The translations under genes and the position numbers were made by a program. The notes beneath the pieces were generated by a model. It was given only the letters and a program-made list of their open reading frames with translations. It was not told the DNA's origin and searched no databases. Shown here in pieces: positions 1 through 64,000 of a DNA stretch of 64,000 nucleotides. The stretch is taken from assembly GCA_036874045.1 (NCBI GenBank), contig CM072335.1, forward strand, positions 14,404,001 to 14,468,000, written 5' to 3'. Source of the DNA: Cymodocea nodosa (lineage: Eukaryota; Streptophyta; Magnoliopsida; Alismatales; Cymodoceaceae). The number at the start of each line of letters is the position of its first letter. Position 1 is the first letter of the stretch.

Positions 1-519
1 ATTTTTCATTTCTTTATAATTTTTCTTTTAATTTGTCTATATCTACTTACATTTTTACCTTAGATTCTTGCATTTATTCTAGCTTGACAAGTAGCAGGCG
101 GTTAGTTGAAGTTTGGAGTTTAGAGGTTGAAAGTTGGGTCTGTGTATTAGTAGGACCTTCTGAAGGTTGACAAGTAGCCCTTGAAATTTGAACATACTAT
201 AAATTTCCTGCATTTTTCTCCAATCTAAACGCCTACTAAAAAGTATATTAGAGGATTTATAGATCTTATATTTTTCATAAGCTTCTTCATTTCTAAAATA
301 CAGGGATAATTTTTTGTCTTAGGAAATTTGTTAGGTACAAGAGTGGGGGTTGGACAAATTTTTCCACTAGTCTTTGAATAATGTTTTCCACTTGTTTTGT
401 AAAACTTACTTCTCTATCTTCTTCTTCAATCACAAAAGGAGGTATTTCTATATACTCTATTTCTTCAAAATCATGTTCTTTATATTCTATTTCTAAATTT
501 TCTTCAATAATATCATCAT
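1..519 (-). pseudogene. Old Athila-type ORF1, C-terminal part
   Basis: Reading the minus strand from 519 towards 1, an acidic stretch (rich in E, D and I) is followed by N-E-E-A-Y-E-K-Y-K and then W-R-K-M-Q-E-I and F-K-F-Q-G-L-L. These match in order the start of the C-terminal ORF1 domain of E2 (29590-29750: Q-E-A-Y-T-K-Y-Q, W-D-G-M-Q-E-I, F-E-F-Q-G-L-L). It is therefore ORF1 of an older relative of the elements in this window. Its upstream half lies at 38859-40053, on the other side of E1, and the gene runs off the window edge. It is broken. Function unknown; the family is known only as ATHILA ORF1 / plant transposon protein. Confidence 0.7.
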
Positions 520-524
520 CCATT

Positions 525-2508
525 TGTTTAGAATGAAAAGTGCATAATATTAACGATTAAATGATGGTTAATTACATATTATTTAGCTTATCATACAAGA
601 ATTAAGCCATTATGTTATAATTATACTGTTATATGCTTTAATGAAAGAATCTACATAATTTCAGGAAATTAATGTTAATTAAGTATATTTTTGAACTATC
701 GATAAGTTGCAGGTTTTTAATTCTTAAGTATCTGAATTTTCTTTTATTTTGGAGAGTTACATTTTATGTACCAGAAATTTTTGTTTTAAATGCTTAAAGA
801 ATATTTTATTATTTCCTGTAGTACACGTGTTGTAACCTTAATGCATGACTTAAGTAAATTTTCAGTAAGTTATCTGCTAACTATCTGAAATGTGCTTGAG
901 CATTAGATAGTTAGGTTTGCAAGTATCCGAAATATCTGAACTAATTAAGTTAGAATTATGCACGTATTAAATTTGAATGCTTTATTACGTCACGTGAATT
1001 GCACATGTATAACTCATTAAGTTAGCATAACTATATGCATTTAGTTACTTGAATATACACTAAGGTAACGTGTTGTGTTAGTAGCTTATAAGTTATTTCT
1101 TTATTGCACATGTTTTATAGTTAAATCAACGAAGTAATTCCATTGAGTTAGTTGTAACTCCATGGACTATTTATTTTCTAATATACCACTGTAGTAGTTG
1201 TAGAAACAGGAAACTCAAAGGAAAATCACAATTACACATATCACGTAGAAATTCACTCGTGGAATGAAGAAGAAATCACTATCGTTGATATGAATGAAGG
1301 AAATTTAATTGATCATCTAAGCAGAAGCAATTACTATTGAAAGAAATATAAAAGAAGAGGAGAAAGATGAATAAAAAGTGTGTGTGTAGAGGTGGAAAAC
1401 CGTGCTAACTACAGGAAGCGTCGAAAATTCCCTGAAGCTCCACACCACCACCAAAATCACCAACCATCAGAGGTCTATGAGGATACTTTCCTGATGTCAA
1501 GTCGATTCCAAGCCAAACATGGTGACTGACAACCACAATGAGGAGTGATTATGTTGCGGGAAGGGAAACCTTTTTCACCAAGCACTGACTCATATCTCAA
1601 GAGACTATAAAGCTTCTAGCCTTGGTTTTGGGTTGATGCCAGTATGCTGAAGAGGAGATCATTTTATAATTCTTGATTCGCGATTCTATAGGGAGAGGAG
1701 GCAAGATTGTAAGTGATTAAGTTTTCAGTGGTGTAATCACGTCGCATGTAGTGATGGAAGTTTTTACTATCGATAGAGATTTTTACATTTCACCTTTCAT
1801 TCATCTTCAGGAACATATCAAAACAAAAATACCAAAAACAACAAATTATCTATGTTTACATTAGTATTAAAGTGTTGTATTGTTTGTTTTGTATCGTGAT
1901 TAATGTTATCATTGTCAGTATTGTGAATGTTTTATATTTGTTTGATTCAAAAAAATAGAAAATAGTTTTATTGTTTATTGAAATTGATTTATTCCAGATA
2001 CTTAAAAATTTTAATGATTATTATTTGAAATATCTGAATGTTAGTATTGCTTAATGACAAATCTAATATCAACTAACATTAAAAAGCTTAATTGATGTTA
2101 TTTACGTTTTGTAGAACCGTCCAATGGTTGGCTGAATTCCTTTGTGAATTGCAGTATTTAATTGAAAAGGTAGGCTCGTGGAGTTAACTTAAGTCCATGA
2201 GTTTAGTCCGTTGAGTTAACCATAACTCCACGAACTAAGTCTGTTGTGTTAACTGTAACTCAACAAAGTACTTAACTTAACACATATAAACTCCAATAAA
2301 AAAATCAGAACAATACACAATTCTTACTCAATCTCTATGGGATCGACCTATACTTGCACACAAATACAATATACACTATGCACTTGTAGTTAAAAAATAA
2401 ATTCAACTTAATATCTAATTTGTGTGAAAGGTTGTTTGTTTACTTCTAAAAGTAATTATTGATATAAGCATAAAAACAAATCAAATAGAAGTTCACAATC
2501 AATAAATA
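525..2508 (+). repeat. E1 5' LTR (family A, about 1.98 kb)
   Basis: The LTR starts TGTTTAGAATG after the CCATT duplication and ends AATAAATA just before the primer site. Its partner at 36887-38853 ends AATAAACA. The U3 part contains CACGTG-type boxes (for example near 824 and 991) and the inverted repeats described in the findings. A TATA-like box lies near 1345. The U5 end holds the block with GATCGACCTATACTTGCAC that marks every family-A LTR here. No protein-coding gene is credible in it. Confidence 0.88.
1345..1354 (+). promoter_or_regulatory. TATA-like box of E1 5' LTR
   Basis: AATATAAAAG followed by a purine-rich leader. The same box, with small changes, occurs at the equivalent place in all family-A LTRs (for example near 34430 in E2's 3' LTR). 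It is the likely RNA start region, dividing U3 from R. Confidence 0.5.
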
Positions 2509-2515
2509 AGTTTTC

Positions 2516-2533
2516 TAGCGCCGTTACTGAGGA
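2516..2533 (+). other. E1 primer-binding site (tRNA-Asp type)
   Basis: TAGCGCCGTTACTGAGGA, a decayed form of the Athila primer site TGGCGCCGTTGCCGGGGA, complementary to the 3' end of tRNA-Asp. It lies 7 bp inside the 5' LTR. E2 at 22886 keeps a closer match. Confidence 0.8.
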
Positions 2534-2614
2534 TTGAGAAGTTAAGCAACTGTGAGTGCTATTTTATTTTAATAGCAAAGGGAGTGTTGTGTGTTTTATT
2601 TTATAATTAAGAGT

Positions 2615-5600
2615 ATGGCATATGCTTATGCTCAAAGATTTCTAAAACCTATAGTTAGCATATGTGAATTCTGCAATTTGGAGGTTATGACATCTCTAAT
2701 TGTTTGAAATTGAGACGATTGCAAATGGTTAGATCACATGAACAACAAATGAATTATATTCAATATAATAAAGCGGAGTATAAGTATACTATAGTTTACC
2801 CAACTAATAGTCAGTTTAGAATGTGTAATATGTTGAGCGACAAGGAAGTTTGGGATAGGTATGATAAATTGGAGCGTAGCCTAGACCAAAACATGGACAA
2901 ACTAGAACAATACATGTGTCAGTAACAAGAAGTCAACCAATTAAACTATAGGGAAGAATATTCAGAACCTAAAATTGATATCATATACGAAACTAAAAAA
3001 ACAACAATGAAAATTGATCAAAATTTGAATGCAATGAGATTAGATGATCTGGAAAGAAAACTAAAAGCATTGGATGAGTTTACAATGAAAACTTTAATGT
3101 TACAGATTTGCATAATTTGCAAGACATATAGAAAAAGAGAATACCAATGCAATAGAATTTAAAGAATGTAAGTTAAAACTAAAAACTCTTGAAGATCGAA
3201 ATTATGAAAATGAACTACAAGAACATCCTAAAAGTAATGAAAATCTAGAAGATGTATGTATAACATTAAGATCTGGAACTGATATACCACCAAGAATTCA
3301 AAAAGAAAGTGATATGAAGGTGGATAAGAAAAAATTCAAAATGAAAATGAAAATGTAATATCTGAACACCTAGAAATCAATGAAGAAAAATCTGAAAATG
3401 AGACTAAAAATGATCAAATAAATGAAATGAAAGAAAAAGAATCTTGTAAATCACAATCATTAGCACCCAATCCTGAAAGATTACAACAAACATTTCCTGA
3501 AAAATAAGAAAAAATTAGAGAAATTTTTGAAAAAGTACAAGTTAACATTCCTTTGTTAGACTTATTGTAGAAAATGCCACCTTATACTAAATTTCTTAAG
3601 GATTGGTGTATTAAGAAAAGAGAGCAAAAAGTTTTAAGGAAAGTATTTTTAGCTGAGCAAAGTAGTTCTCTATTTCTGTCACAAATTCCTAAAAGTTATC
3701 TGATCTTGAAATCCCTATTATATCATGCACCATAGGAAATACCATTCTAGAAAGGACCTTAATAGACCTAAGTGTAGGTATAAATGTTATGCTGAGTGAT
3801 ATATTTGCATTCTTAGGATTAGAAGGTTTTAATCTCTACTAGGACTGTTATTCAATTAGTTGATAGAAGTATAAGATACCCTAGAGGAAAAATAGAGGAT
3901 GTCCTAATTAAAATCAAAAACTTCATATATCCTATTAATATTGTGATTTTGGATTCTCAACAAATGAAGCATCAGAATCATGATATATTTTTAATTTTGG
4001 GGAGGTCATTCTTAGCAACATCAGGGGTTGTTATAAATTGTAAAACTAGAGTGATGAAGTTAGCATATGGTAATGAGGATACTCAATTAAACATTTTCAA
4101 ACCAGAAAAGTTTGAGGAGTTAGAAATGTCCTTACATACTATAGAGGATGAAGGAGTTTTTAGAGGATGAAGTAGTTTTTAGAGGATGAAGGAGATACGA
4201 TGATGATGTGATTCAAGAAGAACTAAATAGGCAACTAAATTCTAAAACTTTAGAAGTAAGTGAAAGCATAAATGTAGAAGGAGATCAAGAAGAGTTTAGT
4301 ATTGAAGATGAAAATGTTCAATTAGGAGCTCTAGCTTTTGATGGTTAACATTTAGATTTAAAACCTTTACCTCCTGAATTAACCTATATATTTTTGAAAG
4401 AAAAATGATCATGTCCAATCAGATTTAAAAGAGGATCAAATTTCTAAATTAAAAGATATAGTAAAAACTTATAAAGAAGCAATAGGATAGACTATGACTG
4501 ATATAAAAGCGTTAAGTGCAACTTTATGCTGTCACCATATATATTTAGAAGAGAATGCTAAATCAGTTAGAATTCCTAAGAGGAGATTAAATCCAAACCT
4601 TAAAGAAATATTCAGGAAGGAAATAATGAAATGGTTAGATAATGACATAATTTATCCAATTTCTGATAGCTTATCGGTTAGTCCAATCCATGTAGTTCTT
4701 AAGAAATCAGGATTAACAGTTATTAGGAATGAAAGTGAGGACTTGATACCTACTAGAATTCAATTAGGCTAGAGAGTGTGTATAGACTATAGAAAGCTGA
4801 ATGTTGTAACTAGAAAAGATCATTTTCTCTTACCTTTTATAGATCAAATGCTAGAGAAATTAGTAGGGCAAGAATATTTTTGTTTCCAAGATAGGTATTC
4901 AGGATATAATCAAGTTCTAGTAGCATTAGAGGATCAAGAGAAAACAACTTTCACATGTCCTAATGGAACTTATGCTTTTAAGAGAATGTCATTCAGATTA
5001 TGGAATGCACCAGCCACCTTTTAAAGGTGTATGTAGAGCATATTCACTAGAATGACTGAAGATTTTTTAGAAATATTTATGAATGATTTTATTATATATG
5101 GAACATCATATGAAGTGTGTTTAAACAATTTAGACCAAGTATTAAAACGTTGTGTGGAAAAAAATCTGGTTCTAAATTGGGAAAAATGTCACTTCATGGT
5201 TAAACAAGGAATAGTCTTAGGACATGTTTTAAAGAAAGGGTTGGAAGTAGATAAAGCTAAAATAAAAGTAATTTCTAATCTACCGGAACCTAAATTAGTA
5301 AAAGATATTACATCATTTCTAGGACATGCTAGATTTTATAGAAGATTTATTAAAGATTTTAGTAAAATAGCTAGACCTTTAACTAATCTATTAAAAGATG
5401 TCTCATTCAACTTTAATAAAAATTACAAAAAAGCATTTTTGAAGCTTAAGACTAACTTAATTTCAACTCCTATAATACAAGCACTTGATTGGAGCCATCC
5501 ATTTGAATTAATGTGCAATGCATCTGATTTTGTTGTAGGAGTAGTGCTGGGACAGAAGATAGAAAAATCTTCTAGAGTGATTCATTATACAAGCAAAACA

Positions 5601-6886
5601 TTAAATGATGCTCAAGTTAATTATACAACTACTGAAAAAGAGCTATTAGCTGTTGTATTTTCCTTAGAAAAGTTTAGATCATATCTAATTGGAGCTAAAG
5701 TGATATTATACACAGATTATTCAACTTTAAAATACCTGATAGCAAAGAAAGAGACTAAACCTAGATTGATTCGATGGATATTATTATTACAAGAATTTGA
5801 TCTAGAAATTAAAGATAAAAAAGGTTGTGAGAATGTAGTAGCAGATCATTTATCAAGATGACAAATAGAGAAATCAAACATTGAAATTAAGGATAATTTT
5901 CCTAATGAACAATTAATGATCATCAACACAATGCCTTGGTATGCAGACATAGTTAATTACTTAGTTACCAGTTTAACACCTAAGGATTGGAATAGACAGG
6001 ATAATAAATTGTTCTTTCAAAAGTAAAATATTATTATTGGGAAGACTCATACTTATTTAAGAAATGTCCTGATCTGGTTTTAAGGTGTATTCTAGAAACT
6101 GAATATCAAAGCATATTGTCTTTCTGCCATGACCAAGCATGTGGAGGGCATTTTGGTTCAAGGAAAACTGCTGCTCAAATTCTGCAATGTAGATTTTATT
6201 GGCCAACACTATTCAAAGATGCTCATAAATACTACTTAAGTTGTTTAAGATGTCAACAAATAGGAAGAATATCAAAGAGAAATATGATGCCTTTGAACCC
6301 TATTATTGAGGTTGAAATCTTTGATGTGTGGGGAATAGATTTTATGGGTCTATTTCCTACATCTAATCAATTTAATTATATATTGTTAGGGGTGGATTAT
6401 ATATCTAAATGGATAGAAGCTATTCCTACAAAAACTAATGACAACAAAGTGATAATACATTTTATAAGAATTAATATAATTGCCAGATTTGGAATACCTA
6501 AAGTTATTATTAGTGATAGAGGAACTCATTTCTGTAATAGAAGTTTTGAAGCCTTAATGAAGAAATATGGAGTAAATCACAAAATTACATTATATCATTT
6601 GCAAACAAGTGGACAAGTAGAAAGTGCAAATAAATAAATTAAGTTAATCTTAGAAAAAGTAGTAAATCTTACTAGAACAGATTGGGCTAATAGATTAATA
6701 GATGCACTTTGGGCTTATAGAACTACTTATAGGACAAGCTTATGTATGTCACCTTTTAGACTAGTATATGAAAAAAGTTGTCATTTACTAGTTGAAATTG
6801 AACATAAGGCTTATTGGGCATTAAAAACTCTGAACACTAATTTAAATCAAGAAGTAAGAGTAGAGGACTACTCAAGCTTTACTTAG
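2615..6886 (+). pseudogene. pol: E1 pol: zinc knuckle, protease, reverse transcriptase, RNase H, integrase
   Basis: The gene starts about 80 bp after the primer site at an ATG giving M-A-Y-A-Y-A-Q-R-F. It opens with a CCHC knuckle-like motif near 2663. Domains follow in normal Ty3/gypsy order: aspartic protease (about 3680-4130, L-A-Y-G-N-E-D), reverse transcriptase (about 4490-5390, with I-D-Y-R-K-L-N and the catalytic F-M-x-D region near 5085), RNase H (about 5500-5860, [10 protein letters not shown]), and integrase (about 6110-6680, H-D-Q-A-C-G-G-H-F, C-L-R-C-Q-Q, I-S-D-R-G-T-H-F, G-Q-V-E-S-A-N). It ends E-D-Y-S-S-F-T. The sequence is Athila-like throughout. No capsid domain precedes it; the capsid gene is at 10864. 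The gene has many breaks, roughly ten. Confidence 0.88.
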
Positions 6887-7596
6887 TAAGAAATTATCTA
6901 AATATTAAAAAAAAGACTTTTTTAAACTTAGTCATAGTTCAACCGAAAGAAATTATTTGTTTTACCAAAATATATATAAAAAGAAAAAATTGTTGCGGTT
7001 CAACCAACAAGATCCATCGGTCTGACCGAAACATAAAAACATAAAAAAAATATTGAGTAAAATGTTGATTTTACCGAGGCATAATATTGGTTCAACTGGT
7101 AGAAAAAAAGGTATTTAATTTCGATTCAATCAAGGAATATAACGATTTGATCGAAATTCTAAAATATTGAAAAATTAAGAGTCGGTTAGATTCGAAATTC
7201 TTCGGTCTTGATCGAATTAAAAATTATTATTATAAGTATATTCTTTTTTAGTTATAACTTTATAGGAAGTCCGTTGAGTTATGCTTAACTCAACGAACTT
7301 ACTCCGTTGAGTCTAGGATAAGTTAACAAACTTACTCTATTGAGTTAACTGTAACTCAACAGAGTACTGTAGTTAAGTCCACAAACTTAGTCCATGGAGT
7401 TAACCATAACTCCACGGAGAAGTGAGTGAGAGAGCGAGAGTTTATGCGGGAAAATGACTCGATTACCTTCCAAAAACTTAGGGTTTATTTATACTAAAAC
7501 ATAGGATTTGGGAGCATTATCTATAGAATCATTTATAACTTAGAACAATAGAGATCAGAGTGATTCCGTTCCATTCCGTCACACCACGAAGACAAG
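6887..7596 (+). promoter_or_regulatory. E1 pol-ORF1 spacer with putative ORF1 promoter
   Basis: Two blocks are visible. From 6930 to 7230 short units built on GGTTCAACCGA and TCGGTCTGACCGAAAC recur. From 7255 to 7425 come inverted repeats of the type CCGTTGAGTTA / TAACTCAACG and a CTCCACGG variant. Then, just before the ORF1 start, GAGAGAGCGAGAG, the E2F-like site GCGGGAAAA (7446-7454), a reversed telo-box TTAGGGTTT (7478-7486) and a TATA-like TTATTTATAC (about 7485-7494). The same order is kept in E2, EM and E3. That looks like an internal promoter for ORF1. Confidence 0.55.
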
Positions 7597-9817
7597 ATGA
7601 CGCTTAAGTTTTGGGAGGAAGTTGACACCATGAGATTTTTCAAAGAATCAGAAGAATGGCATACAAGACAAAAGATCAAGAACACGACAGGAAAAAGAAC
7701 TAGAAAAGGTAAAATTTGATATTTTCTACTAGAGGAAAGTTTTAGTAAATTTAGATATTAAAATACCTTAGATTGTGGAAATGAGGATTAAAGTAGCAAC
7801 AAAAGTTGCTGTAAATAGAGAGAAAAATAAGACTAAACAACGAGGTTGCCCTAGAATTAATCTGGCGCAAGTCATGACTTTGGTTTACAAGACATATTGC
7901 TAGACATGCCTAGTGGGAAATCTGGGAGCAACAAAGGAAGACAATTGAAGAACCAGTAGTAGAAATGCCGGCTATAACAATAGAACAAGCAAGATCTTCA
8001 GTTCCACTAACAGAACTATTACCATGAGTAACATTTGCTTAGCTAAGAACTGAAGAAGAAGACAAGGAGTTTGCTAGCTTAGTCAAAATGGCAAAAGACC
8101 AAGGAGATGAAGAAATGGCTATGGCCAAGGCACATATTCTGTATGATGCTATAAAGAAAAGGTGGGCTGAAGAAAAGTTAAGGGCCTAGTATAAAATTAA
8201 AGTTAAACAACATCAAGAAGCAGCTAGATTAATGGCTACAAAACAAATTGAAGCTGGTCCTTTGAGACTAGTAATTATAGAAAGAGTAAAACAGGAAGAG
8301 ATAGTACTTGTGGCTCAAGGGCCTGCAGAGCTTGTTTTTTTAGATTTAATCTCAATGGAGGAAGAGGAAGACCAGGCACACCTATTTAGAAGAAGGAAAG
8401 GAAAAGAGATAGTGCCTGAAGTTCTAGTAGAGATTAAACCTGAGCCTAGAATATTAGTAGGGCATGTAGAGCCCATTTTTGTGGATTTGCTATTTGAATC
8501 TGAGGAGGAGCAGAAACAGTAGTAGCAAGAGCAAAGAGAAGAAGAAAAACAGGCTGAAATTAATCTACAACCTGTATAAATAGAAGAAACTAAAGTTAGG
8601 GCTGAAGCTGATTTATCCGTAATTCCATCCCAATCTGCCATAGAATTAGAAAGAACAATGACAATGTAGATTGGTAGTCAGGAGGAAAAAGAAAGAGAAG
8701 AAACTGAAGAAGAAGCTAAACAAGAACATATGGAACAAGGAGAAAATGACTCAAAATATTCCACTAAAGAGGGAAAGACTCTTCAGCAAATTTTTGAGAG
8801 AATTCAAGAAAGAAGAGTGGAGAGTTCTGTCGGCTCTCCACCATAGATAAAAAGAGGAGATGAAATATAGGAATCTCCGGATCATTTCCAACAAGCTCAA
8901 GTTTAGCAAATTGAGGAAGAAATTCAAGAACAAACCCCTCTAGAGTAACAAATTCAAATTCCTGACCCGGTTGAAGCAACAGTTCTAAATGAAGTATACT
9001 TTTGGAGTTAAGAAGCATATAATAAATATCAAGAGATTAGGGGCTATGATATTATATATAATAGACCAGTAAACTAGGACGGTATGAATGACATTAAAGA
9101 ATTATTTGAGTTCCAAGGTCTACTACAATTTATTTCTCAATAGAGAGGGCATGCTGTATATGAAAATTAAGTGCCCTATTTTTATGCAAACATGAGAGAG
9201 GAAGAAGGAAATTTAATTTCTAACATGGAAGAAGTTAATGTACAGATAATGCCTTCTCCATAACATTGTTAGATTGAAAAATGAAGGGATAGAAATTTTG
9301 GAGAGCACAACTGTAGTCGAGTGGACAGAAAAAAGAAGAAGAAGAAGACAGTTTAGCTATCAATCCTGGTGTGCCATTATTAGATAGATTGAAGTACTTA
9401 AATGGTGAAACACACATGATAGCTAACATTTTGATTAAAAATGTCTACCAACGACAAGGTCATGATATTGAACTAAGTTAGTTTGTTAAATGGGCCACAT
9501 ATGCAGTTGTGAACAGAATTCAAGTTAATTGGTCTTCAGTTTTTATCTCCAAGTTGAGAGTAGCAAAGAAGAAACTATTTTATGGAGATCTAATTCTACT
9601 ACTGATGATAGATAATATTGACTTCACGAAATGAACATCCAAAAGGATAAGATCTAGAGCCATTTCAGTGAAGGAATACAAAAATTATAATGCTACAACT
9701 GTTGAGATAATTGGACCTTTTAGAGACATTATAGGAGCTGTTGAACGTATAAATCAATTGGAACAACAACTAGAAAAGCTCTAGAAGGAAATAGATGAAC
9801 TTAGGAGGAAGGACTAA
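7597..9817 (+). pseudogene. E1 ORF1 (ATHILA ORF1-like)
   Basis: Homology runs from an ATG (M-T-L-K-F-W-E) to a stop after L-R-R-K-D. An N-terminal charged, probably helical region (7597-7900) and a second helical stretch (about 8060-8270) are followed by a repeated motif: E-L-V-F-L-D-L-I-S then an acidic run (8328-8372), and E-P-I-F-V-D-L-L then acidic residues (8469-8510). Each is paired with a basic patch (R-R-R-K-G-K-E) or a glutamine-rich run. The C-terminal third (about 8960-9800) holds the conserved plant transposon domain (F-Y-A-N, F-x-F-Q-G-L-L). No signal peptide or membrane segment is visible, so it does not look like an envelope. It has roughly ten breaks. Role unknown. Confidence 0.75.
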
Positions 9818-10863
9818 TTGTATTATTTATCTACTTATATTGTATTGAAAACTATCTGACTGTATGTAAATGTAAACTATTTATATAAATGAATGTTTTA
9901 ATTTCAAATGTTTCTGAATTTGTGTAATTGTGAATGAATGATATAATTGAGAATTGTATTGAATTGAATATTATATAACTACTTAAAGATTTGCAGACTA
10001 TTTAAAAGATTTACAATTTTATTAATGACATGGTTAAATGCACGATGCTTAGATAATGTTTGAATATATCTGCATATTGAAAAGTAAAATGTAAATTCTA
10101 CATAATAGGAAATGAATTGTGAGTTAAATATGCATATAATGTTCAGATTTAAATGAGTTTAAGTTAGAACACTGCATTAATGAAATGTATTTAACTTTAA
10201 TTAAGTTGACAAAATGTAGAGAAAAAATATATAGAAGTTAATACAATGAATAAGTTTTAGAAAAATTTGCCAAAATGTTAACTCAACGAAGTAAGTCCGT
10301 TGAGTTAACCTTAACTCCACGAGGTCAATAATAAAAAATATAAGGTCACTCCGTTGAGTTAGATAACTCAACGAAGTTAGTCTGTGGAGTTAGCAAATAG
10401 GTAACGAAGCTAGTTTGTTGAGTATACTGTAACTCAACGAGGTTAGTTTAGAAATAGTAACTGAAGCTAGACCATTGAGTTAATTGTAACTCAACGAGGT
10501 TAGTTCGTAGATTAAGCTGAACGATTATTCTTTTAGCCACGAATGAAACTTTGTGGGTTTAGCGGTTACTGAAATTTGAAATTAAAAGTGAAACATGTAT
10601 CCATAAAAATAAGAACTATACTACACATTACAAGACATATTCTTGCAATGAGATTCATTTGCCTTATGGACGTGCATTATAAATATAGAACAGAATGTTA
10701 TTTACGAGTTACCAACACTTGAGGAAAGAAAAGAAAATTTGTTGGGGAACTAGAAGGAGAAGCAGTTGAGTCAACTTCATCTGTCATTAACTATTTACTG
10801 AAAACAAAGCATCAGACTAGTATGTAATTAATCTTCTACTATTTTACTTTATGTTAAGAATTT
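9818..10863 (+). promoter_or_regulatory. E1 ORF1-gag spacer with putative gag promoter
   Basis: There is no gene here. AT-rich sequence up to 10270 is followed by a dense cluster of inverted repeats (10279-10520: TTAACTCAACGAAG, CCGTTGAGTTAA, AACTCCACGAGG). Next comes the strong TATA box TATAAATATA at 10678-10687, preceded by a conserved CTTGCAATGAGATT. All of this recurs at the same place in E2 and E3. A leader of about 180 bases then leads to the capsid start. The gag gene was probably transcribed from here. Confidence 0.5.
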
Positions 10864-12213
10864 ATGAGCACATGGATTTGTTCTCCTAGTACTAAACGAT
10901 TAGTAAGAACACCTACACAGGATTATTCAACATAGAGGCATATTAAAATATTTTCTAAATTGGACTTTAACGAAATCCTTAGGGGTGTAGCTAACCTTTC
11001 TTTAAAAGAAAACGAAGATATGGCTGCTCCAGTAGAAAAACCATTAGAGGAAATTCTATATCCTAAACTAATTGATGAACCTTTATGGATTCGATTGCCA
11101 AACTTTGAGAGAGATAGGTTCGAACTAAAATCTAATTATATTAGTCAATTACCACACTTCCATGGATTAGAAAGAGAAGATGCAGATTATTTCTTTAAAG
11201 AATTTAACGAAGTTTGTCAAATGATGAAAATGTCAAACATGAGTATTGATGCTATTAAACTTAGATTATCCCTTTTGCTTTAAAAGACACACCTAAGAGA
11301 TGGTTATATACTCTGTCGCTTGATTCAATTTCTACATAAACTAAATGTTGCTCTATTTTTTTGGAAAAATATTATCCAACATGTCAAATGATTAAAAAGA
11401 AAAAGGAAATATTAATGTGTAGCCAAAAATTGGGAGAATCATTTTGGAAATATTTTGAAAGATTTAAAGATTTACTAACTCAATGTCCACATCATGCAAT
11501 GAGTAAAGCACAATTAATAGCTATAATTTATGAAGGTATAGATGTTTCAACGAAATCTTTATTAGAATCTACTTATCAGAATGGATTTTTAAAACTATAT
11601 AGTGAAGAAGCATAGGCATATTTAGAAAACTTTGCATAAAGAACTACATAGTGGGAAAACTCAGTTGAAGCTATTATAGATAAAAGAATATTGCCAAGGG
11701 GAATGCATGAAATAGATTCAAGTACTATGCTTGAAGTTAAATTAACTGAGTTAACAAAGAAAATAGAAGAGTTATCATTAAATCAAAAGCTAGCAGAAAA
11801 GAATGCAAACATTAATGACTTAGATATTATTTATGCTAGAAACTAGAAAGATAACTTTGGAAATTCTTATAACCCTAATTGAAGAAATCACCCGAACCTA
11901 TTATGGAGAAATAATAATTTCTAGGGAGGAGAAAATATAAATGACAAAAATATAAATTATGAAACATTAATTGAACAAGGATCTAGAATAGAGAAGTTAG
12001 AAAAGATAATTCAACAATTAAACAATCGTCTAGATCATGTATTTGGAAATGTTGCCATTTAAAATCAAAATATGAATAGAAATATACCCCCTTAAATAGA
12101 AGGAATCAATAGAAGTTAGACGTACTAGAAGATTGCCAATGCAAACAATACCTAACCCTATCAATAGAACTATTAATGAAATTGATACCTCCTATGGGAG
12201 GGAAGTTGAATGA
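10864..12213 (+). pseudogene. gag: E1 gag (capsid), downstream of pol and ORF1
   Basis: The start is taken at ATG 10864 (M-S-T-W), because a conserved leader peptide S-T-K-x-L-V-R-T-P-T-Q follows in E1, E2 and E3. The Athila capsid region follows: L-P-H-F-H-G-L-E-R-E-D, F-K-E-F-N-E-V-C-Q-M-M-K, R-W-L-Y-T, F-L-E-K-Y-Y-P, C-P-H-H-A-M-S-K-A-Q-L. A C-terminal N-R-N-H-P-N-like, W-R-N-N region and a heptad-like stretch (E-Q-G-S-R-I-E-K-L-E-K) come next. No zinc knuckle is visible here; a knuckle sits at the start of pol. Normally gag precedes pol. The gene has several breaks. Confidence 0.85.
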
Positions 12214-12432
12214 AGTAGTATAACTAAAGTAACTATATATAATATAGTAAGTAGAAAAATATAAAAAGAAAAAAATGAAAGTTTAATTGTAGTTAGTAGT
12301 ACCATAGAGTTATTACTTAACTCAACGAACTTAGTTCGTTGAGTTATAACCTAACCCCACAAGAGTATGTAAGTAGCTATATTAATTTTACCTCTACTTA
12401 AATTTTGTTTATATTATACAGAATCACAACAG
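12214..12432 (+). promoter_or_regulatory. E1 gag-F-box spacer with candidate splice acceptor
   Basis: A run of A-rich sequence is followed by an inverted-repeat pair (12324-12345, AACTCAACGAAC / GTTCGTTGAGTT). Then comes a short stretch that reads like a small intron or its 3' end: GTATGTAAGTA at 12365 and TTATATTATACAG ending at 12421, 11 bases before the F-box start. The 56-57 nt spacing is shorter than usual plant introns, so the acceptor may instead be used from a distant donor. Confidence 0.4.
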
Positions 12433-13570
12433 ATGGAATTAATGAAATTACCACTAGATGCACTAAGGGAAGTCTTGAGTAACTTATCAGCTAAAAATAT
12501 GTGTAGATTGTGTTGTGTGTTAAAGGAAATTAAAGAATGTGTCAAAGAAAAATATTTTCATGAACTACAAGCTACAAAAATGACTAATATTAGAGAGATT
12601 TTTATGGAAGTCATTTAATCGTAGTTCAATCAGCTATGAATATCTGAATATGGAAGAAACTGCTGGAATTTCACCTAATACATTAGAAGGAATAGATCAT
12701 ATTATGGGGATAGATGAAAGATTAATTATTTACAGAACTAAACCAAGATATGCAATTCTGTTACTCAATATTTTGATTAGAAATCTTATCACTAGAGAAG
12801 AATGGAATATAGGAAGGTCTAATAGATTTAAAGTACCAACTAAAAATTGTGGGTCGGCTTTAACATTTTCTAATAAAAATTCGACCATTCCTCAAAAATT
12901 GTATTACTGGAGATCAACTAGAAATTGGGATGAAGATTTATATTTAAGTTTGTATAATTTTCTGAATAGAGCTTGGATTGAAAATACTATGGTATATCTA
13001 GGACAGAAAGCATTAATTAACAACATACATGTCATACTTGATGGATATATATATTTAGTGTCAGATATATTAGTTGCATTTAGATCTGATTTATACATAG
13101 TAAGCATAGATAATTATGATGATGATTTTATAGAAATATTGTCTATACCTAGTGATATAGATAAACCACCATCTGCAGAACATGATAAATTTCAATTAGG
13201 AATGTGGTATAATAAATATGATGATCCTACTTTATGTCTGATAAGATGGTGGGATGAAATGATAAAATTTCAAATATGGATTATGAAAGACCTAAATGAA
13301 TGGAAGTGGGAAGAGGAATATATTGAAATATATGTAGAAATACAAACAACTACATTATCTTGGAACAAAAAAGGAATCCTTTCTGCATTTCAATTCATTA
13401 ATGGTAATACACTTATAATTAGTATTGATAACATACTGCAAGTTTACAAGTTAAAAAGGAAAATAGATTGCATTAAAATAGAATTAATAGCAAGAAGAAT
13501 TATGCTTAAAAAGTTTGCTTGGACCAACACGTTTATTCTATTTGTCACTACTTTTCAATCATGTTCTTAA
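12433..13570 (+). pseudogene. E1 F-box protein with F-box-associated domain
   Basis: The gene begins M-E-L-M-K-L-P-L-D-A-L-R-E-V-L-S-N-L, followed by R-L-C-C-V and K-E-I-K. That is the F-box pattern (residues about 5-45), which binds Skp1 in SCF ubiquitin ligases. The C-terminal half reads as an FBA-type domain: I-E-I-L-S-I-P-S, L-C-L-I-R-W-W, the I-W-I-M-K-D-x-N-E-W-K-W core, then L-S-A-F-Q-F-I-N-G-N-T-L and L-Q-V-Y-K-L-K. Full homology is about 375 residues, usual for plant F-box/FBA proteins. FBA domains generally recruit the substrate. It lies between gag and the 3' spacer on the same strand. It is nearly whole, with about one break. Domain calls are from motif reading only. Confidence 0.8.
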
Positions 13571-14240
13571 ACTGTGATTTTGAACTTTTAATGTTGTGTA
13601 ATCTACATTTATTTTTAGAAAAGAAAGAAAATTTTTATTTTACAAAAAGAAAGAAAAGAAAAACAAAATATCAATCTAGTTTGTTGTTATCTATTCTGGG
13701 AAACTAACTAGTTTGCTTGTGAGCCACCAAAGGCATAGGAACCTGGGTTCCACACAAGACACTGATTTAACAATTTATGTTTTGTTGTTAACTGTTATTT
13801 TGTTATATATTCTGCTTTTATTTGTGAATGAAAAGTTTTTCAAAATTAAAAGTCAGAAGATATTGAAGGAGATACAAAAGAACAAGGTATGTAATTGATT
13901 ACTTATCCTGAATTTACAGTTAAACAAAACAATATTCATGCCTGCTAACATTTACTGTATTTACTGTAAAATTTTTTACATTGAGGACAATGCAAAATGT
14001 AGGTATGGGGGGAGGTAATTAGATTAAAAGCCAAGCCAAAAAATTTTGTTAATTAGAGGAATTAGAATAGTGCTGCAAATTTCTATGGAAACTAAAATTG
14101 AAAATTTTTTATGAATTTGCTGTAACTAACCGAAATTTCTTGTAACTATTCGATAATTGAGACTATCAAATTTTTAAGAACTGTAACTACTTGAAGGTTA
14201 TATTTAGAATCTAATATAAGATGCTACTTATATTTATAAT
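13571..14240 (+). other. E1 3' spacer with internal polypurine tract
   Basis: Noncoding tail after the F-box gene. It holds CATTGAGGACAATG, a near-palindrome, at about 13979-13992 and a second polypurine tract GGTATGGGGGGAGG at 14002-14015. Both are shared with E2 (32049-32088) and element B (53443-53482). A 61-residue reading frame at 13713-13898 with a hydrophobic centre is discussed in the findings. The sequence then passes directly into EM. Confidence 0.6.
14002..14015 (+). other. Internal polypurine tract (E1)
   Basis: GGTATGGGGGGAGG, 10 bp after CATTGAGGACAATG. It resembles the final PPT before the 3' LTR (TTTAAGTATGGGGAAG). A second plus-strand primer is possible. Confidence 0.5.
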
Positions 14241-14511
14241 ATTCATCTATTCCTTCTAATGTATTTGGTGGAATTTCAGCATTTTCTTTCATATTCAGAT
14301 ATTCATAGCTGATTGAACTATGATTAAATGACTTCCATAAAAATCCATCTCTAATCTTAGTCATTTTTGCAGCTTGTAGTCAATGAAAATATTTTTCTCT
14401 AACACAGTCTTTAATTTCTTTTGACACACAACACAATCTAAATAGATCTTTAGCTGATAGGTTATTCAGTATTTCCCTCAGTGCATCTAGTGGTAATTTC
14501 ATCAATTCCAT
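14241..14511 (-). pseudogene. EM F-box gene, N-terminal part
   Basis: From ATG at 14511 (minus) it reads M-E-L-M-K-L-P-L-D-A-L-R-E-I-L-N-N-L then L-F-R-L-C-C-V-S-K-E-I-K-D-C-V-R-E-K. This is the clearest F-box sequence in the window. It ends where EM abuts E1, so no FBA domain is present in this copy. The upstream side shows the same intron-like GTAAGTAAG...TTATACAG (14579-14523) as in E1 and E3. Confidence 0.75.
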
Positions 14512-14731
14512 ATGTTGTGATTCTGTATAATATAAACAAAAATTTAACAGAGACAAAATTAACATAACTACTTACTTACCCTTGTGGAGTTAGGTCATAA
14601 CTCAACAGACTAAGTTCGTTGAGTTAAGTAATAACTCTACGATATTACTAAATATAATTAAACTTACATTTTTTTCTTTTTATATATATTTTATTTACTA
14701 TATTATACATAGTTGCTTTAGTCATACTGCT
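14512..14731 (-). promoter_or_regulatory. EM gag-F-box spacer
   Basis: Equivalent of 12214-12432 in E1: inverted-repeat pair AACTCAACGAAC / GTCTGTTGAGTT and the candidate splice signals at 14579 and 14523 on the minus strand. Confidence 0.4.
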
Positions 14732-15151
14732 TCATTCAATTTCCCTCCCATAGGAGGTATCAATTTCATTAACAGTTCTATTGACAAGGTTAGGTACTAC
14801 TTGCATTGGCAATCCTCCAATAGGTTTAACTTGTATTGATTCCTTCTATCTAAGGGGTATATTTCTATTCATATTTTGATTTTGAATGGCAGCATTTCCA
14901 AATACAAGATCTAGACAATTGTTTAATTATTGAATTATCTTTTCTAACTTCTCTATTCTAGATCCTTGTTCAATTAATGCTTCATAACTTATATTTTTGT
15001 CATTTATATTTTCGTCTCCTTGGAAATGGTTATTTCTCCAAGATAGATTCGGGTGATTACTCTAATTAGGGTTATAAGAATTTCCAAAGTTATCTTTCTA
15101 GTTTCTAGCATAAATAATATCTAAATCATTAATGTTTGCATTCTTTTCTAC
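14732..15151 (-). pseudogene. gag: EM gag, C-terminal part
   Basis: Minus-strand homology to the end of gag: the N-A-N-I-N-D-L-D region, the N-H-P-N-like W-R region, the E-Q-G-S-R-I-E-K-L heptad stretch and the final I-N-E-I-D. The capsid core is not present in this copy; gag borders the front part of ORF1 directly. Broken. Confidence 0.7.
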
Positions 15152-15697
15152 TAATTTCCTTGGATGTTGGCAACTTTAACAAGCTCTACAAATTCTTTCC
15201 ATTCTTCTAGCGTTGATGGCCCCAAAAATGCTGCTCTTTCTATCGGCCTTGGCAGTAGAATGGATGATCCTGGCTACTGTTCCTCAGTAATTGGTCTTTC
15301 AACAGCCTTGCAACTACAGCTGGCATTTCTACTACCGGTTCTATAGCAGCTTTCCTTTGTTGCTCTTAGATTGCCCACCGGGCATGTCCACCAATATGTC
15401 GTACAAACCATAATCTGGACTTGCACTGGATCAATTCTAAGGCAACTTCATTGTTTGGCCTAATTTTTCTTTCTCTATTCACAACAACTTCTATTGCTAC
15501 TTTAATCCTAGTCTCCACAATCTGAGGTATGGTAATATTTAAATCTACTAAGACTTTCCTCCAATAGAAAATGTCAGATTCTACCTTTTGGAGTTCTTTT
15601 CCCTCATTGTGTTCCTGATCATTTATCTCATATGTCATTCATTTGATTCTCTAAGAAATCTCGTGGTGTCTATTTCCTCCCAAATCTCTAGCGTCAT
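15152..15697 (-). pseudogene. EM ORF1, N-terminal part
   Basis: From ATG at 15697 (minus, M-T-L). It holds the conserved charged N-terminal region (E-L-Q-K-V-E-S-D-I-F, V-E-T-R-I-K-V-A-I-E-V, N-N-E-V-A-L-E-L-I-Q) and the start of the second helical stretch. The C-terminal transposon domain and the SIM-like motifs are not present. Broken. Confidence 0.72.
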
Positions 15698-16428
15698 TTT
15701 GTCTTCGTGGTGTGACGAAATGAAACGGAATCGCTCTGATATCTACTATTCTAAGTTTTAAATGATTCTACGGATAATGCCCACAAATCCTAAGTTTTAG
15801 TCTAAATAAACCCTAAATTTTTGGCGGGTAATCGGGTCATTTTCCCACACAAACTCTCGCTCTCTCTCACTTACCTCTCCATGGAGTTACGGTTAACTCC
15901 ATGGACTATGTCCGTGGACTTAACTACAATACTCCATTGAGTTACATTAACACAATGGAGTAAGTCCGTTAACTTATCTTAAACTCAACGGAGTAAGTTT
16001 ATTGAGTTAAGTGTAACTCAATGGACTTCCCATAAAGTTATAACTAATAAAAATACTTATAATAATAATTTTTAATTTGGTCAAGACTGAAGAATTTCTG
16101 GTCTTACCGATTCTTAATTTTTCAACATTTTAAAATTTCGGTCAAACCATTATATTCCCTGGTTGAACCGAAATTAAATACTCTCTTTTTTTCTATACCG
16201 ATTAAACCGATACTATGCTTCAGTAAAATCGACATTTTTGCTTAATATAATATATAGATTTTTTTATGTTTTTATGTTTCAGTCAGACCGATGGATCTTG
16301 TTGATTGAATCGCAATGATTTTTTTCTTTTAATATATGTTTCAATAAAATCGATAATTTCTTTTAGTTGAACCATGACTATGATTAAATATGTTTTTTTT
16401 TTAACCAATACACTTAGATATTTTCTTA
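15698..16428 (-). promoter_or_regulatory. EM pol-ORF1 spacer with putative ORF1 promoter
   Basis: Minus-strand counterpart of 6887-7596. It shows the CACACCACGAAGAC leader, the TTTATTTAGAC TATA region, a telo-box remnant, a decayed E2F-like site, GAGAGAGCGAGAG, a cluster of GTTGAGTTA / TAACTCAAC inverted repeats (15880-16030), and the AACCGA / TCGGT spacer block (16085-16370). Confidence 0.5.
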
Positions 16429-19400
16429 CTAAGTAAAGCTGGAGTAGTTCTCTACTCTTACTTCTTCTATAATTCCAAAGGAACTTTTTGGAATCTTCAG
16501 AATAGATCCAAGTCTTTGTCCATTTACTTTAAATATATTCTGATTTTTAGAATTTTCAATTTCAATAGCTCCATGGGAATAAATATTTCGAATTATTTAA
16601 GGTCCTGCCCATCTAGATCTTAATTTTCCTAGATGTTTATGGAGTCTAGTCATGTAAAGATATACTTCTTGTCCTATTTCAAAGGTTTTTGGAATAATTT
16701 TCTTGTCATGCCAGAACTTCATTTTCTCTTATAGTTTTTGAATAAGCTTCATTCCTAAATTCTTCTAATTCAATCAATTGCATTTTCCTATTTTTAGTAG
16801 CTTGATTTAAATTAGTGTTAAGAGTTTTTAATGCCCAATAAGCTTTATGTTCAATTTCAATTAGTAAATGACAACTTTTTCCATATACTAGCCTAAAAGG
16901 TGATATACCTAAGCTTGTCTTATAAGTAATTCTATAAGCCCAAATGCATCTATTAATCTATTAGCCTAATCTTTTCTAGTAGGATTTACTACTTTTTCTA
17001 AGATTAACTTAATTTGTTTGTTTGCACTTTCTACTTGTCCATTTGTTTGCAGATGATATGATGTTGCAATTTTGTGATTTACTCTATATTTCTTCATTAA
17101 GGCTTCAAAACTTCTATTACAGAAATGAGTTCCTCTATCACTGATAATAGCTTTAGGTATTCCAAATCTGGAAATTATATTAGTTCTTATAAAGTGTATT
17201 ACCACTTTGTTGCCATTAGTTTTTGTAGGAATAACTTCTATCCATTTATATACATAATCCACCCCCAACAATATATAATTAAATTGATTAGACATAGAAA
17301 ATGGACCCATAAAATCTATTCCGCACACATCAAAGATTTCTACCTTAACAATAGGATTGAGAGGCATCATATTCCTCTTTGATATTCTTCCTATTTGTTA
17401 AAATCTTAAACAACTTAAGTAGTATTTATGAGCATCTTTGAATAGTGTTAGCTAATAAAATCTACATTGTAGAATTTTGGCAGTAGTTTTCCCTGAACCA
17501 AAATGCCCTTCACATGCTTGGTCATGGTAGAAAGACAATATGCTCTGATATTTAGTTTCTGAAACACACCTCCTTAAAACCATATTAGAACATTTCTTAA
17601 ATAAGTATGGGTCTTCCCAATAGTAATATTTTACTCTTAAAAAGAACAATTCTTATCCTATCTACTCTAATCCTTAGGTGTTAAACCAATAACTAAGTAA
17701 TTAACTATGTTTGCATACCAAGGCATTATTTTGATGGTCATTAATTGTTCATCAAGAAAATTATCCTTAATTTTAATATTTGATTTTTCTATTTGCAATC
17801 TTGATAAATGATCTGCTACTACATTCTCACAACCTTTTTTATCTTTAATTTCTAGATAAAATTCTTGTAATAATAATATCCATATGATCAATCTAGGTTT
17901 AGTCTCTTTCTTTGCTATTAGGTGTTTTAAAGCTGAATGATCCGTGTATACTATCACTTTAGCTCCAATTAGATATGATCTAAACTTTTCTAAGGCAAAT
18001 ACAACAGCTAACAGCTCTTTTTCAGTAGTTGTATAATTAACTTGAACATCATTTAAGGTTTTGCTTGTATAATGAATCACTCTAGGAGATTTTTCTATCT
18101 TCTATCATAACACTGCTCCTACAGCAAAATCAGATGCATTGCACATTAATTCAAATGGATGGCTCCAATCAGGTGCTTGTAATATAGGAGTTGAAATTAA
18201 GCTAGTTTTAAGTTTGAAAAATGCTTCTTTGCAATTTTTATCAAAGTTGAATGGGACATCTTTTAATAGATTAGTTAAAAGTCTAGCTATTTTGCTAAAA
18301 TCTTTAATAAATCTTCTATAAAATCCAGTATGTCCTAGAAATGATCTAATATCTTTTACTAATTAAGGTTCTGGTAAATTAGAAATTACTTCTATTTTAG
18401 CTTTATCTACTTCCAACCCTTTCTTTGAAACAATATGTCCCAAGACTGTTCCTTATTTAACCATGAAGTGACATTTTTCCCAATTTAGAACTAGACTTGT
18501 TTCCACACAACATTTTAATACTTGGTCTAAATTGTTTAAGCACACCTCATATGAAGTTCCATATATAGTAAAATCATCTATAAATATTTCTAAAAAATCT
18601 TCAGTCATTCTAGTGAATATGCCTTGCATACACCTTTGAAAGGTGGCTGGTGCATTGTATAATCTGAATGACATTCTCTTAAAAGCATAAGTTCCATTAA
18701 GACATGTGAAAGTTGTTTTCTCTTGATCCTCTAATACTATTGGAACTTGGTTATATCCTAAATACCCGTCTAGGAAACAAAAATATTCTTACCCTGCTAA
18801 TTTCTCTAGTATTTGATCAATGAAAGGTAAGGGAAAATGATCTTTCCTAGTCATAGCATTCAGCTTTCTATAGTCTATACACACTCTCCAGCCTGATTGA
18901 ATTCTAGTAGATATCAAGTCCTAACTTTCATTCCTAATAACTATTAATCTTGATTTCTTAGGAACTACATGGATTGGACTAACCCATGAGCTATCAGAAA
19001 TAGGATAAATTATGTCATTATCTAACCATTTCACTATTTCCTTCCTGACTACTTCTTTAAGGTTTGGATTTAATCTCCTCTTAGGAATTCTAATTGGTTT
19101 AGCATTCTCTTCTAAATATATGTGGTGACAGCATAAAGTTGTACTTAACCCTTTTATATCAGTTAGAGTCCATCCTATTGCTTCTTTATAAGTTTTTACT
19201 ACATCTTTTAATTTAGAAATTTGATCTTCTTTTAAATCTGAAGTAATAATGATTGGACATGTTCCTTTTTCTTCCAGAAATATATAGGTTAATTCAGGAG
19301 GTAAAGGTTTTAAATCTAAATATTGCCCATTAGAAGCTAGAGCTCCTAATTGAACATTTTCATTTTCAATATTAATCTCTTCTTGATCTCCTTCTATATT

Positions 19401-20315
19401 TATGCTTTCACTTACTTCTAAAGTTTTAGAATTTAGTTGCCTATTTAATTCTTCTTGAATCACATCATCTAGCATATCTCCTTCATCCTCTAAAAAGTTT
19501 ATAGTATGTAAGGACAATTCTAACTCCTCAAACTTTTCTAGTTTGAAAATGTTTAATTGAATATCCTTATTACCATATGCTAACTTCATCACTCCAGTTT
19601 TACAATTTATAACAGCCATTGATGTTACTAAGAATGGTCTTTCCAAAATTAAAGATGCATCATGATTTTGATGCTTAATTTGTTGGGAATCCAAAATCAC
19701 AATATCAATAGGATATATGAAGTTTTCAATTTTAATTAGGACATCATCTATTTTTCCTCTAGAGTATCTTATACTTTTATCAGCTAATTGAATAACAGTC
19801 CTAGTAGGGATTAAGCCTTCTAATCCTAAGGATGTAAATATATCACTCGGCATAACATTATACCTACACCTAGGTCTATTAAAGTTCTTTCTAGAATGGT
19901 ATTTCCTATGGTGCATGATATAACAAGGATTCTAGGATCAGATAACTTTTTAGGAATTAGGTTCTAAATATTTCTCCCTATAGTTTAATTGATTGACTTC
20001 TTATTGTTGACACATGTATTGTTCTAGTTTATCCATGTTTTGCTTTAAGCTACACTCCAATCTGTCATACCTATCCCAAACTTCCTTGTCTCTCAACATA
20101 TTACAAATTCTAAACTGACCATTAGTTAGGTAAACTATAGGATTCTCATACTCAGCTCTATTATATTGAATATAATTCATTTGTTGTTCATGTGATCTAA
20201 CCATCTACAATCGTCTTAGTTTCAAACAATCAGAGATGTCGTGACCTTCTAAATTGCAAAATTCACATATGCTAAATACAGGTTTCAGAAATCTTTGAGC
20301 ATAAGCATATGCCAT
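16429..20315 (-). pseudogene. pol: EM pol
   Basis: The minus-strand gene starts M-A-Y-A-Y-A-Q-R-F with C-x-F-C knuckle-like residues near 20265. Protease is at about 19910-19480 (I-Q-L-A-D-K-S-I-R-Y, L-A-Y-G-N-K-D). Reverse transcriptase is at about 19150-18300 (P-K-R-R-L-N-P-N-L-K, I-D-D-F-T-I-Y-G). RNase H is at about 18180-17800 (T-D-H-S-A-L-K-H-L). Integrase is at about 17560-16950 (H-D-Q-A-C-E-G-H-F, I-S-D-R-G-T-H-F, G-Q-V-E-S-A-N-K-Q). The 331-residue stretch 19916-18921 is the longest open protease-to-RT reading in this copy. It has roughly eight breaks. Confidence 0.87.
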
Positions 20316-20396
20316 ATTCTCAATTATAAAATAAAACACACAACACTCCTTTTGTTATTAAAACAAAACAGCACTCACACTTACTTAGCTTCTCAA

Positions 20397-20414
20397 TCCC
20401 TGACAATAGTGCTA
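20397..20414 (-). other. EM primer-binding site
   Basis: On the minus strand TAGCACTATTGTCAGGGA, a decayed TGGCGCCGTTGCCGGGGA, 7 bp inside the LTR end at 20422. Confidence 0.7.
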
Positions 20415-20421
20415 GAAGACT

Positions 20422-20668
20422 TGTTTGGGGTTGTTAAGTTAATTCTTAAACTTGTTTAATTTGTTTTTATGCTTATATAAATAATTACTTTCAGAAGTAA
20501 ACAAACAACCTTTCACACAAATTAGATATTAATTCCAATTTGTATTTTAACTACAAGTGCACAACGTATATTGTATTTGTGTGCAAGTACAAGTCGATCC
20601 CACAGAAATTGAGTAAGAATTATATACTATTTCGATTTTTATATTGGAGTTTATATGTGTTCAGTAAG
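20422..20668 (-). repeat. EM 5' LTR, U5 end (left of E2)
   Basis: On the minus strand this ends CCCCAAACA at 20422. It contains the GATCGACTTGTACTTGCAC block. It is interrupted by E2 at the GTAAG target site (20664-20668) and continues at 35048. Confidence 0.8.
20664..20668. other. Target-site duplication of E2 (left)
   Basis: GTAAG, identical to 35048-35052. Confidence 0.9.
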
Positions 20669-22878
20669 TGTTTAGAATGAAAAAGTGCATATTATTAACA
20701 GTTAAATGATGGTTAATTGCATAATATTTAGTTTATCATATAAGAATTAAGCCGTTATGTCATAATTACATTGTTATACGCTTTAATTGAAGAATTTGCT
20801 TAATTTGGGGGAATTAATGTTAATTTAGTACATTTATGAACTATCGGTAAGTTGCAAGTTGTGAAATTCTTAAGTATCTGAATTTTCAGATATTTCAGAC
20901 AATTATGTTTAACATACCGAACATATTTAGACAGTTATTTTTAACAGACCGAACATGTATTTGATAGTTATGTTTAAATTGCCGAACAGTTATGTTTTGA
21001 GAGAATATTTTATTATTTCCTAAAGTACACGTGTCGAAACCATAATGAATGACTTAAGTGAACTTTCGGTGAGTTATCTATAACTATTCGAAATTGCAGT
21101 TGGGCATCGAGGAGTTATCACTGTAACTTTCCGAAATCTCTTTTTATTTATAAAATAGCTGAGAACACATGTCATATTCTGGAAAAGTGACTTAAGTGGA
21201 TTTTCGGTGAGTTAGCTGTAACTATCCGAAATGCAGCTAAGCATCAAATAGTTAGACCTGTAACTCTTCGAAATATTATTTTATGATTAAACTGCTGTTG
21301 ACACGTGTCGAGATCTGGTAGATTTACTTAAGTTATATATCAGTGAGTTATTTGTAACTATCCAAAATGCATCTGAGCATCAGATAGTTAAGTTTATAAG
21401 TATCCGAAATGCACCTGAGCATCGGATAGTTAAATTTGTGCACGTGTTTTATAGTTAAATCAATGAAGAAAGACCGTTGAGTTATCTGTAACTCCATAGA
21501 ATATATATTTTCTAATATGCCACTGTAGTGATTGCAAGAACAGATAGTTGGAAGAGAAAAACCATGTTTGCACGTATCACGCAGGAATTCAATCGTGTAG
21601 GGAGAAGAAAGCATCGCCGTTGATATGAATGAAGGAAATCCAACCGACCATTCAAGCAGAAGCAGTTACTACTGAAGAAATATAGAAGAAAAGAAGAAAA
21701 AAAAAAGTGTGTGATCGATGGGCGGACAGTGTGTGCAGAGGAGGATCGGCGATACAATTCTCTGAAGTACCACACCAACCATCATCATCACCATCACCAT
21801 CACCACACCATAATCACCAACCATCGGAGGTCTGTGAGGATACTTGCCTAATGTCGGGTCGATTCCGAGCCAAACACAATGCTTGACAACTATTGTGAGG
21901 AGTGATCGCGTCGCACGAAGGGAAGCCATTTTCACCAAGCGCCGACTCATATTTCGGGAGATCGTAAAGCTGTTAGCCTTGGCTTCGGGTTGATGCCTGT
22001 ATGCTGAAGAGAAGATTATCTTGCAATTCTGGACTCACGATTCTATAGGGAGAGGAGATAGAATTTTAAGTGGTTTAATTTTCAATGGTGTAATCGCGTT
22101 GCAAGTAGTGTCGGAAGTATTTAATGTCAAGTGAGATTACTTTACATTTCACCTTTCGCCCATTTCCATGTTCATATTAAAACAAAAATACCAAAAACAA
22201 TTTATCTATGTTTGTATGTTGTATTTGAGTGTTGTATTGTTTGTGTTATATCGTGATTAATGTTACATTTGTAAGTGTTGTGATTGTTTTATGTTTATTT
22301 TAGTTTTACAGTTTATTGAAATTGGTTTATTCAAAAGACTTAAAGATTTTAATGGTTACTGTTTGAATTATCTGAATGTTAGTATTGCTCAATGATAAAT
22401 CCAATGTTAACTAACATTAAATAGCTTAATTGATGTTATTTACAATCTATGGAATCGCCCAATGGTTGGTCGAATTCCTTTGTAGATAGCAGTATTAAAT
22501 AGAAAAGACAGGCTCGTGGAGTTGACTTAAGTCCACGAGGTTAGTCCGTTGAGTTATCCATAACTCAACGAACTTAGTCCGTTGAGTTAGCTGTAATTCA
22601 ACGGAGAGCTTATTGAATATATAAATTTGATTTTTAACAAGCAAACAGTTCTCAAGTTCGTCAGCAATTCCCTATGGGATCGACCTGTACTTGCATACTG
22701 ATACAATAGACACTGTGCACTTGCAGTTAAAGTACAAATTGGAATTAATATCTAAATTATATTAAAGGTTGTTTGTTTACTTCTAAAAGAAAGAATAGGC
22801 ATAAAGATAAATTAACTAAGTAGAAACAGAAGTAACAAATCCAAGTTTTTCTAGTGTAGTGCTGGGAAAACCCAAACA
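20669..22878 (+). repeat. E2 5' LTR (2210 bp)
   Basis: TGTTTAGAATG to CCCAAACA. U3 holds repeated TAACTATCCGAAAT-type inverted repeats and CACGTGTC boxes (21029, 21301, 21441). A TATA-like AAATATAGAAG lies near 21678. The repeat TCACCATCACCATCACC near 21788 is a simple-sequence stretch in R/U5. Inverted repeats GTTGAGTTA / TAACTCAAC cluster at 22515-22605. Confidence 0.92.
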
Positions 22879-22885
22879 AGTTTTA

Positions 22886-22903
22886 TGGCGCCGTTGTCGG
22901 GGA
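22886..22903 (+). other. E2 primer-binding site (tRNA-Asp type)
   Basis: TGGCGCCGTTGTCGGGGA, one mismatch from the standard Athila site, 7 bp after the LTR. Confidence 0.92.
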
Positions 22904-22992
22904 ATTGAATTGAATTGAATAGATATAAGCAATTGTTAGAGCTGTTTCGTTTAATAACCAAAGTTGTGTGTTTTTTTTTTGTAATTGAGAAT

Positions 22993-25900
22993 ATGGCATA
23001 TGCTTATGCTCAAAGATTTTTGAAACATATAATTAGCATATGTGAATTCTACAATTCTGAAGGACACGACATTTCTGATTGTTTGAAATTCAGACATTTA
23101 CACATGGTTAGATCCCATGAACAACAAATGAATTATCCTCAATATAATAGAGCCGAGTATGAGAATCCTATAGTTTACCCAACTGATGGTCAGTATAGAA
23201 TGTGTAATATGATGAGAGACACTAAAGTTTGGGATAGCTATGACAGACTAGAGCATAGTATAGACCAAAATCTGGACAAACTGGAATACTTTATGTGTCA
23301 ACAACAAGAAGTCAACCAATTAAACTATAAGGAAGCATATTCAAAACCTAAATAGGATATAATTTATGAAACTGAAAAAACCATAAAGAAAATTGATCAA
23401 AAATTGAATGCAATGAAATTAGATGATCTAGAAACAAAATTAAAATCATTAGACAAAAATGCAATGAAAATACAAGTTATGAAACAAGACAATGAAAATT
23501 ATAATGTTATAAACCTGCATAATTTGCAAAATATACGGCAAACAGAAAACACCAATGCAAGAGAATTTAAAGAATGCACTTTAAAACTAAAAACAATTGA
23601 AGATTATAATCACGAAAATGATATACAAAAACATCATGAAAGTAACGAAAATCTGGAAGATGTATGTGTAACATTAAGATCTGGAACTAATATACCACCA
23701 AGAACTCAAAATGAAAATGATATGAAGGTGGATAAGAGTAAAAATCAAAACGATAATGAAAATGTAATAGCTGAAAATCTAGAAATCACTAAAGAACAAT
23801 CTGAATCTGCAAATGAAGCTAAAAATGATCAAACAAATCAACTGAAAGAAAAAGAGTCTTTGAAATCAAAATCTTTTAGCACCCTATCCTGAAAGATTAC
23901 AACAAACAATTCTTGAAAAACAAGAAAAAATTAAAGAAATTTTTGGAAAAGTACATGTTAACATTCCTTTGTTAGATCTATTGCAGAAAATGCCACATTG
24001 TGCTAAATTTCTAAAGGATTGGTGTACTAAGAAAAGAGAGCGAAAAGTTCTTAGAAAGGTCTTTTTAGCTGAGCAAAGTAATTCCCTATTTCTGCCACAA
24101 ATTCCTAAAAAGTTATCTGATCTTGGAATCCCTATTATATCATGCACCATAGGAAATACCATTCTAAAAAAAACTTTAATACACTTAGGTGCAGGTATAA
24201 ATGTTATGCCAAGTGATATATTTGCATCCTTAGGATTAGAAGGCTTAACTCCTACTAGTACGGTTATTCAATTAGCTGATAGAAGTATAAGATACCTTAG
24301 AGGAAAAATAGAGGATGTCTTAATTAAAATAAAAAATTTTATATATCCTATTGATATTGTAATTTTGGATTCCCAACAAATTAAGCATAAAAATAGTGAT
24401 ACATCTTTAATTTTGGGAAGGCCATTTTTAGCAATATCAAGGGCTGTTATAAATTGTAAAACTGGAGTAATGAAGTTAGCATATGGTAATGAGGATACTC
24501 AATTAAATATTTTCAAACCAAAAAGGTTTGAGGAGTTAGAAATGTCCTTACATACCATAGACTTTTTAGAGGATGAAGGAGATATGTTAGATGATGTGAT
24601 TCAAGAAGAACTAAATAGGCAAATCAATTCTGAAATTTTAAAAGAAAGTGAAAGCATAAATATAGAAGGAGATTGGGAAGAAATTAATTTAAAAAATGAT
24701 GATGTTCAATTAGGAGCTCTAGCTTCTGATGGGCAGCATTTAGAATTAAAACCTTTACCTCCTGAATTAACCTATATATTTCTGGAAGATAAACGAACCT
24801 ATCCAATCATTATTGCTTTAGATTTAAAAGAGGATCAAATAGCTAAATTAAAAGATGTAGTAAAAAGTTATAAAGAAGCAATAGGATGGACTATGATTGA
24901 TATAAAAGGGTTAAGTTCAACTTTATGCTATCACCACATATATTTAGAAGAGAATGCTAAACCTGTTAGAATTCCTAAGAGGAGATTAAATCCAAACCTT
25001 AAAGAAGTAGTCAGGAAGGAAATAGTTAAATGGTTAGATAATGATATAATTTCTGATAGCTCGTGGGTTAGTCCAATCCATGTAGTTCCCAAGAAATCAG
25101 GATTAACAGTTATTAGGAATGAAAGTCAAGACTTGATACCTACTAGAATTCAATCAGGCTAGAGAGTATGTATAGACTATAGAAAGCTGAATGCTGTGAC
25201 TAGGAAAGATCATTTTCTCTTACCTTTTATAGATCAAATGCTGGAAAGATTAGCAGGGCAAGAATATTTTTGTTTCCTAGATGGGTATTCAGGGTATAAT
25301 CAAATTCCAATAGCATTAGAGGATCAAGAGAAACAACTTTCACCTATCCTAATGAAACTTATGCTTTTAAAAGAATGCCATTCGGATTATGAAATGCGCC
25401 AGCTACCTTTCAAAGGTGTGTGCAGGGCATATTTACTGGAATGACTGAAGATTTTTTAGAAATATTTATGGATGATTTTACTATATATGGCAACTTATAT
25501 GAAGTGTGTTTAAGCAGTTTAGACCAAATATTAAAATGTTGTGTGGAAAAGAATCTGGTTTTAAATTGGGAAAAATGTCACTTTATGGTTAAACAAGGAA
25601 TAGTCTTAGGGCATGTTGTTTCTAAAAAAGGGTTGGAAGTAGATAAAGTTAAAATAGAAGTAATTTCTAATCTACCAGAACCTAAATCAGTAAAAGATAT
25701 TAGATCATTTCTTGGACATGTTGGTTTTTATAGAAGATTTATTAAAGACTTTAGCAAGATAGCTAAACCTTTAACTAATCTATTAAAGATGTTCCATTTA
25801 ACTTTGATAAAATTGCAAGGAAGCATTTTTCAGACTTAAGACTAGCTTAATTTCAACTCCTATAATTCAAGCACCTGATTGGAACCATCCATTTGAGTTA

Positions 25901-27619
25901 ATGTGCGATGCTTCTGATTTTGCTGTAGGAGCAGTGTTAGGACAGAAGATAGAAAAATCTCCTAGAGTGATTCATTATGCAAGCAAAACCTTAAATGATG
26001 CTCAAGTTAATTACACAACTACTGAAAAAGAATTATTAGCTGTTGTGTTTGCTTTAAAAAAGTTTAGATCATATCTGGTTGGAGCTAAAGTAATAGTATG
26101 CACAGATCATTCAGCTTTAAAACATCTAATAAAGAAAAAGGAAACTAAACCTAGATTGATCCAATGGATATTATTATTGCAAGAATTTGATCTAGAAATT
26201 AAAGATAAAAAAGGTTGTGAAAATGTAGTAGCAGATCATTTATCAAGATTACAAATAGAAAAATCAAATATTGAAATTAAGGACAATTTTCCTGATGAAC
26301 AATTAATGACTATCAACAGAATGCCTTGGTATGCAAACATAGTTAATTACTTAGTTACTGGTTTAACACCTAAGGATTGAAATAGACAGGATAAGAAATT
26401 GTTTTTCTCAAAAGTAAAATATTACTATTGGGAAGACCCATACTTATTTAAGAAATGTCCTGATCTGGTTTTAAGGAGGTGTGTTCCAAAAACTGAATAT
26501 TCGAGCATATTGTCTTTCTGTCATGACCAAGCTTGAGGAGGGCATTTTGATTCAGGGAAAACTGTTGCAAAAATTCTGCAATGTGGGTTTTATTGGCCAA
26601 CACTATTCAAAGATGCTCATAAATATTGCTTAAGTTGTTTAAGATGTCAACAAATAGGAAGAATATCAAAGAGGAATATGATGCCTCTTAATCCTATTGT
26701 TGAGGTTGAAATCTTTGATGTGTGGGGAATAGATTTTATGGGTCCATTTCCTATGTCTAATCAATTTAATATTATATTATTAGGGGTGGATTATGTATCA
26801 AAATGGATAGAAGCTATTCCTACAAAAACTAATGACAACAAAGTGGTAATTCAATTTATAAGAACAAATATATTTGCCAGATTTGGAATATCTAAAGCTA
26901 TTATCAGTGATAGAGGAACTCATTTCTGTAATAGAAGTTTTGAAGCCTTAATGAAAAAATATGGAGTAAACCACAAAATTGCAACATCATATCATCCGCA
27001 AACAAGTGGACAAGTAGAAAGTGCAAACAAACAAATAAAATTAATCTTAGAAAAAGTAGTAAATCCTACTAGAACAGATTAGGCTAATAGATTGATAGAT
27101 GCACTTTGGGCTTATAGAACTGCTTATAAAACAAGCTTAGGTATGTCACCTTTTAGGTTAGTATATGGAAAAAGTTGACATTTACTTGTCGAAATAGAAC
27201 ATAAAGCTTATTGGGATTAAAAACTCTAAACAATAATTTAAATCAAGTTGCTGAAAATAGAAAAATGCAATTAATTGAATTAAAAGAATTTAAAAATGAA
27301 GCTTATTCGAACACGGTAAGAGAAAAAGAAAAAATTAAATTTTGGAATGATAGAAAAATTATTCCTAAAAGCTTTGAAATAGAACAAAAAGTATATCTTT
27401 ATATGGCTAGACTCCATAACCATCCAGGAAAATTGAAATCTAGATAGGCAGGACCTTACATAGTTCGAAATGTTTATCCTTATTGAAATTGAAAATCCTA
27501 AAAATCAAAATATATTTAAAGTAAATGGACAAAGACTTAAACCTATTCTGAAAGCACCAAAAAACTCCTTTGGAATTATAGAAGAAGTCAGAGTAGAGGA
27601 CTACTCGAGCTTTACTTAG
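22993..27619 (+). pseudogene. pol: E2 pol: zinc knuckle, protease, RT, RNase H, integrase
   Basis: The ATG at 22993 (M-A-Y-A-Y-A-Q-R-F) lies 90 bp after the primer site. A C-x2-x-x4-H-x4-C knuckle-like motif lies at 23041-23082. A long charged linker (23400-23890) and aspartic protease follow (about 24090-24520, I-L-G-R-P-F-L). Then come RT (about 24890-25800, D-Y-R-K-L-N, F-M-D-D-F at 25465-25479), RNase H (about 25880-26250, M-C-D-A-S-D-F, T-D-H-S-A-L), and integrase (about 26500-27160, H-D-Q-A, C-L-R-C-Q-Q, I-D-F-M-G-P-F, I-S-D-R-G-T-H-F, G-Q-V-E-S-A-N-K-Q). The longest open stretch is 397 residues over protease and RT. No capsid region lies between primer site and knuckle. It has about eight breaks. 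Athila lineage by the RT motif L-P-F-I-D-Q-M-L-E-R-L-A-G. Confidence 0.92.
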
Positions 27620-28224
27620 TAAGAAATCAGTTTTCATGTTTATATATATATAATAAAAAAATATTAAAAAATATATATATAACATAAAAATCGTTGTGGT
27701 TCAACCGACTAGATCCATCGGCATGACTGGACATAAAAATGTATATTAATTTTCAAAAAAAAAAATGTTGGTTTTACCGAAACATAGTATTGGTTCAACC
27801 GAAAGAAAAATAAATAAATAAATAAATAATAATAAATATTTAGGTATGACCGAAACATAGTATCAGTTAAACCGGTAAAAAAAGTAGAAAAACTATTCTC
27901 TGTAATATTTTTATTATTATATTTGCTTGTATAGGGAGTCCGTTGAGTTACGCTTACCTCAACGAGCTTACTCCGTTGAGTCTTGAGTTAGTCAACGAGC
28001 TTATTCCATTGAGTTAACTGTAACTCAGCGGAGTACTGTAGCTAAGACCTCGGATAAAATAGTAATAGTTGGTTTGGGAAATGACCCGATTACCCGCCTA
28101 AACTTAGGACTTATTTAAACTAAAACCTAGGGTTTTGGGGGTATTATCCGAAAAATCATTTAGAATCTAGAACAGTAGAAATCAGAGCGATTCCGTGCTA
28201 TTGTGTAACTCCACGATGAGGAAG
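27620..28224 (+). promoter_or_regulatory. E2 pol-ORF1 spacer with putative ORF1 promoter
   Basis: GGTTCAACCGA / TACCGAAACATAGTA units occur at 27695-27880, with a short AAAT microsatellite at 27811-27838. GTTGAGTTA inverted repeats lie at 27938-28035. CCGATTACCCGCC, a TTATTTAAAC TATA-like box (28111) and the telo-box CCTAGGGTTTT (28126-28136) precede the ORF1 start. Confidence 0.5.
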
Positions 28225-30419
28225 ATGACGCCTGAATTCTGGGAAGAGGCAGTTGACACTGCACAGTTTTTGAAGGAATCTGAAGAATGGCACATGAGGC
28301 AGAAGATTAGAAATACAACGAGAGAAAAAGAGTTACAGAAGGTAGAATCTGAACTTTTTAGATTAAGAAAAATATTAGTAGATTGTGGTATACAAATACC
28401 CCATATAATGGAGACACGAATCAAAGTAGTAACTGAAATTGCAATTAGCAAAGAAAGAAAAATCCAGCCAAACAATGAAGTAGCCTTAGAGCTAATTCAA
28501 CGTAAAGCTAGATTGTGGTTTAAGAAACGCATTGCTCGTCGAGGAAGTTGGGAAATATGGTGGTAGGAACAATAAGAGGCAACTGAAGGTCAAGAGGAGC
28601 CGACTACTGAAAGACCTGTTCTTGAGGAGCAGTAGCCTGGACCTTCAGTTCCACCATTTAAGCCGTTGGCATGAGCAGAAATGATGGGGCATTCGACTGA
28701 AGAAGAGATAAGAAAATTTGCAGAACTGGTTCAAGTTGGGAAGAACCAAGGAGAATCAGAAGATTTGGTAGTGGCCAAAGCACACCTAGTCTTTGATGCA
28801 CTTTACAAAAAGAGGGCTACAAAAAAGTTGAAAGCCCAATATAAAATCAAATTGGAACAGCATCACGAAGCTACTACCAGAACTACTGCCAAACCTACTG
28901 CAAAAGGAGATGAAGCTGGTCCTTCGAGACTAGTAGTTATAAAAAAAGTTAAATAAGAAGAGCTAGTACCTGTGGCTCGAAGGCCTGTAGAGCCTATTTT
29001 TGTATATTTAATTTCAAAAGATGAAGAGGAGGAGCAGGCACAACTAATCAAAAAAAAGAAAGGAAAAGAAAAGGTACTTGAATATGAGGAAATTAAATCT
29101 GAAGTACCAATTTTTACAGGGCCTGTGGAGCTGATTTTTGTTAACCTACTATCCGATTCTGAGGAGGAGCAAAGAAAAGAAAAAAATCAGGCTGAAATTA
29201 GTCTGTAGCTTGTACAAGAAGAAACAAAAATTAGGGCAGAAACTGAATTGCCCATGACTCCATCCCAGTCTATTACAAAATCAGAAAGAACAGTAACAGA
29301 ACAAATTGGTAGTTAGGAGGAAAAAGAAAAAGCAGAAAATGAAGAGGCTAAAAGAAGCCATTTGGATAAAAATAATTTCACAGATTCCACTAAAGAACAA
29401 GAAACTCTTCAGCAATTTATGGAGAGAATTCAAGATAGAGTGGAGAGTTCTACCGGCTCACCACCACAAATAGAAACAGAAATTCAGGAATCTATAGAAA
29501 ATATTCAAATGCAGCCTATAGAAGAGGAAGAGTAAGAGCAAACCTCTCTGGTGCAACAAAGTCACCTTCCTGACCCGACTGAAACAACAATTTTGAATGA
29601 AGTACATTTTTGTAGTCAGGAAGCTTATACCAAATATCAAGAAATAAGGGGTTACGACATTATTTACAGTAGACCAGTAAATTGGGATGGAATGCAAGAA
29701 ATCAAAGAATTATTTGAATTCCAAGGTCTACTGCAATTTATATCTCAAGAAATAGGGCATGTAGTATATGAGAATTTAGTGCCCTGTTTCTATGCAAATT
29801 TGAGAGAAGTAGAAAGAGGATTAATTTCAAACATGGAGGAAGCTGATGTACAGATAACACCAGACCTTCTCCACAATATTTTTGGTTTAAAGAATGAAGG
29901 AATAACAATTTTGGAAGATACAACTGCAGTTGAATGGACTGAACAGCAAATTAAGGATTATTTAGCTATCAATCCTAGTGTGCCATTATTAAACAGATTG
30001 AAGCATTTAAATGGTAAAGCACACATGGTAGCTAACATTCTGATTAAGAATGTTTATCAACGATAGGGCCATGACATAGAATTAAGTCAATTTGTCAAAT
30101 GGCCACATATGCAGTTGTAAATAAGATCCAAATAAATTGGTCTGTAGTTTTTATCTCCAAGTTGAAAATAGTGAAGAAGAAATTATTTTATAGAGATTTG
30201 ATTCCACTACTGATGGTGGATTGTATCGATTTCACTAAATGGACATAAAAAAGGATCAGATCAAGAACCATTTCAGTGAAAGAATACAGAAATTTTGTAG
30301 CTGCAGAACTAGTTGTTCCTTCTAGAGGAATTACATGAGCAGTAGAGAGGATTAATCAATTAGAACTTCAATTAGAAAAACTCCAGAAGGAAGTAGATGA
30401 ACTTAGGCATAGAGATTAA
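28225..30419 (+). pseudogene. E2 ORF1 (ATHILA ORF1-like), best copy
   Basis: M-T-P-E-F-W-E-E at 28225; stop after H-R-D at 30417. Residues 1-112 are highly charged and probably helical. A second helical stretch covers 28681-28956. Two SIM-like units follow: E-P-I-F-V-Y-L-I-S with an acidic run (28990-29034) and E-L-I-F-V-N-L-L-S-D-S-E-E-E (29128-29169), with K-K-K-K-G-K-E-K between them. The C-terminal domain (29580-30410) matches the plant transposon / ATHILA ORF1 family: W-D-G-M-Q-E-I-K-E-L-F, E-N-L-V-P-C-F-Y-A-N-L-R-E, N-I-F-G-L. It ends in a leucine-rich L-E-K-L-Q-K-E-V-D-E-L. It has about seven breaks. No membrane segment. Nuclear location is possible from the basic patch; that is inference. 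Confidence 0.82.
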
Positions 30420-31366
30420 ATTGTATTGTTCCTCTACTTGTGTAAAATTGTATGAAATTGTATGATGTACTTTTAATGTAATTGATTCATATTAATGAAT
30501 GTAAATTTTTCATATGCAATTTTCATACGTGTTTTGGATGTAAAATGAATGGAATTTATTGAATATTATGTTATTGTGAAACTTTATGAATGAATATGTA
30601 ACAGATTTACAATTTGCTGAATGATAAGATAACTACTTAAAAATTTCTGCATGTTATAAGGTAAAATGTAAATTCTGCATAACATAAAAGACCTGCAAGT
30701 TAAATCTTTATATAAGATTTACATTTAAATAAATTTTAATCAAAATGACGCATTAATGACATAGATTTAACTTTATTATAGTTAGCAGAATGAAAAAAAA
30801 AAAAAAAGAATAGAGAGGAACTTATGAGAGTAAAACTTAGATGTTGCTAAGTGTTAACTCAACGAAGTAAGTCCGTTGAGTTAACCGTAACTCTACGAGG
30901 TCAGTAATATAATATAAAGTCACTCCGTTGATTTATTTGTAACTCAACGAAGTTAGTCCGTGGAGTTAGCAACAGTAACCGACTGTATTCTGTTGAGTTT
31001 TCTGTAACTCAACAAGGTTAGTTCGTGGATTAAGCAGAACAGTTATTCTTTTAACCATGAACGAAACTTCGTCGGTTTAGCGGTTACCAAAATTTGAAAT
31101 TAGTAGTGGTACACGTACCCATATAAATAGGAACCACGATGCATGTTGTAAGCCACGTTCTTGCAACAAGATTTATTCACTTTATGGATGCGCAGTATAT
31201 ATATAAAATAGAATGTTATTTACGAGTTACTAGTACTTTTAAAAGAATGGAGAATGCTTTGGAGGAATTGGAAGGAGAAACAACTGATTCAACTTCATCC
31301 GACAACAAATATTTATAGAATGGAAAGCTTCAGATTGGTATGTAATTAATCTTCTGCTATTTATTT
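30420..31366 (+). promoter_or_regulatory. E2 ORF1-gag spacer with putative gag promoter
   Basis: No gene. AT-rich to 30850, then inverted repeats (30853-31025: AACTCAACGAAG, CCGTTGAGTTAA, CTCTACGAGG), CTTGCAACAAGATT at 31160, and a TATA-rich box TATATATATAAAATA at about 31195-31209. Then the conserved leader CAGATTGGTATGTAATTAATC (31331-31351), which also resembles a splice donor. Confidence 0.48.
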
Positions 31367-31535
31367 ATGAGCACATGGACTCGTTCTCTAAGCACTAAAC
31401 AATTAGTAAGAACACCTACCCAGAAATTTTCATTGTAGAGGAGTACTGAAAAATTTTCTGAACTAAACTTTAACGAAATTCTTTGGGGTGTAGCTAACCT
31501 TTCTTTAAAAGAGAACGTAGAAATGGCTGCTTTTC
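31367..31535 (+). pseudogene. gag: E2 gag, N-terminal remnant
   Basis: M-S-T-W-T at 31367, then S-T-K-Q-L-V-R-T-P-T-Q and F-N-E-I-L-W-G-V-A-N-L-S-L-K-E-N, matching the gag start in E1 and E3. The capsid core is not present in this copy. Confidence 0.75.
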
Positions 31536-31536
31536 A

Positions 31537-31630
31537 AACAGAATTAATAGCAAGAAGAACTATACCTAAAAAGTTTGCTTGGACTGACACATTTATTCCA
31601 TTTGTTTCTACTTTTCAATCATGTTCTTAA
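31537..31630 (+). pseudogene. E2 F-box gene, C-terminal remnant
   Basis: Encodes only the tail: E-L-I-A-R-R-T-I-P-K-K-F-A-W-T-D-T-F-I-P-F then S-T-F-Q-S-C-S and stop, nearly identical to the ends of the E1 and E3 F-box genes. It shows that the E2 lineage also carried the gene. Confidence 0.75.
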
Positions 31631-33404
31631 GTTGTGATTTTGTGTGTTTAATGTTGTGTGTATTCTGCATTTATTGTTAGAAGAAGAAAAAGAGAAAATT
31701 TTTTATAGTTTTCATTTTTATTTTATAAAAGAAAAAAAAAACAAAATATCAATCCAGTTTGTTGGTATCTGTTCTAGGAAACCAACTGGCTTGCTTGTGA
31801 GCCACCAAAGGCATAAGAGCCTGGGTTCCACACAAGACACTGATTTATTAATATCTGTTAAATGTTATTTTGTTTTATATTTTGCTTTTATCTGTGAATG
31901 AAAAGTTTTTCAGAATCAAAAATCGGAATATGTAGAAGGAGATACAAATGAAACAAGGTATGTAACTAATTACTCATCCTGAATTTTAAATCAAGCAAAA
32001 CTGTATTCATGCCTGCTACAATTACTGTACTTATTGTCAAGTCTTTTACATTGAGGACAATGCAAAATGTTGGTATGAGGGGGAGGTAATTGAAGTAACA
32101 GCCATGTAAGTTTGTTAATTAAAGAAATTAAAATGGTACTGCAAAGTTTTGAGGAAATTGAAAATTTTTATGAACTTGCTGTAACTATCCGATAAATGAG
32201 ACTATAAAATTTTTATAAACTACTTGAATGTTATATTTAGAAAGCTATATAAGATGCTATTGAATTTACTATTTATGCAAATCTAGATATAGTATCTTAT
32301 GTTTTTCTGAATTTCATGAGTTTAATAGTTTCACGATTTTAAAAGGAAATCAGAATGCTTAATGAAAAATCAGTAAATTATCTGAAGTCCTGAAAGAGCT
32401 GAGATGTGAATTCTAGATTAAATGAAACACATATGATTAAATATACATTTAATTTGACTGATTGAACTTGTAGAATGATTTATGTGTAGATCTTATTAAA
32501 CTACAGAAAAAGTATGAGCTTATTGTTATGGATTCATATTTTCAATAACTGATAGAAGTAGGACTATATGAGATTGGCGTTTTACTACATCTGTATTAAT
32601 GAAATACATACATATATAGTATGTGATTAATGTTTTGTTTGTGTTTGTAGTTTTGATTGGAAAAAAAAAACAAAAACAAAAACAAAACAAAAAGAAAAAA
32701 AAAAGGAAAATTTGAGAGTTTATTGACTTGTTTGATCACAAGCCTTTTGTACTTAAGGAGATAGGTATGCAAGGATTGTTGACCTGAAAAAGGACTCTTA
32801 AAATCTGGCAACCTAAGATCCTGATCAGATCTGGGATTGTTGATTGAAAGCTTGTTACATGGGTACATTAGAAATCTCTTGTATGATTCAAGCTTGTCAA
32901 ATTAACTTTTAAAGTACGAAAAAAATATATATATATATATACATATACTGTTCTGAAAAGATACAAGTGTTTTGTGAAATACAGATATCTTATGAATCGA
33001 GTATATTTTCTGTTATCTAGAATTACTGAAATATGAATCTGGAATTGACTTTTGAAGTTGTTTAATGGTGATACAATTCTTTATTCTACTTGTCTTAATC
33101 AGATTGAATTGGATTGTACTCTGATTCGTATGTTGTTGAAATTTCTTCTAGAAATCTTATTGGAAAATTTAGGATGATAGATGATGAAAAGAAGAACAAA
33201 CGATAATATAATTAACACTTATATGATGATGATATACTTGGTATGTAATTTACATATATTCTAAGTATATTTGCAGGTTGATTATTGAAACATACAGAAT
33301 ATATTTTTATGCTAAAAAATAGAAAAACAAAAGGGGAAGAATTAATTCTAGCACTTTTAAAGACCAATTAATTAGATCTTAGTTTACTAAGGGACTAGCA
33401 AAAT
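31631..33404 (+). other. E2 3' spacer
   Basis: Long AT-rich noncoding region. It holds CATTGAGGACAATG (32050-32063) with the internal polypurine tract GGTATGAGGGGGAGG (32072-32086), an A-rich tract at 32659-32706, and a TA run at 32925-32941. The block 32750-32870 (TCTGGCAACCTAAGATCC...GGGATTGTTGATTGAAAGC) has a minus-strand relative at 40870-40970. No gene seen. Confidence 0.6.
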
Positions 33405-33420
33405 TTAGGTATGGGGGAAG
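33404..33420 (+). other. E2 polypurine tract
   Basis: TTAGGTATGGGGGAAG immediately before the TG of the 3' LTR; plus-strand primer site. The E1 (36871-36886) and E3 (63281-63297) tracts match. Confidence 0.88.
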
Positions 33421-35047
33421 TGTTTAGAATGAAAAAGTGCATATTATTAATGGTTAAATGATGGTTAATTGCATAATATTTAGCTTATTATATAAGAATT
33501 AAGTCATTATGTCATAATTGCACTATTATATGCTTTAATTGAAGAATTTGCTTAATTTAGGGGAATTAATGTTAATTTAGTATATTTATGAACTGTCGTT
33601 AAGTTGCAAGTTGTGAAATTCTCAAGTATCTGAATTTTCTGATATTTCAAATAGTTATGTTTAACATACCAAACATATTTAGACAGTTATGTTTAACAGA
33701 CCGAACATGTATCTGATAGTTATGTTTAAATTGCCGAACAGTTATGTTTTAAGAGAATATTTTATTATTTCCTGAAGTATACGTGTCGAAACCATAATGA
33801 ATGACTTAAGTGAACTTTCGGTGAGTTATCTATAACTATCCAAAATTGCAGCTAGGCATCGGAGAGTTATCCCTGTAACTCTCCGAAATCTCTTTTTATT
33901 TAGAAAGTAGCTGAGGACACGTGTCATATTCTGGGAAAGTGACTTAAGTGGATTTTCGGTGAGTTAGCTATAACTATCCGAAATGCAGTTAAGTATCAGA
34001 TAGTTAGACCTGTAACTCTCCGAAATATTATTTTATGATTAAACTGCTGCTAACACGTGTCGAGATCTGGTAGATTTACTTAAGTTATATATCGGTGAGT
34101 TATTTGTAACTATCTGAAATGCATCTGAGCATCGAATAGTTAAGTTTATAAGTATCTGAAATGCACCTGAGCATTAGATAGTTAAATTTATGCACGTGTT
34201 TTATAGTTAAATCAACGAAGAAAGTCCATTGAGTTATCTGTAACTCCACGGACTATATATTTTCTAATATGCCACTGTAGCGATTGCAGGAACAGACAGT
34301 TGGAAGAGAAAAACCATGTTTGCACGTATCATGTAGGAATTCAATCGTGTAGGGAGAAGAAAACATCGCCGTTGATATGAATGAAGGAAATCCAACCGAC
34401 CATTCAAGAAGAAGTAGTTACTACTAAAGAAATATAAAAGAAAAGAAGAAAAAAAGAAGTGTGTGATCAATGGGCGGATAGTGTGTGTAGAGGAGGATCG
34501 GCAACACAATTCTCTGAAGTACCACACCAACCATCATCATCACCATCACCACACCATAATCACCAACCATTGGAGGTCTGTGAGGATACTTGCCTTATGT
34601 CGGGTCGATTCTAAGCCAAACACAGCGCTTGACAACTATTGTGAGGAGTGATCGCGTCGCGGGAAGGGAAGCCATTTTCACCAAGCGCCGACTCATTTTT
34701 CAGGAGATCGTAAAGCTTTTAGCCTTGTCTTCAGGTTGATGCCTGTATGCTGAAGAGAAGATTAACTTGCAATTCTGGACTCGCGATTCTATAAGGAGAG
34801 GAGATAGAATTGTAAGTGGTTTAATTTTCAATGGTGTAATCACATTGCAAGTAGTGTCGAAAGTATTTACTGTCAAGTGAGATTACTTTACATTTCACCT
34901 TTCGCCCATTTCCATGTTCATATTCTAAATTGTATTAAAGGTTGTTTGTTTACTTCTAAAAGAAAGAATAGGCATAAAGATAAATTAAGTAAAAACAGAA
35001 GTAACAAATCCAATTTTTTCTAGTGTAGTGCTAGGAAAACCCAAATA
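33421..35047 (+). repeat. E2 3' LTR (1627 bp)
   Basis: TGTTTAGAATG to CCCAAATA, followed by the GTAAG duplication. Closely similar to 20669-22878 with mainly C/T and G/A differences, and shorter than it. TATA-like AAATATAAAAG lies near 34430. Confidence 0.92.
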
Positions 35048-36781
35048 GTAAGCACTCCGTTGAGTTACAGTTAACACAACTGACCTAGTTCGTAGAGTTA
35101 TGGTTAACTCAACGAACTGACCTCGTGGACTTAAGTTAACTCCTCGAGCCTACCTTTCTAGTTAAATACTGTTATATATAGAGGAATTCGACCAACCATT
35201 GGGCGGTTCCGTAGAATGTAAATAACATCAATTAAACTCTTTAATGTTAGTTAATATTAAATTTGTCATTAAGCAACACTAACATTCAAATAGTTCAAAT
35301 ATTAACCATTAAACTCTTTAAGTATCTGGAAAGAATCAATTTCGGTAAACAATAAAACTATTTTCTATTTTTTGAATCAAACAAACATAAAACATTCACA
35401 ATACTGACAATGATAGCATTAATCATGTACAAAACAATCAATACAACACTTTAATACTAAATATAAACACAGATAATTTGTTATTTTTGGTATTTTTGTT
35501 TTGATATGTTCCTAAAGATAAACAAAAGATGAAATGTAAAAATCTCTATTAACAATAAAAACTTCCGTCACTACATGCAACACGATTACACCACTAAAAA
35601 CTTAATCACTTATAATCTTACCTCCTCTTCCTATAGAATCGCAAATCAAGAATTGTAAGATGATCTCCTCTTCAGCATACTAGCATCAACCCGAAACCAA
35701 GGCTAGAAGTTTTACGATCTCTTGAGATATGAGTCGGTGCTTGGTGAAAATGGCTTCCCTTCCCGCGATGCGGTCACTCCTCACAATGGTTGTAAGTCAC
35801 CGTGTTTGGCTTGGAATCGACCTGACATCAGGAAAGTATCCTCAAAGACCTCCGATGGTTGGTGATTTTGGTAGTGTTGTGGAGTTTTAGGGAACTTCCA
35901 ACGCTTCCTGTAGTTAGTGCAGTTCTCCACCTTTGCACACACACTTTCTTTGTCTTTCTCCTCTTCTTTTATATTTCTTTTTGTAGTAATCGCTTCTACT
36001 TAATTGATCGGTTGGATTTCCTTCATTCATATCAATGATGGTGATTTCTTCTTCATTCCACAAGTGAATTCCTACGTGATACGTGTAATCATGGTTTTCC
36101 TTTGAATTTTCTATTTCTGCAACTGCTATAGTAGCATATTAGAAAATAAATGGTCTGTGGAGTTATAGATAACTCAACATACTTACTTCATTGATTTAAC
36201 AATAAAACACGTGCAATAAAGAAATAACTAGTTCAAATGTTTCGAATAGTTATAACTATAAATATCCGAAACTTATATGCATTTCAGATAGTTAGCACCT
36301 AACCTTCCGAAAGATAACTTAAGTCAAGTTTCCAGAACACAACACGTGTCCTCAAGTAGTTTTATGATAAAAAGAAATTTTGGATACTTAAAAATCTAAC
36401 TATCTAATGCTCAGATGCATTTCAAATAATTACTAGATAACTTACTGAAAATTCACTTAAGTTATGGTTTCAACACGTGTACTCTAGGAAATAATAAAAT
36501 ATTCTTTAAGCATTTAAAACATAACTGTCTGGTACATGCAATATAACTCTCTGAAATAACAGAAAATTTAGATACTTAGGAATTTAAAAGCCTGCAACTT
36601 ACCAACAGTTTATAAATATACTTAATTAACATTAATTCCCTGAAATTATGTAGATTCTTTCATTAAAGCATATAATAGTGCAATTATAACATAATGGTTT
36701 AATTCTCATATGATAAGCTAAATATTCTACAAATAACTATCATTTAACCCTTAATATTATGCACTTTTTCATTTTAAACAA
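35048..36781 (-). repeat. EM 5' LTR, main part (right of E2)
   Basis: On the minus strand it starts TGTTTAAAATG at 36781. It holds the TATA region (about 35960-35975), CACGTG boxes, and GTTGAGTTA inverted repeats at 35055-35145. Together with 20422-20668 it makes one LTR of about 1.98 kb. E1 resumes at 36782. Confidence 0.87.
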
Positions 36782-36886
36782 TGTATTCTAAAGAAAAAAA
36801 TGAAGAATTAATTCTAACACTTTAGAAAGACCAACTAGTTAGATCTTAGTTTGCTAAGGGACTAGCAAAATTTAAGTATGGGGAAG
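36782..36886 (+). other. E1 3' end of internal region and polypurine tract
   Basis: TGTATTCTAAAGAAAAAAATG and the conserved GACCAACTAGTTAGATCTTAG block end in the tract TTTAAGTATGGGGAAG (36871-36886). E3 has the same sequence at 63189-63297. Confidence 0.8.
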
Positions 36887-38853
36887 TGTTTAGAATGAAA
36901 AAGTGCATAATATTAACGATTAAATGATAGTTAATTGCATAATATTTAGCTTATCATATGAGAATTAAGCCATTATGTTATAATTGCACTATTTTATGCT
37001 TTAATGAAAGAATCTACATAATTTCTGGAAATTAATGTTAATTAAGTATATTTTTGAACTGTTAGTAAGTTGCAGGTTTTTAATTCTTAAGTATTCGAAT
37101 TTTTTGTTATTTTGGAGAGTTACATTTTATGTACCGAACAGTTATGTATTAAATGCTTAAATAATATTTTATTATTTCCTGTAGTAGACGTGTTGTAACC
37201 TTAATGTATGACTTAAGTGAATTTTCAATAAGTTATTTGCTAACTATCCAAAATGTGCCTGAGCATCAGATAGTTAAGTTTGCAAGTATACGAAATATCT
37301 AAACTAGTTAAGTTAGAATTATACACGTGATAAATTTAAATGTTTTATTATGTCACGTGAATTACACATATATAACTCATTAAGTTAGCATAACTATACA
37401 TGTTGAGTTACTTGAATATACACTAAGGTAACGTGTTATGTTAGTAGCTTATAAGTTATTTCTTTATTGCACGTGTTTTATAGTTAAATCAACGAAGTAA
37501 GTCCATTGAGTTAGCTTTAACTCCACGGACCATTTATTTTCTAATATGCCACTGTAGCAGTTGCAAAAATAGGAAATTTGAAGGAAAACCACGATTACAC
37601 GTATCACTCAGGAATTCACTCATGGAAGAAGAAGAAATCACCATCATTGATATGAATGAAGAAAATCCAACCGATTATCTAAGCAAAAGTAGTTACTATT
37701 GAAAGAAATATAAAAAAAGAGGAGAAAGACGAAGAAAAAGTGTGTAGAAGTGGTGAACCGCGCTAACTGTAAGAAGTGTCAAAAGTTCCCTAAAGCTCCA
37801 CACTACCACCAAAATCACCAACCATCGAAGGTCTGTGAAGATACTTTCCTAACGTCGGGTCAATTTCGAGCCAAACATGGTGACTAACAACCACTATGAG
37901 TGATCACGTCGCGGGAAGGGAAGCCATTTTCACCAAGCATTGACTCATATTTCAAGAGATCGTAAAACTTCTAGCCTTGGTTTCGGGTTAATGCTAGTAT
38001 GCTGAAGAGGGGATCATTTTACAATTCTTGATTCGAGATTCTATGGGGAGAGAAGGCAAGATTGTAAGTGATTAAGTTTTTAGTGGTGTAAACGCGAAGC
38101 ATGTAGTGACGAAAGTTTTTATTGTCGATAGAGATTTTTACATTTCACCTTTCGTTCATCTTTAGGAACATATCAAAACAAAAATACCAAAAACAAGTAA
38201 TTATCTATTTTTACATTTAGTATTAAAGTGTTGTATTGTTTGTTTTGTATCGTGATTAATGCTATCATTGTCAGTATTGTGAATGTTTTATGTTTGTTTG
38301 ATTCAAAAAATAGAAAATAGTTTTATTATTTACTGAAATTGATTCGTTCCAGATAATTAAAGATTTTAATGATTACTGTTTTAAATATTTGAATGTTAGT
38401 ATTACTTAATGACAAATCTAATATCAACTAACATTAAAAAGCTTAATTGATGTTATTTACATTTTATGGAACTACCCAATGGTTGGTCGAATTCCCCTAT
38501 GAATTAACTGGAAAGGTAGGCTCGTGGAGTTAACTTAAGTCCATGAGGTTAGTTTGTTGAGTTAACCACAACTCCACGAACTAAGTCCATTGTGTTAATT
38601 GTACTCAACGAAGTGCTTAACTGAACACATATAAACTTCAATATAAAAATCAGAACAATATACAATTCTTACTCAATCTCTGTGAGATCGACTTGTACTT
38701 GCACACAAATACAATATACACTGTGCACTTGCAGTTAAAATACAAATTGGACTTAATATCTAATTTGTATGAAAGGTTGTTTTCTTACTTCTAAAAGTAA
38801 TTATTGATATAAGCATAAAAACAAATCAAATAGAAGTTCACAATCAATAAACA
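36887..38853 (+). repeat. E1 3' LTR
   Basis: TGTTTAGAATG to AATAAACA, then the CCATT duplication at 38854-38858. It pairs with 525-2508. TATA-like AATATAAAAA lies near 37710. Inverted repeats with CGTGGAGTTA / TAACTCCACG lie at 38520-38610. Confidence 0.88.
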
Positions 38854-38858
38854 CCATT

Positions 38859-40053
38859 GGTTCCACAATATTCTCAGAGATATCCTATACAATTGATTTT
38901 GGAATATCTATCAATAGGGATTCTTCTATCTCTGTATCTTCAAAACTTATTCGATCTATCAATTCTTCCAAAATATCTTTGACAATTTCAATTCGGTTTA
39001 TTGGAAAAGGATTTGGATTTATTGTGTGATCAATAGTTATGGGTTGATCAGTCATTGATAAAGTAGTTGTTTGACTAGAAGAAGCTCCTTTTGAACTAAT
39101 TGTTTTCAACCTTCTGATATAAGTTTGAGGAAATCTCTCAAACTTTCTCTTTCTGATCAATGTGGGTTGCTCTTCTTCTTCTTCTTGTTGGTCAACTGGA
39201 CTCTTTAATTTTTCAGTATTTTCCATCTTGAACTACTTCTTTTTCATAGTTTATACTTTATTCCTTCTCTTTTTCTTTTGTCAAACTCAATGGAGGCTAC
39301 CATCTTTACTTCTTGTAAAGATAATTTAGCATCAAACAATAGTTTAACAAATTTGGAAAAAATATGCCTTTCTTCATCAGTCTCAAGAGTGTATTGTATA
39401 ATAACATCTTGTATTACTCTTGAAGCATCCTCACTCTCAATTTGATGCTTTCTCCATTGATCAAATTCAATCAAAGTTTGTTGTTTGGTAGTCTTCCTAT
39501 CTTCCCTAGCTATTAATAACAACTTTAATATTTCCTCATACCTATCTTTATCAAATAAAGAATGAGGAGTGAAGAATGGTGGTGCTTCTTCCCATTCTTC
39601 TTCTTCTTCAGTTACATTTTTCTGCTTTTGCAAAATATTGTATTTTCCATATTTCACATTTCCAAATTTGTAAGACTTTCCAATAGCCTGAACATATATT
39701 TCTCATTGAATCTAGAAAATAGACTTTTTCCTAATGAGGTCATGAGCTACTATGTTGAGAGGTTTTAAAGCCTTTTCTTTCGCTACTTCTGTTTCTATGG
39801 CTTGTTTGACCTTAATAGTAAAATTTTTTGTGGACAAGATGTTTTCCAAGTTACACAACCTAGTTATTTCACAACATTGTATGTGTAACTGCTCTATTTG
39901 TTTTACTAAATCTACAATTTTCATTATTTTCTTATTATGCTAGTAAGTAGCAACTTGGTGAAAAATATCAAAGTCTACCTTATTTTCCCAAATTGACAGT
40001 CTTTGAGCCATTTGCCTTAGCTTTTCTTCTATGATCACTTGTTGTAGTTCCAT
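38859..40053 (-). pseudogene. Old Athila-type ORF1, N-terminal and middle part
   Basis: From ATG at 40053 (M-E-L-Q-Q-V-I-I-E-E-K-L) minus-strand readings give an N-terminal region (V-K-Q-I-E-Q-L, N-I-V-A-H-D-L-I-R-K-K) like the V-A-L-E-L-I-Q region of E2 ORF1. A second charged stretch follows (Y-E-E-I-L-K-L-L-L-I-A-R-E-D) with a C-terminal K-R-K-R-E-G. Then comes an acidic, glutamine-rich stretch with the basic patch R-K-R-K-F-E-R (39226-38885). The order matches ORF1 but the sequence is much more diverged, so this is an older or separate lineage. It continues at 519-1 beyond E1. It has several breaks. Confidence 0.65.
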
Positions 40054-40420
40054 CAGGTTAGAGGTAGAAGATGATGAATAAAATAAGATTTTAGGCTAAC
40101 TATAAACACTTATATATGTAATGTTAATTAGGTAAATGGATTTTAACATTTTTCAATAAGATTACTATAGTTGGTAATCTTAAATCTATAAGTTTACGAA
40201 CCCTTTCGCAAACTTATGCCCATAAGTTTACGAACTAACTTTGTATATTTAGAAATTTTCATTTATAACTTGCACTAATATTTCTTCATAAACTTAATAT
40301 CCTAACTTTACAAGGTTACGTAAACTTACTTTAGTAACATTATGAGGTTCATATACTTAATCACTTAAATTTACGAGGTCTTGTAACCTTAGTTGACTAT
40401 CTTGGTTTTGCAAAAAATAA
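40054..40420 (-). promoter_or_regulatory. Upstream region of the old ORF1
   Basis: On the minus strand a TATA-like TATATATAAGTG lies at about 40109-40120. Upstream of it are inverted repeats of a variant type, TAAGTTTACGAAC / GTAAACTTA (40189-40370). This is the same arrangement as the ORF1 promoters of E1-E3, with a different core. Confidence 0.35.
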
Positions 40421-41339
40421 TCTAGTATGTTCTACCTAGACTTCTAAGTCAAATAATATGTAGGTACTTACTAATTTTCTAAGTTTTTTCCCCTTACACA
40501 TATGCACTAGATTAAAAAGATAGAAAACAAAATTTAAATGCTTCAAATAGAAATACATAATATTGAAATAATGAAAAACTCTATAAAAAATATAACTTGT
40601 TATTTTTGTTTAACATTTCATGTGCTAATTATCTAAATTTCAAATTAAAAAATTCATGAATTTCTTATGCATAACCAAATAATTTCAAACTTCCAATCAC
40701 CCATATAAGTATAAATTATTGTATCTTCATGAAGTACAAGTAGAAATTGATATATGTTAGTGCATCTATTAGTAATAAGTTAATTAGTTTAAACCAATGC
40801 ACCAACAATTTTTTCCAAAGCATATACTAAGTCCTTTATTAACCAAACTATTTATTATATCCTTATATCGAGCTTTCAATTAACAACCCTAGATCAAACA
40901 TGACCTTAGGTTGCTAAATTTTGAGACATCCTTACGTACTTAATTGCTTGAGTATAATAGGCTTGTAGGACTAATTTTCTTTTTCAATAATCACATCATT
41001 TTGACTTTGTTAGAAATTTTCAAAACTTAAAGCATAGATAAAAAAAATGATGTCATTGTTAGATATCAATTCTGAATAATGTAAGACACAAATATTTATA
41101 ACTTGATATGCTGAATTTTAGTTTTTCAATCCTTTAATCAAACATAATCCATCTACCAATCAGATTAGAATTTGAAATATATCTGAACTTAAGTTTCTTT
41201 GCTTAATTAAAATTTTCAACACATTTATTGTTAAAATTTTTTAAATGATACTATATATAATCTTGAAAATAATTAACATAAACAACAATAATAAAATCAT
41301 AAAAATAGTTAAAACATTAAAACACTTAAACTCAGGATG
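40421..41339 (-). other. AT-rich noncoding stretch, partly Athila 3'-spacer-like
   Basis: No gene seen. At 40870-40970 the minus strand resembles the E2 3' spacer at 32750-32870 (CTTAGGTTG, AGCTTTCAAT, AACAACCCTAGATC). It is probably a remnant of another Athila-type element. The rest is unassigned. Confidence 0.35.
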
Positions 41340-41967
41340 CACTAGATAGCATTTTAAATATCTAACAGTTTGCGTACACCTAAGTTTCTTCTAAGATTAG
41401 AAAAAGAATTTTCTTCTAACAGCTTAGTAAATAGGTTAGCTAATTATTCAGTTGTAGGGATAAAATTTTATTTAATCTTACCTTTAAGAACATTATCCCT
41501 TAAGAAATGATGTCTGACTTCAATATATTTTGATCTAGAGTACAATATAGGATTTTTAGAGAGACTTATTGCCAAGGTACTATCACAATGAATTTTTGTT
41601 GGTTCAAAATGTATTCCATAGTCTTTTAAGGTTTGTTTAATTCATAATACCTGAGTACAACATAATGAAACCGCAACATATTCAGCTTTAGTAGTGCATA
41701 GAGCTACATAATTCTATTTCTTGCTAAACCAAGAAACTAAAAAATTTTCTAATAGTTGACATGTCCCACTAATGTTCTTCCTATCTAATTTGCTTATTGC
41801 ATAATCAGTATCACTATATCCTATAAGATCTATAGGACTATTTTTAAAATAAAATAGATCATAGTTAGGAGTACCCTGTAGATATCTAAATATTCACTTA
41901 ACAATGTTTAAATGAGAAATCTTACTTTTCTCTAAATTACCAAGTGTGACAATTCCTTGTCTATATA
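41340..41967 (-). pseudogene. pol: Copia RT C-terminus and RNase H
   Basis: On the minus strand: the R-Q-G-I-V-T-L-G-N and Y-L-Q-G-T-P-N region, then D-A-D-Y-A, D-R-K-N-I-S-G-T-C, L-V-S-W-F-S-K-K, A-E-Y-V-A-V, and further L-S-K-N-P-I-L-Y-S-R-S-K-Y-I-E-V-R-H-H-F-L-R-D. This is the copia RT/RNase H signature, ending L-R-R-N-L-G-V. Broken. Confidence 0.85.
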
Positions 41968-43939
41968 TGTTTAGAATGAAAAAGTGCATAATATTAATGA
42001 TTAAATAATAGTTAATTGCATAATATTTAGCTTATCATATGAAAATTAAGCCATTATGTTATAATTGCATGATTATATGCCTTAATGAAAGAATCTACAT
42101 AATTTCAGGGAATTAGTGTTAATTAAGTATACTTTTTGAACTATCGGTGAGTTATAGGCCTTTTAATTCCTAAGTGTCTGAAATGTCTGTTATTTCAAAG
42201 AGTTACATTTTATGTACTAGATTGTTATGTTTTGAATGCTTAAAAAATACTTTATTATTTCATGAAGGACACATGTCGTGATTTGGAAACTTAACTTAAG
42301 TTATATGTCGTAAGTTAGGTGTTAACTATCTGAAATGCATATAAGCATCGGATACTTATAGTTTGTAACTATTCGAAAAGTCTTTTTATTCGTAAGTTAG
42401 AATTATGAACGTGTGAATTTAAATGTTTTATTATATCACGTGAGCTACACAAGTTTAACTCATTAAGTTAGCATAATTATATGCATTGAGTTACTTGAAT
42501 ATACGCTAAGGTAATGCATTGTGTTAATGTTATAAGTTTATAAGTTATTTCTTTATTTCATGTGATATATTATTATATTAAGTCAAATGAGTTAATAGTT
42601 AAGTCAACAGAGTAAGTTCGTTGAGTTACACTAACTCCACAGACTAGTTATTTTCTAACATGTCATTGTTAGCAGTTGTAGAAATAGGAAATTCAAAGGA
42701 AAACCATGATTGCACATATCACACAGGAATTAAATCATGGAATGAAGAAGAAATCACCATCGTTGATACGAATGAAGGAAATCCAACCGATCATTTATGT
42801 AGAAGCAATTACTACTAAAAGAAATATAAAAGAAGAGGAAAAAAATGAAGAAATAGTGTTTGTGAAGGTGGAGAACCACAATAACTACAGGAACCAACCA
42901 TTAGAGGTCTGTGAGGATACTTTCCAGATGTTAGGTCAATTTCGAGCCAAATACGATGATTGAAAACCACTGTGAGGAATGATCGCATCGCAAGAAGGGA
43001 AGTCATTTTCACCAAGCATTGACTCATATCTCAGGAGTTCGTAAAGCTTCTAGCCTTGGTTTTAGGTTGATGCCAATATACTGAAGAGAAGATCAACTTA
43101 CAAGTCTTGGTTTGTAATTCTATAGGGAGAGGAGGTGTGACTGTAAGTGATTAAGTTTTTAGTAGTGTAATCGTGTCGCATGTAGTGACGGAAGTTCTTA
43201 CTGTCAATAAAGAATTTTTACATTTCACCTTTCGTTCATCTTCAAGAACATATCAAAATAAAAATACCAAAAAACTAATTATCTATGTTTATATTTAGTA
43301 TTTATGTGTTGTATTATTTGTTTTGTATTGTGATTAATGTTATCATTGTTAATATTGTGAATGTTTTGTGTTTATTTGATTCAGAAAATAGAAAATAGTT
43401 TTATTGATTACTGAAATTGATTTGTACAGAATACTAAAAAATCTTAATAGTTACTGTTCAAAATATCTAAATGTTAGTGTTGATTAATGATAAATCTCAG
43501 ATTAACTAACATTAAAAAATTTAATTGATGTTATTTACATTTTGTGGAACTACCCAATGATGGCCAACTTCCTTTGTGAATAGTAAACATTTAATTGGAA
43601 GTTACTAGGTAGGCTTGTAGAGTTAACTTAAGTCCACGAGGATAGTCTGTTGAGTTAGTTGTAACTCCACGAACTAAGTCTATTGTGTTAATTGTAAATC
43701 AACAGAAAACTTAATTGAACACATCTAAAACTCTAGTTATAAAAATCAAAATAGTACATAATTCTTACTCAATCTCTATGGGATTGACCTATACTTGTCA
43801 CAAATACAATAGACATTGTGCACTTGTAGTTAAAATACAAATTGGACTTAATATCTAATTTGTGTGAAAAATTGTTTGTTTGCCCTAAAAGAATTTATTA
43901 ATATATGCATAAAAATAAATTAAACAAGTTTTCTAAATA
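41968..43939 (+). repeat. Family-A LTR inserted in the copia element
   Basis: TGTTTAGAATG at 41968 to TTCTAAATA at about 43939. It has TATA-like AATATAAAAG near 42823, inverted repeats at 43615-43690 and the usual U5 block. Left flank ATATA and right flank GACAA do not match, so I cannot show a clean solo LTR; it may be one end of an element that has lost the rest. Closest in the window to the LTR at 48346-50418. Confidence 0.75.
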
Positions 43940-45208
43940 GACAAGCTCTGATTTAACTTTTCACAACTAATACAACACTCTTGAATATCTTCAAGTAATT
44001 CTCTTCTACCCATCATATGACTTGAGGCTCCACTATCCATGACCCATCTCAACTTTTTCACCTATAAAAAGGATGAAATCACACTTCTTGGTACTTAGAT
44101 TTGTTTAGGTTCAAAAATGTCAAAGGTACAACAAACTATAACAATACTACTACACTTAGGAACCCATTTTTGAACTATTTTAATCTTTTTCTTCCAAATT
44201 AATTTTGGTTTTGGGTTACTAAGACTATTTTTCCTTTTATAATAAACCTTAGAAATTTTATTTGTATTATTAGGGTTATATAACTTTTTCTTATAATTTC
44301 TATAATAACCAGAATAATTAAAACTTTTACTTTCAAACCTACTATAAGAAATAAACTTCCTAAAATTATAAAACTTCTTTTTAGATTTATTATTATTCAT
44401 TCTAGCATTTTCAAATCTAACAAATTTAGTTTTGTGTTTCCAACAATGCTAGCATGAGGATCAAAACCTAAACTAGTTTTATTTTTAACAAGAAATTGGG
44501 TTCTTTCTAATTTATCTAGAGTTGTCTTACCAATTACCTATTTTATCAAATTCTTATTGGCTTCAACTAATTTAGCTTAAAGATTTTTATTTTCTGATTT
44601 CAGATTTGAAATTTCAAGCATGGCTTCCTTATACAATCCAAAAATTAAATCTAATTCAGAAGGATACTTTTGACATCTACAAATAGCTCAATAATAGAAA
44701 TATTCAAATTTTCATTTTCAAAAATTTGTTTCTTGAATTTTAGATTTACCTCATCTAACGATACATTTAATTCATCTAACTTATCATGTAGAGATTTGTT
44801 TAATTCTTCTAACTTAGAAATCTGAGATTTATAAGATTTTTCTTTTAATTTTAACTTCTAAAATTTTGAAGCTAACTTATTATATTCATGAAGAAGTTTA
44901 GTATCTATATTATCATCGAAAATTTCTTCATGGTAAGAAAAGCTTACCTTAAACATGGTTGCCATGAAAACTACATTTGCCAAATTTGCTAACTCTATAT
45001 CTAAGTTTGAGCTTGAGCTTGAGCTAGAGGAATCTGATATCTTCATCATTTGAAGAGCTTTCATCATCAAACATTGCTTATAAAGCCTTTTTCTTAAATC
45101 ATTTCTTTGAAGACTTAAACTAAAACTTGGATTTACTCTTCTTTTCTTTAAATTTTTTATCAAATTTCTTTTCCTCCTTTGGCCTTAAGGGACAATTAAA
45201 TTTGAAGT
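43940..45208 (-). pseudogene. Copia gag C-terminus and protease region
   Basis: On the minus strand C-P-L-R-P-K at 45200 is the end of a zinc knuckle split by the solo LTR. Next come serine-rich and coiled-coil sequence (44870-44640, L-E-E-L-N-K-S-L-H-D-K-L-D-E-L) typical of Sirevirus gag, and a K/N/Y-rich linker (44400-44095). Last is the protease active-site type region W-V-M-D-S-G-A-S-S-H-M near 44040-44000. Broken. Confidence 0.75.
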
Positions 45209-46821
45209 TGTTGAGTATTTTTGTTTTGATGATGTGTGCTGAATGAAATTAATCATATTTGCTCAATTACTATTGCTTGTGAAAAGAAATTAAAATCATT
45301 AATTAATACAAAAAAAGCTTACTGATATAAATACTTGTCTGTATTAGATCTGAAGTTAATAACTAGTCGTTTTGTTGCATTAATTTCTCATTTAGCTAAA
45401 CGTTAAGTTAACGTGTGTTTTTATTGAAAAGCATGATATGTTTTAATGTTATATCTTCTATATCATGAACAGTGCACGTTTAGACAACTCGTTAAGTTAG
45501 AGTTTTGTTTGTATAGAGGTCACGTGAGAACTCGTTAAGTTAGAGGCTTAAAGGTTAAAATAGGTCACGTGATAACTCGTTAAGTTAGTGAGTAAAAGAA
45601 GAGACGAACTCGTTAAGTTAGTGTTATACACGTGGTGAAATTATAAGTTACGAATGTTGTATTGTATCACGTGAGGTGCACATGTTTAACTCGTTAAGTT
45701 AACATAACTAAACGCGTTGAGTTGCTATATTGAACACTAAGGCAACACGTTAGGTTAGCGTTATAAACTTAAGTTGTTATTTTTGCACGTGGTAAAATTT
45801 TTATTATAAAAACATTTGTTTATTACTGGTTCGTTGAGTTATCATAACACAACAGAGATGGTTCGTTAAGTTATCATAACACAACGGAGATGGTTCGTTG
45901 AGTTATCATAACACCACGGACATAGTTCGTTGAGTTAGCTACAGTACTTGTCACGTGAAATGGCACATGAGGAACTCGTTAAGTTAGAAACGTTAAGTTA
46001 TATATATACTTGTGTTACTCGTTTAGTTAACATTAAAGTAACGACTTCTTATTACACTGATGAAAAACTTTTGGACGAGAAAGTTTATTTTGCAGGAAAT
46101 TTTTTAGAGATCCAGGACTAATGATTAAAGAAAATTCGAAATATAAACATGGGTTAGAACGTGTGTGTTTCGATGAAGGAAAAATAAAAGACGTGGAGAA
46201 GTGGAAAATTGGTGGTGGTTAAACGTGAAGGATATGAATGAAATGAAGATACAGTATAAAAGGCATAGAATTCTCGTTGATCAATTTATCCTTGCACACA
46301 AAACGAAAAATCTTTTCAAGGATCAAACCATTCCTGCACACCAAAAGAAAAATCTTTTTCAAGGATCAAAAACACCTTCTCGGGGAAAATCTCTCAAGTG
46401 GAAGAAAGTTCAGTGAAGCATAAAAAGGTAAGATTTTCGTCACTAAAGATTTGAAGTATCAGAAGAAAGCAAATTCGGTGAAGCATGAAAAGACAAGATA
46501 TTCGTCACTGAAGAATTGTTGAAGAAGAAAAAGAAGAAGAAGAAAGATCTCAAATAGGGAGAAAAGTTTTAAATTCCGCAAATTAGTTTTCTCTGTTTGT
46601 AGTTATGAAATTGTTTAGATGATACATGGTATCGAAATATAATTGCATCTACAATTTCTGAGGAGAATTGAATTGTATATTGTAATTAAAACCTTGAATA
46701 AAAATGATTTTATGAAAATAATGTCTCGACTTGTTTTTGAGTTTTAAAGTTTCAATTATATTTCAGAAAATATTAAAAATACACAATTCACCCCCCTCTT
46801 GTGTAGCCATATGATCCTACA
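45209..46821 (+). repeat. Copia (Sirevirus-type) solo LTR
   Basis: TGTTGAGTATTTT to ATGATCCTACA, flanked by GAAGT at 45204-45208 and 46822-46826. The CACCCCCCTCTTGTG stretch near the end (46789-46803) is typical of Sirevirus LTRs and sets the orientation. TATA box TATAAAAGG lies at 46255-46263. There is no internal region, so it arose by LTR-LTR recombination. It sits exactly within the zinc-knuckle codons of the resident copia gag. Multiple AACTCGTTAAGTTAG units occur. Confidence 0.88.
45831..45945 (+). repeat. Tandem repeat in copia solo LTR
   Basis: Three and a half copies of a roughly 33-bp unit GGTTCGTTGAGTTATCATAA + CACAACGGAGAT. Each unit itself pairs GTTGAGTTA with an AACACAACGG half-site. 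Confidence 0.8.
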
Positions 46822-47655
46822 GAAGTGTCCTTTTCTATTACAGTGATAACAAATAGGAACTTCAACCTTTTCTTTTCTTGAAGATCTAGTTCTCTTCAAG
46901 TCCTTTCTTTTTCTTCAAGCCTTCTTGAATTTCCTAGCTAAAAGTGCAATATCTAAATCAGAGTTAAAATTAATTTCTATATCAGAAGATACCTAAAATG
47001 CAATCTCTTTTTTCTTCTAATTCTTTTCCCTAGAGATAAGTTCAGCTTTAAGTTTAACCTCATAAGTAGAGAGATTTCCAATCAGCTCATCCATGGTATA
47101 GGTTGACAAATCCTTTACTTCTTCAATTGCTGCTACCTTCCATTTCCACTCAGAAGACAAGGATCTCAGAATTTTCCTCACAAGATCTTCCCTTGCATAT
47201 TCTTGACCAAGTGCTCTTAAACCATTAACTATGGTAAGGAATCTAGTAAACATGTTAGAAATAGATTCATTCTCATGCATCATAAATAGTTCATACTGGT
47301 GTATAAGTAAATTTATTTTAGATTCCTTAACTTGATTTGTTCCTTCATTTGTAATTTCTAATGCATACCATATTTCAAATGCAAATGTATATGATGAAAC
47401 TTTATTAAACTACTTATATGATAATGCACAAAAATGAATATTCATGCCTTTAACATTTAAATGTTGTAATTTCTTTTCTTCATTTATCCAAAGATTATAT
47501 GGCTTATTTAATTCAAGAACTTTTTCAATAATACATTCTAAAGTTCAAAATCTATTGATTGGATAAAAACAATTATTCTCTATTTCTAATAAGTATACTT
47601 ACCATCGAACAATGGTAGCCTATGAAAACTATCCTTCACTTCCAAAATTAGACAT
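46822..47655 (-). pseudogene. gag: Copia gag, N-terminal UBN2-type part
   Basis: M-S-N-F-G at 47655 and the P-L-F-D-G-K-Y-T-Y motif typical of the copia gag start. Then I-W-Y-A-L-E, the F-T-R-F-L-T-I-V-N-G-L region, V-R-K-I-L-R-S-L, W-K-W-K-V-A-A-I-E-E and L-I-G-N-L-S-T-Y-E: the UBN2/gag-polypeptide pattern. It closes with C-Y-H-C-N-R-K-G-H at 46850-46825, the front of the knuckle that resumes at 45208 beyond the solo LTR. About four breaks. Confidence 0.87.
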
Positions 47656-47710
47656 TTTAAACTCTAAAACCTAGATTTAAAAATACCTTTCCTAACAGAA
47701 AATGATTAAC

Positions 47711-47726
47711 CTGTGCTCTAATACCA
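47711..47726 (-). other. Copia primer-binding site (iMet tRNA type)
   Basis: TGGTATTAGAGCACAG on the minus strand, one step inside the LTR end. Typical of plant copia elements (TGGTATCAGAGC). Confidence 0.85.
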
Positions 47727-47729
47727 AAT

Positions 47730-48345
47730 CGTAGGAAAGGTTTATACTTAAAAGGGGAGGTGAATTAAGTATATTACAAATTTTCTTATTTTGGTTCCCT
47801 TTTTAAATCTAGTTAATGTGGAAATGAAACATAGATTAAAAGACACAGACAATTTATAGTAGTTCCCCTCAACCTAAGTACGTCCACTCATTGAGTCCCT
47901 ACTCAAGAATTCACTATCCTTAGGAGTTTTTGATTCACTCAAAACCTAGTGTCTCCAACTTTACTCAAAGCTAAATCAACTTGATAAGGCACCGATCCTT
48001 TGTCTTGTGGTTCCTCTCAACTTGGGTACATTCACTCCTTGAGTCTCTACTCAAGAATTCACTAATCCCAAGAATTCTTGGTTCACTCAAAACCCGGTGT
48101 ACTACAACTTTACTCAAAGCAAAATTAACTTGACAAGACATCAATCCTTTGTCAAGTTCTCCCTTTAATTGTACGGACTCTTGTATAGTTACTATGCTAA
48201 CTATATGAACTCTCGTATAGTTATTTGCACAACTTTACGGACTCTCGTAAAGTTACCCAAAACTCTTCTAAAAGAGAATCTTTCAAAGTTTCTTCCACAA
48301 CACCCCTTGTGGATAAGCTCTCTTTTTCAATTTACAATGAACATG
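47730..48345 (-). repeat. Copia 5' LTR, U5 side
   Basis: On the minus strand it ends AATTCACCTCCCC...TTTCCTACG at 47730. It is interrupted at 48346 by the family-A solo LTR and continues at 50419-50613. A half-site palindrome pair ACTTTACGGACTCTCGTAAAGT lies at 48231-48252. Confidence 0.75.
47861..48156. repeat. 148-bp tandem duplication in copia LTR
   Basis: 47861-48008 and 48009-48156 align over their whole length (TTCC[C/T]CTCAAC, TACTCAAGAATTCACTA, TTTACTCAAAGC, ATCCTTTGTC). About 80-85 percent identical by eye. Confidence 0.75.
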
Positions 48346-50418
48346 TATTTAGGAAAACTTGTTTGGCTTGTTTTTATGTTTATATTAATAATTTCTTTTA
48401 GAAGTAAATAAATAACTTTTCACACAAATTAGCTATTAAGTCCAATTTGTATTTTAACTACAAGTGCACAGTGTCTATTGTATTTATATGTAAGTACAGG
48501 TCGATCCAACAGAGATTGAGTAAGAATTATATACTATTTTAATTTTTAGAACTAGAGTTTTATATGTGTTCAATTAAGCCTCCATTGAGTTACTACATTG
48601 AAAACTCAATGTAGTTCGTTGAGTTACAGTTAATTCAATGGACTATCTTCATAGATTTAAGTTAACTCCACAAGCCTAACTTATAATTTCCAATTAAATG
48701 TTGCTATTCACAAAGGAATTCGACCATCCATTGGGTGGTTCCACAAAATGTAAATAACATCGATTAAACTTTTAATGTTAGTTAATCTGAGATTTATCAT
48801 TAATCAACACTAACATTTGGATATTTTAAATAGTAACCATTAAGATTTTTAGGTATTCTATATGACTCACTTTCAATAGTCATTAAGACTATTTTTTGAA
48901 TCAAATAAATATAAAACATTCACAATACTGATAATAATAACATTAATCACGATACAAAACAAACAATACAACACAAAAATGCTAACTAAAAACATAGATA
49001 ATTAGTTTTTAGTATTTTTGTTTTGATATGTTCCTAAAGATGACTGAAAGGTGAAATGTAAAAATTCTCAATCAATAGTAAGAACTTTCATCACTACATG
49101 TGACATGATTACACCACTGAAAACTTAATCACTTACAGTTATACCTCCTCTCCCTATAGAATTGTGAACTAAGACTTGTAAGTTGATCTCTTCTTTAGTA
49201 TATTGGCATCAACCTAAAAACAAGGCTAGAAGCTTTACGATCTCTTGATAGATGAGTCGGTACTTGGTGAAAATAGCTTCCCTTCTTGCAATGCGATCAC
49301 TCCTCACAATGGTTGTTAGTCACCTTATTTGGCTTGAAATCGACCCAACATCTGGAAAGTATCCTCATAGACCTCTAATGGTTGATGATTGTGGTAGTGT
49401 TGTGGAGCTTCAGGGAATTTTCGATGCTTCCTGCAGTTAGCGTGGTTTTCTGCCTCTTTCTACACACACTTCTTCATCTTTCTCCTCTTCTTTTTATATT
49501 TCTTTCAGTAATAACTACTTCTACCTAAATGATTAGTTGGATTTCCTTCCTTCATATCAACGATGGTGGTTTCTTCTTCATTCCATGAGTTAATTCTTGC
49601 ATGATACATGTAAATGTTGTTTTCCTTCAAATTTTCTATTCCTGCAACTGCTAACAGTGGCATGTTTAGAAAATAGTTGGTTTGTTAAGTTAGTGTAACT
49701 CAATGGACTTACTCCATTAACTTAAATGTTAACTCAACGAACTCCTTTATTGAGTAAAGCTTAACTCAATGGATTTAATATAAAACATGTGCAACTCACG
49801 TGATATAATAAAACATTTAAATTCACACGTGCATAATTCTAACTTAACGAGGTTCTGTAACCTTAACTTCATAAGTTTACGAGGATCCGTAAACTTAACT
49901 TAAAACTTTACGAGCGTAACCTTAGTAATTTTACAAAGGTCTGTAAACTTACAAGAGTAACTTTACGATGGTAAAAAAAACTTTTTGGATAATTACGAAT
50001 TGTAACTATTTGAAACATATATACAATTCGAATAATTAGCCTCTAACCTTCTGAAAGATAACTTAAGTCATGTATTAAGGTTTCAACATGTGTCCTTTTG
50101 GAAATAATAATAAAGTACTCTTTAAGTGTTCAAAACACAACTATTCGGTACATAAAATATAACTCTCAAAACTAACAGACATTTCAAATACTTACTAACA
50201 GACATTTCAAATACTTAGAAATTAAAAAGCCTATAACTCACTGACAGTTCACAAATATACATAATTAATACTAATTCATTGGAATTATGCACATTCTTCA
50301 ATTAAAGCATATAATCATATAATATAACATAATGGCTTAATTCTCATATGATAAGCTAAATATTATGTAATTAACCATTAGTTAACCATTAATATTATGC
50401 ATTTTCTCATTCTAAACA
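48346..50418 (-). repeat. Family-A solo LTR (minus strand)
   Basis: Flanked by ACATG at 48341-48345 and 50419-50423. On the minus strand it starts TGTTTAGAATG and ends CTAAATA. It contains CCGTTGAGTT-type repeats and also a block of the variant AAGTTTACGAG / CCGTAAACTT type (49850-49975). A 22-bp unit AACAGACATTTCAAATACTTA is duplicated in tandem at 50174-50217. No internal domain, so LTR-LTR recombination. Confidence 0.85.
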
Positions 50419-50613
50419 ACATGCAAAGAAGAATTAATCTAGAAAGCATAAACGTAATATAAACTTTTCTCTTGTACATAAACGTAATACAACACTTGAA
50501 TCTTTGAGAAATAGCTTTGTTGCTGTTGAATTCCTCTAGATGACTTTGAGCTCTCGTTCTCCAAGAATCTTTAAGTTTTCTAAGAATTTTTCTCTAGAGT
50601 ACTATTTAACACA
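50419..50613 (-). repeat. Copia 5' LTR, U3 start
   Basis: Remaining part of the copia LTR. On the minus strand it starts near TGTTAAATAGTACTCTAG. The exact right end is uncertain by a few bases because it directly abuts the LTR of element B. Confidence 0.55.
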
Positions 50614-50617
50614 TTTT

Positions 50618-52585
50618 TGTGTTTTAATTCATAACTACAAGTGCACGGTATCAATAATAGTATATCATGCAAGTACAAGTCGATCCACGAAGATTGGGAA
50701 TTACTAATTTTTACTTAGCTAATTAACTTGTTCCTTTATCTTTAGTTATTAAATCTAAATCCTAATTTTAATTGGAATTATAAGGGATTTTTAGTGAATT
50801 TCCGGATTATTCCCTAAAAACCTAGAAATTAATGCATAATTCCAATTAATCCTATCTACTGACTTCTAAAAATTCCAGAAAAATTATAGATTAATTTTGA
50901 CAATTAAGATTACTTAATAACACTCCTAATTTTATAGAAAAACTTAGAATATTACCCTAATTAATTTTAGAATATACTAAAATTTGGATGCAACACATAA
51001 AACCTCTACTTCTGCTAAATCTCTTCTATTTGCTTTTAAATCTTTAACTACATGCACCATAACTTGATTACTTTTACTAACCTACTTTAATTCTTACTAA
51101 AATGAAAGGAATACACATACATTCACTATAAAAATCATACATAGCATCACAAACAACAAGTCACATTAATAATCAACACATACATGCATAGTTTTGTCTT
51201 TTCACATAAGAACATAGGTTTTTCTTATAACAAAATACTTCAAGCAAATGTAACAACATAGATCTTCATGTCTTTGAAAAATTAAACATAGGACAACATA
51301 AGTAAAAGAAGAAAAAGGGAGATGAACACCTAATTTTCCAAGAAAACACTTCACCTTTCAAAACTAGCTTAGGTTGAAGATGTCTCTAACCTTTACTCCA
51401 ATTCTTCACTTTGTTAAGGCAAGGAACTTTACCTCCAATTGCTTGTCATCATATTAGATGTCCTCTAAGGATTGAAGTTGAGGAGCAGCCGACTTCAAGA
51501 ATTACTTCCCTTCAAGGATACGCTTAGGTAGAGAAGGCTTTGCAAGGAAGAAAAAGGGAGGAGGAAGAAGAAGAGAGGGGTGTCACTTCTCTCTTGGGAA
51601 GAAATGAATGTGTGTGTGGAGGAGGAGAGGAGAATGGAGTGGAGTGGAGAGGATGAAATTGAGGGAGAAAACCTAGAAGAAGAAGATAAAGTTGTATTTA
51701 TAATGACGATCAGATGTCTCGTAAGGATGCATTGCAACCAAATTTCTTAATAAACCTATTGTATTTCTCCATTTCAGTCCACGATCTTTGTCATGTCATT
51801 CATTGCATCCTTTGGAATGGGAATACATCTTTTAATGTCATTCCTTCTTTGAAATTGTCATCATGTATATTTCCACATCTCATGCAATCTTTCTTCTTCT
51901 CTTCATTGTAGATCTAACGTGAATAAGCTTCTAGAGATGCGTTTAATTTTTTTCCATAACTTGCCATCTTTATCGAATAGTTATCTTATAACCCTTCTAG
52001 TTTTGTCACCTACAAAGCACATGATCTACAATTTTATAATTATTAAGCACTTTACAAAACTTGAATAGTTATCTATTATCTATACGTAAAACTCAAACAA
52101 TTATCTATTATCTATATATAAAACTCGAACAGTTATCATAACTCTTCTAATCTTTCAAAACTACACATGAAAAACATGTAAAAATTTATAACTTTTAAAG
52201 CATACATGCATAAATCATAACTATATGAGTTTTTTAACAATAATTCTTCAACTTTTTATACACTTAATCTTAACTATATGACTTTTTACTTAACTTTTGA
52301 AATTAATTTTTCTCGTCTTTCTTCCTTCTTGAACTCTACTTTAAAAATGAAATTTGCAATGTCTTCAATTCTTCCTATAAAATCATATAAGATATCTTTT
52401 CATGAAGCATATTTTATATAATAATTATCAAATATCAATTTATGCATTATTTAACAATTTAAAACATGTAAAACCTTAAAATCACAATTATCATACGTTC
52501 TTCATTAAATGACATATAATTACAATTATAATCTATAAAGTGCATAAATTAACATATAAAAAATGTAAACTTTGAAGTCTAAACA
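50618..52585 (-). repeat. Element B 3' LTR
   Basis: TGTTTAGACTTC at 52585 (minus) to about 50618. TATA box ATTATAAATACAAC lies at 51689-51702 on the minus strand, with a purine-rich leader after it on the plus strand at 51540-51690. Near-tandem units of about 33 bp (GAATAGTTATCTATTATCTATA) lie at 52062-52140. Confidence 0.72.
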
Positions 52586-52600
52586 CATCCCCATACCTAA
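52586..52600 (-). other. Element B polypurine tract
   Basis: TTAGGTATGGGGATG on the minus strand immediately before the LTR start. Confidence 0.75.
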
Positions 52601-53830
52601 GATTTGCTAGCCCCTTAGCAAAATTTAAATATAACATAAATAACAATTAAAAAGAAGAACACATACAAAACTTTTGTAAAACTATTATAAGAGAAAAACA
52701 TATCCAGAAAATTCCAAATATTGATAAGTCAACTCTTACAAGAATTTAAAATTCTTGCCTTAGCTTCTTCTCACTTTCCTACAAAGTTTAGGAATTAGGT
52801 TTTTACAATCAAATCCCAACTTAACAAAATTAAGCACTTACTAATAAGTGTAAGTGGAAAAACTCTAAAACCATAATTCACCAATAGCTCTCTTTAACTC
52901 AATTCAAGACATCTGGATAATCTCCTATAATTTTATGTTCAAGTCTATTGCCCCCTTTCTTTCTTTTTTTCTTTCTTATTCTTTCTTTTCTTTTCTTTCT
53001 TCTTCATTTTTTTTTTTTTTTTCACAACACACAACCTAACCCTCTACCCTTAAAAGTGCCTCTCATATCATTGTATGAGAACATGCAATTGTTAACCTTA
53101 AATCCCTTTATTTCTAACGTTCTCATAAGACAACCCATTAGATAAAATCTAAGGTTATTCAACTAATGTTCCTTCAAGAAAAATAAACTAATAGATCATT
53201 CTGATTAAGGGTCTTTGTGCATTAGTGTATTACCTTCTTATAAATAAAATATAGTTAGAATCAATTGCATACCCAATTCTTCAACTTAGAGGTTCATAGA
53301 TCCTATCATATTGAGTCCACTTAAAGGCTTGAACTACAATAATTACTAGAGAAGTTTATCAATAAAAGAAATTTTTAAATATGCCTCCTAATAATAACAA
53401 CAAAACATAACATACTACTGTAAAAATTTCAACATTAACGATACCTCCTCCCATACTTAATTTTATACATTGTCCCCAATGTATCAACACTATAACATAC
53501 ATAACAAAAACATAGACTAGGAATGGGTGAAAAAATGTCAATAATTGATGTAGACTTTCCCCCATACTTGTCTATAAATAATATACACAATTATATATCA
53601 TGGAAAGAAAATATATAAGGTTCTTTACATATAACATTTAAAACATTCAACAAAAATAGAGCTTTGACATATAAAATACTATCACTTATACAAGTTACTT
53701 CATGAAAAGCTTAATCTTCATCTAACTCTTCATTTTCAATTGCATAAGGTAACACTATTAAGAAGTCCTCACCTAGAAGTTTTGTAGTGTTGGTAGTATG
53801 TGTCAGTCACATTCCCTTTCCACAAAATGA
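52601..53830 (-). other. Element B 3' spacer
   Basis: Noncoding. The palindrome ACATTGTCCCCAATGT (53467-53482) and the tract GTATGGGAGGAGGT (53443-53456, minus) match the internal tract of E1 and E2. A pyrimidine tract lies at 52950-53025. No gene. Confidence 0.6.
52950..53025 (+). repeat. Pyrimidine-rich simple repeat
   Basis: CTTTCTTTTT-type run ending in a T tract. Confidence 0.8.
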
Positions 53831-54106
53831 TCATGCATAATAACATGTAAAATTGTCATCTTTTAGTTTTTCTTTGGTTAGAATGACTTTTTCCAGTATT
53901 GGTTTAGATGTACTATCTATTTCAAATTTTGGAATATCTATCAAAGTTTTGCCATTATCTTCATATTTTGCTTTATTAGTTGGCTTGTCTTCATCTTCTT
54001 TCCAAGCTTTGAGTTGATTCACCCACCATTTGTGATATGCCAGATTTATGAATGGCTTTCTTAGTTGAGTTGTTTTCTTGATTTTCTTTCTAGGAGATAC
54101 ACCCAT
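53831..54106 (-). pseudogene. Small reading frame downstream of the B F-box gene
   Basis: 91 residues, M-G-V-S-P-R-K-K-I-K-K start, with W-W-V-N-Q-L-K-A-W and a highly charged second half (K-E-D-E-D-K-P). I do not recognise it. There is no clear counterpart after the F-box gene in E1 or E3. It could be a lost part of another element gene or chance. Confidence 0.3.
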
Positions 54107-54407
54107 TGCTACCTAAGAAAAATCAAACTTAATGTGCAATCATACAAAAAGAAATATATCTACTAAAAACATATCCTAAACAAACTTGATTAAAATGAAA
54201 TTACAAACCAATAGAAACATAGTTTTTAAAATACAACTATTTGAAATAGACTAAACATACAAAATAGTAGAACATAGAAGACTTGAATACATAAACAACT
54301 AATTGAAAATACACATTTTATAAGTAATCATTCACACAAGGTTGAAGAGAATTAGAATAAGGAAAAAGTATTGTAGATTCATAAAGGAATATGTTTCTTA
54401 GAATTAA
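54107..54407 (-). other. Intergenic stretch in element B
   Basis: AT-rich, no gene or repeat recognised between the F-box remnant and the small frame. Confidence 0.4.
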
Positions 54408-54786
54408 TTATACCTTGATACTCCCTACACACATTTTCAACTTATATGTATAGATAACATCATCTGCAATAAAAATTAAAGTGTCTCCACTTATTAACTT
54501 GAAAGCACTTAAAGTCTTATTATGGGGTTGCCAAATAGAAGAATCTATGTATGGTGATAATGTATTGAGATATAATTCAATGTATTCATCATTCCATATC
54601 CATTTGTTTTGATCTTTCAATATATAAATATTGAATGCTTTTGTCACATCCCACCAACGAATTTTGCATAATGATTTAGATTTATTTGATTCATTACCTA
54701 ACCATGTTGAAATATCTATTGCATCATATGATGATTCACTCATTAAACCTATTCATTCTGGTAAGGAAATGATCTCTATAGTCTCC
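54408..54786 (-). pseudogene. Element B F-box gene, FBA-domain part
   Basis: Minus strand: I-E-I-I-S-L-P-E, then L-C-K-I-R-W-W-D-V, F-N-I-Y-I-L-K-D-Q-N-K-W-I-W, E-Y-I-E-L-Y, L-S-A-F-K-L-I-S-G-D-T-L-I-F and I-Y-T-Y-K-L-K. It follows the E1 sequence (L-C-L-I-R-W-W, I-W-I-M-K-D-L-N-E-W-K-W, L-S-A-F-Q-F-I-N-G-N-T-L) position by position at roughly 40 percent identity. So the F-box gene predates the split of the two families. E3 is inserted in it. Confidence 0.78.
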
Positions 54787-56085
54787 TATTTAGAATGAAA
54801 AAGTGAATAATATTAACGGTTAAATGATGGTTAATTGCATAATATTTAGCTTATCATATGAGAATTAAGCCATTATGTTATAATTGCACTATTATATGCT
54901 TTAATGAAAGAATCTGCATAATTTCAGGGAATTAGTATTAATTACGTACATTTCTAAACTGTTGATGAATTACAGGCTTTTTACTTCTTAAGTATCTGAA
55001 TTTTCTATTATTTTGAAGAGTTATATTGCATGTACCAGATAGTTATGTTTTAAATGATAGAAGAATATTTTATTATTTCCTAAAGTACATGTGTTGAAAC
55101 CTTAATGCATGACTTAAGTGAATGTTCGGTAAGTTATCTGGTAACTATCCGAAATTCATCTAAGCATCGAATAATTAGGTTTGTAAGTATCCGAAATATC
55201 TGAACTCGTTAAGTTAGAATTATGCACTTGTTGAATTTAAATGCTTTATTATGTCACGTGAGTTGCACATGTATAACTTATTAAGATAGCATAACTATAC
55301 GCATTGAGTTACTTGAATATATACTAAGGAAACGCATTGTGTTAGTGTTATGCAGAAATAGGTAATGTAAACTTTCAGATAGTTAATGTTTCATTTTAGT
55401 CAAAGAGTTATGTTAAAAACTCGTATAGTTAAGTTGTTTGCACGTGTGTTTTAATGTTTTAAGTTTTCATGTATTTTCTATGTGCATTCGGTAATAAAAA
55501 ATCAAAGAGTTAGATAACTATTCGAGTTTTATACGCATGGATGGATAACTATTCAAGTTTTATAAAATGACTAACGAACAAATAAGTTTTTTTGTTTAGT
55601 CATGTGTTTTGCAGGTGCAAGAACTAGAAGAGTTATAAGAAGATGCAAAACAAAGGAAAACCACGATTGCATGTATCATGTAGGAATTTACTTGTGGAAT
55701 GAAGAAGAAATCACCATCGTTGAAATGAAGGAAGGAAATCCAACCGATCATTTAAGCAGAAGCAGTAACTACTAAAAGAAATATAAAAGAAGAGGAGAAA
55801 GACAAAGAAAAAGTGTAGGAGAGAGGTGGAGAACTGAGTTAACTATAGAAAGTGTTGGAAGTTCCTTAAATCTCCACACCACTACCTAAATCACCAACCA
55901 TCGGAGGTCTGTGAGGATACTTTCCAGATGTTAAGTCAATTTCAAGCCAAACACAGTGATTGATAACCACTGAGGAGTGATCGCGTCATACGAAGGGAAG
56001 CCATTTTCACCAAACACTAACTCATAGAGATCGTAAAGCTTCTAGCCTTGGTTTTGGGTTGATGCCAATATGCTAAAGAGTTGAT
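54787..56085 (+). repeat. E3 5' LTR
   Basis: Starts TATTTAGAATG. TATA-like AATATAAAAG lies near 55785. It carries the E3-specific block at 55347-55620, with GATAACTATTCGAGTTTTATA units (55515-55565). The normal U5 end is not seen; the sequence passes into the pol-ORF1 spacer near 56085. Confidence 0.8.
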
Positions 56086-56475
56086 CTTGACTGAAGTAAA
56101 AATTATTATTATAAGTATTTTTATTAGTTATAACTTTACAGGAGGTCTGTTGAGTTAGGTTTAACTCAACGAACTTACTCCGTTGAGTCTAAGATAAGTT
56201 AACGAACTTACTCCATTGAGTTAGCTGTAACTCAATGGAGTACTATAGTTAAGTTCACAAACTTAGGATGTGGAGTTAACCGCAACTACACGAAGAAGTG
56301 AGTGAGAGAGCGAGAGTTTGCGCGGGAAAATGACCCACTTACCCACCAAAAACTTAGGGTTGATTTATACTAAAACTTGTGATTTGGGGGCATTATCTGT
56401 AGAAATCATTTAGAACTTAGAATAGTAGAGATCAAAACGATTTTGTTCCGTTCCGTCACACCACAAAGATCAAAG
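56086..56475 (+). promoter_or_regulatory. E3 putative ORF1 promoter
   Basis: GTTGAGTTA / TAACTCAAC inverted repeats (56147-56240), GAGAGAGCGAGAG, the E2F-like CGCGGGAAAA (56321-56330), AACTTAGGGT (56351) and TGATTTATAC (56361-56370) lie at the same spacings as in E1. Confidence 0.5.
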
Positions 56476-58702
56476 ATGATGCTAGAATTTTGGGAAGCAA
56501 TTGATACTACAAGATTTCTCAAAGAGTCAAAGGAATGGCATACACAACAAAAGATCAGGAACACGACATGGGAGAAAGAGTTAGAAAAGGTAGAATCTGA
56601 TATCTTCAATTGGAGAAAAGTTTTGGTTGATTTAGATATTAGAATACCTCAAATAGTAGAAATAAGAATTAAAGTAGCAACAGAAGTAGCTGTAAATAGA
56701 GAAAGGAAAATAAGACCAAACAACGAGGTTGCCCTTGAGTTAATCCAGTGCAAGTCACGACTATGGTTTATAAGACATATTGCTGGATATGTCCAGTGGG
56801 AAATCAGGGAGCAATAGAGGAAAATAGTTGAAGAGCTGGTTGCTGAAAAACCTATTATTGAGGAACAGCAGCTAGGACCATCCATCCCACCGCTAAGGTC
56901 CTTAGAAAGAACAGCATTTTTGGGGCCATCGATGCCAAAGGAATGGAGAGAATTTGCAGAGCTTGTTAAAGTTGCCAAGAGCCAAGGAAATTCTGAAGAT
57001 ATGGCTATGGCAAAGACACATTTACAATATGATGCACTCTATAAGAAAAGGGCTGAAAATAAGTTGAAGGACCAATATAAAATTGAAGTAGAACAACATT
57101 CTAAAGCAACTAGATCACTAGCTGCAAAAGAAATTGAAGCTGGTCCTTCGAGACTAGTAATTATAGAAACAATGAAATAGAAAAAGCTAGTACCTATGGC
57201 TCGAGAGCCTGCAGAGCCCATTTTGTTAATTAGAGTCAGAAAAAGAAGAAGAGGAAGATCAAGCACAATTATTTAATAGAAAGAAAGGAAAAGAGATAGT
57301 GTCTAAGACTGTAGAAGCAGAAATTAAATTGGAGCCTATACTATTAGTAGGGCCTAAAGAGCCTATTTATGTAGATTTATTATCCGAATCTGAGGAGAAG
57401 CAGCACCAGCAATAATAGAAGCAAAGAAAAGAAGAAAAACAGGTTGAAATTAGTTTACAGCTTGTACAAATAGAAAAAACAAGTAGGGTAGAATATACTA
57501 TGCTTGTGACTCCATCCCAATCTACCATAGAATTGAAAAGAACAATGACAATGCAGATTGGTAGTTAGGAGGAAAAAGAAATAGAAAAAACTAAACAAGA
57601 GCATATGGAATAAAAAGGAAATGACTTGACAGATTCCATTGAAGAGGGAGAGACTCTTCAGCAATTAATTGAAAGAGTACAAGAAAAAAGAGTGGAGAGT
57701 TCTGTCGGCTCTCCACCACAGAGCGGAGTAGAAACAAGAATATAGGAATCTCCAAATCATATCCAACAAACACAAGTTTAGCATTTTGAGGAAGAAGAAG
57801 AAATTCAAGAACAAACCCCTCTAGAGCAACAAATCCAAATTCTTGACCTATCTGAAGCTACTATTCTAAATGAAGTTCACTTTTGGAGTTAGGAAGCATA
57901 CAACAAATATCAAAAGATAAAGGAGTATGATGTTATTTACAGTAGGCCAGTAAAATTGGATTGGAATGGAGGAGATTAAAGAATTATTCAAATTCCAGGG
58001 CCTATTGAACTTTACTTCTCAACAGAAAGGGCAGGTAGTATATGAAAATTTAGTACCCTACTTTTATGCAAATTTAAGGGAGGAAGAAGGAAAGTTAATT
58101 GCAAACGTAGAAGAAGTTAATGTACAGATAACACCAAAGCTTCTCCACACTATTTTTGGATTAAGGATGAAGGAAAAGAAATCCTGAAAAATACAACTGC
58201 AACTAAATAAACAAAACAAACAATCAAGCAATGTTTGGCCATCGACCCTAGTGTGCCATTACTAAATAGACTAAAATATTTAAATTGGAAAGCACACATG
58301 GTGGCAAAAATTTTAGTTAAAACTGTTTATCAAAGGCATGACTACGACATTGAGATGAGTCAATTTGTTAAATGGGTCACGTATGCAGTTGTAAATAGAA
58401 TTCAAGTTAACTAGTGTCAAGTCTTCCTATCGAAGATAAAGTTTGCAAAGAAGAAACTATTTTATGGAGATTTGATACTAGTATTAATGGAGGATAGTAT
58501 TAACTTCATGAAATGGACATCTACGAGGATAAGATCTAAAGCCATTTCAGTGAAGGAATATAGAAGTTATAATGTTGTAGTTGTTGTTTCGATTGTTGGA
58601 CCTTTTGGATACATTGTAGGAGCTATTGAGCATATAAATTAGTTAGAACAATAATTAGAAAAGCTCTAGAAGGAAGTAGATGAACTTAAGAAGAAAGATT
58701 AA
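56476..58702 (+). pseudogene. E3 ORF1 (ATHILA ORF1-like)
   Basis: M-M-L-E-F-W-E-A-I-D-T-T-R-F. The charged N-terminal region is open for 124 residues. The second helical stretch (56920-57180) follows. The SIM-like E-P-I-Y-V-D-L-L-S-E-S-E-E lies at 57359-57400, with R-K-K-G-K-E between the motif regions. The C-terminal transposon domain (57860-58690) has E-N-L-V-P-Y-F-Y-A-N-L-R-E and L-H-T-I-F-G-L. It ends D-E-L-K-K-K-D. It has about ten breaks. Closest to E1. Confidence 0.78.
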
Positions 58703-59755
58703 AATGTATTGTTCATCTACTTGTACTGAAAAATGTCTGATTATATGTAAATGTAAACTATTTATATATGTGAATGTTTGAACAGCATGATGTTTCTAAA
58801 TTTGTGTAATTGTGAATGAATGATTTAATTGAGAATTGTATTGAAGATGAATATTATATAGCTGTTTAAAGATCTACAAGACTATTTTACAAGTTCTACA
58901 ATTTTATTAATGACATGGTTAAATGCATGATGAGTGGATAATATCTGAACACATCTATATACTAAAAAGAAGAATTTAATTTCTGCATAACAGGAAATGA
59001 ACTATAAGTTAAATATGTATATAATGTTCAAATTTAAAGGAGTTTAAATTAGAACACTGCATTAATGAAATGTATTTAACTTTATTTAAGTTGATAAAAT
59101 GTAAGAGAAAAAAATATAGAAGTTAATATGAGGAGTAAGTTTTAGAAAAATTTACTAAATGTTAACTCAACGAAGTAAGTTTGTGGAGTTAAGGTTAACT
59201 CCACGAGGTCAATAATAAAATATAAGGTCACTCTGTTGAGTTATCTGTAACTCAACGAAGTTAGTCTATAGAGTTAGCAAATAGGCGACGAAGCTAGTCC
59301 GTTCAGTTAGTTATAACTCAACAAGATTAGTTCGTTGAGTTAGAAATAGTAATCGAGGCTAGTCCATTGAGTTATCTGTATCTCAACAAGGTTAGTTCAT
59401 GGATTAAGCTAAACGGTTATTCTTTTAGCCACGAACAAAACTTCATGGATTTAGCGATTACTGAAATTTGAAATTAAAAGTGGAACACGTATCCATAAAA
59501 ATAGGAACCATATTGCATGTTACAAGACACATTCTTGCAATGAGATTCATTTGCCTTATGGATGTGCATTATAAATATAGAACAAAATGTTATTTATTAG
59601 TTACCAGCACTTGAAGAAAGAAAAGAAAATTCGTTGGGGAACTAGAAAGAGAAGCAGTTGATTCAACTTCATCCGTCAACAACTATTTACTAAGAACAAA
59701 GCATTAGATTAGTTTGTAATTAATCTTCTGCTATTTTACTTTATGTTAAGAGTTT
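58703..59755 (+). promoter_or_regulatory. E3 ORF1-gag spacer with putative gag promoter
   Basis: Inverted-repeat cluster at 59160-59400, CTTGCAATGAGATT at about 59534, TATA box TATAAATATA at 59570-59579, then the conserved leader. No gene. Confidence 0.5.
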
Positions 59756-61096
59756 ATGAGCATATGGACTTGTTCTCCTAGCACTAAATAATTAGTAAGA
59801 ACACCTACACAAGATTATTCAACATAGAGGCATACTGAAATATTTTCTAAATTGGACTTTAATGAAATCCTTAGGGGTGTAGCTATCCTTTCTTTAAAGG
59901 AGAATGAAGATATGACTGCTCTAGTAGAAAAACCATTAGGGAAAATTTTGTATCCTGAATTAGTTGATGAACCTTCATGTATTCGATTGCCAAACTTTGA
60001 GGGAGATAGGTTTGAACTGAAATCTAATTATATTAGTCAATTGCCACACTTTCATGGATTAGAAAGAGAAGATGCCTATTATTTCCTTAGAGAATTTAAT
60101 GAAGTTTGTCAAATGATGAAAATGTCGAACATGAGTATTGATGCTATTAAACTTAGATATATTCCTTTTTCTTTAAAAGATACAACTAAGAGGTGGTTAT
60201 ATACTTTATTGCCTGATTCAATTTCTGCATGGACTGAATTTTGCTTTATTTTTTTGGAAAAATATTATCCAACACATCGAACAATTAAAAAGAAAAAAGA
60301 AATATTAATGTGTAGCCAAAAGCAGGGAGAATCATTCTAGAAATATTTTGAAAGATTTACTAACTCAATGTTCACATCATGCAATGAGTAAAGCACAATT
60401 AATAGGTATAATTTATAAAGGCATAGATGTTTCAACTAAATCTTTATTAGAATCTACTCATCAGAATGGATTTTTAAAACTATGTAGTGAAAAAGCATGG
60501 GCATACTTAGAAAACTTTGCAAAAAGAACTACACAATGGGAAAATTTAGCTGAAGCTATTACAGATAAAAGAATATTACCAAGGGGAATGTATGAAATAG
60601 ATTCAAGCACTATGCTTGAAGTTAAATTAACTAAGTTAACAAAGAAAATTGAAGAGTTATCATTAAATCAAAAACTAGCAGAAAGAATGCAAATATTAAT
60701 GACTTAGATATTATTTATGCTAGAAACCAGAAAGATAACTTTGGAAATTCTTATAACCCTAATTGGAGAAATCACCCAAACCATTCTTGGAGAAATAACA
60801 ATTTCCAAGGAGGAGAAAATATAAATGACAAAAATATAAGTTATGAAGTATTGATTGAATAAGGATCTAGAATAGAGAAGTTAGAAAAGACAATTCAACA
60901 ATTAAATAATCATCTAGATCATGTATTTGGAAATGCTACCATTCAAAATCAAAATATGAATAGAAATATACCCCCTAGACAGAAGGAATCAATAGAACTT
61001 AGACCTACTAGAGGATTACCAATGCAAATAGTACCTAACCCTATCAATAGAACTATTAATGAAATTGATACCTCCTATGGGAGGGAAACTAAATGA
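59756..61096 (+). pseudogene. gag: E3 gag (capsid), best copy
   Basis: M-S-I-W-T start, then F-N-E-I-L-R-G-V-A. The capsid region is open from 59852 to 60340: L-P-N-F-E-G-D-R-F-E-L-K, F-N-E-V-C-Q-M-M-K, F-S-L-K-D-T-T-K-R-W-L-Y, F-L-E-K-Y-Y-P-T-H. C-terminal parts: C-S-H-H-A-M-S-K-A-Q-L, S-Y-N-P-N-W-R-N-H-P-N-H-S-W-R-N-N, and a heptad stretch. It matches the Athila capsid pattern. No zinc knuckle. About five breaks. Confidence 0.88.
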
Positions 61097-61314
61097 AGCA
61101 ATATGACTGAGGTAACTATGTATAATATAGTAAGTAGAAAAATATAAAAAGAAAAAAATGTAAGTTTAATTATAGTTAGCAGTATCATAGACTTATTACT
61201 TAAATCAGCAAACTTAGTCTATTGAGTTATGACCTAACTCCACGAGGGTATGTAAGTAACTATGTTAATTTTATCTCTACTAAATTTTCTTTATGTTATA
61301 CAGAATCACAACAG
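61097..61314 (+). promoter_or_regulatory. E3 gag-F-box spacer with candidate splice acceptor
   Basis: A GTATGTAAGTA donor-like site at 61248 and TTATGTTATACAG ending at 61303, 11 bases before the F-box ATG, exactly as in E1 and EM. Confidence 0.4.
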
Positions 61315-62454
61315 ATGGAATTGATAAAATTACCACTAGATGCACTAAGGGAAGTACTAAGTAATTTATCAACTAAAGATTTGTACCGATTGTGTTGTGT
61401 GCCAAAAGAAATTAAAGACTATGTTAGAGAAAAATATTTTCATGGACTACAAGTTGCAAAAATGACTAATATTAAAGATGGATTTTTATGGAAGTCATTT
61501 AATCATAGTTCAATCAGTTATGAATATCTAAATATAGAAGAAATTGATAGAATTTCACCCAATACATTAGAAGGAATAGATCATATTATGGGGATAGATG
61601 AATGATTGATTATTTACTAAACCAAACCAAGGTATACAATTCTGTTACCTGATATTTTGATTAGAAATCTTATCATTAGAGAAGAATAGAATATAGGAAA
61701 GCCTAATAGATTTGAAGTACCAACTAAAAATTGTGGGTCAGTTTTAACATTTTCTGATAAAAATTTGACCATTCTTGAAAAATTGTATTATTAGAGACCA
61801 ACTGAAAATTGGAATGAATATTTTTGCTTAAGTGTGTATAATTTTTTGAATAGATCTTGGACTGAAAATACTATGATATATCAAGAACAAAAAGTATTAA
61901 TTAACAACATACATGTCATACTTGATGGACATATATATTTAGTCACAGATATATCAGTTGCATTTAGATATGATTTATACATAGTAAACATAGACAGTTA
62001 TGATGATGACTTTATAGAAATACTACCTATACCTAGTGATATAGCTAAATCACCATTTGTAGAACATGATAAAATTCAATTAGGAATGTGGTATGATGAA
62101 TATGATAATCTTACTTTATGTTTGATAAGATGGTGAGATGAATTAATGAAATTTCAAATATGGATTATGAAAGACCTAAATGAATGGAAGTGGGAAGAGT
62201 AATATATTGAAATATATATAGAAATAGAAACAACTACATTATCTTGGAACAGAAAAGGATACCTTTTTGCATTTCAATTCATTAATGATAATACACTTAT
62301 ATTTAGTATTGATAACATACTACAAGTTTACAAGTTAAAAAGGAAAGAAGACTGCATTAAAATAGAATTAATAGTAAGAAGAATTATGCCTAAAAAGTTT
62401 GCTTGGACTGACACAATTATTCTATTTGTCACTACTTTTCAATCATGTTCTTAA
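61315..62454 (+). pseudogene. E3 F-box protein with F-box-associated domain
   Basis: M-E-L-I-K-L-P-L-D-A-L-R-E-V-L-S-N-L, then Y-R-L-C-C-V-P-K-E-I-K-D: F-box. The FBA-type half carries F-I-E-I-L-P-I-P-S-D-I, Q-L-G-M-W-Y, L-C-L-I-R-W, W-I-M-K-D-L-N-E-W-K-W, and L-Q-V-Y-K-L-K. It is the same length as E1 and ends T-T-F-Q-S-C-S. About six breaks. Element position, strand and leader agree with E1. Confidence 0.78.
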
Positions 62455-63280
62455 ACTGTGATTTTGTACTTTTAATGTTATGTGTACTCTACATTTATTT
62501 TTAGAAAAGAAAGAAAAATTTTTAGTTTTTGCTTTATTTTATTAAAAATAAAATAAAATATCAATCCAGTTTGTTGGTATCTGTTTTGGGAAACCAACTT
62601 GCTTGCTTGTGAGCTACCAAGGTATAGGAGTCTAGGTTTCACACAAGACACTGATTTAACAATTTATGTTTTGTTGTTAAATGTTATTTTGTTATATATT
62701 CTGCTTTTATGTGTAAATGAAAAGTTTTTCAAAATCAAAAATTGGAAAATATTGAAGGAGATACAAAAGAACAAGGTATGTAATTAATTACTTATCTTGA
62801 ATTTACATTTAAACTCAATTCATGTAATAAATTTTGAATCGAGTATATTTTCTATTATCAACGATTACTAAAGTATGAATCTAGATTAGACTTTTGAAGT
62901 TGTTTATTTGAGATACAATTCATTATTCTTCTTATTTTAATCATATTGAGTTAGATTGTATTTTGATTCGTATGTAGTTGAAATTTATTCTGAAAATCAT
63001 ATTGGAAAATTCAGGATAACAAATGTTTGAAAAGGGAAAAAAGATAATATAATTACCACATATGTGATGCTAATATATTTTGTATGTAATTTACATATGT
63101 TTAAATATATTTGCAAGTTGAAGAAGAGAAAACAATGTTAAAATAGATTACTGAAAAATATAAAATATCTTTATAGTAATTTAATCTATGTATTCTGAAG
63201 AAAAAAATGAAGATTTAATTTTAGTACTTTAGAAAGACCAACTAGTTAGATCTTAGTAGTTTGTTAAGGGACTAGCAAAA
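62455..63280 (+). other. E3 3' spacer
   Basis: Noncoding, similar to the E1 and E2 spacers but shorter. The CATTGAGGACAATG palindrome and the internal purine tract are not recognised here. A 62-residue frame at 62599-62787 matches the E1 frame at 13713 (see findings). Confidence 0.5.
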
Positions 63281-63297
63281 TTTAAGTAAGGGGGAAG
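63281..63297 (+). other. E3 polypurine tract
   Basis: TTTAAGTAAGGGGGAAG immediately before TGTTTAGAATG. Confidence 0.8.
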
Positions 63298-64000
63298 TGT
63301 TTAGAATGAAAAGGTGCATAATATTAACGGTTAAATGATGGCTAATTGCATAATATTTAGGTTATCATATGAGAATTAAGTCATTATGTTGTAATTGCAC
63401 TATTATATGCTTTAATGAAAGAATCTACATAATTTCTAGGAATTAGTGTTAATTAAGTACATTTCTAAATTGTCGATGAATTACAAGCTTTTTAATTCTT
63501 AAGTATCTGAATTTTTTGTTATTTTAGAGAGTTATATTGCATGTACCAAACAATTATATTTTAAACGATAGAAAAATATTTTATTATTTCCTGGAATACA
63601 CATGTTGAAACTTTAATGTATGACTTAAGTGAATGTTTGGTAAGTTATCTAGTAACTATCCAAAATGCATCTAAGCATAAGATAGTTAGGTTTGTAAGTA
63701 TCCGAAATATCTGAACTTGTTAAGTTAGAATTATGCACGTGTTGAATTTAAATGCTTTATTATGTCACGTGAGTTGCACATGTATAACTCGTTAAGTTAG
63801 CATAACTTTACGTGTTAAGTTACTTGAATATACACTAAGGAAACACGTGTTAGTGTTATGCAGAAATAGGTAATGTAAACTTTAAGATAGTTAACATTTC
63901 GTTTTAGTCGAAGTGTTATGTTAAAAACTCATATAGTTAAGTTATCTACACGTGTGTTTTAATATTTTAAGTTTTTACGTGTTTTCTATGTGCGTTCAGT
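63298..64000 (+). repeat. E3 3' LTR (cut by window end)
   Basis: TGTTTAGAATG. Matches 54787 onward, including the E3-specific block from about 63853. Confidence 0.87.

What the first reader, a model, noticed from the sequence alone, without database searches (positions are those of the whole stretch)
12433..13570. Retrotransposon-borne F-box/FBA gene, found in two element families
Five places (12433-13570, 14241-14511, 31537-31630, 61315-62454, 54408-54786) carry the same gene at the same position, between gag and the final polypurine tract, on the element strand. The front has the F-box pattern and the back an FBA-type domain. Element B shares it at only about 40 percent identity, so capture was old and the gene was kept through long element history. 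F-box genes are plentiful in plants but are not a standard Athila part. Polerovirus P0 is an F-box protein that removes AGO1 (established); a similar anti-silencing role here is inference.
Basis: partly seen in the sequence, partly recalled or inferred. Interest (0 to 1): 0.93.

Follow-up and report, generated by a model that had tools for sequence, protein, structure and literature searches.

The report
F-box gene carried by plant retrotransposons
A plant jumping gene of the Athila kind carries, in several copies, an extra gene whose front end is an F-box (the part that hooks a protein onto the cell's protein-disposal machinery), which may mean the element disposes of a plant protein that stands in its way.

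Summary
All five places carry one gene or a part of it, on the element strand, 3' of the gag capsid ORF. The front is a true F-box: PF00646, 33.8 bits, E 2.7e-8 at 61315-61605; 28.1 bits at 12433-12618; cut-off 20.5. In the back half no Pfam family reaches its cut-off, and two searches of a protein collection rich in plant retroelement RT found nothing (control); the donor stays unknown. Element B's back half is 34-40% identical, with fewest changes at second codon positions (61/40/73 of 126 codons, p 0.008) and pN/pS 0.50-0.57, intervals below 1: an old gene kept as protein. Between recent copies selection cannot be told from decay. Also, the capsid ORF or its remnant lies 3' of pol in the three pol-bearing copies. 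The surveys I looked into do not mention F-box. Best reading: an accessory gene for an SCF substrate adaptor. Silencing machinery as target is inference, about one in four. No other plant genome could be searched.

The parts
525..2515 (+). copy 1: 5' LTR (starts TGTTTAGAATG; end approximate)
   Evidence: blastn self-comparison; sequence read
2594..6851 (+). copy 1: zinc-knuckle-like ORF, protease, RT, RNase H, integrase block; no capsid match
   Evidence: blastn and tblastn; Pfam RT_RNaseH E 3.5e-34 on 5052-5858; rve E 1.9e-14 on the homologous ORF 26678-27079
7564..8291 (+). copy 1: ORFs homologous to 56443-57177 (weak DUF3287-like)
   Evidence: tblastn; DUF3287 15.9 bits on 56443-56814, below cut-off 27
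8949..9454 (+). copy 1: Transposase_32-like ORF
   Evidence: tblastn to 29551-30063; PF20167 16.9 bits there and 20.2 bits on 57954-58184, below cut-off 45
10936..12210 (+). copy 1: gag capsid ORF (broken), 3' of pol
   Evidence: tblastn to 59828-61093; PF03732 Retrotrans_gag 30.8 bits, E 3.4e-7 on 59852-60337
12318..12346 (.). palindrome with 12-bp stem of the ACTCAACG/CGTTGAGT motif between gag and F-box
   Evidence: read; motif clusters
12433..12618 (+). copy 1: F-box domain
   Evidence: PF00646 28.1 bits, E 1.7e-6
12650..13570 (+). copy 1: 306-codon C-terminal ORF of the F-box gene without stop; no known domain
14245..14511 (-). copy 2: first 89 codons of the F-box gene, one stop; cut at 14236 where two inverted elements meet
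   Evidence: tblastn 80.9% identity to 61315-61602; blastn break at 14236
14735..15157 (-). copy 2: C-terminal part of the 3'-placed gag
   Evidence: tblastn
16801..20336 (-). copy 2: zinc-knuckle-like ORF to integrase block
   Evidence: blastn and tblastn
20669..22885 (+). copy 3: 5' LTR (end set by the PBS)
   Evidence: 20666-22178 is 93.2% identical to 33418-34924; PBS next to it
22886..22903 (+). copy 3: Athila-type primer-binding site, 1 mismatch to a recalled tRNA-Asp-type pattern
   Evidence: 0 matches in 100 shuffles
22915..27247 (+). copy 3: zinc-knuckle-like ORF, protease, RT, integrase block; no capsid match
29551..30066 (+). copy 3: Transposase_32-like ORF
31439..31627 (+). copy 3: start of the capsid ORF joined by a deletion to the last ~30 codons of the F-box gene
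   Evidence: tblastn; blastn break at 31531/31533; read
33413..33420 (+). copy 3: polypurine tract just before the 3' LTR (33421)
   Evidence: read
54384..54786 (-). element B: C-terminal part of the F-box gene with a stop inside, interrupted by copy 4
   Evidence: tblastn 37.9% identity, E 9.5e-24; LTR of copy 4 starts at 54789
50600..52585 (-). element B: 3' LTR (start TGTTTAGACTT after a PPT-like stretch; inner end approximate)
   Evidence: sequence read
54789..56086 (+). copy 4: 5' LTR, truncated; a deletion removed its end and the pol block
   Evidence: blastn
59828..61096 (+). copy 4: gag capsid region (two overlapping frames and a third ORF)
   Evidence: PF03732 E 3.4e-7
61315..62454 (+). 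copy 4: F-box gene, whole length, one colinear frame with six premature stops; F-box at 61315-61605
   Evidence: PF00646 33.8 bits, E 2.7e-8
63290..63297 (+). copy 4: polypurine tract just before the 3' LTR (63298 to window end)
   Evidence: read; LTR pair 90% identical

Best explanation
A real, old accessory gene of Athila-type Ty3/gypsy retrotransposons, coding for a protein of about 379 residues: an N-terminal F-box and a fast-evolving C-terminal half of unknown fold. Shown: the F-box (in copies 1, 2 and 4), the gene's place 3' of the capsid ORF, the presence of its back half in the diverged family B, and protein-level constraint between B and the others. Inferred: the F-box binds host SKP1 (ASK), so the protein is a substrate adaptor of an SCF ubiquitin ligase; the C-terminal half picks a target whose removal helps the element. 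The most likely target class is host silencing machinery, by analogy with polerovirus P0. Expression of the gene, perhaps from a spliced RNA like other ORFs 3' of pol, is inferred.
For: F-box above Pfam's gathering score in two copies; the pattern LP.DALRE[VI]L.NLS.K...RLCCV.KE in three copies. 306 codons without stop against a longest of 111 in 2000 Markov copies. Five of five element copies that I delimited and in which some of the stretch between gag and the 3' LTR survives hold the gene or a part of it. B against copy 1: changes at codon positions 1/2/3 are 61/40/73 over 126 codons, p 0.008; pN/pS 0.57 [0.43-0.75], 0.54 [0.39-0.73] with B as query, and 0.50 [0.36-0.68] for B against copy 4. 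F-box half between recent copies: 0.40 [0.21-0.96] and 0.38 [0.19-0.91]; a third, partly out-of-frame match 0.56 [0.34-0.91]. A likely 3' splice site just before the F-box ATG is conserved in the 3 of 3 copies aligned. Precedents, title and abstract start only: plant F-box protein FBW2 targets AGO1 (PMC9035678); polerovirus P0 has an F-box-like motif, binds SKP1 and targets AGO1 (PMC6593998).
Against: No tool tests SKP1 binding or a target. Every copy in the window is broken or partial. The C-terminal half of recent copies 1 and 4 shows no detectable constraint, pN/pS 0.73 [0.49-1.32], while three capsid pieces of the same pair give 0.25, 0.34 and 0.34 (two short gag end pieces gave 0.98 and 2.90, and the gag end of copy 2 against copy 4 gave 2.00); the copy 3 remnant gives 0.84 [0.53-1.35], of which only the last ~30 codons are really the gene. 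Shifted reading frames of the C-terminal pair 1-4 gave lower ratios (0.35, 0.40) than the true frame (0.71), and in the F-box half one of two shifted frames was as low as or lower than the true one, so this simple ratio is unreliable for young AT-rich copies; no shifted-frame control was run on B. B's F-box half is not in the window. No homolog found. Both structure models are of low confidence.
Confidence: 0.6

Rival explanations
1. Passenger: a host F-box gene was transduced once and is carried along without use, as host gene pieces in maize Bs1 are.
For: Transduction by LTR elements is known in plants (PMC7264820, first of three parts read; PMC13317346 passages). No constraint detectable between recent copies in the C-terminal half.
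Against: Same position in the diverged family B; coding pattern kept between families only 34-40% identical; no stop in 306 codons of copy 1.
Confidence: 0.15
2. Self-control: the F-box protein removes an element protein (Gag or integrase) or tunes particle maturation, rather than a host defence protein.
For: The gene follows the capsid ORF in copies 1, 2 and 4, and their remnants adjoin in copy 3 after a deletion; this suggests co-expression.
Against: Nothing specific; no interaction evidence of any kind.
Confidence: 0.15
3. Not a ubiquitin adaptor: the F-box serves only as a SKP1-binding or structural module (for example to stabilise the protein), as suggested for the P0-SKP1 interaction.
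For: PMC6593998 title and abstract start: the P0-SKP1 interaction stabilises P0 (listing).
Against: Most plant F-box proteins with a long C-terminal half are substrate adaptors (recalled).
Confidence: 0.1
4. Chance similarity to an F-box in AT-rich sequence.
For: The window is 30% G+C.
Against: E 2.7e-8 and 1.7e-6 in two copies, above the curated cut-off.
Confidence: 0.01

Closest known systems
Athila lineage of Ty3/gypsy (with env-like or other ORFs 3' of pol)
   Same: Athila-type primer-binding site in copy 3 (pattern recalled); RT up to 70% identical to plant proteins among the 120 listed; little room for the extra RNase H that marks Tat (PMC6317226) between the RNase H ORF (ends 5858) and the integrase ORF (from 6116); sense ORFs between pol and 3' LTR, as described for Athila (PMC7264820).
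   Different: F-box gene; capsid ORF 3' of pol while a zinc-knuckle-like ORF and protease stay 5'. Neumann et al. 2019 give Ty3/gypsy as GAG-PROT-RT-RH-INT and removed in every case elements with unexpected domain order (PMC6317226 passages).
LTR elements with acquired domains (PMD, G-patch, AIR1, AlkB-like 2-ODD, ArgoL2, B3)
   Same: A cellular-type domain gained by Gypsy elements (PMC9289625 section 12).
   Different: That screen of 121 angiosperm genomes reports 15 extra domains; the main text does not contain 'F-box'. The full chart in its supplement was not seen.
Polerovirus P0
   Same: A plant parasite's protein with an F-box-like motif that binds SKP1 (PMC6593998 abstract start).
   Different: No sequence relation was tested or is claimed; P0 belongs to an RNA virus.
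VANC anti-silencing proteins of VANDAL transposons
   Same: A transposon protein against host silencing, called sequence-specific (PMC10398659, PMC5735166: titles and abstract starts).
   Different: Proteins of DNA transposons (recalled); not compared with the F-box gene.
Maize Bs1
   Same: LTR element with host gene sequence (PMC7264820, PMC13317346).
   Different: Fragments of several host genes in one element; here one gene shared by diverged families.

Membership tests
F-box proteins (PF00646) | F-box domain above the gathering score | tested here: met
   33.8 and 28.1 bits against 20.5
F-box proteins (PF00646) | binding to SKP1 and assembly into an SCF ligase | not testable with these tools
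   bench test needed
FBA-type plant F-box proteins | F-box-associated domain in the C-terminal half | tested here: not met
   no FBA family at E<=10 for the 306-residue ORF, three cuts, the B piece and two pieces of copy 4; a very diverged FBA is not excluded
Athila lineage (Ty3/gypsy) | RT-RH-INT order and no additional RNase H | tested here: met
   RT/RH 5052-5858, integrase ORF from 6116: about 258 nt between
Athila lineage (Ty3/gypsy) | tRNA-Asp-type primer-binding site | tested here: met
   22886-22903, 1 mismatch, 0 in 100 shuffles; the only match in the window with up to 3 mismatches, so met in copy 3 alone; pattern and its tRNA recalled
Athila lineage (Ty3/gypsy) | placement in the Athila clade of an RT tree | not tested
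   no named reference set was at hand
Athila lineage (Ty3/gypsy) | GAG 5' of PROT-RT-RH-INT | tested here: not met
   capsid-ORF matches (E<=1e-3) only 3' of pol, in 3 of 3 pol-bearing copies, two of them with a remnant only
Viral suppressors of silencing of the P0 kind | suppression of RNA silencing through loss of AGO1 | not testable with these tools
   analogy only

The most novel reading that the evidence does not exclude
A lineage of plant retrotransposons encodes its own SCF adaptor that removes a host silencing protein, expressed together with a capsid gene that has moved to the 3' end of the element: a retroelement counter-defence by targeted protein disposal.
Probability: 0.25. Interest if true: 0.88.

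Novelty: new variant of a known kind. Interest (0 to 1): 0.66.

Why it matters
How plant LTR retrotransposons evade silencing is largely open (my judgement). An F-box gene kept across diverged families would offer a concrete, testable route: find the partner protein and one has a candidate host factor that limits these elements. The 3' capsid also suggests that surveys which discard elements with unexpected domain order (PMC6317226) may miss whole lineages.

Tried and rejected
FBA label: tested with Pfam on whole and cut C-terminal pieces, no FBA hit; the only match was ANAPC4_WD40 at E 0.17, below its cut-off, on one piece of copy 4. Donor search: 306-residue ORF alone (468 candidates, none at E<=0.01) and a 4-piece profile (2894 candidates, none at E<=10). 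The third search used the RT as a control: 7992 of the 7993 candidates scored passed E<=1e-10, and the 120 listed name many plants, so plants are held; but the host itself or a near relative may not be (best RT identity among the 120 listed 70%). Viral contigs: no relative for RT or F-box ORF. Structure models of the C-terminal half (pLDDT 30.2) and the F-box piece (39.7) were too poor, so no fold search was run. Alignment A1 misplaced the N-terminal pieces and was not used. F-box piece against PDB: best E 0.58, chance level. tRNA and Rfam scans: none. Chance similarity: rejected by E-value and by ORF length. The genome-contig scan and the sixth to eighth viral scans were not used.

Host species: not determined; a guess of a holoparasitic plant was searched in papers and dropped.

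Full report
What is there. The window is 30.3% G+C and made largely of nested Athila-like LTR elements; that it is plant DNA follows from the RT relatives. From the self-comparison and tblastn within the window I delimit five element copies relevant here. Copy 1 runs + from 525 to 14236. Copy 2 runs - from 36781, is split by copy 3, and ends at 14236, where it meets copy 1. Copy 3 runs + from 20669 to about 35000; its LTRs differ by K2P 0.068 over 1504 sites. Copy 4 runs + from 54789 beyond the window; its LTRs differ by K2P 0.104 over the first 701 sites, and it lost the pol block by a deletion. Element B runs -; its gene is interrupted by copy 4 at 54786-54789 and its 3' LTR starts at 52585. 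Copy 3's LTR is 72% identical to copy 1's over the first ~475 bases, but the stretch from mid-LTR through pol is 84% identical: copies 1-4 are near relatives, B is not.

The F-box. Pfam PF00646 matches 61315-61605 with 33.8 bits (E 2.7e-8) and 12433-12618 with 28.1 bits (E 1.7e-6); the gathering score is 20.5. The third N-terminal copy (14245-14511, -) is 81% identical to the first; it was not scanned itself. In copy 4 the whole gene is one colinear stretch of 1140 nt with six premature stops; in copy 1 a frame change separates the F-box from a clean 306-codon ORF. Random sequences of the same first-order composition reached 111 codons at most in 2000 trials.

The back half. No Pfam family at E<=10 for the 306-residue ORF, three cuts of it, the B piece and one piece of copy 4; another piece of copy 4 gave ANAPC4_WD40 at E 0.17, 12.6 bits against a cut-off of 22.9. 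PDB: none at E<=10. A collection of 5.8 billion proteins: none, alone (E<=0.01) or as a profile (E<=10), although the same collection gave 7992 hits for the element's RT, with many named plants among the 120 listed. The search needs shared 5-residue words, so a distant FBA relative may be missed. Both structure predictions failed.

Age and selection. B and copy 1 share the back half at 34-40% identity, depending on the alignment (37.9%, E 9.5e-24). Changes fall on codon positions 1/2/3 as 61/40/73 over 126 codons (chi-square p 0.008), the pattern of a protein-coding gene. pN/pS is 0.57 [0.43-0.75] for that comparison, 0.54 [0.39-0.73] with B as query, and 0.50 [0.36-0.68] for B against copy 4. 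The tblastn alignment favours matching codons, a small bias towards this result, and no shifted-frame control was run on B. Between copies 1 and 4 the back half gives 0.73 [0.49-1.32] and the F-box half 0.40 [0.21-0.96]; copy 2 against copy 4 gives 0.38 [0.19-0.91]; a partly out-of-frame match gives 0.56 [0.34-0.91]; the copy 3 remnant gives 0.84 [0.53-1.35]. Three capsid pieces of the pair 1-4 give 0.25, 0.34 and 0.34, two short gag end pieces 0.98 and 2.90, and the gag end of copy 2 2.00. Shifted frames of the pair 1-4 gave 0.40 and 0.35 against 0.71 in frame; for the F-box half one of two shifted frames was as low as or lower than the true one. Ratios from young, decaying AT-rich copies should therefore not be leaned on. 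The evidence for selection rests on the old comparison.

Position and gene order. In copies 1, 2 and 3 the block next to the 5' LTR holds a zinc-knuckle-like ORF (motif recalled; no Pfam support), protease (sub-threshold Pfam only), RT, RNase H and integrase, but no capsid match; the capsid ORF (PF03732, E 3.4e-7 on 59852-60337) matches only 3' of pol: broken but whole in copy 1, its end in copy 2, its start in copy 3. Between pol and capsid lie ORFs with weak, below-threshold resemblance to DUF3287 and Transposase_32. The F-box gene follows the capsid. Athila families in Arabidopsis include pol-less elements with gag and env, and recombination that moved pol between families (PMC2410132 passages); a pol-less ancestor that regained pol at its 5' end would explain the order (inference).

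Expression. Just before the F-box ATG a T-rich stretch ending in TACAG is conserved in the 3 of 3 copies aligned, and GTATGT/GTAAGT donor-like sites recur between the ORFs, though not in every copy. The donor nearest to it is about 55 nt away, probably too short for a plant intron (recalled), so any splice would start further upstream. No RNA data.

What is known. The review of extra ORFs (PMC7264820, first of three parts read; 0 occurrences of F-box in the listings), the 2019 survey (PMC6317226, passages; 0 occurrences), the 121-genome domain screen (PMC9289625, passages and section 12; 0 occurrences) and the 2026 review of gene capture (PMC13317346, passages; 0 occurrences) do not mention F-box. 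Of the 21 papers holding both 'Athila' and 'F-box' none is seen from its title or abstract start to describe such a gene. Supplements were not open to me. So: not found in print by these searches.

Mechanism. Shown: a conserved F-box gene of the element. Inferred, about 0.6: an SCF substrate adaptor. Inferred, about 0.25: the target is host silencing machinery. AGO1 can be removed through a host F-box protein (FBW2, PMC9035678, title and abstract start) and is targeted by P0, but PMC6593998 (title and abstract start) reports that the SKP1 link of P0 served P0 stability, which warns against reading too much from an F-box alone.

Limits. One window, one unnamed plant; no other genome could be searched; every copy here is broken or partial; B shows only the back half.

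Noticed in passing
2594-6851 and 10936-12210; 16801-20336 and 14735-15157 (-); 22915-27247 and 31439-31570: The gag capsid ORF or its remnant lies 3' of pol in the three pol-bearing copies, while a zinc-knuckle-like ORF and protease stay 5': a gene order against the usual GAG-PROT-RT-RH-INT.
   Followed up: partly
250-nt bins from 2000, 7250, 10250, 15750, 22500, 27750, 30750, 38500, 45750, 56000; palindrome 12318-12346: A motif (ACTCAACG...CGTTGAGT and variants) clusters mostly at LTR ends and between ORFs: 68 matches against a mean of 8 in 20 first-order Markov copies of the window, and 10 bins with three or more against 0. The bin at 45750 was not assigned to an element. It could be a binding site or promoter part.
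   Followed up: partly
53834-54112 (-): Element B has a further 93-codon lysine-rich ORF between its F-box gene and its LTR, with a splice-acceptor-like site before it; no Pfam family; one weak match elsewhere in the window, 38807-39013 (-), 26% over 69 residues, E 5e-4.
   Followed up: partly
about 14005, 32072 and 53450 (-): A second PPT-like stretch (TTGAGGACAATG or TTGGGGACAATG followed by a G-rich run) lies 3' of the F-box gene in copies 1 and 3 and in B; in copy 3 and B a further PPT follows next to the LTR.
   Followed up: no
38807-39939 (-): ORFs on the - strand, one resembling the DUF3287-like ORF by eye, one weakly matching the extra ORF of element B: remains of another element, perhaps of B's kind.
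   Followed up: no
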